Assembly: GCA_009741485.1 (NCBI GenBank)
Contig: CM019236.1
Location: forward strand, 53,091,278-53,155,277
Source: Malurus cyaneus samueli
Lineage: Eukaryota; Chordata; Aves; Passeriformes; Maluridae
Reading direction: 5' to 3'
Length of the DNA: 64,000 nucleotides
The position numbers were made by a program, and so were the translations under genes. Of the stretch, positions 1 to 64,000 are shown piece after piece. Numbering within the stretch: position 1 is the first letter of the stretch; each line of letters opens with the position of its first letter. The notes under the pieces were generated by a model. The model was not told where the DNA came from and did not search any database. It was given only the letters and a program-made list of their open reading frames with translations.

Positions 1-76
1 CGACACCTGTAGAAGCCCTCCTTGTCATTCTTTACTTCCCTTGCCAGGTTCAGTTCCAGCTTCGTCTCATAGGAGA
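1..76 (-). mobile_element. CR1 LINE fragment, ORF2 coding part
   Basis: Read on the minus strand, the first 75 bases translate without a stop to a stretch containing LNLAREVK followed by GFYR. This resembles the part of the CR1 ORF2 (endonuclease-reverse transcriptase) polyprotein just before the RT domain, where 'LAREVKDNKKGFY'-like sequence is usual. The element runs off the window edge, so its length is unknown. It is a dead fragment. Identification rests on recalled CR1 similarity. Confidence 0.6.
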
Positions 77-372
77 ATGCTGAAAACTGGAGGAATTGAA
101 CCTGGTGCCAAAAATATTTATGGAAAACATGGAGAGTTTGAGGTTTTATTGGTGGATTAATTTCTTGACACAGATCATGGCAAGGCTGCTGAACAGCTGT
201 GCTGTCACAAATCTTAGGAAATGCAAGTATAAGAGGGAGGCTGTTTTTTAACATTTTAAACACTGAAACACTTTTAAATCTGTTTACTCACATTAACATA
301 TTTAAAACTTATTAAATGTGTGAGTTTAATACTGTGCGAGAGCAGGAAACCCCAGCAGCTGAAGCTCACTCT
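77..372. other. Non-coding DNA left of the duplicated block
   Basis: AT-rich sequence with no open frame of interest. It ends where similarity to the second copy of the large direct repeat begins (near position 373). Nothing else is recognised. Confidence 0.5.
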
Positions 373-697
373 TTCTTAAAAAAACCACCATTCCCCCAGG
401 AAGTTTGTGACTACAACTTCATAAACAAACCTCATATATTGCAACATAACTGAAAAATATTCCACTCAAATCAATGGGATCCATTTGAGTTCCTTCAGCT
501 GAGGATCCATCAGACTAAACAGCAGCATTCAGTGAGAAGCTTTAGTTCTTCTCTCCAGGAAGAGGTCTTCACAGCATCCTTCTCCTGTCCTTACCCTTTT
601 CCTTCCCTCTCACACCATTGCTCTCAGCATCTTCTAGGCAATGACTGACTAGTTTACTGGCATAACTGCAGCAATACTATCCTTCCTTTCCCTCCAC

Positions 698-1145
698 AGA
701 ATTACAGAACCATAGAAAGGTTTGGTTTAGAAAGGGCCTTAAATATAATTTAGCTTCAACCCCACTCCATGGACAAGGACAATTCCCATTAGACCATGCT
801 GCTCAATGCCACATCCAATCTGCCCTTGAACACTCCTAGAGATGGGGCAGCCACAAATTCTCTGGGCAACCTCACCACCCTCACAGTAAAAAAACATAAA
901 TTATTCTAATAGCTATTCTAAACCTACTTATTCAGTTTGAATACATTCCCCCTCCTCCTGTCACTACATGTCTTTATAAATAATCCCTCTCCAGACTTCT
1001 TGTAGCTACCTTTCGATACTGGAACGCTGCAGTGAGGTCTCACTGGAACCTTCTCTTCTTCAGTCTGAACAGCCCCAGTGTCTCAGCTGTGTCTTTTCAG
1101 GAGAGGTGTTCCAGGTCTCTAATAATATTCATGGCGCTCTTTCTC
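698..1145 (-). mobile_element. CR1 LINE 3' fragment (copy A)
   Basis: On the minus strand this is a 5'-truncated CR1. The low-coordinate end has the 'agaaccatagaaagg' terminus that is the reverse complement of the CR1 3' tail. It is followed by the typical order of blocks: 'ccttaaatataatttagcttcaa', 'gaacactcctagagatgggg', 'ctctgggcaacct', 'cagtctgaacagcccca'. The tail of CR1 has no poly(A), as here. The same insertion appears at 8934-9375 in the duplicated block. Confidence 0.85.
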
Positions 1146-4100
1146 ACATAAGTAAAATATTATCTATATGGCACAAAATAGATGTGTTAACTTTAAGCTA
1201 ATTTCTTTTCTGCTCTGCTTCAGGTAATAGCTTCTCTTTGAGCCAGTTCTCTTCTCTACTTGTTTTACTTGGCTTATATTGAACCTTGTAGATTAATTTT
1301 TTAATTGTATTTCCTATTGCACGAGAGCCAAAATATGGAAGTGGCTACATCCTTTAATTTTGTACCTTAGATTCTATGCAAATAGCACAGAAATCATTAT
1401 TTTTCATTCTGTGTCATTTTCTTCTTTTACTGATACGAAAAATATCAAAAAACAACAGGTGCAGCAGCTTTCAGCCAAGCCTAATTAAAAGGAATTCATT
1501 TTACATATAAATTAACAAGTTGATGTTTCCATTCTTTGTGACTCACTACCTCATCTTAAAAAGAATTCCCTGTTGTAACAGCAACTGTTAATTTTAGTGA
1601 TTTCAATGTTTTTTTTGACCAGGAATGGACAAAGTGCTTGGATATTTTTTCTGTTCATCTGGCCCTTTCCATCATTCTCATCAGATTGTTTCATGCTGCT
1701 TGAATGTCTTCTCCAGAGGACAAGTGTTTTCACCTGGTATCAGCCTAATTTTCATTTCTGATTCCCAGCTTCTGGCACTCCTCTCCCATTCCACCTCTGC
1801 ACTCTTTGTCCCACCAGAGATTCAGGATGTCACTTCAGTGGCTTTACACAAGGACCACAAAGCTTTGTTTTGTCTCCATGGTTTTTTTCCCATTTCTCTT
1901 TTACTACTTTTGCTAGAGAGAGCAGCACACTATACACCAGTGAAAATGCTTCCCCTCAGCATAAGGAATTTTGATGATACGGGGTTTTTTTTGTCACTCC
2001 CAATAATAATTAAATATAATTAAAATGCTAATTAAACGTCCTGATTAGAGTTGTGCACCAGAGTGACCCTGGGAGCAGGTGGCTTGTGAGCATTCCAAGC
2101 CAGTGAAGCACAGCTGATATTTTACATCCAACTCAGCTGCACCTAAGCCAACAGTAATGGTCCTGGAGCTACCCTTGAAGTAGCTACAAGAGTAGAACCC
2201 TTAGAAGTGCAAAAAAAAAAAAAAAAAAAAAAAATCCACTGCAAACAGATTCTCCTTAAGCTCATGAAATTAGAACATTTGGAAAGATTAAAGGCATTTC
2301 CAGTACTTAAAAGAATAATTGAAATACCAAGGGAACTCCACAAAGAAACTTTGATAACGAGAGATCCAAAAAACCCACGGTGCCCACAATGGACTCTACA
2401 TCTATGTTCTGTCTTTTCAGTCAGGCATGCATATCAAAAAAAAAAAAAAAAAACAGCTTTGGTATTGCTACTCTTCACCTTCCTTCCTTTTCTGTGATGA
2501 TCTACCAATATATTTGCTGCTGTAATTCTGCAATCATTCTTTCTTAATGCTAATACTAATCTTAATAAAAAAAAAAAAAAAAAAAGGATGTTTTGGTTTA
2601 TTTGGATTTTTTTTGTAATGGCATCACTCTGTGAAGCATAAAATGGCAGATGTGAAAGGTCTCAAGAAAAACTGATTATTTCCAAGTGAATCAAATACCA
2701 TGTATCTCTTATGTCTTACTCAAAAGTACTACATTATTTCCATCCATGCAAAAAATGAGCTTAAATGGAGACACTAATCTTTATTCTCGGAATTTCTTCT
2801 ACATATTCCTCCCTGAAAGAGGAGGAAAAGAAAAGATTTTTGAAATATATAAGAAAGGTAGAATATAAAAAGAGATATATTAATCTCTAAAAAAATATGC
2901 AGAAGTAATAAGAAATTTTCATGAACAGTATATGAATGGGCAATGTTCTTCAATTGCATCCTTCCTCAGCTGAAAGTTTTTCAGGTTCCTTAAAGATAAA
3001 CTATCTAAAGGCTAAGTTTACTTGCTGTCATACTTTATCCGCATTTGTTGTTTGCCACACTGTTTATTTCTGTAGCTAGCATGTTGTGAGAAAACCACAA
3101 TAAAAGACCCAAATTTCATAATCTTTTTCAGGTTTTTGTAGTAGCTCACTTCGAAAATACAAATGTGACTGATTTGTTATTTAAAGTGAAGTGACAATAG
3201 TTTTCTAAAGAACAGAACTGTTTTGAATAATGGCAAGTTTCTTTCATATGTACTCACACCTGTGTATTGAAGTCAGGGACTCCACAGATATTGTCATTAT
3301 TTTAAACCTTTTTTTTTTTTTTTCCAGCTTGACAAAACCTGAATGACAGTGAGTTAGGAAGAGCAGCAGTTAGAGAAATTTCATTCCATAGGCTGCTCTG
3401 GAACTCACTGTACTAATGCTGACACTACCACCACTGTGCTACTCTCTTTTTGCACTCCATTTATGATTTCCAAAACACATGTTAATTTTTTAACATGTCC
3501 CAAACTGACAGAGCTGTCCAGATGGCCATGTAAATGCTTCCAGTGTCAATACTCAGGCAAACATGCATTCAGACAATTATTTCTGGTATTATACTTAGCC
3601 CTGAACATTCTTCTGTATAAAAACTTGCTTTCAGAAACATTTGGAGAACATGAATGAAAAGAAATCTGAACACTAGGAAGCTGATTCATGGTTTCTATTC
3701 AAAAAACTGCTTGTGAAGGCTTCTAAAACAGCTATAATCATGAGCATATTCTTCTCACCCATGACCCAGATTAGAAGAACTACATGGGTAACTTTAAACA
3801 TGCAAATAGTGTCAGATACACACAGATTTATCTATGCAATTACATTTGCTCCTTAGCCAGGAGCTTTATGGTTTTTATTCATGGTCACCTTTTCCTGAAA
3901 TGTTATAGGAAATCTTTAGGAATGGCATAAAAGCAGTGACTTAATGCAAGTGGGTAATCAGTCACCAACTTTAATATCATAATGCAAGGGAGAAAGAACA
4001 ACACTGGAACAAAAGAAGCAGATGAACCAAAGGAGAGACATAAATGAAAAGTAGCCATGGTAAAAATACATAAGGCCAGCATGACTGCCATTGTTAGAAT

Positions 4101-7100
4101 ATGAATGTAAAGCCAATTATTGTTAGGTTTAAAAGGCCAACCAATACAGAAATTGCTTGAAGTAATTCCAGGGTTAGAATTGGCCCGTGATAATAAACAC
4201 GGTGTGGATCCTTCAGTCGGCTGCAGTTTCACTAGGAAAAGAAAGCCTGTATGTGAACTGAGGGAAAAACACAAAAACATAGTGACTAAGGAGTAGTCAT
4301 TGTAACAGTGACTCAACAACTGAACATCAGAACAGACTATTTGAATAATTCTCCAATTATCACATTACATTATATATTTCTGAATTATTTATTTTTATTT
4401 CTTTGTTATATATCCACTCAGAGCTTCTTCCTTTAGGAGAAAATAAGGATTAATTTATAAAAGCCACAAAGACACTAATACAAAGGATTATTGTGTACCT
4501 TTATAGAAGGTATCCAAAAAAAAAAAAAACCACTGAATAAATCTTTGAAATAGCTGTTAAAAAAAAAAAAAAACAAACACTAAAACATGTTTTGCCAATG
4601 AAGGAGTTACAGGTTTGGATCAGATAATTTCTAGTACGTCAGTTAACACAAATACTTTAATCAATTATTTATTATGTTATTCTTCCACAAATCCTACTGT
4701 TACCCATTCAGCCTTCTGCTCCTTAAGTATTATGGACAGAGGATACAGCACTAATATAAATAAATAAATAAAAAATAAATAAATACAATAAAAAGTGAAT
4801 TGCTCAGAGAGCAAACATCTAAGATAGTGATATTGTCTCCAGCAAAGCTACCTGTTTGAAAAAGAATTTTGATTCCCAACCTGTCAATCTCTCTTGAGTC
4901 TTCTTGTAAAGCAACACCAAAGAGCTGCACTTCATCATTGAAGCGTGGTTGCAAAAATACAAGCTGAAGACACTTTTTTTCTTTATTTGGTACCAGACAC
5001 TTTCATACTTCTGCTCCTGGTGTAAAATCATTTAGCATGGTAGCACACCTTCTCTGCTTTCATAAATCCAGGGAGAAGGGTCCATCATGCAGGGTAAAGA
5101 TATCAGTAGCAACCCTATATTACATTAAAGGGAGGGTGATGTCTATGCAGCAACTGGATTGGTAAGGTTCTCCTTCCTACTTTTCCATGAGATTTCACAG
5201 ATGGCCAGTCATAAAACTATAAGACTGTCTCCTGAAGAGACTGTGGGCACCATCTTCCAAAAGGCCATATTTTAATGGTGTACAATGCATCCTCTTTTCC
5301 AGTAAACCATGAGTAAAGAGGCTTATACTGAAGGCATGAATATTAAAGCCATGAAGTCACTTGTGTTTTCATCTTCCTCCACTAAAAAACAGAATGAGTG
5401 AAAAGAAGCTGGAATCTGAATACAAAGAGAAAATGGATTACACTAGCAATAATAATGTCAGTAATAGAGGCAAAAATAGAGCTAGAATTAAGCTGACATC
5501 AGTGACACAGAAGGAGAACTTAGATAAGGGAGTTAAGTGAACATGTTTTGCTTTGTTGGGATTCATTTTTAAGCAAAAACCAGATATATATAACCAGGGA
5601 CAGTCATATTTTCTTAAAGCAAAATGTAAAATTTTTCAAGATACTAAAATAGGTGGAATATTCTGCACTCGTTTCAATCCACTTTAGCCACTGACAGTTC
5701 TTGTGCACATCTACACGCTTCACATTAAAAAAAAAAATACAGCAAAAAGCCCATAAGTTTGTGAGAAGAGTGTGATGAGTGAGTGATCTTTTTCCCCTGG
5801 AAACACTTTTCCTTGATGATAACAAATGAAAACATGTTACACACTTGAAGTAATGTATCATTATCTGGAGCAAAACAAGATGTGGCCTGATTACAATGCT
5901 AATTACTTTTCCTCAAGTCAAGGACGGACTTCGAACTGTCTAATCCTTTCAATTTAGCTTTCAGACTCTGAAGTTTGAAGATGTATAACGTTTCTCACTA
6001 GAAGGTAACAATTTTTTTTTTTAAAATTAGTTCTGCTGGAGAAGAACTGAGTGAGAGAACAATGATTTGGACACAGCTCCCTGTGTAAATAGTCTGGGGA
6101 GGCTCAGCCAGAGTTGATTTGCTCAGTATTTCCAAGAAGAGTCTTATAGAAAGTCAGATAGCATCAGTAGACTCAATCTGGCTATAAATATAAAAAAAAA
6201 ATAAAAAAAAAAAAAAGTGAAAAGAAAATGCAGAGAATGTCTCTTTGTCTGGCATCCTCTGAAAATTGGATTGTGTTGAAGAACTGTGCTACTGAGTGAC
6301 ATAATCTGTGACCTGTACAGGCTTTTGCTGAGATTTGAGGAAGTGTCAGCTCTGTAAGGTTCCTCTTCATTCTTAGTGGTGTTTCTGCAGCTTCAGAGTA
6401 ACCCACCCTCTAATTTTAGAGCAATTTTTGTCTTTCAATCGAATGCAAACAGCTTCCATTTATTGACTGTAGAGTAATTACTCAGAAAGAGTCTGCTAGG
6501 AATTTATATGTCAATTCCATTAGTGCAGCTTCTCGCTAATGGATCCTTGAACATTTTTTTTAAAAGCATGTGACCAGTATAAACAGAAGTTGGAACAGCT
6601 TTTCTGTCCTGTAGATATGTTACATATGCCAGTATTGTTATTTAATTTTGCCTGGGGTTTTTTATTATTAGTTTAGTTTCATTTCAAAGCCTAGAACTTT
6701 AATTTGTACCACAGAAAAGAAAATTACCATTCTGTGCCTTTTCAGTATGGAACAATCTAATAACATTAATAGATACTAGTTTCTTCCTAACAGAAAGTTT
6801 AATCAAAGAAATTACCTTTCACCAACTTCTTCTGCTGTGAGAGGAGACCAACACAGAGGTTCACCGGGTTCCCATCTGTTCGTTTTTCTCCCTGAACTAG
6901 GGCATGAACTTTTCTTCCTTCCCCAAGACAAAGGCTGAGTGACATTTTTAGTTCTTCTTAGCCATGGGTTAGCATTTTTTTTTCCCTTTCCCGGCATTTT
7001 GGGGTTTTTTGTTCTCCTGGGGAAAAGGGAGGTGATAAGATTCTGATGGTTCAATATCTAAGTAATTCATTTTTTTTCTCTGTGCCATGCAGCTTTTGTT

Positions 7101-7944
7101 AATAAATTGTTGGGGGTTTTTTCACTTCACAAACAATATTGATCTCACATCAGTAAAGGGATTGCTGAAACCCTTATCTTTAGAGGAAATGCCCATCCCA
7201 GAGAGTTTTCTCCCAAACTTTTCTCTGAATCAAGACAGTAAACCAACAGGACTATCTTCTGTCATTCACCTCCAACTTGAGAACAAACCCCATGGCCCTG
7301 CATATAGGGGTTCTCAAACACTCATATGAGATGTTTCACATTTCTTTCTGTCTTTCAAGTTTATCAAAAGTTGTTTGACAACCATGACCACACTTTGCCG
7401 CTATAAAAACTGAGCACCTGCAAACAGTTCATTGCTTCCTCACAAAGAGACCCTGGTAAAATACCCCAAGAGCTTTTTGACATTTGAATTCGTTTTGGTG
7501 CTCCATGCCTTAAATTCTTGCTGGTTAGACTTGCAATTACTCTACCTGTGCAATCCACAGGGCAAGTGAACATCAGACTGCCCAACTCCAGGACACTGTT
7601 CTGACAAGTACCACGTTACTGTGTACCCTGATGCCATTTTTCTACAACCAGGTCACTTTCATGCGTCTGTCAGGGTCCTCAGTAAGATGATATTTCAGAG
7701 TCCTGCCTATCCCAAGGCAACTGTATTTTAGCCCCTGCCAGTCCCAAAAAGTTAACAGGAACCTGACATGAAAACAAGATTTGGGGAAGTTCAGTAACTA
7801 TTTGGAAGACAGAAAATTAAGCAGATTACAGAGTTTCTTTTTACCCTTACTTCTAGTCATGAGGAGGGAGGTACTAATAACCATTCAGAGTCCTGGAGAA
7901 AAAAAATAGAAAAAAGGAAAGAAAAAAAAAAGTGGAAGATATAG
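1146..7944. other. Non-coding part of copy A
   Basis: No coding exon is recognised. Open frames here (the longest is 138 codons, at 3903-4319 on the minus strand) are short, low-complexity or unlike any known family. Mono- and tetranucleotide tracts occur at about 2,210-2,235, 2,436-2,453, 2,565-2,585, 4,516-4,573 and 4,755-4,788 (AAAT). Confidence 0.6.
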
Positions 7945-8082
7945 AATAGATAGATAATAGATAGATAGATAGATATATAGTAGATAGTATAGATAATGGA
8001 TGGATGGATGGATGGATGGGATGGATGGATGGATGGATGGTGGATGGATGGATGAGGATGATAGAGATAGATAGATAGATAG

Positions 8083-8138
<56 letters not shown>

Positions 8139-8192
8139 GATAGATAAGATAGATAGATAGAAGAAAATAGATAGATAGATAGATATAGATAA
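7945..8192. repeat. GATA/GGAT compound microsatellite (copy A)
   Basis: Repeats of 'gata' flank a 'ggat' segment at about 7,997-8,060. The tract is broken by single-base irregularities such as 'gatagtatagata'. Open frames reading YLSI or HPSI repeats on the minus strand are translations of this tract, not genes. The paired tract in copy B (16,159-16,433) is longer and more regular. Confidence 0.95.
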
Positions 8193-8313
8193 GCATGGAA
8201 CTTGTTTGACTGAATAGGTGTGTTAAGCATTTATAAGCTCTTTTGTACAGGTATAAACTGTTACAGACAAAGGAGGTGGATGATGCTCAAATCGCTGGTA
8301 GGACACAAGAAGT

Positions 8314-8338
8314 NNNNNNNNNNNNNNNNNNNNNNNNN
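8314..8338. other. Assembly gap of exactly 25 N
   Basis: The run of N is exactly 25 bases, a fixed placeholder length and not an estimated gap size. Copy A of the large repeat ends on its left edge. The last 30 bases before it match copy B only with several indels, as expected for poorly corrected read ends. Confidence 0.98.
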
Positions 8339-8618
8339 GTTCATCTAGGCCTAGCCTCGGCTTTTGAGGTAAACACCCTGTGCTTGGTCAGATCCCAATC
8401 TCTGTAAAGTAGACTGCATATAATATTGCTATAGGGATGAAAACTACGATTTCTCCTTATACAGCATTTATAACAGCCTCAAATTTTAGGGTTTAATAGA
8501 TTTCATAGTTTGTTTCAATTGTGATTGTGATTCATCTACATAGCATATAATTCACAGGTTGTAATTGTTTTGACACAGTTGACCCTTGAAGGCACACTTC
8601 GTATCTGGCTAATTGTGG
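8339..8618. other. Unmatched sequence between gap and copy B
   Basis: About 280 bases that match neither the left flank of copy A nor anything else seen in the window. It contains a few CpG-bearing stretches and then joins copy B at 'ttcttaaaa'. It is probably a read extension into the gap. Confidence 0.5.
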
Positions 8619-8933
8619 TTCTTAAAACCAATTCCCCAGGAGTTTGTGACTACAATCCAAAACAACCTCATATATTGCAACATAACTGAAAAATATTCCA
8701 CTCAAATCAATGGGATCCATTTGAGTTCCTTCAGCTGAGGATCCATCAGACTAAACAGCAGCATTCAGTGAGAAGCTTTATTTCTTCTCTCCAGGAAGAG
8801 GTCTTCAAAGCATCCTTCTCCTGTCCTTACCCTTTTCCTTCTCTCACACCATTGCTCTCAGCATCTTCTAGGCAATGACTGACTAGTTTACTGGCATAAC
8901 TGCAGCAATACTATCCTTCCTTTCCCTCCACAG

Positions 8934-9375
8934 AATTACAGAACCATAGAAAGGTTTGGTTTAGAAAGGGCCTTAAATATAATTTAGCTTCAACCCCACT
9001 CCATGGACAAGGACAATTCCCATTAGACCATGCTGCTCAATGCCACATCCAATCTGCCCTTGAACACTCCTAGAGATGGGGCAGCCACAAATTCTCTGGG
9101 CAACCTCACCACCCTCACAGTAAAAAAACATAAATTATTCTAATAGCTATTCTAAACCTACTTATTCAGTTTGAATACATTCCCCCTCCTCCTGTCACTA
9201 CATGTCTTTATAATCCCTCTCCAGACTTCTTGTAGCTACCTTTCGATACTGAGACGCTGCAGTGAGGTCTCACTGGAACTCTCTTCTTCAGTCTGAACAG
9301 CCCCAGTAGTCTCAGCTGTGTCTTTTCAGGAGAGGTGTTCCAGGTCTCTAATAATATTCATGGCGCTCTTTCTCA
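8934..9375 (-). mobile_element. CR1 LINE 3' fragment (copy B)
   Basis: This is the same insertion as at 698-1145, with the same breakpoints and small differences (for example 'tctttataatccctctcc' without the extra 'aataa'). Because the insertion is shared, it predates the duplication, or the two are the same locus. Confidence 0.85.
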
Positions 9376-12300
9376 CATAAGTAAAATATTATCTATATGG
9401 CACAAAATAGATGTGTTAACTTTAAGCTAATTTCTTTTCTGCTCTGCTTCAGGTAATAGCTTCTCTTTGAGCCAGTTCTCTTCTCTACTTGTTTTACTTG
9501 GCTTATATTGAACCTTGTAGATTAATTTTTTAATTGTATTTCCTATTGCACGAGAGCCAAAATATGGAAGTGGCTACATCCTTTAATTTTGTACCTTAGA
9601 TTCTATGCAAATAGCACAGAAATCATTATTTTTCATTCTGTGTCATTTTCTTCTTTTACTGATACGAAAAATATCAAAAAACAACAGGTGCAGCAGCTTT
9701 CAGCCAAGCCTAATTAAAAGGAATTCATTTTACATATAAATTAACAAGTTGATGTTTCCATTCTTTGTGACTCACTACCTCATCTTAAAAAGAATTCCCT
9801 GTTGTAACAGCAACTGTTAATTTTAGTGATTTCAATGTTTTTTTTGACCAGGAATGGACAAAGTGCTTGGATATTTTTTCTGTTCATCTGGCCCTTTCCA
9901 TCATTCTCATCAGATTGTTTCATGCTGCTTGAATGTCTTCTCCAGAGGACAAGTGTTTTCACCTGGTATCAGCCTAATTTTCATTTCTGATTCCCAGCTT
10001 CTGGCACTCCTCTCCCATTCCACCTCTGCACTCTTTGTCCCACCAGAGATTCAGGATGTCACTTCAGTGGCTTTACACAAGGACCACAAAGCTTTGTTTT
10101 GTCTCCATGGTTTTTTTCCCATTTCTCTTTTACTACTTTTGCTAGAGAGAGCAGCACACTATACACCAGTGAAAATGCTTCCCCTCAGCATAAGGAATTT
10201 TGATGATACGGGGTTTTTTTTGTCACTCCCAATAATAATTAAATATAATTAAAATGCTAATTAAACGTCCTGATTAGAGTTGTGCACCAGAGTGACCCTG
10301 GGAGCAGGTGGCTTGTGAGCATTCCAAGCCAGTGAAGCACAGCTGATATTTTACATCCAACTCAGCTGCACCTAAGCCAACAGTAATGGTCCTGGAGCTA
10401 CCCTTGAAGTAGCTAAAGTAGCAACCCTTAGAAGTGCAAAAAAAAAAAAAAAAAAAAAATAATCCACTGACAAACAGATTCTCCTTAAGCTCATGAAATT
10501 AGAACTATTTGGAAGATTAAAGGCAATTTCAGTACTTAAAGAGAATAATTGAAATACCAAGGGAACTCCACAAAGAAACTGTTGATAAAGCGAGGATCCA
10601 ACCACCGGGCCCCAAATGACTCTACATTATGTGTGTATCAGGCATGACATATACAAAAAAAAAAAAAAAAAACAGCTATTGGTATTGCTACTTTCACCTT
10701 CACTTCCTTTTCTGTGATGATCTACCAATATATTTGCTGCTCTAATTCTGCATCATTCTTTACTTAATGCTAATACTAATCCTTAATAAAAAAAAAAAAA
10801 AGGATGTTTTGGTTTATTTGGATTTTTTTTGTAATGGCATCACTCTGTGAAGCATAAAATGGCAGATGTGAAAGGTCTCAAGAAAAACTGATTATTTCCA
10901 AGTGAATCAAATACCATGTATCTCTTATGTCTTACTCAAAAGTACTACATTATTTCCATCCATGCAAAAAATGAGCTTAAATGGAGACACTAATCTTTAT
11001 TCTCGGAATTTCTTCTACATATTCCTCCCTGAAAGAGGAGGAAAAGAAAAGATTTTTGAAATATATAAGAAAGGTAGAATATAAAAAGAGATATATTAAT
11101 CTCTAAAAAAATATGCAGAAGTAATAAGAAATTTTCATGAACAGTATATGAATGGGCAATGTTCTTCAATTGCATCCTTCCTCAGCTGAAAGTTTTTCAG
11201 GTTCCTTAAAGATAAACTATCTAAAGGCTAAGTTTACTTGCTGTCATACTTTATCCGCATTTGTTGTTTGCCACACTGTTTATTTCTGTAGCTAGCATGT
11301 TGTGAGAAAACCACAATAAAAGACCCAAATTTCATAATCTTTTTCAGGTTTTTTGTAGTAGCTCACTTCGAAAATACAAATGTGACTGATTTTTGTTATT
11401 TAAAGTGAAGTGACAAATAGTTTTCTAAAGAACAGAACTGTTTTTGAATAATGGCAAGTTTCTTTCATATGTACTCACACCCTGTGTATTGAAGTCAGGG
11501 ACTCCACAGATATTGTCATTATTTCTAAACCTTTTTTTTTTTTTCCAGCTTGACAAAACCTGAATGACAGTGAGTTAGGAAGAGCAGCAGTTAGAGAAAT
11601 TTCATTCCATAGGCTGCTCTGGAACTCACTGTACTAATGCTGACACTACCACCACTGTGCTACTCTCTTTTTGCACTCCATTTATGATTTCCAAAACACA
11701 TGTTAATTTTTTAACATGTCCCAAACTGACAGAGCTGTCCAGATGGCCATGTAAATGCTTCCAGTGTCAATACTCAGGCAAACATGCATTCAGACAATTA
11801 TTTCTGGTATTATACTTAGCCCTGAACATTCTTCTGTATAAAAACTTGCTTTCAGAAACATTTGGAGAACATGAATGAAAAGAAATCTGAACACTAGGAA
11901 GCTGATTCATGGTTTCTATTCAAAAAACTGCTTGTGAAGGCTTCTAAAACAGCTATAATCATGAGCATATTCTTCTCACCCATGACCCAGATTAGAAGAA
12001 CTACATGGGTAACTTTAAACATGCAAATAGTGTCAGATACACACAGATTTATCTATGCAATTACATTTGCTCCTTAGCCAGGAGCTTTATGGTTTTTATT
12101 CATGGTCACCTTTTCCTGAAATGTTATAGGAAATCTTTAGGAATGGCATAAAAGCAGTGACTTAATGCAAGTGGGTAATCAGTCACCAACTTTAATATCA
12201 TAATGCAAGGGAGAAAGAACAACACTGGAACAAAAGAAGCAGATGAACCAAAGGAGAGACATAAATGAAAAGTAGCCATGGTAAAAATACATAAGGCCAG

Positions 12301-15300
12301 CATGACTGCCATTGTTAGAATATGAATGTAAAGCCAATTATTGTTAGGTTTAAAAGGCCAACCAATACAGAAATTGCTTGAAGTAATTCCAGGGTTAGAA
12401 TTGGCCCGTGATAATAAACACGGTGTGGATCCTTCAGTCGGCTGCAGTTTCACTAGGAAAAGAAAGCCTGTATGTGAACTGAGGGAAAAACACAAAAACA
12501 TAGTGACTAAGGAGTAGTCATTGTAACAGTGACTCAACAACTGAACATCAGAACAGACTATTTGAATAATTCTCCAATTATCAATTACATTATATTTCTG
12601 ATTATTATTTTTTATTTCTTTGTTATATATCCACTCAGAGCTTCTTCCTTTAGGAGAAAAATAAGGATTAATTTGTATAAAAGCCAAGACACTAATAAAA
12701 GGTTTTGTTACCTTTATAGAAGTATCCAAAAAAAAAAAAAACCTGAAAAATCTTAAATGTTTAAAAAAAAAAAAAAACAACTAAAACATGTTTTGCCATA
12801 AGGAGTTAAGGTTTCGGATCGATAATTTCTAGTACGTCGTAACACAAATCTTTAATCAATTATTTTTTTATTTCCACAATCCTACTGTACCTTCAGACCT
12901 TCTGCTCCTTAAGTATATGCAGAGGATAAAATAAATAAAATAAATAAAAATAAAATAAATAAAACATAATGAAAAATGAGGAGATTGCACAGAGAGCAAA
13001 CATCTAAGTATATATTGTTCTCCAGCAAATGCTTACTTTGAAGATTGACAACCTCAATTTGAGCTTAAATAAAGCAAGCCAAAGAAGAGCAGAAATTCCA
13101 TCTTTGAAGTGATTTGAATACTTGCTGAAGAAACCAACGTACTTCATCTTGGCGTGGTTGCAAATACAAGTGACACTTTTACTTCTCTTTCTATTTGGTA
13201 GACACTTCATACTTCTGCTCCTGTGTAAAATCATTTAGCATGGTAGCACACCTTCTCTGCTTTCATAAATCCAGGGAGAAGGGTCCATCATGCAGGGTAA
13301 AGATATCAGTAGCAACCCTATATTACATTAAAGGGAGGGTGATGTCTATGCAGCAACTGGATTGGTAAGGTTCTCCTTCTACTTTCATGAGATTTCACAG
13401 ATGGCCAGTCATAAAACTATAAGACTGTCTCCTGAAGAGACTGTGGGCACCATCTTCCAAAAGGCCATATTTTAATGGTGTACAATGCATCCTCTTTTCC
13501 AGTAAACCATGAGTAAAGAGGCTTATACTGAAGGCATGAATATTAAAGCCATGAAGTCACTTGTGTTTTCATCTTCCTCCACTAAAAAACAGAATGAGTG
13601 AAAAGAAGCTGGAATCTGAATACAAAGAGAAAATGGATTACACTAGCAATAATAATGTCAGTAATAGAGGCAAAAATAGAGCTAGAATTAAGCTGACATC
13701 AGTGACACAGAAGGAGAACTTAGATAAGGGAGTTAAGTGAACATGTTTTGCTTTGTTGGGATTCATTTTTAAGCAAAAACCAGATATATATAACCAGGGA
13801 CAGTCATATTTTCTTAAAGCAAAATGTAAAATTTTTCAAGATACTAAAATAGGTGGAATATTCTGCACTCGTTTCAATCCACTTTAGCCACTGACAGTTC
13901 TTGTGCACATCTACACGCTTCACATTAAAAAAAAAATACAGCAAAAAGCCCATAAGTTTGTGAGAAGAGTGTGATGAGTGAGTGATCTTTTTCCCCTGGA
14001 AACACTTTTCCTTGATGATAACAAATGAAAACATGTTACACACTTGAAGTAATGTATCATTATCTGGAGCAAAACAAGATGTGGCCTGATTACAATGCTA
14101 ATTACTTTGTCCTCAAGTCAAGGACTGGACTTCGAACTGTCTAATCCTTTCAATTTAGCTTTCAGACTCTGAAGTTTGAAGATGTATAAACGTTTCTCAC
14201 TAGAAGGTAACAATTTTTCTTTTTTAAAATTAGTTCTGCTGGAGAAAGAATCTCGAGTGAGAGAACAATGATTTGGACACAGGCTCCCTTGTGAAATAGT
14301 CTGGGGAGGCTCAGCCAGAGTTGCATTTGCTCCAGTATTTCCAAGAAGAGTCTTATAGAAAGTCAGATAGCATCAGTAGACTCAATCTGGCTATATTAAT
14401 AAATAAAAAATAAAAAAAAAAAAGTGAAAAGAAACTTGCAGAGAAATGTCTCTTTTGTCTGGCATCCTCTGAAAATTGGATTGTGTTGAAGAACTGTGCT
14501 ACTGAGTGACATAATCTGTGACCTGTACAGGCTTTTGCTGAGATTTGAGGAAGTGTCAGCTCTGTAAGGTTCCTCTTCATTCTTAGTGGTGTTTCTGCAG
14601 CTTCAGAGTAACCCACCCTCTAATTTTAGAGCAATTTTTGTCTTTCAATCGAATGCAAACAGCTTCCATTTATTGACTGTAGAGTAATTACTCAGAAAGA
14701 GTCTGCTAGGAATTTATATGTCAATTCCATTAGTGCAGCTTCTCGCTAATGGATCCTTGAACATTTTTTTTAAAAAGCATGTGACCAGTATAAACAGAAG
14801 TTGGAACAGCTTTTCTGTCCTGTAGATATGTTACATATGCCAGTATTGTTATTTAATTTTGCCTGGGGTTTTTTATTATTAGTTTAGTTTCATTTCAAAG
14901 CCTTAGAACTTTAATTTGTACCACAGAAAAGAAAATTACCATTCTGTGCCTTTTCAGTAGTAGGAACAATCTAATAACATTAATAGATACTAGTTTCTTC
15001 CTAACAGAAAGTTATAATCAAAGAAATTTACCTTTACCACCAACTTCTTCTGCTGTGAGGAGGAGACCAACACAGGTTACCGGGTTCCCATCTGTTCGTT
15101 TTCTCCCTGAACTAGGCATGAACTTTTCTTCCTTCCCCAAGACAAAGGCTGAGTGACATTTTTAGTTCTTCTTAGCCATGTGGTTAGCAGCTTTTTTTCC
15201 CTTTCCGGGCATTTTGGGGTTTTTTGTTCTCCTGGGGAAAAGGGAGGTGATAAGATTCTGATGGTTCAATATCTAAGTAATTCATTTTTTTTCTCTGTGC

Positions 15301-16158
15301 CATGCAGCACTTTGTTAATAAATTGTTGGGGGTTTTTTCACTTTCACAAACCAATATTGATCTCACATCAGTAAAGGGATTGCTGAAACCCTTATCTTTA
15401 GAGGAAATGCCCATCCCAGAGAGTTTTCTCCCAAACTTTTCTCTGAATCAAGACAGTAAACCAACAGGACTATCTTCTGTCATTCACCTCCAACTTGAGA
15501 ACAAACCCCATGGCCCTGCATATAGGGGTTCTCAAACACTCATATGAGATGTTTCACATTTCTTTCTGTCTTTCAAGTTTATCAAAAGTTGTTTGACAAC
15601 CATGACCACACTTTGCCGCTATAAAAACTGAGCACCTGCAAACAGTTCATTGCTTCCTCACAAAGAGACCCTGGTAAAATACCCCAAGAGCTTTTTGACA
15701 TTTGAATTCGTTTTGGTGCTCCATGCCTTAAATTCTTGCTGGTTAGACTTGCAATTACTCTACCTGTGCAATCCACAGGGCAAGTGAACATCAGACTGCC
15801 CAACTCCAGGACACTGTTCTGACAAGTACCACGTTACTGTGTACCCTGATGCCATTTTTCTACACACCAGGTCACACTTTCATGCGTCTGTCAGGGTCCT
15901 CAGTAAGATGATATTTCAGAGTCCTGCCTATCCACAGGCAACTGTATTTTAGCCCCTGCCAGTCCCAAAAAGTTAACAGGAACCTGACATGAAAACAAGA
16001 TTTGGGGAAGTTCAGTAACTATTTGGAAGACAGAAAATTAAGCAGATTACAGAGTTTCTTTTTACCCTTACTTCTAGTCATGAGGAGGGAGGTACTAATA
16101 ACCATTCAGAGTCCTGGAGAAAAAAAATAGAAAAAAAGAAAGAAAAAAAAAAGTGGAA
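9376..16158. other. Non-coding part of copy B
   Basis: No recognisable exon. It carries the same A/T homopolymers as copy A, an AAAT-like tract near 12,927-12,965, and short unlikely open frames. Confidence 0.6.
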
Positions 16159-16165
16159 AGATAGA

Positions 16166-16201
<36 letters not shown>

Positions 16202-16284
16202 TAGATAGATAGATAGATAGATGGATGGATGGATGGATGGATGGATGGATGGATGGATGGATGGATGGTGGATGGATGATGATG

Positions 16285-16326
<42 letters not shown>

Positions 16327-16360
16327 AAGATAGATAGATAGATAGATAGGATAGATAGAT

Positions 16361-16419
<59 letters not shown>

Positions 16420-16433
16420 GATAAATAGATAAG
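16159..16433. repeat. GATA/GGAT compound microsatellite (copy B)
   Basis: Regular 'gata' arrays on both sides of a 'tgga' array at about 16,221-16,277. It is longer and cleaner than the matching tract at 7,945-8,192. The minus-strand open frames across it encode only YLSI/HPSI repeats. Confidence 0.95.
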
Positions 16434-16557
16434 CATGGAACTTGTTTGACTGAATAGGTGTGTTAAGCATTTATATGAAGCTCTTTTGTACAGGTATAAA
16501 CTGTTACAGACAAAGGAGGTGGATGATGCTCAAAGTCAGCTGGTAGGGACACCAAGA

Positions 16558-19500
16558 TCAGTGGTGATTGGGGTGGGAGATGGAGGCTAGGTTTAATGGG
16601 TGTTCTTCCATTCCTAAATCAGCCAAAACTGTGATCAACTAGCAGAGGGTGAGCTTTGCTCAAATATATATATATATCCCAAAATATATATGGGAGGGAA
16701 TGGCAAAAAGGGGAGAAGAAGGAAGCAGAGAAGAAGGGGAAACAAGTCAGAGGCAGACAAACAAGAGTGCAAATGAAAACTTTCCTTACATTATTTGGTG
16801 TAATTAGGGAGATAGAGTTTTATGCAAGCCAATAATGTTAAGGATAATGCCCAGAAATTGTGGTATAGATTTTTCACTGAAAAAATCACTCCACATATCC
16901 CCAAATTTTGATGATTACACAACTGAAGTGGAAGAAACACCTTTTTATGTACAGTTATCTGCTATGGGCATGACAGTTTTGCTGGAAATATGCTTAACTG
17001 ATTACATATGAACAGAGACTTTACTCTGTCTCCTGCAGTTTGAGCAGAACCCCAAGGTACAGAACTCCATATGCATAAGCAACAAATCTATGATATCGCC
17101 CAGATTAAACAAAGACTAATGATGGAAACTCAGGGTAGCTTGCAAGGACTGCAGATGGCTCTGGGATTCTGGTGTAAGAGGATGAGGAAAGTAAAGGGAG
17201 TTTCTACTAACACAAGTCTGGCTAATTATAGGGAGCCTAGGAAGATGAACAAAAGGCAGATACAAGACCAGTACGTTTCTTCTCGAGTCTTTGTAGCCAG
17301 CTGCTTCATGAGGAATCTAAGGGCTAAGTTTCATCAGGGAAAAAAACAATAGTGATTAAAAAAAAAAATCTAAACACTTTAAAATACTAATTTCTCAAAT
17401 TAAATAGAGTATCAACATCAACAGTTAGACACAGCGAATAGAACTGAAAGCCTTTATGTAGAATTTTGTATTTTGTAGAATTGTAATTAAAAGCTTGGAA
17501 AATCACTGTGAAGTGATTAAAAGAGGTGAGAACACAATTTAATTTTGAGGATGATTTAGGAATTCTGAAATTCATTTTAATTTTGAAGTTATTAATTTTA
17601 GCTTCAAAAAAACCCTAACACAACAAAACAACAAAAAGCCCCGCCAACCTCTTGGAAGTGTCAAAATGCGATTTTTAAAGGATTCTAGTTAGGCTTTGCG
17701 GTGTGGGGGAAAACTGGGTCTTTATTAACAGCTGGAGTCTGGAAACTCTAGAAGTGCTAGTTCCCAAGCTCTGAGCCTGTAGATTACAGTCGTTGTCTCC
17801 CAGCTCATTTTTATGACTGGCAGCCAGAGTCATAATTGAAAATTCAAAACCCAGAAAACCTCCAATTCCCATTTAGGCAAGGAACTGAAGACACTGGGAG
17901 TTATTCAATCTCCAGCAGGCAGGCGGGATACAGAGATGTTAAAGAGAGTTGCTGGCAAAATTCAAAACCCTGCCTTGCCTATCATACCCTCACAGAAATC
18001 AAAATGTCGCTGCAAACATTTAAAATTTGACAAAAGTTATTCTCTGAAGGAAAAATTGTTCCCTTGGAGAACTTCTCAACTGTCTGTTTAGCAGAGTTGA
18101 AACACATCATGTTCCAGACATGAGACACAGGAAATGAATGAAAAAGGTTTTATGACATACTTTTAATGGCTTCCAAGCAGGTCTTTTGTAAGTCTGTTCT
18201 GCTCCTTTAGCTCTATCTGGGATCTTAACTGCTTTATCACAACTGACTAGCTGCATCAGTTTGGTAACAACCAAGAAATCATTTTGACACTCCATACTTT
18301 CTGTCAAAACAAAACTTATAACATGTTGCCACGGTGATGTGCCATTAAAAGAAAAAGGCCTGTTTCCAAAGTTAAATAGACACTCACAGTTTGTACAACT
18401 GCAAGACTGAATCACTTGGCTTGGGGCTACTGAAAGACTATCTTCAGTTTATAAAAATATCCCTAAGATGCTAACTGTACACAGGATTTGTGGTTCAACA
18501 ATTAACTTAACACATCTGACTGAACTGCCAAGTGAAAAAAAAAAATGCCCTCTAAAATAGGCAATATTTGGAAGTAGATGTTTTCCATCCAGTTGTGGGT
18601 TGTAGGTAATTTAAATTCTAATTATATAAAAAAGCTTACATTAGAACTGAGAAGAATCTTAAAGTCCCAAAGAATTTACTTCCTAGGATTATTTTTCAGT
18701 TCCTTTCAAGTACAGTATTAGAAAAAGCTTATTATGAGAAAATAAGACAAGATGTCCAGGCAACTTCTTTCACTGAAATTTTGCCTGTCATAATATTGAT
18801 GCATTTAGCAAAAAAGAGCCAGCAAGTGTGTACTAGGAGCTATCAGAGTTCCCTTTGGAAATGTGGGCACATGCTCATGATAAGAAATATCAGTGTGGCT
18901 TGTCAGCTGGGTAAATCACTGTCATTTATTTGATTTCAAGTTACTCCTATATTTTTGCTAGGGTTAAAATCAGAAAAGCAATTGTAGTTCCCATTTGAGA
19001 AGGATATTCTTTTCTGCATTTAGATATGTGATAAAGGAGGCATGGTGCAGACCTTCTAAACATTTCTGTAAGAAAGAATAGAAATTGTATTTCAATTTGA
19101 AAAACAGCAATGTTAAATAGTTTAGGGCATTATGTGTATTTAAAGTAGTACCATTTTTTTAATAAATTGTCGAGGTCTGTTGTGACCCTCAGTAGGATTT
19201 TAGTGCTATTTCTAGGCAGGGGTTTTGTACATAAACTCTTGATTGGTGGGTCCCAGCTAGACTGTTTCCTGGGTACCCAGTGCACAGAGTCAGTGACCAA
19301 CATGGTTGCAGGTACCAATACTACTGATTGGCAGCCCTGGAATAGAGAAGAGGCAGCAATGCATAGAATTCATTTTTCATAAATAAAGGTTAGGCACCAT
19401 ACCTAAGATGTGAAACGTCTTCAAAACGGAAAAAGTTCCTTCAGCTCTTTGAATTTAAGTACTTCATTTATCTTGTTCATTGTTTGTTTTTGTTGTTTTT

Positions 19501-20389
19501 TTTTTTTTTTATTCAGGGTCTTGGCATCCCCTGAAATCTCACTTCAGCTGCTTTTGCGTATGAGCAGTCTAATAAAATATTAACATGAGCATGTCCAGTA
19601 TAAGTCTCACAGCACACCAAGTGTGAAGGGGTTAATATTTCAATTTGAAGGGAAGGACTGGACTGACTGTGTTCTGAACTATGCCACAGAATACCCATTC
19701 TGGTCACCCAGCTGGCGACCTGCTGAAGGTAAGGACAGGAAATGGGAGAAAGAAACACACAAGGGTGTTATTTAGGGGCTGCTACTGTGGCTAGTCATTC
19801 ACTGCATGAGGCAAGCAGAAGGCAAATTTTCAGGATTCCTGAGGAACATTCAAGAAATAAATCTGCAGAAAGAGGATTTGGGATACCAGCTGTGAAGGCA
19901 AGCAGAGCAGCAGCTGGTAAGTCCATCAAAAATCAGGGAAAAGCAGAGATCCTGTAAATTATCACAAAAATACCCAGTGTGGCTTTTCCGAGTGGGAGAA
20001 ACAGGCAAGCCTGGACTAAAAATTACAGCTGTAGTCACCAATTTTGTCAGCAAGCCAGAGTATTAAAAACATTCTGCACCCATGGAAAGAAAATAAAAAC
20101 TGCACCTCTTAGGTTTTGCTATCGGATCAAAGCATTTCAGCCCTCTCTGTGGTCTGTGTAGGTGGTTGGTGGGAAGCCGTATGGACAAAAATTAGGCAAT
20201 ATAACAGCACCTCAGTCTGGGAGGCTCGAGTGGCCAAGACTGAAGAAAAGTACAGGGGATGAGATGAAGCTGTTCAGGTATTTTCTGAGTTCAGGAATGC
20301 ATTCAGCAGCCCTGAGCCTCATCATAAACTGAGAGCCCTCAGCAGCCAAGCAGGCAAGGAACTGTAGTGCCAGGAGAAACCAAGGGAGA
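16558..20389. other. Unique non-coding DNA
   Basis: Contains a short (TA)n tract near 16,664-16,677, homopolymers, and a poly(T) run near 19,496-19,511. The open frames (up to 102 codons) resemble no family I know. A 19-base word at 19,317-19,335 recurs at 58,718-58,736. Confidence 0.5.
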
Positions 20390-20645
20390 TTCAAAGGCTC
20401 CAGGGAGAATGAGAGACCTGGAGGGTGTTGATCAGGGACAGAGACAGGGCAGAGGTGTTAACGTATTCTTGTCCCGTCTTCAACACAGATGATGGGATAA
20501 AGGGTTCCCAGTGGTCTGAGCTGCAGGATCATGTCTGTGAGAATGATCAACTCCGAGTCAACCCTGAAATTGTGTGGAATCTGCTGGTCTAGAAGGATCT
20601 ATACAAATCTTTGGGGCTGATAATAACATGGACCTTACAGTAAAA
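20390..20645 (+). mobile_element. CR1 LINE fragment, ORF2 linker region
   Basis: Plus-strand sequence from 'gggagattcaaaggctcc' to 'gataataacatgg' resembles the CR1 ORF2 region between endonuclease and reverse transcriptase. It has the 'aatgatcaactcc...gtcaaccctgaaattgtg' block followed by a translated KSLGL, where CR1 has KSMGPDG. Stops and frame breaks show it is inactive. The similar upstream part may extend to about 20,160, but that is less clear. Confidence 0.65.
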
Positions 20646-23600
20646 TGGGAAAAGATTTCATTGCATTAACCTGTGTGGGAGATAAAATAAGCTTAGTTGA
20701 GAAAGAAGAATTATGAATAGTATGTTGGCTCATACCTCATATATTGGGTGACTAAATTTGCCTACAGTTTCTTTTGCTCTAGAAACAGACCAAGAACTGG
20801 ACTGTAAGCAAGGCCACCTGCTACTCACCTGCATGCATCAATATCCTGGCATGGATTTATAAATTATGAGGAAAAGTGTCTCTTGTGAGTAGAAAAGGTT
20901 AATTTTGTTAGGAACATTCGGGATGAGTATGGTCTCTTTGAAAATACAGAACACATGATTTGTCTCATAAGTCAATCGGCGTGAAGTGTGCGCCATCAGA
21001 GCCCTGCTGGTGGACCATCTGCATGGAGCATGTGTTTGTGATGCTGCTCTAGCCCAGACCAGCAATCTGTGTTGATCCAGTGATCCTCCAACCACTCTAG
21101 AGCCGGCCTGCACACAGAGTAGTCACATCTTACTGGTCTTTTGCACTCCTGGCTCCAATATCTGAAGCACAGACCTGTCTAAACCCAGAAAGTGGTGAAA
21201 CTGTTTCCTATCTCAGTGAAAATGGGCTGCTGTAGTCCTCTCTTTGATCCTGATCCTGTCTGCCTGGACACCACAATCCGCTCCATTTCCTGATTGTGCT
21301 TTGGTTTCTATACCTACAAAATGCCACAGCCATTCCAATGTTCTTGAGCTGTGAGCTCTCATGCAAGCAGTCTTTGGTTAGAATAATCCCATGAATTGAC
21401 ATTTGCTGATTTTTCTTTTCTTACATTTGTCACAGATAAGGGAATGTAAACCAGCAGAACAGCATGCATAAACTACTGCTTCTCCCGCAACATTCACTTT
21501 GATCCCTCAAACCCTCCTGTTTCTACTCATCAGCTCATTAAGCAAATCTTCATAGTTTCATTTTCTTTCTGCATTCAACCTATGAATGATGGATGTTATT
21601 TTCACACAGTAATTAAGAGCTGCACTTCATTCCTCCCAGAGGTAAGATTTTCAGCACAAATCGGAGGTTTGGTGTCTTGTCTCACATGATGAATCTTTCA
21701 CTGAACTTACAAAATGCTTTTCCTATTCTTTATTTACAAGTTACTGGTTTTCAACTTCTAGGGAGCAGAGGTTAAAGGTTTTGGTTTTCATGTTGTTTGG
21801 TTTTCTAGGGCTTTTGTCTGCTCTGTGGCCAGCACAGTTTGCTGATTCAATTCTTGGAATACCCCTGCATATAGTCCATAAGTGAATATCACCAGAAGAA
21901 TCCTCTTCCCTATTGACGGGGACTTTATTCCTCTGCACTAGGGAGCGCTTATAGCCAAGATGTTATGGATTAGGTGTTTGGGGAGGATTTTGGGAACGGT
22001 CTGGTGGCACCATTATTTGAAAGTCTCCTTCTGGAACCAAAGCAAGTGCTTCCTGGAACCAGGGAGCAAGTGTTCAATCAAACAGGAGTCAGACTAGAGC
22101 ATGGCTTGCACCATAATGGGTGATACTCACTGAAGGCCAACTTGGCGCAAAGCTTTGCTTGTAGAAACACACTCTCTCCCACTGGTGTTGCCTCCCCCCA
22201 GTAACAACCCCCTCCTCAAGATGACTTCACTCAGAAAACCAGCTGAGAGAAAGCAAAACACACCAAAGAAGTTGTTAGACTCTGTGCTCTGTTCATTTGT
22301 CATTGAAACAATAAAAAGTAATCAGGAGCCTTAATTTAAAACTACGGACCCATCAAAATTCTAAGAACATATCCTCAGGAATATTCCTCCTGAAGGGATG
22401 AGAAAATGTATGAGTTATATGTTGCCACACTCATTGCTTTCAATGCTTTATTGTACCTGAGTGGACTGTGTGTGCAGAGCTGTTACAAAATTCATCTTAT
22501 ATACCAAAACAGATATAGAATTTACTAGCAGGCAAAGGCAAAGCAATCTGCTACAGCTTACAGGAAAAAAGAGGGGGAGGTATTTGATTTTTCTTTTTAA
22601 GAGAAGCAACACATAGCCTAAAATTCTTTGTCAGTTAGTTATAAATCACTGAGTGAGTTTTATTGAAATGGGAAAGAAAGATTAAAAGCAAGCAAGCAAA
22701 AAAAAGCAAGAAAGTACTGGTAACAGAAAAGTTTAAATGCTCACATTCCAGTGGAAATAGTTTAATTTAAGATGACATTTAACAGTCCTTTACACCCACA
22801 CTGCTGGAAACTGAAATCCAAACAGAGTAGCATTATGTTATTTTTCAAGCAAAATTTAACACTGATAAGAAAGAAAGGTATTGTTTAATTTCAGTAAAAG
22901 AAATTAAGCAAAAAAAGAGTAAACAGAAAATGAAGTGACTAAAGTAAATAAATTTCCTACCTTGATAACACAAGAGCCATTAGTCAACACACGGAAGAGA
23001 TTGTGCAGTAAGTTAGAAATGAAAGGAATACTAGAAACTATAATATTCCATCAGAAAAAAAAAAAAAAAAAACAAAAAAACAAACTCTCTTCTACAAAGA
23101 CTCATGTAATAATCCTTTCTCATTTAAATAATGAGAAAAGCATAGATTTCTCATTCAAATCATAAAAATCAGCAACACAAAATGCTTTCCTAGTCTGCAT
23201 CATTCAGTTGTCATCCAGTCTTCTGCTTTGCAGACTGTACTGGTAGAAATAGTAGCCCTGTTACAGATGACTGGGCTGCACTGGTTGACTTCAGAAAGGT
23301 GAACAAAGGAGTGGCACTCAGCATAGCTCTATTCATTCGCTCTGATATTTTAATTCTTAGATGGTTAGAGAGAGCATGCAAGGAAGTTAATTCTGGGAAG
23401 CTTAGGTCAGTATCAGTGACTGTTTCTCAGACAGTGTCAAGGCTGCTTTTAGTCAGACTTTGTTGCAGACAAAACTCACTGCTCTTTTGTATAAATAACT
23501 AAAATCAGGGGAGTGATCCTGCACAAAATTTTCATTAAAAATTAGTAACATGGGATATTCTTCACAGCTTTAAACTTTACTCACATCCACACACAAGCTC

Positions 23601-26600
23601 TAGCAGATGATTGCATTTTGTTGACTGCAGAGAATAAAAAGAGAGCAGCAGAGAGGAAATGGAAGAGGCTCTTTCTTAATACACTGTGCAAATCATACAG
23701 TAAAACCCACAGCAAATCACAGCTTCTCAGTTACTGCTGTATTCCCAGCTTCTGCAGACTCTGCTCTGACATCACCAGAACTGCAGCTCAGAAGTTATGC
23801 TGGTGATTCGATAACCCTTCCCTTGAACTGCACTCATGCTTTGTGGTAAGAGCAGGGTAAAATGATTTCTTGAACCATTTATACATAAAACTTAATATCT
23901 GGCAGATCAGCCTGACATAGTACTTAACACTTACTTGACTTCAGTGAAACTACTCATGTACTGCTGTTCTTTCTTATACACAAAGAATTCTTAGATGCTT
24001 GAGTCTGCCTTTTTTTTTTGTTTGTTTGTTTTCTTTTTTTTTTTCTTTTTTTTTTTTAATTACTTGATATTACCGTTATATTCCAAACTGTCATATTTTT
24101 AAAACTGAAATTTTCCTGATCACCTAGTTCTCTTTGATGCTTGGTCAACCCCCATGACTATGGGTTCTGAAGGATAGCTCTCTTGACTGTATATTCACAA
24201 CCCTGAGCTGAGGAAATGCTGTCATCTGGTTTATTTTGCAGGCAGGGGGTCAATATCACACAGGAGCTGATGGAAGGACTTCCTTTCTGAGAATGTATTC
24301 TCTACTTTGTACACAGCATTTATGCACATTTGCCTCTCTTCTACCACGTGCCACAATTCTTGATTTATTCATACTTATTTTCTGTCTCACTCTTGTTATT
24401 TGTTTAAAAGGTTTCAGCTCATGCTTTGTGTAACTCATGGATTATAACTGAATTTCAAACAGCCTCCCACCAGAATGTGAGACATGCTTGCTGGATTTTG
24501 TTTGCATGAATACCTTGGTACTGGTTTTGCTCTCTGACTAAAAGGCCATGACCTTTGGAATCAGAGTCACTCTGCATTTGAATCAAAATTTCCTTTCTCT
24601 GAATGTTCTATAACAGCAGATGTTTTAATAAGATCACTTGAATAATATTTCATAAAATAGGCATAAAAATGTAGGAGTTTAAAAGTGGTGGAGGCAATAA
24701 AAAAGTGACATCCTGCATGTGTGATGATCCTGCAGATCTTGACCATACAAAAATTTCTGTACACAAAATATGCTTGTACGTGGCTTGCAAGACTAATTGA
24801 TGCCTCAATGTTTTCCAAAAGATATTATTGATAAATATTTCTAAGTACCTACCTATTGTCTCTCAGACCTTCTGGTCAATGAATAATATGCACATGAATC
24901 CTCACACTTTGTTTTTTGGTAAAAAATAAGCTTTGTTACATTTTTACATCACAGTCTCAGACAGTTGTAGGTGTGGGAGGCCTTTGTGAGGATGGGGCCC
25001 AAAGGATCTATTCCACAGCCATCCCACAATCTCCTCTACTCACAGCCCTGGAAAGCAGGAAAAGCTGTTTAGCAGCTCCACTGTTGAGCACACAAATTAG
25101 TTTAATTTTGCCTTGAAAATGTCCCTGTCCTTCCCTCCTGCCATGGGTACCTGCTCCACATGTGCTGCACATCTGAGTGTTTGGATCAATGCTTATTTGG
25201 GCTTACACTGCGCAGAGACAAAAACTACATGCTTTCAGCAAGACCACTAATTTAGCTGATCAAGATTAGCAATCAAATTCTAAAGCTTGTTCAATTCTGT
25301 AACAAGACTGCAAGCTCTTTTATGAACTGTCTTCTTTTTGTAACTCTGGAAACTGAGCACTATTTTGACAGTAAAGTCACAGCACCGGGGAAGTGACTCC
25401 TCTCTTCTCAGATGAGAATCTGGTAGCAGGTGAAAAGTAAATTATCAGGGCTGCCTAAGCAACGGAGACAATCTTGCTGAATGAATGATAACACAGCCGA
25501 AGTTTCAGCAAGAAATTAAAGCACAAGTGGTACTGAGAGAGTAAATTTCTTTGTTTCCTTTGATCTTAGCTTTCTGATACATACCTGTTGTTGTTTCAGT
25601 GTGCCTTTTACATTTGTTGTGACTGACTGCTTTAGGTTGCTCTAATAATGCATTCTAAAGAATATTTCAAAAATATTCTGAGACCATAGCATGGCCCTAG
25701 TAGGGGATGGGTGGGTGAGGAACGTACTATCACAACATCACCTTGATCATATCTATTCAGGTTCTCCAAAACCTAATTATTTAAAGTATATGTATATATA
25801 TGTATATGTTTTTATTTAGATGGACTTAGGAAAATTATTGTCTTAGTGATACCCAGCCATTATCAGAAACATATTGGAACTCAAAGAAAAACCTGCATAT
25901 GCATTTTTCTCAGTGTCTGGCATTTAACTACAACTTTAAAACAAAATTACAAGCTATGGCAGGTTTTGAAAGAAGAGTGGAAATCTTGAAGAGAATGGAA
26001 GGAAAAAGAGGTGCTGGTGTAGGGAAAGGGTTGGCAGGTATATAAACAGCACTTTTAACAAATCCATTTGTGCAGTGAGCTACTACAAGGTTTACACCTC
26101 CAGAAGAGTGGAAGCAAATTCAGTATTGGTATTGCACCACAGTAGCAGAGTCAGTTTTCTGTGAGCAGAAGGGATAAATTAGCTGGTGAGAAAACCTGAA
26201 GAGATGTTCTTGTAAAAACTACTACAAAAATAAAGATATATATAAATATTTAATATATATAATTAATATATAAGATATGTAAATAATTTTAAAATGTAAT
26301 AATAAAATATGTTGATTCAAAGTGGCTTCTCTGTCATTTTTTCTTCTGATAGTCTAGCTTCAAGAGATCAGGGAAAATGGCTGCCAAATCTGTTTTCTCA
26401 TGGATTCAGTCTTGTGAAATTGCACCAAAACCACCTTTTGAGGATGTGTTTTGTTCTCAAACACATCAGGAAAGAAAAAAATCGGCATCTGTGGTATACA
26501 TACTATGAATTAAATGCATAAAAAGGGATTCAGATATGAATCTAACTAAATAGCTATAGAGATTTGAAGAAATGTCTTCCTCCATGCCTGGGCAGTACTA

Positions 26601-29600
26601 ACATAGTTTTAGTCACTGTGTTTCTAAATAATCAATTCATATTTGAGTATGAATTGCTTAGCCTGCCTCTGCATTGAGAGAAATGAGAATGCAATCAATT
26701 TAAACACTTGGTTTAGACTTTCTGAAGAGGTCTTACTGAGGTGTATTCTTTGAGCAGGATTGTGTTGAGATTCTGCATGTCAATGGTCAAGTCACTCATT
26801 AAACACCTCCAGCATGGTGCCAAGCTACAGCAGGAATCTCACTGCTCAGGTCACACAGTACATGTCTCAATGTGTCTGAGTAATCACCAGGAGCTGCTGG
26901 TGGGCTACTGTACAGGAGATGATGGGCTCAGAAAATGAGTGCTCCCTACCCTGACAGATGTCTTTTCCGGTCGGTGATGCTCAGTCCGTATGACTGTGAC
27001 ACCAACGCCCAAGTCAGCACCAGGTGACAGCAATGGGACAGCGTGAGGGGCTTATCCTGCCACCACTGCCCCAGCAATGGCCATGCAGCTGGGCTGGGAG
27101 AGGCTCACACGATGCTCAGAATTCCCCCAAGGGCAGCAGTGAGGTTCTGTAGCTGTAGCTGTTCCAGTAGTGACAAGGTCTTGCATTGCCTCCCCTGTGT
27201 AAAGGGCAAATTTCACACAGACTTTGCAACCAAATGGATTTCATTTCCACAGTCACGAATGTGGTGCCTTCCACCAGCTCTGCAATCACTTTCAACTTAA
27301 ATAAATTGAAGCAGGCAGCAGGGCAGGGGAAATTAAAGTAGCTAAGGAAAAGAAATTACTTAAACAGACTGGAACAGTTATTGCTGCCTGCTAGGAAATG
27401 TTTTTCTAGTCTTTTATCACCTCATACAATCCCTAGTCCCATGTGATTAGCAAATTCTTCTTGAAACACTGGTGTTGCTTGACTGCAGTTGAAAAATTAA
27501 GCGGTATCCTTAAATTCTTGTTCCTCAACTCATTGAAAATAGATATTTTGCAGCACTTGGATTCTAGCATATACAATCAGGCTGCACATTCCCTATCGCA
27601 TCCAACACCTTGCAATCTCCTGTGTGCCGATTGTGCGCAGAGCAGTGATATGTCTAGAGGTAATTATTTCTGTCACCCACATCAGGGCAAAAGACATGAG
27701 AGTCATCTCATGCTTACCTTTTTGTATGCTTTTAAATGCCTGGCTGGGCTGTTTTATACATGAGGACACGTTTTATTCTAGAAATTTTTTCCTGAAAACA
27801 AGTACTGAGGGAGACGCTTCTGAGAGAAATGGGCCAAATATGCTGTCTTTATTCAGAAGCCTGGGATTGCTGCAATAGGCAGACAAAGAAAGGATGAGGA
27901 TAATTGATTTTTTTCACGATATAAAGGAAGAGCCCAGGAAAAGAGTCCTAAAAATATTCTTTAAAGGAGGAAAAAGCAGCAGTCGTGGTTGTGTAAGAAG
28001 TTCTATAGGCCAAATCCTGCAAAGGAAACTGCAAGATACCCTCGCCGTGGAAAGAAGGAGGGAGAAAAAAGGAGAAGCCCACTGGTGTTCATTCTACAGA
28101 CTGCAAACTACTGGCTGGGGCTTCCCACTGTGCCTCCTGGAAGCAGCCAGCCTGAGGGATCTGTGCACAGTGGTGGATGATGCTCCATTTGTAATTCCAT
28201 TCTGCGCCAGGTGACTTCCATCCAGCCTTGAAAACCTCACAGCTCAGGCTGCAATCAAAAGCTCTGCACAAACGGGACAAGAGGCATGGCTGATGAAGCT
28301 GTACTTCTGCCAAAATGGTCTGGCAGACTCTAGTAGCAGAAAATAATATCAAATGTATAATTTATTGTATTTCGCAAGTGAGACAAAAGCTTCAATGTCA
28401 CAGTCTGAAGTACAACCATGTTGTTTGTACTCCTTGTCAGGCATCAGAAATGGAGAACGTGGGGCCACAGGGCAGGAGACGTTCTTCGAGGCAGGATCTG
28501 TGATCAGATGCTAGTGATTCATTTCCTCAGCCCCTACAGCTCTCCATTTTCCCTCCCAGTGGTACTTGTGATCACTAACAGCTCCACAGCCCAGACAGAA
28601 ACATAAAACCATACAAGAGGCACAAGCACATCTTCCAAAATCTATTTCAAACATGACCTAGGATGGTCCTTTATAGTAACTGCAAAATTCTGTCATATGA
28701 ATATTGGCATTAATATTTCAGCCATGAGCCTGGAAAAAATAACCTTTGGAAAAACCTTCGGTTGCTTTCCATAAAAAGTAATTTCCCACAACAGAGGAAA
28801 AAGGTGAGATCAGCAGTTTCACTTCACTAGCAATATTTCTCCAGCTGTTAATTACCAATAATTTTTAGTCAGTCTACATTCAGGCTGTTCCTAGAGATAA
28901 ACAAAAGGGTAGTAAAAGAAACACTGCAAATGATCCCTCATCAGCTTAGTCAGACTTTGTTCAAAACTTTAAAAAGTAAACAGCATTTGGATTCTGCCTG
29001 TGAGAAAGGCTAAGAACACCATCAGCAGAGATGGCAGGATGTGCCCAGCAGAGGATGCTCTAGAAACAGGCCTAAGTGCAGGCTCTCTGCTGGCTTAAAT
29101 TAAATGAGTTGAGTTGTCTCAGCTGTGTTCAATGAGCAGTTATCCACATTCAGAAATTAAAATAAAAATAATAAAAATGCTGTTTGTGGTGGGTTTTAAC
29201 AGGTGTCACCAGGACAACAAAGAGTTCTTAGGAAGCAATACAAAAGCCAGTTTACAGCCCTCCTTCCAGAGAACCAAGGAGGTAAAGGAGTTTGTTGTGT
29301 TGACCTTCCAGGCTGCTCCGCAGGCAGACGATGCAGATGTTTGATGGGCACCTTTCCTTGCTCATCGTACTCAGCAAGCTGTGAGGGACGAAAGACAACT
29401 GGACCATTTGGCTGGAAAAGAAGCAGAGAACAAAGCTGCAGCAGATCATTTTGTCTGTGAAATATAAACAATTTTGACTGCACATAAGAAGACCAAGTCT
29501 CCATTCTCAACATAATTTTATTTCCATTGTAATATTTTACTTCAAAAAACTGAGTTCGTTGGCATTATTTTCTATGTTTCATAGGCTGAAGCTTATTTCT

Positions 29601-30962
29601 CCCACTGTATTTGTATTTTAAAATCTTGAAAACATTTTCCGTGAATATTTTGAGCACTTATTTCCCAAGATCTTTTATTCAGCAACAGTGTTTTACTCTG
29701 GCTCATGGCAATCCCTTACAAACAGCAATGACAGGTTAACGGGATTGCCTTGAGTTAATTCTCTTCCTGAAGTGGGGAACAGTGAGAACATGCTGCTTGC
29801 AAATATGGGACTGGTTCAGCACCAGCTTCAATAATTGCTGGTGAGAGAAGCGCCTGGAGTGAGAGTCAAGCTAGCTAATCCTAGAGCAATGGCTTAGTGT
29901 GGAACTGCAGGAATGGAAATTGTACACATTTTGAAATCACACATAAAGATCTCCGTTTCCAGTTGTAGTACTTTATTTGTCCGCCTAAAACCCAGACGGC
30001 GTACTGCTAAACTTCTGAAACCTTACTCAAAATCCTCCGGGGACCTTTCCCAGTTCCCACTGCTGTGCCTGTCATGAAGCTGCACAAAAATGCAGTTGTG
30101 TGCTGGTGAGAACCTGTATTATCTGCAGAGGCATTACATAGACGGGCCACACCTGGTCATATTTAACACAGCGCAATTTCAGGATATTCAAAAGCTGGAA
30201 ATGCTGAAAGAGTATGAATGGTTGTGTTGTGAAAATTATTTCAGGCAGGGATAGGAACCTGTTCCTGCACTTCAGCAGTTGGATCAAATAGGAATAATCC
30301 AAAATAACACTCAAATTTCTATGCATTTGTTCAGGAAGATATTCCTTCTGTTTTACAGAGAAAATATTTCAAAATTTTCTCTTTGGTGCTCTTCAGTCTC
30401 CATCAGTAAATTTCAAATGTTTTTTATGTCCTATTTGGGACATAACTGCTGATAATCTCATAAGAAATCCTGCTCTCATGCAGGATTCATTAAGATAATT
30501 ATTCAATTTAAGATGTTGCAGTTTGAGATGACATTTTCTAGTTGTTTGAATGTTTTTGACAATTAAAGTGCCAAAGCATTTTCCTAAACAAGTGGGCCAG
30601 AGTGTAAGATGTGGAAGGAGAAAGACGTAATTAGGCTGGGAGTGGTGCTTTCAAGGATCAGAGAGAACTGCTAGACGCTCTCTGTAAGGAAACCAAGTGC
30701 AGGTGTGAGGAATCTCTTGAAGATTGATTCACACCTGGCAGACATTCAGTCCTGAAGGAAGGATTGCTCTCTCTCTCTCAGGTAAAATGCATCAGAAGGC
30801 AAGATCATTGAACACCTCCTGGGCTTACCCTGAGGAGGAAGGCAGGGCTTTCATTTGGCAGGAGCATGTCTGGAGATTTTTTTTATGACTGTTGGCTTTG
30901 CCTTCTTCTGCGCGGGTGTTTTGCGTTGTTTTGCAGGGAGTTTTAAATGGATTTTAAGGTGG
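20646..30962. other. Unique non-coding DNA
   Basis: About 10 kb of AT-rich, CpG-poor sequence with no recognised exon, RNA gene or transposon. Small simple repeats occur near 23,057-23,080 (A-rich), 24,009-24,058 (T/G-rich), 25,785-25,812 (tatatg) and 26,235-26,290 (AT-rich). Open frames of 60-106 codons are scattered at random and have no family resemblance. Confidence 0.5.
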
Positions 30963-31933
30963 TGTCCCCGTTTGAAAGACAGGTATTTGCTAATGAAGGC
31001 AGGGACCCCCCTTGGAGTCTGCAGAAGTGTGGATAATGACTCACCACCGCTTCCCTCCGAATTATTATTATAAGCTTTGAAATAAAAAGAATCGACGGTG
31101 CCTTTCAGGCAGGAATGTGGGAAAAAGGGAAAACAGTTTTTACTAATATAGTATAGTAATATAAATATATATATAACAAGTGAAAACAAGTAACAAATAT
31201 ATAGGCAACAACACAACCCAGTCAAACCTAGTGACAGCTTATAAGAAAACAGTCCTCTCACTTGGCAAGATTACAGTTGGTTGGCAGTCAGCGCCGCTGG
31301 CCCCGGCTGAAGCAGGGAGGGCCGCGAGGACTCTCGGAGACTGCAAGGGACAGTGGTGGTGTGGGTCCCAGGCTAGCCAGATCCCCGCAGCTGGATGTCC
31401 ATGACAAATGGTCAGAGGTGGAAGGAGAGAAAAAAGATTTCTCTGCAAACCACTCACAGCCAGAAAACGCCGGTAGCTCTTTCTGGACAGCAAATTGAAA
31501 AACCCAGAAACACCAGCAACACAGAAAGCCGAAGCAGGAAATCACGCCTGCTGCGAGATGGGATCGGAGCAAGAGCTTCGCCCACCACTGAAGCTGGAGT
31601 CCTAGGCAGGCACCGCAAAGCAAAGCACACGGGGCGCCACGCCGAAAACCCCTCTCCGCCCATAAAAAAAGACCGGCAGAGGAAAAAAAAAAAAAGAAAA
31701 ACAAAAAAAAACTCAAACACCCTCCCCAATCCAAGCCACGTCCACCACCACACAAAAGCTGTTTCGGCACCATATCGGAGTGTGGCCCATAGTAATATTA
31801 TCTATTAAACACCCAGCAATTAAAAAAGGATGATTGGGCCATTACGTAACCCAGACAAACAAATGGAAGGATAGAAAAAATTCCCAGTGAAAAAAAAGGA
31901 GTGGAATTTAAACCTCACACATAATCACCACAC
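30963..31933 (-). mobile_element. ERV long terminal repeat (3' LTR)
   Basis: Read on the minus strand it starts TGTGGTGATTATGTG and ends ...AACGGGGACA, giving TG...CA-type termini. Its 3' part contains the 'cctgccttcattagcaaatacctgtcttt' kind of end that I recall from avian ERV LTRs. It lies downstream of the minus-strand pol remnant, as a 3' LTR should. It includes a T-rich stretch, a GC-rich middle and an AT-rich segment around 31,140-31,205. The upstream edge (31,933) is inferred from the terminal motif and is less certain than 30,963. Long open frames crossing it are incidental. Confidence 0.65.
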
Positions 31934-32239
31934 CGAATTTTTCACTTGCCCACATACCATTTGATAAATACACATACATAGTATGCACATATCTGTAACT
32001 GCACATTTATATCAACATCCGGAACTATATAACTATATAACTTACCATATTATATAACTATATACATATAATAGCATTCAGTAGCAGTTGGCATTCAACA
32101 AAACAGTGGTATAACAGATAATTCTAACATCCCTAAGGGTTCTCACCCAGCCTCTCAAATTCCCCAGCTGAAGGTTACACTAGCAAGTGGGTTTGGCCCA
32201 TCCTCACTGCATCAACCCACCATAGTGTAATCCTGGTCC
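31934..32239 (-). other. ERV segment between integrase and LTR, no env
   Basis: About 300 bases, AT-rich with interrupted 'tatataactat' repeats near 32,020-32,070. On the minus strand it separates the end of the integrase remnant from the LTR. It is far too short for an envelope gene, and no envelope-like sequence is seen. Confidence 0.5.
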
Positions 32240-33130
32240 CTAGAGCAATCAGAAATGCTTCCTTGGATGGGTTTGTCCATATTGGAGGCGGGATTGATCC
32301 AACGGTTTTTTCCCAACAGTCCCCTTGACATGCACTACCGGGCGAACTTCTATCTCCAACGTGGTGTGCAAGACTCAGATTGGGCAAGAGCGCCCGCGCT
32401 CGGTTGGTGGAGCACCTCGGGGTGTAACTAACGCACGTCGGCCTTTGCCAAGTGCCTTCTCCCAGTTTTTGAAACGTGCCTTCAACAGAGGTATTTCAGG
32501 AGATCCGTTGCACCATTTCACTTTGCCAGCAGCACAGGTGCATGGATCAAGGGATATGGTACACGACCATTAACGCCATGTTCCCCTAGCCAGGTGTTTA
32601 ATAAGGCTGTTCTGAAAATGAAAGGATCCTGTTGTAGACTAAACTCCTCTGCGTACCATGCCTCCAAGGACCTATGTGCTATACAAGGTCCAGGCACTAG
32701 GTGCTACGGGCATGACATGAGGTACAGGGTAAAAGTCTCCAAACATAACCAGTGGTGGCTTCACCTTGTGATAAAACAATATAGCGCTTGCCAAGAACGG
32801 GTCTGGGTGTGTGATGTAATCAATCCTGCACAAGGATTTCCCCGATACCAAATGTACTTGTCCCAACGAAACTTCCCACACGCACAGGTGGTTTCACCTT
32901 CGGCCCTCCTGTTTTGATGGCACACATGTTCAAGTCAATCGGATATACCCCTGGGAACGATACCCCGATCCATGGTTAGATGTCCACCCTCGCTCATGCC
33001 CACTTATAAGTGCGCATCTCGCCCTGGTGCCTGAGCATCATGGGACCATCGAGCTAGGAAACAACCTCCCCCTTGTGCTGCCCATCCAGATCAAATCTGG
33101 GAAACTCATCTATCTTTGGCAAGCCCTGAT
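32240..33130 (-). pseudogene. pol: ERV pol remnant: integrase
   Basis: The minus-strand translation, pieced over several frames, is integrase-like. One open piece (32,672-32,881) contains IDYIT, the setting of the first catalytic Asp in avian ERV integrases. A later piece corresponds to the central core and a C-terminal part ends near 32,175-32,387. The retroviral role would be joining proviral DNA to the host chromosome. Frame changes occur every 50-150 bases and no complete open frame exists. They may reflect decay, or sequencing noise, since the adjacent DNA looks uncorrected. It directly follows the RNase H remnant on the same strand. Confidence 0.7.
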
Positions 33131-33600
33131 CTACCTGCTCGTTTGTTCTGGTGCTCCTCATTAGCTTGCTCTTGGGGACATGGCAATTACATGCGGTGGA
33201 ACTTTCACGGGTAGCTTCTGGCACCCGGCAGCAATGTCTTTTCCACTCTTCAGCAGCCCAGATCGGTTTCCTCTACTAGACCCAATGAGCCTTTTCCATG
33301 CTGTCAGCCAATCCGCCAACAGGTCATTGGCCACCATCGCATTGAATCAGTGTAAAGGTAAAGCTTTGGCCACTTTTCCCTCTCAGCAATGTCCAAGGGC
33401 CAGCTGGATTGGCTTTGAGTTCGGCAAATTGACTTTGAATCTCACCTTCTCGCCTCTTGGCCTGTAGGCAATGCCTGTCGTGTTGGGCTCCCACATGGCT
33501 TGCTTTCCACTTTTGGTTCATTCCGACAATGCGGAAACAGGAGCCATCAGTGATAACAGAGCGTAGTGTTCTTCGTCTGTCAATTGGTTGTAACAGTGGA
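33131..33600 (-). pseudogene. pol: ERV pol remnant: RNase H
   Basis: On the minus strand, 33,530-33,560 encodes TDGSC, the usual start of the retroviral RNase H active site. About 180 bases later YLYTDSM appears (near 33,335-33,360), matching the conserved TDS motif. The reading frame breaks between the two motifs. The enzyme would degrade the RNA strand during reverse transcription. Order relative to neighbours (RT at higher coordinates, integrase at lower) is the normal pol order. Identification is by motif and order only. Confidence 0.75.
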
Positions 33601-34665
33601 TGCTTTTCAGCAACGTGTCACTTGTTCTTGCCTCCTCTTCATCAGCGAGATCAAAAGTTTTCAGCTTTCTGGGCCAATTTGTAATTATTCCAGGATCCCA
33701 GGGTGACTTTGGCGTCCCCAATCCAATGCGGGCCCAATGCGCTGAGTAATGAGAGCGATCCATTTGCTCGCAGGTAAGCAATCGGGTGGCCGTGAGGGGA
33801 AGGGAGACCTTTCCTTAAAAATCCACCCCAGCAACTGTGTAATCCGGGTTGCCAGGAGAAGTTGGGCTTCTGCCCGGATCTACTTCTGAAGCAGCTTGGA
33901 CTCCCTCATAGGCTGCCAAGATCTTCTTCTCTGTTGTGGGTGTAGCTTGGCCTCAGACCTGGTAAGCTTCGGCCCAGAAATCTCAGTTGGTCGCCTCGGG
34001 TCCTCACCAGGGACCTTCTGCCAAAGGCCTCCAGGACAGACCATCTGCTGGCCCAGCTTGCAGAGTATAGCACATTCTTGCACCTCCGTTCCTGTCCTGA
34101 CTGGGTCCGAGGGGCTATCACATGAGCGATTTTCCTGCTTGATTTGGGTGGAAAGGCTGCAGCTGAGTTCAGGGCCCCACCACCAGTGAAAATCGATCTA
34201 TAACTTGACGGGGTGACCGGTAGAGGGCCAATCAAACTGAGACACTGTATTCAGAGGAAGGCAAATCCCCCCTCCAAAGCCAATGGCACCACAGGGAAAG
34301 CTCTGTCAGTCTCCTATATTTGCTAGGTCGGAATATGGAGGACATCCCGACGTGATCCTTTATTGATGACATCAATGGGAAATGACCAACATCCATCTGC
34401 CACTTTACCCCAGGAATGGATCCTCTCGAGCAAGGTTGTCCCTTCCCCTTCACTTTGTTCCCTTTTTATGGCAAAGCAAAGCTTCTAGGAGATCTGGATG
34501 TCTTCCTCCCCCTTCTCAATATTCTGTGTTGCAGTGTTCCCACACAAATGACGTTCATCAATATAACTGAAGATGTTCTGGAGCCTCACCCTTTTCCAGC
34601 GCAGCCTGGATCAACCATGCAGATGGTGGGCTGTGCTTCACCCCTGGGGCAGCCGGTCCATCACG
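33601..34665 (-). pseudogene. pol: ERV pol remnant: reverse transcriptase
   Basis: On the minus strand, LPQG is encoded at 34,641-34,655. About 90 bases on, at 34,552-34,566, comes YIDE, in the position of the catalytic YxDD box, with the second Asp apparently lost by a one-base change or indel. LPQG followed by Y-I-D spacing is characteristic of retroviral RT; the Ile variant and the absence of env suggest an ERVL-like (class III) element, which is inference. The N-terminal side of RT falls into the 25-N gap. No uninterrupted frame is present. Confidence 0.7.
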
Positions 34666-34690
34666 NNNNNNNNNNNNNNNNNNNNNNNNN
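34666..34690. other. Assembly gap of exactly 25 N
   Basis: A second placeholder gap of exactly 25 N, here inside the retroviral pol remnant between possible protease and RT sequence. Sequence of unusual composition extends from it on the right. Confidence 0.98.
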
Positions 34691-34770
34691 GGGTAGCATT
34701 ATTGAGGTGACACCTGCATCGATGAAAATGGAGTACACTTCCTTCTGAGGAGCTTGACCGTCCACTTCTA
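34691..34770 (-). pseudogene. Possible ERV protease remnant
   Basis: The minus strand encodes FIDAGVTSIM, reminiscent of the DTG active-site segment of a retroviral aspartic protease with Thr changed to Ala and a residue or two missing. Position just upstream of RT on the same strand fits pro-pol order. The match is short, so this is tentative. Confidence 0.35.
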
Positions 34771-37700
34771 CATTGCCGACCGGTAAGATAGATCTGATTG
34801 TTCAATACCAATACTATTAGCGAGTATTTATTCTAGAATGGTCTTAGTAAACCCATTAAGCAGAACACCAAATGGATAACTATTGGCCATATAAGTTCTG
34901 TGTTTATCTAGCATAACATATCTGCCTCTAGCAGTACAGCGCGCCTGAGGTCTTTCTCCAGCGGGGTTGGAAAACATGGAGCGCGCAAGGCAAATACATA
35001 TCTTCTGTGTGTGCATTATTGTTTTCCTAATACCGAGGAGATTGCCTGGCTGGTTTTGTTGGCCTCCAATCCTCATCCCATGTGTATATGAACAGATCTT
35101 TCCCGTTAAAAAGGAAATGTGCATGTCCTTCAGTGAGATTGTGTAAGTCGTGACCTATTCCAGGAACCAGCTAGAGCATCACCTTTCTGCACGTGTAATT
35201 CGCTTTGAGGCTATTAATTGCGTCTTGAACTGTGGGTGTTTCCCTATCAAATAATGTGCAGTGTATATGCACCTTGATAAGATCCATCTGTGTCCGCCAG
35301 TTGAGGTATTTAGGCTGAACATTATTTTCTCCAGACGCTCTTGTGAGGCAAACTCTAGTCAACCACATATTCCTACACTATAGCCGTATATGTATGATTG
35401 CATTGGTTGTGAGTTACTTTTATTTGAAACAGAAGTCGCTTCAGTGCTTAATTTAGGACTGGAACCCAAAAGTGTTGTCCTTGATTTTCTGTCTTTCTGG
35501 CGCACATCTTAACTTGTAGCCCTCATTGTCTGAGAAATCCAGACTTTCAGCTAGTCCAAAAAGATGTCCCAATTAGTGAGTTCATTATTCTTGGTACTTG
35601 TCGTCAACTGGAAATTACAGAGTCGGGGTGGTTCAGTTAACCTGCTTGTTAACCCACTAGGCCACTTGAATGACTGTAGTAAGTAGTCACTCTATCAGCA
35701 TATCTCATCAACCTCTAGTGATCGGGACACGAGTAGCCTAAGATTATTAGAACTCAGGTCATCTCACCATGCTACTAACTGATAGAGCCAAAGACAAGAA
35801 CTTAGTAGCGCCTTTAATTGTTGCACATGCAACATGAACATAACGATGGATATCTGAGGATATCAACACCTTGCAATCAGCCGATCAGACTGCTTATCCT
35901 GACCCAAGATACACTAGGCCCACAATTACCTGACTTACCAAGTGGTCCCAGGAGTGATAAGAGCTGTGTCCTTTCGCTTTCTATAGACTGAAACCTGTTG
36001 TCCTCTTTGTTCCCATTTTTATCAATTGCTCTGATTCGCCTGCGAACGTTCAGGTGAGCGAATTGCTGTTTCGTCTGCGCATGGGAAAAAATGAGTTTCA
36101 TACGAGTTGCCTGGCTTGAGGTGAGTCCTGTATCGTCAAAAATGCTGTGAATGCGCACTAAGATCGTTATCTTCTAACGAGAGAAGGAACAATGACTGGA
36201 AACATCCTCAAATGAGCCTAGAGCGCTTCATATGGTATGCAATACTCGGTTGAATAGTACAAGAATCGCTACAGGTGTACATAGAAAAATCAAGATGTTT
36301 GACTTTAATGGTCCTAACGTCAGCTGGTTTAGTCTGCCTATATTGTCAGATCATAACTTCATCTCTTCGCAGCTAGCGTGCAGGTATCCCGCGAATGCGT
36401 GTCTTGCCTCTCGAAGCCTATTCGATCCACCACCATCGCTCGCGCGCACACAGACGTCTCTAAACAGACAGACGCAGACCCTTGTTACACGAAACAGATG
36501 GTCTACGTTCTTTCGTCTTTGAAAACAAGGGACATAAAGAGAGTAAGCCAGATGACCGATCGGACTGTGCAAGAACCTGAGTGGGGCAATGTAGACATGT
36601 CGATAATAAATTTAGATGACCTAGAGGAGAGCATCTACCAGCATGTGTTCGGTGTGGTGAGTGTAGAAAGTTCTTGATTCTGAATATGTTATCTTACAGT
36701 CACAGACAGAGTGGAAACTTTGTTTCTCTCCACGTTCATTCCACCTTCCCTTCTAAGCCAAATCCATTTTTGTCCATAGTTTCAGATGATGGAAGTAATA
36801 ACCAGCTTACCTGGATCATCCCTTACCCAAACCCAGGAAACTGATGGGACTTTTGTGGCAGGGAATGTGCGCATTCCAATTACCCGCCCTCTGCTTTCCT
36901 GCCCTTGCCACTACTCGTCAGAATTATGTGGTTTCGTTGACTGCGGTCTGCTTACTCTCTGCCTGAGAGGACCAAGCCAGCTTTTGTGTTCTTTACCACC
37001 TTCCAATTCTCTCGTTGCATTCGTAGTATTAGAGAAGGACTGATGTTTCCTACCACCCCATTCCTTTCTAGGGCTCCCTAAGAGACCATTTCTCAGATTT
37101 ACTTTCAGTGTTGAGAAGCCACAACATATTAAGCGCTTGCCTGTTTTCCATTTGAGTCCTAAAATAACACATCATAATACCTGGGATAGAGTCCTTCTGT
37201 GCCTGTCCCCACGTACCACTGTGGTGAAAGCATTTTATCTCGCAAGCCTGGCCTTAACTCTGGCACACCAAGCCGAACATGATTTCTGTGTATTCAGGCA
37301 TTAGCTGTGGTTTGTTGTGTAGCCTCTCAAAATAAGACCTGACGATAAATGGAAGTTTTTGCTGTGAGCGAGAGAAATCAGAGACTCTTCCAGATTCATT
37401 TCATTGTCGCGTGCAAGACAAACATAATATAAGGAAAGCCCCGGGTATTGGAATAGTTAGTAGAAGGATGTAGTACTGAAATATGAGACAGATTTGTGAG
37501 ATACCTGTGATCTTCTTTCTCATATTGATGTTCTTCATATTGAGTGTTCGAGGACATAATACTCGTCCTGGTTTATATAATGACCATTCAGACAAGCTTA
37601 TTCACAAGTACTCCCTGTCTTTAATCCTATGTTTTATTGCTGACTTTATTTCAAGTATAGGCGTTGATTCTATTTTCTTAAAATAAAAAAGCTTTCCAGC

Positions 37701-40700
37701 TGACCATAATTTATATATTACTTGTACATTATCTTGTCAAGATATCACTCGTGATATACTGCCAAGTCACAAAGAGGGCCTGATAGAACTTTTGAGAATA
37801 ATCCTTCTTCCCTGGATGAACCATGATTCTACCATGCAGCAGGCCAATATCAGTGACCTGTGCCATTCCTCACCGTTCTGTCGTGGACGCATATCTCTCA
37901 CAACTATATGTGATGTAGCGACCACACCATTCTTGTATTCTCGAACAGTATCACCTCCTTCTGATCTCAATTTCTAACCTCATTTCACGATGGAGTACTC
38001 TATTTCAGTACCAGTCCTTCAGAAAAGGCAACTACACTGATTAGTCCCCAGTACAGTGCACACTCAGCCAGACCACGTCAGTTACATGCGTGCTTATATA
38101 TTTCATCTTAAATGTGCTTAAGCCCCATGAATGAGAATTTAACAGTTACCAATCTCTATCCAATGAGCATACACATGTGTCGAATCTTTTATTCAGGAAG
38201 TCCACCTTGACCTGATATAGTGAGACTGGTTGACGATTAGTTTATTGTATCATGTATATGCTATAAAGCAGATCTCCCGTTCCCAACTACGAAAGCGCAC
38301 GACGTTTACTGATGTTGAGGAATTAATGGTCTTCTCAACATGTGTATACAGTCGTAGCGACATCAATGCCGTGTGTACATCCATAATGACTAAGAACAAC
38401 AAACTACTCCAGAATCGTGCTTATCAATAGTGTTATTTCCATGTGGAGCATAACTGGGCGCGCAGTTGTTGTACAACAGGCCCAATCTGCGATGCTCCGC
38501 TAGCTTTCGGTGCGCGTCCTACATGGAATAATAGTGTGGACCTGTAGTTAAACTAGTCATAAAGTCACATTTGTTACAAATCTTTCCTCTCCAACATCCT
38601 CACTCACGCTCGTCACCATAAATCTAGTGTTATTAACGTAGTCACTTTAACCGATTTGTGATCTATGCCAATAAGGCGTGCATCTGAAATGCATATTCCC
38701 TGCAAAATCAAGGAATGTAAATATTCATGCTATCGTATAACATTTGGTTTACTTTTTGAATGAGACCGAACAGAGATCTGAAAGGTGCTTGCTCTTTGTA
38801 CATAATCTGTTCATTTCAAAAACATATGTGACGTGCGTGCCTGCTGTGTGTTGGCATTCATCTTCTAGGGCCCTAATGTGAAAGCAGTGCTAAGTTTTAA
38901 TCTAGAACTTATATGCTGAGAGATGCACAAGAGATGTAGCTGTGCCCAAAACGCAGCTTCTGATGTGTACCTTAAATGGGAGAACACGATGGCTTTGAAC
39001 CTCCCAACTAGGCTTCATTGCCTCTGAACTCTCAAGCATAGATCGCATGCAGACCTACCACGGAGCTCCCGTATCCAATAATAAGATAAACAAGGTGCAA
39101 CTGCTTCAGAGGCCTAATGCCTTCCCAAAAACGCACCCAACTAGGGGAGGCGACTCGCAACTGGTTGCGAAAAAGCGCATACACACACTCATTCATGCGC
39201 AACGATACTGTTCATACTTGCTACTCACGGTCATGTAGGCTAGAATATTGAGAAACATCTATAGCGCCAGACCCCTTCACGGACTATGCGATCCCTGGGA
39301 GCATTGGCACGATAGAAGCGGGACACTCAGACCCTCTCCAAATGATTCTCTGATAAGAAATTGCACATTCCTTCCTTGGCTCTCTATCGTGCCTGGATAT
39401 ATTAATATCTCGCAGTTGGTCCGATGGTTATTTAAGGAATCTAGTGCGTTTCTTCGCTCTAGACCAAATGGCATTCTGTCACTTCATTTCGGAGTTTTTA
39501 CAAAAGACACAACGGCTGGTGATTGTGTAAGGCACACTCCATTAGTGGGTTCCCCGTGGCGCCTTTTCGCCTGGGGGACAATATGTGAGTGGGTGCCTTC
39601 GACCTACCATTCCAAATTAATTGCTCTATGTTACTTGGTGGTGCTCTCTCGTCCTTTCTTACTGGCACCATATTGGTCGATAGCGGAATACGGCGACTTT
39701 GATGATACTCTTGGTGTAGTTCAACCAGGGCATTCCCATAACCTCGGTATAAACGTTGAGAGAGGTGTTAAGGATAGCTCTGCGTCGTCCACTGTGAAGT
39801 AATTCCTTGCTCGCCTGTTCCCCGACATCACAAGCGACCAAAGTTGTATGCAAAGAGCCATACAAGGATAAACGGGTTCCGACGAGGTGGGTCGAGGATG
39901 TTCATCTGTCATGCATTCCTTGATCGAGCTGGAGGCTTCGACGTGCCTGTGGTGGTGAGAAACCCGACCGACGGTCCCAGATTTGGGAAGCCAGAGCTCT
40001 GGAGTCTTTTGTAACTTGGTCGTGCGTTCCCAGCTTCTTCCTCATCAGATCCCTGGGCATATTGTCGATTCAGGTGAAGAGAACAGGGAAGATCTAGCAA
40101 AGCAATAATTAGACTTCTGTGCTTTTAGAAAAACTAGAATATACTCTTTACGTGGGTCCTTTAGTCGATACTTGTTTTCCCAATAGAGTCAATCCTTTCT
40201 TTTGTTGAAATAGAAGGACCTAGCTTGCGCCACAAGTGAGCTTAAAGAGATATCATATTTCCGTTATCTGGACCTCCAAGCTCAGTGCTCCGATTACAGA
40301 TGAGTTCGGCACTCAAGTTCGACCTAGCGTTGTTGTGTAGGGCAATATATAAGAGAACACAGCGAGTAGTGCTCTAAGCCAAGTGTGCAGTGAACTTAGA
40401 CACCGAGCAAGTGACACAAAAGTCATTTCTTTTTCTGTGATAGAAGGGAGACAGGTGGATGTTGCATTAAAAAGAAGTCCTAGATGGAATAGATAGTAGT
40501 AAGCTGGGGATGTCCTCTCAATGTGGAAGTTCACCTCCTTCACTGAGTTTTGGTCAACTCTCTATCCTCAGATTGGTTTTCTAGTGATATCGACAGTGGC
40601 AGCCAAGTCTCTCATCCTTCTCAGTTGTGGAGCTAATTTTGTGTCCAAAACTAATGTCTGCACCCATACAATATTTCAGCAAGATATGCTGTTATCCGTC

Positions 40701-43700
40701 TATATGCTTGTGCGCTGACTCTGGTCGCCAGCTACGGTCAGGGATACTGCTGAGGTCATCTGGGTCAACTGCCTAGTGGGAAGATAGCGTGAAACGCCTC
40801 GTCAGACTCTATATACTACCACTTATGGCTCAGATCTAGACTCATACTCTCGTCCTCCCCATCTATCAGTACATTGCGTTAGTTCCTAAATCTCATGGTC
40901 AGGTGTGAGCTTTCTTCTTCTCTTCCTTTTGTAGGACTCTGGCACCCCGAAAAGGGCTGCCCTGTGTTCGTGGCCCCCTATAAGACCGCCCTGGGGCTCT
41001 GTTTAACGGCTACCGTACCTCGAAATCGCTCTGCCCTACGCACTCTTCTGGTCATCACAACCTTACAGTCTCACTCTGTGAGTCATTGGTGGCAATTGAT
41101 TTCGCACCACACCCAATGGTCACGGACCTCAGCTGCCCTCCTCGGCGCGCCCAGTCAGCCCCTGACCACAAGAAGTCAGTGTGAGCCCTTCGCCACAGCC
41201 ACATCACTTCGGGATGATATGCAACAAGTGGCCCCATATAAGGTCCATCCCAAACAAAGAACACATGGTTTGCACACAGTGTTCTGAGCCCTGCTCGGTT
41301 CGTCCTGCCATGTGTGGGATTATACAGCCGCTGTTAGAAGGCAGTCCATCCCCCACTCTTCCATGGTACTGAGACTACAATCCTGCTAACATTCAGGGGT
41401 GATAGGATGTCTCAATGCCGAAACACCAGTATGCAAAGTGGGTGGCCGTAACCGCCAGACGATGGTCATGCTTTTGGATATCTGTCTCAGGAGTACTAAT
41501 CTAATTTTTCTTGGTAGTGCAACTTAAAATGTGTCCATTCTTTCTTCTCTCCAGTACATGCAGATACGCTGTTATTACTCCTAGAAATCGCTAGATTCTA
41601 TTCTTGTTTGGAGTGACCGGGTACGCTTCTTTGGAATGGGTATGATGAGGTGTAATCGATCTAATTCAAGTCCACTGCCCAATAAGACCAACCCAGCTTG
41701 TCTCTAATTTTTCATACCAGGTGTTAAAAAATTAGGTGTACAAGCCACATGGGCCACAAGGTACACTGTTTTCTACTACCTGTAAATAAGCTAACTACTT
41801 ATAAAAAAGAAAGTTGGAAAAGAAATGTATGTTGGAAGGGAATTTTCCAATCTCTTAGGTGATTCTGGTGTTAGGGTACACCATGGCAGGACAATTTAGT
41901 GACTTTCAAACTTTCTGAAAGAACAGGAATGGTCATTGTGTCCCTGAAGACATACTGGAGCAAAGCCGATACAGCTGGGTCTCCCTACTGTTGAGATGAG
42001 AGAATACACAATTTATTTTTGTGTTATCACTGCGGACTGGCTTTAAGTGTAAGAGAACACACAAACTAGCAGAAATCAAAGTAGTAGAGTTTGTTTTGTT
42101 TAATTGGCTTAATTTTGCTAAAATTACTTCCCTGTGATTAGTATAATGGACTAGATGTTCTTGCTCTATGAGTTATGTAATCTTCAAGTTTCTGCAGGTT
42201 GGTCTTGATCTGATTTCGGTGGTAATGCATTGCACTATGAAAATCCACTTGGTTCACTGACTGCTTTCTACGCAGGGCAAAGTAGCAGCAGTTAATGAAC
42301 TAGACTCGGTGCATACAGGTGGGTCCTGAGGTCAAAGGTCCAATTAGCATTCTAAACGGCTATCTTAAATGTACGGTTAGCTTAATTAAATGGAAACTTA
42401 ACCTGTGACTTAGTCCTAACCCACTCACTATTACTCCTTTAGCCCTCAAGTTATTTATCTTCCGGTATAGCTGGGAAGTAATTTCCCCCTAGCCTCTGGT
42501 ATATTGACTTCATATGTATTGGATAATTCACTAGGATATACAGTATGTTCTTGATAAGCGCATCTGAATGGGAATGCTCGTTGTTCAATCTGCTCTGGAG
42601 CTCGAGTCGTTGGGAGGCCTGCCAACAACAATGATGTTATATAATGCATGCGCCGAGTGCGGTATACCTTGATGGGTAAGGACCTGAATTACCTTCTTTG
42701 TTAAAAACATAAAAATTTTGATTCTAAAACGAACTGGTCTTTTAGCTAGCTTTGTGCTCCTCTTTATTTCTTCTTACATTTCGTGTCTTGGTTTATGAGT
42801 GAAAATACGCATAGTGACCCTATTGCCTATAGTTTATTGGAATCGGTGGTGATTCTGCGTTGGTTGAGTTTAGTCTTTTGTTCAGCACTATCTTCGGCTT
42901 GTAGGATCATGTGAAGCGAAAATGCTTGAGTGGCTAGACTGTTAGAATAAGGAATCTGGCTATAGTCAGCTCGGTTTAAGCTGCCTTTTTGGCCCTGTGC
43001 GAGGTGATCCCTAAAGGCCTCAACTGATAATGCCGAACGTGGGTCTATATCTGATGTGTTTTGTGGTTGTGTTTCTATCTCAGTGTTCTCTTTTTCTGGT
43101 TGTTCTCTGTTGTGGTACATTGTTAATGTACGTTTTCTCATTTTATTGTATGTTGTGCTCATATCAAATAGCATTCCTCATTTGACCACGACTCAATATG
43201 TAGATCTTCTAAAAATATGTTCACCCCAATGGGCTCATGTCCCATCCCCATGAATGCTTTCAGAAAAACAGCTGTGGGCTGGAGCAATATTATCGTATCC
43301 ACTAATTTTTCGAGACCAAGTGTTTGTCCTTTTTCAATACTCAGGTGTAACCCACATCAGGGTAAGATGCCTTACGCACTCCAAACTGTCGTCATCCCTT
43401 TTACCCAGTCCCTTATTATATAAGTAGTCCATTCTTTTTCACCTGTCCAGTCCACGACCCTTTTCCTTGGAATATGTGAATACGCTTATCGTCCGGCTCT
43501 CCCCTAATGAAGCTTAGACTAGGATTCTTGTTTAATACCAGAGGTCATTTGCTCCCCTCTCTTTAGTAGCACTCTTGAGAGACTCGTTTATTGTCCCCAC
43601 TAGCCCCGATCTTCACGTAATGCACCAACACACTGTTTGAAAAAGGGATATGTCGGCTGCGCTTTGGATATGAAAGTGACTTCTTGCGTAGGCATATTGT

Positions 43701-44860
43701 GCTATTATCCCCATCAGGGTAAATGATCTATGAATAGCTGCCAAAACTCGATCGAATTACCATCCTGTATATCATAGTCTCTCCTCTCTCTCCTCTCTCT
43801 CCCAATGTTTTCCAAAAGTATGGTACATACTCCAAATGGCATATTAAGAAATCTGTGTAGATGGTTCCTTTTTTTGTTTACATATTCTAGAGTCTTTCTT
43901 TAGCATACACCTCACAGATACCGGACCAGTTTTAGAGGGAAGTTCCTTTTAAATTGGTAGTTATTATTTCACAAAACATATAATAAGACAAAATAGTAAA
44001 CATCTTTTTCCCTTTAACATCTGAGGATCCATATATACATCCTTTCCCTTCAGGAAAGCAGTGATCTGTTAGAATCCTCCCGTTTTGTTATTCATATAAA
44101 GTACACCAATAACATGAACTAATCCTCTTTGCACTCATAACCATACAGAAACTGCAGGATTTAGCGTTGTCTGTTCACCAAAGTTAACTGGTAAGGCTGA
44201 TGCATATATCAAGGGAATGTAAGGGAGTTTACTTATGTCAGGGTGTGCTTGCCGTTGTTAGGAATCGCAGTGTCCATCCCTCCTGTAACTTCTTCCCTAT
44301 AGGCAACTCCCATAGGCGCGTCCGTAACCTTAAGTAGGATACAAGTCGGGTTCTGATTGATCATCGATCATTTGAATGTTAATATTCGATGTCATTATTG
44401 CACCCGTAGTCAAGCAGTGGGTGTAAATTCTTCATCTACCCAAAGGAATTAACAACATGGTTTATATAAAAAAACCAACTACTCCTGCCAACTGCTAAAA
44501 GGCGGTTCCTGCAAGGCTAAAAGATGACAGTGCTGGTTGAACTTAGGATTCATTTCATTAGAAGGTTTTGAATGTTGATATTGCTCAAGGAAGCAGTTCT
44601 TTAGCTATGCATGAGACAACATTACACGTGTTTTCTTTTAAATTCCACCGCGTTTCTTGGTTGTCACACAGTGTTTTTCAGAGAAAATCCAAAAATTATT
44701 CATTTGGTATAACGGGTCCTTAACCCAGTCATTCAAGCTCGCAACCCCCAAAATGTTAATCAAAAAGCCAAGGTATCATATCACGTTGTTACCAGTAAAG
44801 AGTCAAGTAATACAGGCCAGGACTTCACTCCCAGTTTCGTTCGGTTTTATATGAATTGTG
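34771..44860. other. Anomalous, probably uncorrected sequence
   Basis: About 10 kb with near-random composition. CpG is roughly as frequent as base composition predicts: about 20 CpG between 36,181 and 36,540, where ordinary DNA in this window shows almost none. No CR1, LTR or exon can be recognised, and translated frames (up to 184 codons, at 39,248-39,802) have no family features. It begins at the 25-N gap and fades into ordinary AT-rich DNA by about 44,870. The simplest reading is raw long-read gap filling; the rest of the ERV (gag, 5' LTR) may lie unrecognisable in it. A CT-rich microsatellite sits at 43,781-43,803. Confidence 0.65.
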
Positions 44861-47834
44861 ACTGCTCAGGCATATCACTTGTTAATTCTTTATTGCTCCA
44901 AGTGTCATTTTGATTTGACACCAAAGAAATGTCATGTACAATATGTTCACTGTACTTCCTGATAGCGTTCAGTTCAGAGCAACTCAAATCTGAGATTACA
45001 AATTTTAGTGTAATACATTCCCAATATTCATTATAGCCATTTTTACCTTACAGCCAAATTTTGATTGAAATTTCAAGGCAAGTTTATCCTTCCATTTATT
45101 CAGAATTCATATCTTAATTTAATGCATTTTTGAGAAATCAAAAGGGTGGTAGCCTCAGTAAGTCACTGAAGATTAGCCAGTTTCATCAATAAGTTCTGGG
45201 ATTTATTAATGCTCAAAAATGACAGAGCCAAGTTTCAAAATCACATGTGTGTAACTATACAATTTGTTACTGACATCATTGGAGTTACTCTGGCTACATA
45301 TTGCGAAAAGCTGAAAGTGAATGTGAACACCAAAATGAGTCACCATGAAGACATTTCTGCAGTGATAAGGTAATTAGAGGGACTCTGTCTTTGCAACACA
45401 GCAAGAAAGAGGATAGTATTTGGGCACATGGTCAGGATTCCCCATTGCTTTTAGGCTGGTCACTGTTTCTCTCACTGGCAGGTGCCCCATCTCCCATCTC
45501 CGCCAGTGGCAGCTTTAGTACCACTCCATGTCAGCTGCCAGGCCCCGCATGGGAGAGGGTGGCTGGTTGGCCACATTGCTAAACTTCATGAGTTTTATGC
45601 TGTTGGGAGCCGAATAATAAACCATTTGATCTCTGAGGCTGCTTCTGACCTTGACCTGGAAGTCAGCTTTTGTGCCACTTATGGCATTCTATTACTCACT
45701 TGATAACAGAAACAGGCTGAGTTCCATAGCATTAATTGAAACACTGTTTTTATCATTATCCATTCAAGATTTGGTGAGAATGTGACCTGCCTATTTTTAA
45801 GCTTAGTGAAATCTACAAGCTGATTTAACAATTAAAAAATAAAAAACAAAAATCAAAATCAAAAGGTGAATGTAAGCTAAAAAGTGTCAATGAAAACTAA
45901 AACTGAATAAAAGCAGATACAGCCAATCAGTATAAAGGATTTATTCCTGAGCTGAAAGAAGCAACCAGGACAGGAGACCAGACTAAAGAGTTCTGCCAGT
46001 GAAACAGACAGACTTCCTACATAAGCAAAATCCTTTTTCCTTCAAACATCTAGATCTCTCACATGGATCTTTGTTAAATGCTTTGGACCTCTTCTATGCA
46101 TCTTTTCTCATCTGTGATGCTTGTAACATGGTCAGGTTAACACTTCAGTCTTATCACATGCCATTTACAAACAGAGAATGCTTACCAGGATGAAAATTCC
46201 ACCAATGTCAGCAGCAAAATGGATTCGTCTGACTGTGGAGAAAAGAAGCTTTTGTACCACAAACAACATTGCCAATTAAAATGGTTTCATTAAGTAATGC
46301 ACCTTGCAAGTTCAATTAGATATGTATGAAGTGTTAAGCTTTCCATACAATGAGGTACAAATTCAATTCATGTTCTTGTCTAAATTAAGCATAAAATCCC
46401 AATAATATGATGACAAATTATGTGTTATATTATATAGGTGTGGGTACTGATGATTTTATACAAAGTTTTAGGGTACTGGGAGCTTTAGAAACCTGGTATT
46501 AACTATCATTGTTTCTCCAGTCCTAGTTGGTAAACTGTTTTTCACCATTCTGAGGATGTTCAGTTTCCCTCGATGTAAAAAGATGCTACTTTCCTGATGA
46601 TCCATCTGGATAGGAATGCTCTCATATTACCATTTTACAGCATGTCTAGAATGGAGTACCAGTGTATTTAAACTGAGGAGGTTAGAAATTTTTTCTTTCC
46701 AATCTCAGTGCAAATCTGCTTTTTCTATCTCTTAAAACCAAATTTTTATGCTAAATTACCTAATGGCATCTGTAACTTGACTTACGTTCCTTCCTGGCTC
46801 AAGGAAACATAACGCATGGCTTAATTTATTATTTCCATTTTTCTAGTTTAGTGCCATGATTTTCAGATGGAACTGTCTGTAGGTTGAAATTGTGTATAAA
46901 CTGGTGTCCCCGTTTACAGTGAGTGAAACACTAAGGATTGTATTGTTACAGAAATGGCACTAGAACATACAGCATCCCCGTTTGTTGCTAGTCACTAAGA
47001 AACGCACACCACCAAGCAAAGAAAAAGATCCAGACATAACCAAGACCAATAGGTTATGCTATTTATTAATGAAAGAGTCTCAGTTATTTTACATTACTGC
47101 GTTTAAGTGTGTTGATCTTTCATTCTCTTATAATTTTTGTGCTGTATATAAAATAAACCATTTTGAGTGGAGGGGATTGCAACTTCATTTGCCAGGTAAG
47201 GAGCATAAAGAAACACTTCTGTATGAAGTTAAGTATTGTAAATTTTGGAATAATTGGAACAAATGTGATAATGGAATTGAAGCGGAGCTTGTCTCTTACA
47301 ACAAGTTTATGATTTAATTCAGAATTGTAATAAACAGCTATTCTCTGTTGAAATATATGGTCGTTATGTTAGTAGTAGTCTGCTTTATTATCCTGGCCCG
47401 AAATATTTACCATAAAATCCTTCTACCTTGCTAGAGGACAAAAATTGCATTGAATACTTGAGAAGGCGCCATCAGAAAACAAATGGAACAGTACTGATGC
47501 TTCTTTCTGTAGGAAAATTACATGACAGGACACCCTATGTCTGTCGTCATCTAAGTAAAACACCAAGATTTTTGTACATTGGGATGAAACAAAGTTGCTG
47601 CACAGACTCCTAACATTCAGAAAAACATGCATTTCATTGAATGGAAGCAAATTCTATGATATTATCCTATTAGAGGGCCAGAAAAGACAGAAAAGAAAAA
47701 GAAGGAAATGAAAGAAATGTGGGGGAGAGAGGTGAGAGAGGATAAAGCAGGTGATATACCACATCCACGCACAGGGCTGTGCCGGGTGCCAGCTAAGGAG
47801 CCTGCACAGCTCCCAAGAGGACGGATGTTCACCA
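44861..47834. other. Non-coding DNA
   Basis: Normal composition returns. Open frames of up to 111 codons (46,982-47,317, plus) show no recognisable domain and look incidental. Nothing else supportable. Confidence 0.5.
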
Positions 47835-48112
47835 GGCACTGCTCCACAGCGTCGGGCGGCTGACACGCGGTGACAGGAGCGCAGGCAGGAGGTCCGCAGC
47901 CCTGGACGCAGTTGCGGCGAGGATCGCGGCAGCGGCTAGGTCGGAGCAGGCAGTTCGGCACTCGGCGGATCACCAGGGACACGGAGCAGGACAGGCAGGG
48001 GCTGGGTCAGTGGAAGGGGCAGGGCAGGACTCGGCTGCACACAAGGTCAGGGGCAGCTGGGGTCCTGCCAGGAGCCCAGCAACGAGGGAAGCAGTAGCTG
48101 GACGAGCGAGAT
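47835..48112. other. CpG-rich GC-rich segment
   Basis: A roughly 280-base GC-rich patch with many CpG dinucleotides ('gttgcggcgaggatcgcggcag', split by short gaps), rich in 'ggcaggggc'-type words. It lies just beyond the 3' end of repeat-protein copy 1 (which is on the minus strand). A comparable CpG-rich patch lies beyond copy 2 at 55,275-55,480. It could be a small CpG island or part of the amplified unit. Confidence 0.45.
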
Positions 48113-48114
48113 AG

Positions 48115-48235
48115 CTAACATGTAGGGGTGCTATTTACATGTGGATTATACTATATATAAATATAGGTATGTATATATTTGTAAATATCTGTGTCTGTAT
48201 TATATAGGTAGATATCTAGAACATATAAGTTGTAC

Positions 48236-48272
<37 letters not shown>

Positions 48273-48400
48273 ACATATAGACATATATAGCTAATTTACA
48301 AATGGATACTTCTTTAGCAGGGGTGGATCATGGACTGTGGGGCTCCGTGGGAAGTCCAGGTCTTCTCTGGCTGTGCTGCTGTGCCTCTTGCTGCTCTTGC
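48115..48400 (-). other. 3' flank of repeat-protein copy 1, with (TA)n
   Basis: AT-rich 3' flank, on the minus strand, that matches 56,205-56,450 downstream of copy 2. Shared landmarks are 'gggtgct', a long series of tatata words, and 'ttacaaatggatact' followed by 'atcatggactgtgggg'. Includes an uninterrupted (TA)n run at 48,242-48,266. Confidence 0.6.
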
Positions 48401-48419
48401 AGTACCTAGGCTTTGGTCC

Positions 48420-48545
48420 TACTACTCTCGATGTTATGGGTTTGGAATGGTTTCTGGACCATAAGCCTGGCCTGCTTAATCCTCTCAGTTCTGTAGTAGT
48501 CCTTTGCATGCAGCCACACCACACCATCAGCCGAGGCGCTTTGTG
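48420..48545 (-). pseudogene. Terminal module of repeat-protein copy 1
   Basis: The minus strand encodes a last copy of the repeated module: ADGVVWLHAKDYYRTERIKQ, followed by ARLMVQKPFQ. It matches the corresponding module of copy 2 (56,514-56,620) almost residue for residue. It is out of frame with the preceding module array (48,623-49,327), so indels separate them. Function unknown. Confidence 0.5.
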
Positions 48546-48622
48546 TCCCATTGCGCTCGCCTGACCCAACAGCTGCTTGCAGTTGGTGTTACTGCTGAGG
48601 ACATGCCTACTGCATCGTCACA

Positions 48623-49327
48623 TTATGATGTTCTGCAACTCTGCAGGCTGGATTGATGGAACTCAGGTTTAGACATGTCCAGGACATCTCTCTGGATATA
48701 CTCAGCTGTGTCCAGTACATCCACGGCATCAGCTTTTTCGTGTCTCTTCCCCTTCCTTCCTTTGTGAGATGTGGCAATAGAGGCTAAGCGCAGTGCTCTC
48801 CAGACACGACTTGGACGTCTCACTTGAGCTGGAGTGCTGACGTCTGTCGGTGCAGAAAGGCTTTGGGCATGTCCTGCACATCTTTCTGTTTCTGATGGTT
48901 CCTCCGTGCTTAGCTCCGGGTCCAGCTGCTCCTCTGGATATTCAAAGGGCTTCTGGACCAGGAGCACAGCCTTCCTAACTGTCTCAGTCCGGTAGTGGTC
49001 CTTTGCGTCCAGGAACACCGCAGCATCAGCTGTCTGACTGTGCACGGTATGTCCTGGGCGCTCTGCATCCGCTACCGGACCTTTGATGTACCCGGCAGTG
49101 TCCAGGGGAACTGAACCATCAGCTGTGCCGCTGTGCAGGACATGAGCCAGGCCCTTTGCCTCGGCCGCTCTGCCTCTCGCTCGTCTCTCTGCTTCCATCC
49201 ACGGGGCACCCGGCTCTTTGAAGGGTCTCTGGACTATGAGCACTGCCTTCTTAATAACCTCAGTCCGGTAACAGTCCTTCGCATCGAGCCACACCACAGC
49301 ATCAGCTGCAGCGTGCTGCTTCTCCAT
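48623..49327 (-). pseudogene. Repeat-protein copy 1, module array part 2
   Basis: A 234-codon open frame whose translation is made of repeated modules. From the start: AAADAVVWLDAKDCYRTE, then HSGTADGSVPLDTAGYI, then SQTADAAVFLDAKDHYRTE, then a Glu-rich segment, then DAVDVLDTAEYI. The recurring core is LDAxD/ExY(R)TE, usually followed by KAVLxVQxPF. I recognise no family. No signal peptide or membrane segment is evident; the composition is charged and hydrophilic. The preceding frame (49,302-49,961) overlaps it by 26 bases one frame off, so a single indel near 49,310-49,330 would join them. Confidence 0.55.
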
Positions 49328-49961
49328 CTCCCCTTTCCTGTGTGCGTTCCATGGAGCCTACGTCCAGAGCCCTTAATGCCTTGTGGACAAGTCTCAGCTG
49401 TCTCAGTTGAGCTGGAGTGTTGATGTCTGTTGATGTGGGAAGGCTTTGGGCATGTCCTGCAGGTCTTTCTGTTGCTCCTGACTCCTCTGCACTTAGTTCC
49501 TTGTCCAGCCGCTCCTCTGGGTATTCAAAGGGCTTCTGGACCATGAGCACAGCCTTCCTAACTGCCTCAGTCCAGTAGCGGTCCTTTGCGTCCAGGAATA
49601 CCGCAGCATCAGCTGTCTGACTGTGCACGGTATGTCCTGGGTGCTCTGTCTCCGCTACCGGGCCTCTGATGTCCTGGGCTGTGTCCAGGGGAACGGGGCC
49701 ATCAGCTGTGGGGCTGTGCAGGGTGTGTGCTGCTCTCACTGGCCCTGCTACTCTGTGTGTTACTGCCAGTGTTGCATGCACTCTCTGTTCCAGGTGCTGT
49801 TCCTCCTGCAGCTCCTTGAGTCTCCGGTTCACATTTATAATCATTCTCTCCAACTTCCTCCTGTCACTCTCGCGTGTGTCCGGCCGATGCCGTGCCCAGG
49901 GTGTGGGCTGCTGCTGTTGCCGCTCTCCTGTCCTGGGTGCTGCAGCCAAGGCCCTGGGCAC
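49302..49961 (-). pseudogene. Repeat-protein copy 1, middle and module array part 1
   Basis: A 219-codon open frame. Its N-terminal third is Gln/Arg-rich (ERQQQQPTPWARHR) and has a coiled-coil-like LERMIINVNRRLKELQEEQ stretch. The rest holds the first module set: HSPTADGPVPLDTAQDI, then SQTADAAVFLDAKDRYWTE, then KAVLMVQKPFEYPEE. The module set repeats 582 bases downstream in the next frame, a period of 194 codons. The closest relative is 57,012-58,136 in copy 2. Unknown function. Confidence 0.55.
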
Positions 49962-50136
49962 AGCCCTTGGGGTGCTCTTGGAGACAGACGTCTGTCTCTC
50001 TCGAGCCAGGGCACTGATGACTGTGGGGGAAGGAGACCCGAATGTTGGTCGTGAAGGTTTTCTGCTTTTGTTGCCACCTCCATGCTCCGTGTCAGGTGTG
50101 ACTCTTTGTCTTCCAGCTGCTGGCCAGCACCCTGTT

Positions 50137-50742
50137 TCAAGGCTGCTCCTTGTTCAGGCCTTCAGCCCTGAAGACTGGGCCGGCTCTGGCAGAGCCTGTT
50201 TGCGGCCTGTTGGCTGCTGCCTTGTGCTCTCCTTTGCTTGGGCAGCAGTTAAGGCCTTCAGAGAACACTCCTCGCCTTGCTGGGAGACATCTGGCTCCCT
50301 TCAACCAGGGCGTGCAGGAGTGTAGGAAAAGGGATGGTGTAAGTGCGGGCCTGGCCTGCATCTGGGTGAGCTGCTGCCTGCTCCCCAACCTGAGAGGGCT
50401 CTTCCTGAGCTGCTGGGCTGACAATGACTGTGCTGTCTTCTCCTGCACTGTCTTCCTGGTGATGGACCAGAGATGACCCGTGTCACTTGTCCCGTGGCTC
50501 AGGTCAGTGTCTAGTGCATCACTCCATTCCTCCTCCTCAGACAGCTCAGCATCAAGGGCATCTTCCCACTCCTTGGACAAGGCCGCTGGCTTACTGATTG
50601 GAGCTGGGCTCTCTTGCCGCTCCACTATCACTGTGTGGTTTATGGGTGTCCTCAGCGAACCTCCTCCGTACCACCAGTGGTTGCTGTGGTGCAGTGCAGC
50701 CCAGCTCATCCGTGGGAGGCTTGTAGCCCTTGTCTGCCTCAT
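50137..50742 (-). pseudogene. Repeat-protein copy 1, acidic N-terminal part
   Basis: The minus strand carries ALSKEWEDALDAELSEEEEW, then SDALDTDLSHGTSDTG, the same acidic block that begins the long open frame of copy 2. After SDTG the frame shifts: copy 2 reads 'gacccagtgtc' on the plus strand where copy 1 reads 'gacccgtgtc', two bases against one. Beyond this point the 50,137-50,742 frame no longer matches copy 2 until other indels restore it. Copy 1 is therefore broken here unless the missing base is a sequencing error. Confidence 0.5.
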
Positions 50743-51337
50743 CTACGTCTCCCATTCTGTCGCTTTGGCACTCACTGGCCCAGTGCATCATCGAGCCCCG
50801 GAACACCTCTGGGGAAACCCTGTCCTTGGCCTGTGGCTCCCTGTCTCTCACACCATCCTGTGCAGTGGCGGTGGGTTCCATGAGCCATGGCCCCGAGGCT
50901 CCTGTCTGGGTCCTTGAAGGCCCCTCTTGAAGGACACGAGGATCTCCTTCAAAGCAGGCCCGTGCATCTTGTGCCACACAGCCAAAGTGCATTGGTGCAC
51001 TCAACTTGCACTGTCAGCCTTGCTTGGTCTGCTGTGCCCCTCGTCGCCTGTCCTGTCCCTTATCTGGCATTCCCGCTAGGAAAGCTGATACGGACATGAA
51101 ATTGCCTGCGCCGGCTGCGCTGCCGGCCACTCCTCCTCCATGGCTGCGGTCTTTGGCGTCGTCTGCCGCAGACAGGTCGGTGTTGCCCTGGGAAAGCTGC
51201 TGCCTCCTGAGAGAGGCGCTTCTAGACTCGGCATCCCAGAGCTCTCTGCTCCTTAACGCCCTCACGACGGGGTCCCGTGTCCAATGGCCTCTCTTTATGA
51301 TGGGCACTGCCTCGCAATGGGCCTGACCTAGGCCAGG
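50591..51337 (-). pseudogene. Repeat-protein copy 1, upstream open frame
   Basis: A frame open from 51,337 to 50,591 on the minus strand apart from one TGA at 51,014-51,016. It has no ATG at its beginning. Its downstream part (about 50,600-50,930) matches the 58,112-58,430 frame of copy 2: shared LGCTAPQ, then PLV, RR and F-EDT. Its upstream part (50,935-51,337; VPIIKRGHWTR... GNFMSVSAFLAGM) has no counterpart in copy 2. It meets the acidic block only through a frame change near 50,650. Whether it belongs to the same protein is uncertain. Confidence 0.4.
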
Positions 51338-51674
51338 TTAGCTGTGCCATTCTGTTGTCTCATAAGTCTTAAGAAAGACAATGAAAATTTAAATATCGTG
51401 AACAAGCTGAGAGATGAGAGGAACAAGCTTTTTTAGGCTCATGGATTTTAACATTGCTACCTATTGGCCGACAAAAGGACCCAAATCATTAACAGTGCAG
51501 AATACAGAAGGGTGAGAGGAAAGAAATGCTGTTATTTAATTTATGTTTTGGCTAAAAAAGCCTTCCCAAGCAGGGTTTAAATACAAGCAGGAGTTTATAA
51601 GTTTGTTTTGAGAAGCCAAGAAATCCTTAGGCAGGTTTAGGGTCATGACTTGTAGAAGGAACTCAGTTAGGTAT
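51338..51674. other. Non-coding DNA upstream of copy 1
   Basis: Return to AT-rich sequence. No core promoter could be identified with confidence. Confidence 0.4.
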
Positions 51675-52135
51675 CTCTGTTAGACATGTTTTTGTGGGAA
51701 ACTGATGGTCATGCAATGTGCTACTGAGCAACCCTATCTACAATTGATAGATGAATGAGATTAGAGAGATGGAAAAGAGGAGGACGTGACTACAGCAGTG
51801 TAACATGTACCTCGCGCTGACCATGAAGAAGAAACATAGTAAGAAGCAAGAACAAAGAGCAACTGAAAAACAATAGGATGATTGAAGAAAATGCAAAATG
51901 CTGAGAGCATTAATTTAAAACTGCAAGGCATACAAAAACACGCTTTTGAAAATATACCAATCATATGCTGTAATGTAATAGACAGACTGCTATATTAACC
52001 AATAAAAAATTGCTAATCATATACAGAGGGAAACTTATGAAAGTAGATAAAAAGGAGCTTGTATTAGAAATAAACAGATCATGCTCATCATATTGGTGCC
52101 TGCGTGACCTTGTGCCCCCGTCAACCAAAATTGGC
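51675..52135 (+). mobile_element. Possible solo LTR remnant
   Basis: The plus strand has an LTR-like order: 'tgttagacatg' start, 'accaataaaaaa' (CCAAT-like), 'gataaaaaggagctt' (TATA-like), 'gaaataaacag' (poly(A) signal), then 'ttggtgcctgcgtgacc' as in the R-U5 part of many avian ERV LTRs. No target-site duplication was found and the ends are guesses. Confidence 0.35.
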
Positions 52136-52335
52136 TACATAAGGAGACATCGCTTCCTCCTCATGCTCTGGGCTCTGGAATTCACTTCATCCTTTGGCCT
52201 TTCCGGCCCATTACAAGGTTTTTCTCTGATTCTCCCTGACACCTATTCACCCAAAGTCCTGCCAGAATTCAAGACTCTTTACTCTGTTATTTGATCTACA
52301 GAAATTACGTTTAAAATCATAGTCACAGAAAACAA

Positions 52336-52565
52336 GGAATCATAGAATTGTTGAGTTGGAACAGAACTTTTAAAGGTCATCTAGTCTAGCTCTCTTCAAT
52401 GAACTGGCATATCCTCAAGAAGATCAGGTTGCTCAGAGAGAGCCCCATCCAGCCTGACCTTGAATGTTTCCAGGGATGGGGCACCTGCCAGCTCTCTGGG
52501 CAACCTATGACAATGCTTCACTATACCTATTGAAAAATACATCTTTTCTAATAGAAATCTATCCT
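52336..52565 (-). mobile_element. CR1 LINE 3' fragment
   Basis: Starts at the low-coordinate end with 'gaatcatagaattgttgagttgg', the reverse complement of a CR1 3' terminus. It continues with 'ccccatccagcctgaccttgaa', 'ttccagggatggggcacc' and 'ctctctgggcaacct', all standard CR1 3' blocks. It is 5'-truncated and inactive. Confidence 0.88.
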
Positions 52566-53984
52566 CCTTAGACTTAATACTTGCACTGAATGCTGGAAAA
52601 TTTATCAGTGGTCCTAAAGAACCAGTTGTTTTCCTTCTGAAGAGCGCAGAACATCAGGCAGGAGAGATCTACTAGTGATGCTGTGTAGATTTCTAAAAAC
52701 AAGAATGTGTGGCTGGAAAACATACTGAATGTTAACAATGAACTTGTTGCAGCCATTTAAACTCTCCAACCTGGCTTGGGGGCTGGGTGGTAATTACTGC
52801 TAAGAACCTTCAACCATACTGGCCTATTTTTTGGAAGAGTTACTGGATAGAAATTGCCGGAAAGCATAATGAAAAAGATTTTGAATGATACGCCTCTTAG
52901 GCGTGAGTAAGCCAGTTGGTGCACTCCTCAGTCCTTAAAAAGGATGATTATGATTTGTGGACAGTTAGCCAGAAAAGTCCTTTTGAACTTCAAAGGATTA
53001 AACCAAGGGAATGACAAAGGACGGAATAACAAGTCTGTCTGGTAACCTCAGATAATAGTTTGATCCAGAGTGAGGCAAATCTCGATCCTGAACACACCTT
53101 AGCAAGGAACTGTGCTTGCAACTAAATGGATCACATGGATTAGGCGAGAATTAATTCAGGGTTTGATACTTTTTTGTCTGTCATGTCTTGCTCCTTAGTT
53201 CCCATTTTCACTTTCCTTAATGTGACGTTCCAACGTTACTTCATCATTGTGAAATTACAACCTCTTTATTTCAAATCATTATGGAATTATTATCCTTTTT
53301 TAGTTACTTATTTAACTAAATGACATTGAATCTGATTTGTTCTAGAACTGCCAAAACACTTTCTTTAACCCCTCAACAGATTTTGTGTATGTTTACTGGT
53401 CTAGTTCTTGTTGATTACTTATCTTTCAGCAGAGCCACCCATGTAAACCTCTAGGAAGTTCCAATTAGAACACTTCTGCAGATATTGCATCTCTGCTGAT
53501 TATTTTCGTTCCTCGTATTTTGGCTTAAGATAACTGCTTTTCTGTACCTATCCCTTCAGTGAAAAATCATCATAACTGCATTTCTTGATGTTACAACCAA
53601 CTACTGCAAACAAGGTTCAGGCAATCAAAGGGTAGCAAAGCCACATCAGGAGCCCTACTGTTAGGAAGAGCTTTTTTCCCTAAAGATTATTTAGCCATAG
53701 CCAAACCAAACACCTTCTGTACCTATTGATGTTCTGAAAATAGTTAAATAGGAACAAATTCATTTCTAAAATAAAATATTTCTGGATCTTGCCAGGTCTC
53801 TAGGATAAGCTAGTAAACCTCATAAAACCCACTTTTAGTTTTGTAGCTAGATCATCAATGATTTATATTTAGCTCATTGTCGTGCTGTTTGTCATTGGTT
53901 TTCTTCTCTTTTTGTTCCTGCATGTACATACAAATCTGCATCAGAGTCCGATATAGATTGTTTCCTCTATCTTTACTCACTCTC
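52566..53984. other. Non-coding DNA
   Basis: AT-rich; no exon or element recognised. Confidence 0.5.
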
Positions 53985-54505
53985 ACGAGCCTGGAGTATT
54001 ATATCCAGCTTTTCAGCTCCCACAGTTGGAAGATCATTGGATCTGGTATAGAGCAAAGTCTCTATAGAGGAGCATCGAACGATCGATTTAAGGACAAGGC
54101 AGCTGAGAGAGATGTAGGTTCTTCACGCCTGGAGAAGAAAAGTTTCCAGGACTTAGAGTCCGCCTTTCACTGAGTGTACAAGGTTGGGAGCTACCAAGAG
54201 GCTGGAGAGGACTTTTGTATAAAGGGGACAATGGTGTGATGCCATGGGAATGGCTTTAAACTGAAAGGTAGGTTGATTAGGTATTAGGAGGGATTTCCTG
54301 ACTATAGCCAGTAGACTGGTGAAATGAGGCACTTGGCAGGTTCCCAGGAAGCTGTGGCTGTGCCCTCCCTGGAAGGTTCAAGGCCAGGCTGGACATGGAG
54401 GGTCTGAGCAACTTTAGGTCCATAGTTCGCAGTTGATTCCAGTGCTTGCAGAGAGGCTGAAGCAGTGATGGTCTTGAAGTCTTTCCAACCTATGATTTAA
54501 ATGCT
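53985..54505 (+). mobile_element. CR1 LINE 3' fragment
   Basis: Plus-strand CR1: it begins 'cctggagtattatatccagc', has 'ggcagctgagaga', 'aggccaggctggacatgga' and 'ggtcttgaagtctttccaacc', and ends 'tatgattt', the CR1 3' terminus. Covers the end of ORF2 and the 3' region. Divergent from consensus, so old. Confidence 0.85.
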
Positions 54506-55274
54506 GTAGTTTCCTGGGAAAAATACAGCCTAATCTTGAGTGATTCACAATACATTTCTACATTCCTTTATGGAAGTGGTCCGCACGAGCACTATCTCAT
54601 ATGGTGATAAATCTGAGCAGGACAGCTGTTTCTTGTAGCTCCTGGAGTTGAAAGTACGATGTCTTTAAGAATATTCACCAGAGTACTCGATGAAAAAGGC
54701 GATTTCAACGAGATAGTTATCTTGCTGCTCTTCTCAATAATACTCTGTTAACCAAGTGCCGAAAAATAACTGGTTGTAAAACCCAAATTGCAAAGATTTA
54801 TACCTGGGAAAAACCAGAGAGTTTTTGAATTTTGTATTTCCTCAAAGGGAAACTGAGCATATTCATGTTTGCATGATCATTGTATATTCACACATTTTTG
54901 TTTTACTTCCAAAGCAATTTTGCTGCGTTGCTCTCATTTATGTTCTAAAGCATTGCCAACCCAGTATTTTAATTTTAAGTTTCCTAAGAAATATGTTTCT
55001 GGTGCCAACACTGGTTTTAGCATAAATAAAGTGATGTTGTGGTGACTTTAATGCGATCTCTGTTCGTTTCTCTGTAACTGTTATATTATCAGTATCATTG
55101 TTCTGGCATTTTGCGATGCAGGGACAGTATCACATATATCAGAAATTAAATGTGTGAAATTGGAATAAAGATGTTTGACTGTTTGCACTAGAAACAAATG
55201 TGTGCAGCTGAATTATTATATGGCTATGGTATGTGATACTTCAAGTGTTAGTCAGCATGCCTTTTCATTTACGT
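54506..55274. other. Non-coding DNA
   Basis: AT-rich with no recognised feature. Confidence 0.5.
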
Positions 55275-55480
55275 CGTTATCGTAATCGTCCGGAGCTGGG
55301 GCGTTAGTCGACGAGGATCACTTACAGTGACAACTTCTTCGCGGAGCGAGGTCGCTTGAGTCAGTGGCTAGGCTCGGACAGGCATGCTGATGTCACGCGC
55401 GGACGGGCAGCGAAGCAGACATGTGCACTGCGAGCTCAGAGTGCATGACCAGTTGCTTTCCCAGCGGAGAGGAAGGCAGA
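55275..55480. other. CpG-rich segment
   Basis: Abrupt change from AT-rich DNA to about 200 bases with many CpG ('acgtcgttatcgtaatcgtc', 'gtcacgcgcggacgggcagcg'). It lies between AT-rich DNA and a third copy of the repeat-protein 5' flank. Weak similarity ('cagtggctaggctcggacaggca') to 47,935-47,960 suggests it is part of the amplified unit. Confidence 0.45.
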
Positions 55481-55659
55481 TAAATGGGGGCAGGCGAGAG
55501 CTAGCGAGGGCAGAAGCTAAAAGACAGGCTGGAGCTGGAGCAAAAAGGGAAAAAGCTGGCTTGGGCCAGGGCAAGGAGCAGATGAATTTGCAAGCAAGCC
55601 AGTGAGTGAGCCCCCTCAGCAAACCAGAAGCTCGTGATACAGTTTGTTTTTCTACCACC

Positions 55660-55965
55660 TGGCCCCTCCAAAAGTTCGTCTGCTGACCAGGAGACCATTG
55701 GTCCACTACATCCTTCCCACACCGTCCATTGGTGGAACCCTTCCACCATCCTGTCGCAGATGCGTCTCTGGGGAGTGTGGTGTCTCGTGCTGACCACCTC
55801 TCCCATGTGAGGTGCTGCCAAGTGAAGTCACCCCACAGACAAGGCTTCCTCCATCTCTGTAGGCTGCCTCCTACAAGCTGCACATGTGTTCTCCCTCCCC
55901 CACATGCCTCTGACAACCATTGCTGAGACAAATCAAGATTCAAATGACTCCTCATATATGTCATT
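55660..55965 (-). repeat. 5' flank of a third repeat-protein copy
   Basis: Matches 58,436-58,710 (the upstream flank of copy 2) in the same orientation. Shared blocks are 'cattggtgg', 'acccttccaccatcc', 'gcgtctctgggg', 'acaaggctt' and 'cccccacatgcctctgacaa' ('ccat'). No acidic block or module array follows on its low-coordinate side, so the gene body of this copy is missing. A 203-codon minus-strand frame (55,368-55,979) spans it but is not obviously a protein. Confidence 0.65.
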
Positions 55966-56204
55966 GAGAGAACTTGCATTTATTGAATAAGTTCCGATAA
56001 TTTTTCAACTATTTCTGCTTTGTAGGGCATATCTGAAGTTGAGTGGGGGTGAGGGAGGGAGTTTTGCCTACATAAGAATACTGTTTTTGCGGTAAACAAA
56101 TATTTACAGAGTGTAGACAAAACTGACATACTAGCACAATATTACAAAATAAATACTAGTTTATTTCATTAATGTCAATTAATCAAATAACCTATGTGCT
56201 ATGA
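55966..56204. other. Non-coding spacer
   Basis: AT-rich spacer between the third 5' flank and the 3' flank of copy 2; no feature seen. Confidence 0.4.
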
Positions 56205-56450
56205 GATGCTAATGTATAAGGGTGCTCTATACATTTGTATATACAGACATATAGATATGTAAGTGTGTATGTAGGTTTAAAAATATCAGTGTCTCTACAA
56301 GAATATAGGTACAAATATCTAGGTACATATAGATGTGTATATATACATAAATATAGATACACATATATAGCTATTTACAAATGGATACTGTACTGTATGC
56401 AGCAGGAGTGAATCATGGACTGTGGGGTACTGTGGGGCACATGCAGGTCT
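56205..56450 (-). other. 3' flank of repeat-protein copy 2
   Basis: AT-rich minus-strand 3' flank homologous to 48,115-48,400. Ends toward the gene with 'ttacaaatggatact' and 'aatcatggactgtgggg' as in copy 1, but the tatata part is more diverged. Confidence 0.6.
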
Positions 56451-56513
56451 TTCTGCTGCTGTGCCTCTCGCTGCCCTTGCCCTGTCCATACTTCCTTTCT
56501 ACTTCTACCGATG

Positions 56514-56927
56514 TTATGGGTACTGGAATGGTTTCTGGACCATAAGCCTGGCCTGCTTAATCCTCTCAGTCCTGTAACAGTCCTTTGCATGCAACCACAC
56601 CACACCATCAGCTGAGGCGCTTTGCGTCCCATGCATTCGGCTGTCCACAGCTGCTGTAGTTGGTGATACTGCTGAGGACACATGCCTACTGCCTTCGTCC
56701 ACATTATGGTGTTCTGCGGCTGGATCCATGGAATTCAGATGTAGACTCATCCAGGACATTCTCTGGATATATCCGCTGTGTCCAGTACATTCAAGGCACC
56801 AGCTGTTGGGTGCCTCTTCCTTCCTTTGTGAGATGTGGCAATAGAGGATAAGCGCAGTGCTCTCCAGACAAGACTCGGTCGTCTCACTTGAGCTGGGCTG
56901 TTGATGTCTGTTGGTGCAGAAAGGCAT
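56514..56927 (-). pseudogene. Repeat-protein copy 2, 3' part
   Basis: The minus-strand 137-codon frame ends in the terminal module ADGVVWLHAKDCYRTERIKQ plus ARLMVQKPFQ, as in copy 1. Its upstream part is homologous to 48,640-48,900 of copy 1 at the DNA level ('gtgagatgtggcaatagagg', 'aagcgcagtgctctccagac') but is read in a different frame, so indels separate the modules. Copy 2 lacks one complete 582-base unit compared with copy 1. Confidence 0.5.
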
Positions 56928-57011
56928 TGGGCATGTCCTGCACGTCTTTGTTTGTGATGGTTCCTCTGTGCTTAGTTGCTTGTCCAGCTGCTCCTCTGGG
57001 TATTCAAAGGA

Positions 57012-58136
57012 CTACTGGACCATGAGCACAGCCTTCCTAACTGCCTCAGTCCGGTAGTGGTCCTTTGCGTCCAGGAATACCGCAGCATCAGCTGCCTGAC
57101 TGTGCATGGTATGTCCTGGGCGCTCTGTGTCCACTACCGGGCCTCTGATGTCCTGGGCTGTGTCCCGGGGAACGGGGCCATCAGCTGTGGCGCTGTGCGG
57201 TGCGTGTGCTGCTCTCACTGGCCCTGTTACTCTGTGTGTTACTGCCAGTGTTGCATGCACCCCCTGTTCTAGGTGCTGTTCCTCCTGCAGCTCCTTGAGT
57301 CTCCAGTTCACATTTACAATCGTTCTCTCCAGCTTCCTCCTGTCACTCTCGCGTGTGTCCGGCCGATGCCGTGCCCAGGGTGTGGGCTGCTGCTGTTGCC
57401 GCTCTCCTGTCCTGGGTGTTGCAGCCAAGGCCCTGGGCAGAGCCCTTGGGGTGCTCTTGGAGACAGACGTCTGTCTCTCTCGAGCCAGGGCACTGATGAC
57501 TGTGGGGGAAGGAGACCCGAATGCAGGTCCTGCAGGTATTCCTGCTTCTGTTGCCTCCTCCATGCTCCGTTGCAGGTGTGGCTCTTTGTCTTCCAGCTGC
57601 TGGCCAGCACCCTGTTTCACAGGCTGCTCCTCGTCCAGGCCTTCAGCCCTGACAGACTGGGCCGGCTCTGGCAGAGCCTGTTTGCGGCCTGTTGGCTGCT
57701 GCCGCTTGTGCTCTCCTTTGCCTTGGGCAGCCGTTAAGGCCTTCAGGAGAACACTCCTCGCCATGCTGGGAGACATCTGGCTCCCTTCAACCAGGGCGTC
57801 CAGGAGTGTAGGAAAAGGGATGGTGTAAGTGCGGGCCTGGCCTGCATCTGGGTGAGCTGCTGCCTGCTCCCCGACCTGATAGGGCTCTTCCTGAGCTGCT
57901 GGGCTGACAATGACTGTGCTGTCTTCTCCTGCATTGTCTTCATGGTGATGGACCAGAGATGACCCAGTGTCACTTGTCCCGTGGCTCAGGTCAGTGTCCA
58001 GTGCATCACTCCATTCCTCCTCCTCAGACAGCTCAGCATCAAGGGCATCTTCCCACTCCTTGGACAAGGCCGCTGGCTCACTGATTGGAGCTTGGGCTCT
58101 CTGCCGCTCTGCTATCTCTGTGTGTTTATGGTGTCC
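57012..58136 (-). CDS. Repeat-protein copy 2, main open frame
   Basis: The longest plausible coding frame of the locus: open from 58,136 to a TAG at 57,012, about 374 codons, with no ATG near its beginning. In order: an acidic block (SKEWEDALDAELSEEEEW), a Gln/Pro/Arg-rich middle, a short coiled-coil-like stretch (LERTIVNVNWRLKELQEEQ), and one module set (HSATADGPVPRDTAQDI, then ADAAVFLDAKDHYRTE, then KAVLMVQ). It stops exactly where copy 1 continues KPFEYPEE: the plus strand reads 'ggactactgg' against 'gggcttctgg' in copy 1, changing Lys to a stop. No homologous family recognised. The frame is conserved between copies over most of its length, which favours real coding history. Confidence 0.55.
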   Translation of the reverse strand, partial: GHHKHTEIAERQRAQAPISEPAALSKEWEDALDAELSEEEEWSDALDTDLSHGTSDTGSSLVHHHEDNAGEDSTVIVSPAAQEEPYQVGEQAAAHPDAGQARTYTIPFPTLLDALVEGSQMSPSMARSVLLKALTAAQGKGEHKRQQPTGRKQALPEPAQSVRAEGLDEEQPVKQGAGQQLEDKEPHLQRSMEEATEAGIPAGPAFGSPSPTVISALARERQTSVSKSTPRALPRALAATPRTGERQQQQPTPWARHRPDTRESDRRKLERTIVNVNWRLKELQEEQHLEQGVHATLAVTHRVTGPVRAAHAPHSATADGPVPRDTAQDIRGPVVDTERPGHTMHSQAADAAVFLDAKDHYRTEAVRKAVLMVQ

Positions 58137-58666
58137 TCAGTGAACTTCCTCCGTGCCACCAGTGGTTTCTGTGGTGCAGTGCAGCCCAGCCTCATCCGTG
58201 GGAGGCTTGTGGCCCTGTCCTGCCTCATCTCAGTCTGTCCCATTCTGTCGCTGACACTCACTGGCCCAGGTGCATCATCGAGCCCCCAGGAGCACCTCTG
58301 GGAGAAACCCTGTCCTTGGCCCTGTGGCTCTCTGTCCTCCACACCATCCTGCTGCAGTGGCAGGGTGGCTTCCCATGAGCCATGGGCCCCGAGGCTCCTG
58401 TCTGGCTCCTCTGAAGGCCTCCTCTTGAAGGCTCCTCCCCAAATCTGCCTGCTGACAGGACACAATTGGCTCACTCCAACTCTCCTCTGCAGTGCATTGG
58501 TGGGACCCTTCCACCATCCCATTGCAGAAGCGTCTCTGGGGTGCAGTCTCTCTGACTGCCTTCCCAGGAGGTGTTGCCAGGCAAAGTCACCCCAGAGACA
58601 AGGCTTGCCCATTGGCTGCCTCTTCAACTCACGTGTGCCCCTCCCCCACATGCCTCTGACAACCAT
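58112..58666 (-). pseudogene. Repeat-protein copy 2, upstream open frame
   Basis: A 184-codon minus-strand frame upstream of, and one frame off, the main open frame. Its 3' half matches copy 1 (LGCTAPQ, PLVARRKFTEDT). Its 5' half lies in the flank shared with 55,660-55,965. The frame break near 58,137 recurs at the same place in copy 1, so it is either an ancestral break or shows that this part is not in the same protein. Confidence 0.4.
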
Positions 58667-58710
58667 GTTGAGGCAAACAAATTAAAATGGCTCCTCACAA
58701 CGTCATTAAA

Positions 58711-61340
58711 TCCACAGAATACTACTGATTGGCAGCAAAAATGCATTCTCTCTCCATATGGATATTAGTTATTCTAATGTAGTTACATTTTATACAGTCA
58801 GTAAGCTGTAACACTAACAATGGATGGCCCCAGTTACTAATTATTTCCATACGGCTTCTAAAAACAGTGATAACCAAAGCACATGGCATAACTAAAGGAA
58901 TTATGATCTTGTAAGGGAAATGGCCATTACCTGTGACTCAGGTCACCACCACACCTACCAGGTCATTCGTCTCAGAGAAATATTTGTCACCTCAATTACT
59001 ATTTTATGGCTGATAAAAAATTGATCTATACCAAACAGGGATGCCTTTTCATCTGCCTCATGGAGCAGTGCTGTCCATCAACAAATGTGCTGTCCCCAGT
59101 TTATCAAGAGAAAAAAGATTGCATGAAACACCTTCCAAATGGATGCTGAAACGGTTAACAGGAACCAAACTATTTTACTAATTTTTCTCAGGGCTCTGTG
59201 AGCCACTACCATTACTGCCTGTCTCTGAGCATCCAGTTCTCCTTCAGCCTCACATTTTGCTCACTCTGTTTGTGGGCATTCATGCAGCTTCCTCAAGATT
59301 TGTTATGACCCAGTGAAAATATTCTGAAATAGGCAAACATCTGTCTCCACTGTAGGAAGGATTTTTTATTTACCTTTAGCTCACTTGCTGATCTGGGTCT
59401 CAGATATTACCTACTCATTCTGTCTTGGTGACTTCTGCCCTCCCTAAAATACTTTCACTTCCTATCTTTTATTCCCACAGTGGTGTGTGGAAATTTATTT
59501 TTATTCTTGCCATGATCAGTAATTTTTCTAGCTATAAATGTGTACTGACTTTTGTAGTTTTCACTTATTCAAAGCATTGAGCAATCACAATAATGATACA
59601 TAATACAAAGTTTGAAAGAAAGTGCAAATGGCTACAGAAGATCCATGACAGTAAACATTCAGATGCTTTTAAGAAATGAGCAAAGACTGCAGAACTTTGT
59701 CCTTTTCTGTAATGTTATTGAGACTGTGTAACGTGAATGGATTTGAAAACCTTGCTCAGTTGTAGGGGGGAGTGGGGGGAAAATACTGGTGGTATTAACT
59801 AAGAACACACAATGTTTAAACTGGCTAAATTATGAGATACTCTATCTTCTGGCATCTACAACTTATTAACTTGCTAGGCCAGAGGCTGTGCTTGGAACAT
59901 CATTATTAGAAGGCAAGCAATGTCATCGCTTGGAGCTGTTTCTTTAAGTGTATTTTGCCATTAGCCCTTTGTAGCTGTGACAGCTGCAAGATTCATTGCC
60001 ACAACCTGTGGTGAATGAGTACGGTAAAAATCCATCTACACAGAGAATGAGATTGTTTCATTCAACTACACATTCTCAAATTGATGTATCTAGGCTATTT
60101 ATCTAGACTCTTTCTATGGGCACCACACAGAAAAAAGTGCCTCTGGGTAGTAATTTACACTCTACATTTTTACTGCCTTTCCTCATACAGGAGAAAGTTT
60201 ATGCATTGGAAGTAGTTATTTTCTATGGATTTTGGGTGTTTACTAAATCAGCAATCTCCTAACTTTTTGGACAACAGAGTAGCTGAAATTACTTCCAAGT
60301 GAACAGTTTCCACAGTTCACCTTACACTGATTGCCTTTTTACATTGTGTAATAAGAGAAATGGGGAAGAATATGAACCCATTTATATGGGAAATTAATAA
60401 TTTATATGGTAGATTATATGGTATGCTATACAACAGAACAGAACTATCAGGGATAATCCATTCTCTTTGGATACATCCAGAGACGTAAGAGCTGCAGAAT
60501 GGCGGTCCTCGTTGTACAAAGTCCACTATAATTAAAGAGTTTTATGGACTAGGAAATGACTGATAGGAAAATTTAACGTGTGCTCAGTGATTCCCATAAT
60601 GACTAATCCTAAATTTTTGCTCTTGGTGATATTATAGTTATATCCTCCTAGTGTAGTTAAAAGACTACCTTAAGGGGCCATAACAAAATCAAATTAGTAT
60701 CATGACACACACCAGCAATGAAATATTACAAGAAAGCAAAACATAAAGGAGACACAAACTGATAAACTGCTCACAGTGATTGCATTCCACTCACAGCAAA
60801 AACTGCAGATTTCTGATCAGCATTCCTCCTTTTGCTGCAGCAGAAACATCATCAGCTCCCCCATTCAGCTCAGCTTAGCAGTTCTCAATTAGGTGTCATG
60901 GTCTGAGCCAAGTTCATGACTATCCAGCTGAAGTTCAGAAGTCCATACAGAAATCCAAACATTTACAGGATCATTTGGAGCTACCAACTCAACTGATAGC
61001 AACAGCTTAGAAAACTCTACAAATTTCTGCTCTTACAGCATCTGTAAAAAGAAAGCAACAAAAGGAAATAAACTGTCAACAAGTTTTAAGTTAATAGCAG
61101 AAGGACACTTCTAGTTAATGGGAAGCACAGGTTTTATCTCAAGCACATATTTCAAGGTACAAAATACATATATACATTTATACATGGGGATGCACAAACA
61201 CAAAATACTTCCCAAAGAAAATGCTAGATTTATTTTTCTATCTATGGCCTAATCCTAAAGTAACTCTGCAGTCGATTTCAAAACTGGTATTTATTCCCAG
61301 GGGCATAGGTCAGAATTGTACAGGGCATCAGCTGCTACTG
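58711..61340. other. Non-coding DNA
   Basis: About 2.6 kb of AT-rich, CpG-poor DNA with no recognised exon or element. A 19-base word at 58,718-58,736 also occurs at 19,317-19,335. Confidence 0.5.
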
Positions 61341-62397
61341 TGTTGGGTTTGCATGGCAGTATTTTGGTAGCAGGGAGGAACAGGAATAACTTCTGTGAGA
61401 GGTTGCCGTAAGTTTTCCCAGAGTCTGATGACTCTAATGGCACCTGGCTCCTAGACAGACTTGCCACAGGCCAAGGCTCAGCTCATCAAGTAGTGCCTAT
61501 AGGAGAACAGATTTTAGGGTAGTTATTCTACAGAAGGAAATTGTCCCACAAGAGAAGAGTGAGAATATATGACAGTGACAGCCATGCAAACACCAAAGGC
61601 AGAGAAGAAGAAACAGCAAAATGAGCTCAAGGTGCTGGAGCAGATTCCCCTGTAGACCAAGGTGCAGACCATGGAGAGGCAGCTTTGCCCCGGCAGCCCA
61701 GGGAGGACCCCATGCTGGAGCAGGTGGAGGTGCCTGAAGTAGGATGGGACGCTGTGCGAAGCCTGTGCTGAAGCAGGCTCCTGGCAGGACCCATGACCCC
61801 GTGGGGGACCCACAATGGAGCAGTGCATTCCTGGAGGATGTGTGACCCTGTGGCATGGAATCACACTGGTGCAGAATGTTCCTGAAGGACTGCAACCTGT
61901 GGGAGGGACTCACACTGGAGTACTGAGGAAATAATTGCAACCTGTGGGAGGGACTTATATTGGACAAGTTCGTGGAGTTCTGTCTCCTGTGGAGGGACCA
62001 CACCCTGGAGCAGGGGAAGAGTGTGCGAAGTCCTCTGCTTTTGGAGGAAGAGAGAGCAGAAACAATGAGTGATGAACTGATCATAGCCCACCCCGCCATG
62101 CCACTGGAGGGGAGGAGGGACTGTCTGGGGTGAAGTTATGCCCAGGAAGGAGGAAGTGATGAAGGAATGGTAGTCTTAGGATTTGCTTTGCTTCTCATTA
62201 TTCTACTCTGAGTGGTAATTAGTTAAACTAATTTACTGAAGTAGTCTATTGTGACTGTGAAGGTAGGGAGCGACTCTTCTGTGCTTATCTTCATACATGA
62301 GTCCTTTGCTGTGTTTTTTCTCTGCTGCCCAGTTGAGGATCAGAGCAAAAGAGGAGTTTTGGTGGGCACCTGTCATCCAGCCAGGGTGTTCACCACA
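61341..62397 (+). mobile_element. Solo ERV LTR with target-site duplication
   Basis: Starts TGTTGGGTTTGCATGGCAG and ends ...GTTCACCACA, the termini of a common avian ERVL-type LTR as I recall it. The 5 bases before it (tactg) and after it (cactg) agree at 4 of 5, consistent with a target-site duplication. The middle (about 61,690-62,030) has imperfect repeats of 'cacactggagcag', 'gaaggactg' and 'cctgtgggagggact'. The end has 'tggtgggcacctgtcatccagccagg'. No internal ERV sequence flanks it, so it is a solo LTR left by recombination. Long minus-strand frames (61,497-62,099) are incidental. Confidence 0.85.
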
Positions 62398-62999
62398 CAC
62401 TGGCACGACTACTCTCAATGTGAGCGAACTAATATACACAGGGCCCTTACAAATCTCTTGCACTGAGGCTGGATTTTGGCCTGTTGAGCATTCCTAATGA
62501 CCAGTACCTACACGCAGAGCCCAAGACACGCTCAGTGATAGGACCTCTTTCTCTGGGAAGCATGTGCATTATTCCCCTGCACCTAATACTCCCAGTACAT
62601 TCCAGTCCTTACCATGCAAGAACATTAGGAGTCTGACACTGAGAAACACAGCAACTAAGACATCCATACACAGGAAGGAGTTTTAGGTCAGCCTACAGAG
62701 ATGTGAAATCATCGAAAAACATCACAGTGGACTTGTACCACTGTTGTTCCTAATTTGAGGCCATAGCATAAATTGGAACTCTTGGTGTGACAGTGTATAC
62801 TTGTAGACCTCATAGAAGTAGCTCTGATTTAGATGGATCTCAAATGTAACACATCTTCAAATATCTACAAATTTCAAGGGCAAAGTACAATTTTGTTCTA
62901 AATACAAGTTAAGAAGAAAGCATAAACGCCCTTGGTTTGACACCTCTTAGCTGTCACTGAATTATCGAAACTGGAAAATTGTGGGCAGGCAACAGAAAT
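62398..62999. other. Non-coding DNA
   Basis: No feature recognised between the solo LTR and the CR1 fragment. Confidence 0.5.
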
Positions 63000-63165
63000 C
63001 ACAGAATCACAGAATCATTAGGGTGGGAAGAGATCTTCAAGATCTTCAAGTCCAACCCATGCCCCAGCATCTCAACTAAACCACAGCATCAAGTGCCACA
63101 TCCAATCTCTTTTTAAACACATCCAGGGATGGTGACTTCACCACCTCCCTGGGCAGCTTTTGAAA
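63000..63165 (-). mobile_element. CR1 LINE 3' fragment
   Basis: Low-coordinate end reads 'cacagaatcacagaatcatt', the reverse complement of a CR1 3' tail. It continues with 'gggtgggaagagatcttcaag', 'tccaacccatgccccagc' and 'ttcaccacctccctgggcagc'. This is a short 5'-truncated copy of a younger-looking CR1 subfamily. Confidence 0.9.
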
Positions 63166-64000
63166 AATATAACGGTATTTACAAAGGCAAATGGTATTTC
63201 TCTTTCTAGCACAGTCACAGAATTTAACTCAAGAATCTCACAGCACTAAAACTTCCAAACATTAGATACCAAACCCCTGGTAGATCATGTCTATAATGCC
63301 TTTGTAACAACATTCTGAAATGTACCATCTATTTCCCATTGCCTCAAGTGCATTAGACTCTTGAGTTTTTGTATGGTCTCAGATCTTCATAAATATTTTC
63401 TGACATATTTGTTACTGAATAAAGTGGAGCTTTATGTGATTTACTTATGGTGGTTATTATGAACCGCTCTAATAATTTGCCTGAAGACTGGGCAAAAACA
63501 TTGTGATAGATGGGCACACGCAGAGGCTATCTTGGAAAGTCGGGGCCACTATTATAACATGAAAACAAAAATAACAAATACTTCATGTCTATTTAAATAA
63601 ACATGTTAGAAACTTGTTCATATCACTTTTTTATATGTCACTTGGAGCAAATATAAAACTCAAGTGTCACACTGAACACTTTCGTGAACAGAGAATCTAG
63701 CTTTGGAATTTGTCTGGTTACACTCCTCTGGCAAGAGATTGAAATAGACTGGTTTAACCTGGAAGGGGCTACGCAATATAAAGGTGAGCAAAGAAGAAGT
63801 AACTGGATCCAACTTTGCATTAGGCAGTGTCCCGTCCCCCTATGAAAAGAGGGAGTCGGGGAGGATTCTTTTAATTGCTTTCTTGGACAAAAAATATAGT
63901 GCAGACGCGGCAATATTATATCTGAGAACTGTTTATTGATAAAGAAGGGTAAGTGTTCCTACCACTTCCTGCGAAGGGGGATTAAAAAAACAACGAACAG
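63166..64000. other. Non-coding DNA to the window end
   Basis: AT-rich; no exon or element recognised. The last 200 bases are slightly richer in CpG, but nothing can be concluded from that. Confidence 0.4.

Follow-up and report, generated by a model that had tools for sequence, protein, structure and literature searches.

The window, by which we mean the whole 64,000-nucleotide stretch of DNA analysed here, contains two minus-strand copies, A and B, of one GC-rich gene that form a tandem duplication. They belong to a gene family that has no name; its named module-bearing relatives all come from songbirds (thrush and barn swallow) and are all recorded at NCBI as 'hypothetical protein', and the family recurs in these two songbird genera without a domain model. 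Our full explanation, a songbird coding family with A and B as members, whose product is a disordered multi-helix scaffold and which turns over by exchange and conversion, has in our estimate slightly better than even chances of being right.

Protein searches, as proposed in the preliminary description, brought out songbird homologues in Turdus rufiventris and Hirundo rustica: a predicted thrush protein of 716 amino acids (hypothetical protein TURU_010996, here P0011) and nine module-bearing barn swallow clusters with 41 member sequences, together with two lgn ORFs. Both window copies align collinearly with the thrush protein across 513-579 residues at 48-50% identity (254 of 513 aligned residues for copy A, 278 of 579 for copy B at 50,455-48,680) and share its module type, and its alignment to copy A at 57,944-57,015 is free of frameshifts, all gaps being whole codons. 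Unlike the window copies, it is predicted without a stop or frameshift, but its open length may stem partly from the gene model. Its annotated start falls inside a region that copy B and P0001, a 409-amino-acid ORF, extend further upstream; P0001 covers the N-terminal part (159 of 271 residues identical in A, 173 of 332 in B), and its residue 1 aligns with the ATG of copy B at 51,141. The swallow proteins (Hirundo rustica DUI87_ hypothetical proteins, P0003-P0010 and P0012) are multicopy and contain the window's module unit, but they are automatic predictions that also include a linker block, a kinase or retroviral parts; several lie on contigs of equal length, which we took as one contig. The family had been called unrecognised, and so it is in the collections searched: Pfam scans of the window frames and six relatives gave only sub-threshold chance matches for the family's own parts, neither the copy A frame nor the thrush protein nor a profile of the module found anything convincing in PDB sequence searches, no Rfam family reached its gathering score in the window, matches to PHROGs were at chance level, and none of the five family peptides and five locus tags searched for was found in the literature searched. 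Tandem arrays of fast-evolving genes in songbirds are poorly handled by assemblies and annotators.

The placement described earlier, two GC-rich minus-strand genes 7.5-8 kb apart in AT-rich DNA, agrees with our alignments. Positions 49,386-50,933 of copy B match 56,867-58,431 of copy A at 92.4% and 48,108-49,136 match 56,203-57,198 at 80.5%, equivalent stretches are offset by 7,479-8,080 bases, and the GC content of 1-kb bins is 0.58-0.60 in 49,001-51,000 and 57,001-58,000 and 0.36-0.45 in 51,001-55,000. By these match limits, duplication unit B (48,108-55,965, minus strand, about 7.86 kb) consists of an upstream segment at 55,661-55,965 and the coding copy B, and duplication unit A (56,203-58,707, minus strand, about 2.5 kb) is without an equivalent of B 50,934-55,660 and without one module block. 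Within unit A, the matches to B 55,661-55,965 and to B 48,108-50,933 abut exactly, with the breakpoint at 58,430/58,431, for which a deletion inside one tandem unit is a better account than a retroviral LTR. The units have upstream and 3' flanks in common and are placed in tandem, which points away from a processed retrocopy of a spliced gene.

Aligned to P0001 and P0011, the coding region of copy B (48,434-51,141, minus strand) runs from the ATG at 51,141, in the context gcagccATGG, to a stop equivalent to that of A at about 48,434, and it is likely to be one exon of about 900 codons, judged by its length. The coding region of copy A (56,514-58,431, minus strand), delimited by frameshift-aware alignments to the same proteins, is missing B's 5' end including the start codon; it begins close to the position that corresponds to P0001 residue 73 and ends at a natural stop at 56,516-56,514. 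No whole-length open frame exists in the window, both copies being interrupted. The longest open frame of A (57,012-58,136, 374 codons) encodes the acidic N-terminal part, the Q/R-rich part and the first module, and two frames of B encode the helical middle with a module (49,302-50,153, 283 codons) and two further modules (48,623-49,357, 244 codons), all on the minus strand. Copy B is one block longer than copy A because a module block at 48,817-49,139 (minus strand, 87% match to 49,400-49,722) is duplicated within it. The arrangement reported at the outset, SKEWEDALDAELSEEEEW followed by a Q/R-rich part and modules of the LDAKDxYRTE...KAVLxVQxPF type, is present in both copies; the two genes are thus alike in their parts but unequal, A being truncated at the 5' end, B carrying the extra block and both being broken. 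The claim that they are intronless stands for the coding part, which is intron-free in both copies against the thrush and lgn proteins, although a non-coding first exon may lie upstream.

The family is likely to be protein-coding. The initial argument, that the frame is kept between the paralogues, is weak because A and B are too alike, the frame is broken often, the central A/B dN/dS is 1.41 (0.76-3.34) and a wrong reading frame gives a lower value of 0.36 (0.18-0.67), from which it is clear that the method can mislead on this DNA. The conclusion drawn from it, that the sequence was once coding, is nevertheless very probably correct, and better support comes from the collinear match to P0011 and P0001 together with the six window modules, whose dN/dS is 0.45 (0.21-0.91) in the true frame while the intervals of the other five frames include 1. 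In the comparison of dN/dS between copies that had been suggested, no purifying selection is visible in the recent divergence of the A/B centre, and in the 5' part, at 0.64 (0.21-1.98), it is not significant. Counted over 100 columns at a time, the centres of A and B are 90-98% identical, with a dS of 0.03, and identity is 76% in the first 100 columns beyond the stop, a pattern expected from gene conversion.

The repeated module of the family is VFLDAxDYxxTEVVKKAVLxVQxPF, and in the window its 32-codon cores lie on the minus strand at 57,000-57,095 (first) and 56,520-56,615 (last) in copy A and at 49,521-49,616, 49,214-49,309, 48,938-49,033 and 48,439-48,534 (last) in copy B. A loose pattern, derived from the same window modules that were counted, matched six times in the window, and none of 20 mononucleotide-shuffled versions of 48,001-58,700 contained a match. 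Strict modules are spaced 97-98 residues apart in all eight swallow entries that have two of them (the ninth has one), and of the four in the thrush protein the last three follow one another at 97 and 97 residues. Irregular spacing also occurs, since the first two in the thrush protein are 168 residues apart and P0002 has a spacing of 52. The amphipathicity of the module cores is borderline relative to shuffles, eight of nine having p values of 0.04-0.16 and the ninth 0.78. An AlphaFold2 model of the thrush protein, of very low confidence (mean pLDDT 43, based on 11 sequences), placed helices over three of the four strict modules (320-346, 498-514 and 595-611) and over a degenerate one (427-446), and none over the last strict module. 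The protein is likely to be mostly disordered and acidic, with short repeated helices that are often 97 residues apart. The product of a probably fast-evolving family, such a protein could act as a flexible multivalent scaffold in which every helix would dock one common partner, while unequal exchange and gene conversion would shift both the number of modules and the number of gene copies. A-kinase anchoring proteins are disordered scaffolds with repeated short helices, of which the RII-binding helix has a consensus; the window family resembles them in having short helices in predicted disorder but differs in that no homology between the two was found. An A-kinase anchoring role was rejected, since only one of 12 modules has a residue permitted by the RII-binding consensus at module column 15.

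Whether the window copies still work is a separate matter, and we see about an even chance that the lesions are real mutations and that both copies have decayed into pseudogenes, while the family works elsewhere among songbirds. Alignments to P0001 and P0011 reveal 13 frameshifts and two in-frame stops in copy B, and four frameshifts and one in-frame stop before the natural stop in copy A, which also has no start codon; the stop of A at 57,014-57,012 arose by base substitution and not by a gap, and the central dN/dS of 1.41 fits decay as well. However, frameshifts alone are no proof of pseudogenes in a noisy assembly. In 20 of the 26 gap events between A and B it is copy B that lacks the bases, and 24 of the 26 fall in the first 900 of 1,572 columns, like a poorly polished patch. 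Elsewhere in the window, 387-8,310 and 8,627-16,557 differ over 8 kb by 151 gap events and only 82 substitutions (transitions to transversions 20/62), a noise that surrounds a gap of 25 Ns and resembles sequencing error, although equal noise in the gene region is a supposition. Homopolymer errors as the source of the gaps are unsupported, as runs of three or more account for only four of the 21 single-base gaps. Copy A has lost its original start and is probably non-functional. The animal itself may have an intact copy B, provided that the single-base gaps in this copy come from faulty assembly.

A possible link to PAK3-like kinases comes from the gene models of other songbirds. The swallow model P0009 combines a kinase, the linker block and two modules, P0013 a PAK-like kinase and the linker block, and three copies of the linker piece occur in P0016 of Vidua, which goes by the name 'MAP7 domain-containing protein 1-like'. 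These combinations would fit a module exon that is an alternative tail or head of songbird PAK3-like kinase genes and no separate gene, but we think this unlikely: no Pfam kinase domain was found in the thrush protein or the two lgn ORFs, the ATG of copy B is common to P0001 and has CpG-rich sequence upstream, and the window is without a PAK kinase (the best tblastn E-value of the P0009 and P0013 kinase parts was 0.79). Arrays of PAK3-like (PAK3L) kinases in the zebra finch were reportedly described by Kong et al. in 2010. One paper describes PAK3L kinase arrays on zebra finch chromosome Z (PMC13060935), and another says that the PAK3 and PIM1 expansions did not appear in the canary genome (PMC4373106). 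The window family resembles the PAK3L arrays in tandem amplification in songbirds and in the swallow linker block modelled beside PAK-like kinase parts, but the kinase is absent from the window and from the thrush protein. In swallow, the family may sit near PAK-like kinase genes. On the separate-gene reading, one can imagine a songbird ampliconic family whose disordered multi-helix scaffold is co-amplified with PAK3-like kinases as their germline docking partner or substrate, with conflict-like turnover of modules and copies, a conjecture to which we give very little weight. If the family were co-expressed with the PAK3-like arrays, these arrays would have two protein components, and the function of their expansion could be tested as a kinase-scaffold pair.

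It is quite improbable that we are dealing with a transposable-element or endogenous-retrovirus gene and not with a host gene. The family is multicopy, integrase domains occur in swallow models P0005, P0012 and P0014 (with RNase H in P0012) and gag p24 in P0015, and retroviral pol remnants lie at 32.3-33.8 kb of the window, but in Pfam the parts proper to the family matched no transposon domain, none of the window frames and none of P0011, P0001, P0002 and P0007 matched a retroviral domain, and the thrush protein had no match in one scan of viral contigs. The linker block is also modelled beside kinase parts, and the retroviral joins therefore look like neighbours fused by gene prediction. Two direct repeats of about 300 bases, matching at 75%, flank copy A at 58,430-58,707 and 55,661-55,965, but they lack TG...CA ends, the bases just outside them are unequal and a third copy beyond copy B is absent; one upstream segment per tandem unit is therefore a better reading than LTRs, and 55.3-56.0 kb was rejected as a retroviral LTR although it forms the direct pair.

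The upstream segment of unit B (55,300-55,965, minus strand) may instead be a second promoter or first exon; CpG observed/expected is 0.62 in 55,300-55,700, and the part at 55,661-55,965 has its one further occurrence in the window at 58,430-58,707. A bacterial promoter scan is meaningless for such DNA and was set aside. For copy B, CpG and GC content suggest a putative promoter with the 5' untranslated region at 51,142-51,400 (minus strand), with a CpG observed/expected of 0.65 and a GC content of 0.57 over 51,000-51,400. AATAAA, which we did not use as evidence, was counted 124 times against 67.6 expected.

Self-comparison showed that a GC-rich minus-strand gene occurs twice in the window, both times within the 48.1-58.7 kb region, as copy A at 58,431-56,514 and copy B from an ATG at 51,141 to a stop at ~48,434, bearing out the preliminary description on this point. 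The copies match at 92.4% (49,386-50,933 against 56,867-58,431) and 80.5% (48,108-49,136 against 56,203-57,198), with a GC content of 0.58-0.60 in bins 49,001-51,000 and 57,001-58,000 versus 0.36-0.45 in 51,001-55,000. A further match of 75% joins 55,661-55,965 to 58,430-58,707, and in copy A it stops exactly at the beginning of the coding match. The match limits give unit B (48,108-55,965, ~7.86 kb) and a second copy, unit A (56,203-58,707), both on the minus strand, for which the simplest reading would be tandem duplication of the ~7.86-kb unit, unit A having since come to lack an equivalent of 50,934-55,660.

Searching with the 374-codon frame of copy A returned one protein among the best 7,997 candidates, P0001 (409 aa, source 'lgn', on a contig of 1,958 bases), and a profile of three window frames returned nine among the best 7,994, namely P0002 (238 aa, also 'lgn') and eight hypothetical proteins of the swallow Hirundo rustica; since scoring covered these best candidates, more distant relatives may be missed. 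Residues 228-446 of the swallow protein P0005 gave thirteen entries including the query: more swallow models, the Turdus rufiventris hypothetical protein TURU_010996 (P0011, 716 aa, here the thrush protein), and P0016 of Vidua macroura, whose resemblance is limited to a linker piece. The strict module, the repeated unit of the family, is carried by nine swallow clusters (P0003-P0010 and P0012) with 41 member sequences, inspected through their representatives. Both copies are collinear with the thrush protein, copy A over 57,944-56,385 with 254 identities in 513 aligned residues and copy B over 50,455-48,680 with 278 in 579, and the ATG of copy B falls at the alignment position of P0001 residue 1. 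Outside the two copies, tblastn at E 1e-3 found no match to the thrush protein in the window, and searches of Pfam and PDB found no convincing relative. The claim that bird DNA holds a genuine multicopy family that is still unnamed is well supported, its named module-bearing relatives being songbirds.

The frame kept between the paralogues had been taken as proof of coding, which is a weak argument: dN/dS between the copies is 1.41 (0.76-3.34) in the centre of the frame and 0.64 (0.21-1.98) in the 5' part, while reading the centre in the wrong frame gives 0.36 (0.18-0.67); in the 3' part the regional values are too small to be informative. Better evidence comes from the open lengths of the thrush protein (716 residues as predicted in a gene model) and of P0001 (an ORF of 409 codons), the alignment of copy A at 57,944-57,015 with the thrush protein, which has zero frameshifts and gaps of whole codons only, and dN/dS in the modules. 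The six 32-codon module cores of the window give a pooled value of 0.45 (0.21-0.91) in the true frame, every interval in the other five frames includes 1, and three divergent representatives give 0.37 (0.17-0.78). The module pairs are interdependent, the stretch compared covers 28 codons, and the wrong-frame value in the centre shows that this method can mislead, so we treat these values as support short of proof.

In blocks of 100 columns, the copies are 85-89% identical at the 5' end; identity rises to 90-98% in the centre, falls to 84-93% over what remains of the coding part, and is 76-82% in the final two blocks, past the stop codon into an AT-rich simple stretch. Protein constraint does not maintain likeness at synonymous sites, so the central dS of only 0.03 makes recent gene conversion over the exon the likely cause. 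Unequal exchange may have produced the extra internal module block of copy B (48,817-49,139 against 49,400-49,722, 87%).

Against the relatives, copy B has 13 frameshifts and two stops, a count that is alignment-dependent in the diverged 5' part, and copy A has four frameshifts and one stop ahead of the natural stop. These lesions would suit the death of both copies, to which we give about even chances, but two 8-kb stretches elsewhere in the window (387-8,310 and 8,627-16,557) differ by 151 gap events and only 82 substitutions (ts/tv 20/62). Such a gap-heavy, substitution-poor pattern is unusual for natural divergence and typical of long-read error, and we therefore do not call copy B broken in the animal. 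In the alignment of the gene copies (1,572 columns), 88 positions are substituted (ts/tv 54/34); of the 26 gap events, 20 are bases that B lacks and 24 lie within the first 900 columns. Copy A seems the likelier pseudogene of the two, because its original start region is lost and its in-frame stop came from a substitution. The 8-kb stretches form a direct repeat (95.8%) flanking a 25-N gap at 8,314-8,338 and resemble an artefactual duplication from a noisy assembly; ATAG/AGAT microsatellite arrays lie near the ends of its copies (7,941-8,185 and 16,159-16,431), and a second 25-N gap is at 34,666-34,690.

An LTR-like transposon as the family unit would account for the direct repeat of ~300 bases on both sides of copy A, but the ends of the pair are not TG...CA, the flanking bases differ, and the segment has just two copies in the window, copy B having one, upstream, so that one segment per tandem unit appears to fit better.

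For the thrush protein, AlphaFold2 run with 11 aligned sequences predicted no overall fold (mean pLDDT 43). Separate helices were predicted over three of its four strict modules (320-346, 498-514 and 595-611; best block means 74, 56 and 59) and over a degenerate module (427-446, block mean 67), with none over the fourth strict module, at 689. Outside the strict modules there are further helices, including a two-helix stretch at 46-75 whose block means reach 82. L8, E17, A22 and L24 are invariant in 12 of 12 module cores, and strict modules of the thrush protein are spaced by 168, 97 and 97 residues; the eight swallow entries that carry two have a spacing of 97-98, and P0002 one of 52. Helical moments are 0.5-0.6 in eight of nine cores tested, with p < 0.05 against shuffles in only two; the remaining core shows no amphipathicity (0.34, p 0.78). 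From the helices, invariant residues, spacing and moments we tentatively infer a scaffold, in which a flexible acidic chain might offer a partner repeated copies of one short helix, though we hold this mechanism to be somewhat doubtful.

Swallow models share a linker block, probably an exon, that accompanies PAK-like kinase parts in P0009 and P0013, a short piece starting with MIGQL in P0003, P0004, P0007, P0008, P0012 and P0015, or retroviral domains in P0005, P0012, P0014 and P0015; P0013, P0014 and P0015 have the linker and no strict module. The cautious reading of these mixed automatic models is that gene prediction fused neighbours. P0016, named 'MAP7 domain-containing protein 1-like', holds the linker piece three times, and its later part resembles, by eye, the N-terminal part of the PAK-like kinase P0013. 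Kinase pieces were looked for in the window and none was found. PMC13060935 counts 200 copies of PAK3L on zebra finch chromosome Z, grouped into ten main clusters; it also states, citing Kong et al. 2010, that at least seven are expressed, particularly in testis.

A decayed retroviral pol on the minus strand at 32,254-33,768 resembles P0005, P0012 and P0014 in their RNase H and integrase regions. The CR1 end repeat has four matches with at most two mismatches in the window against 0.27 expected, as suits bird DNA; the one exact match is (ATTCTGTG)2, the 3' end of bird CR1 elements, at 63,000-63,015 on the minus strand.
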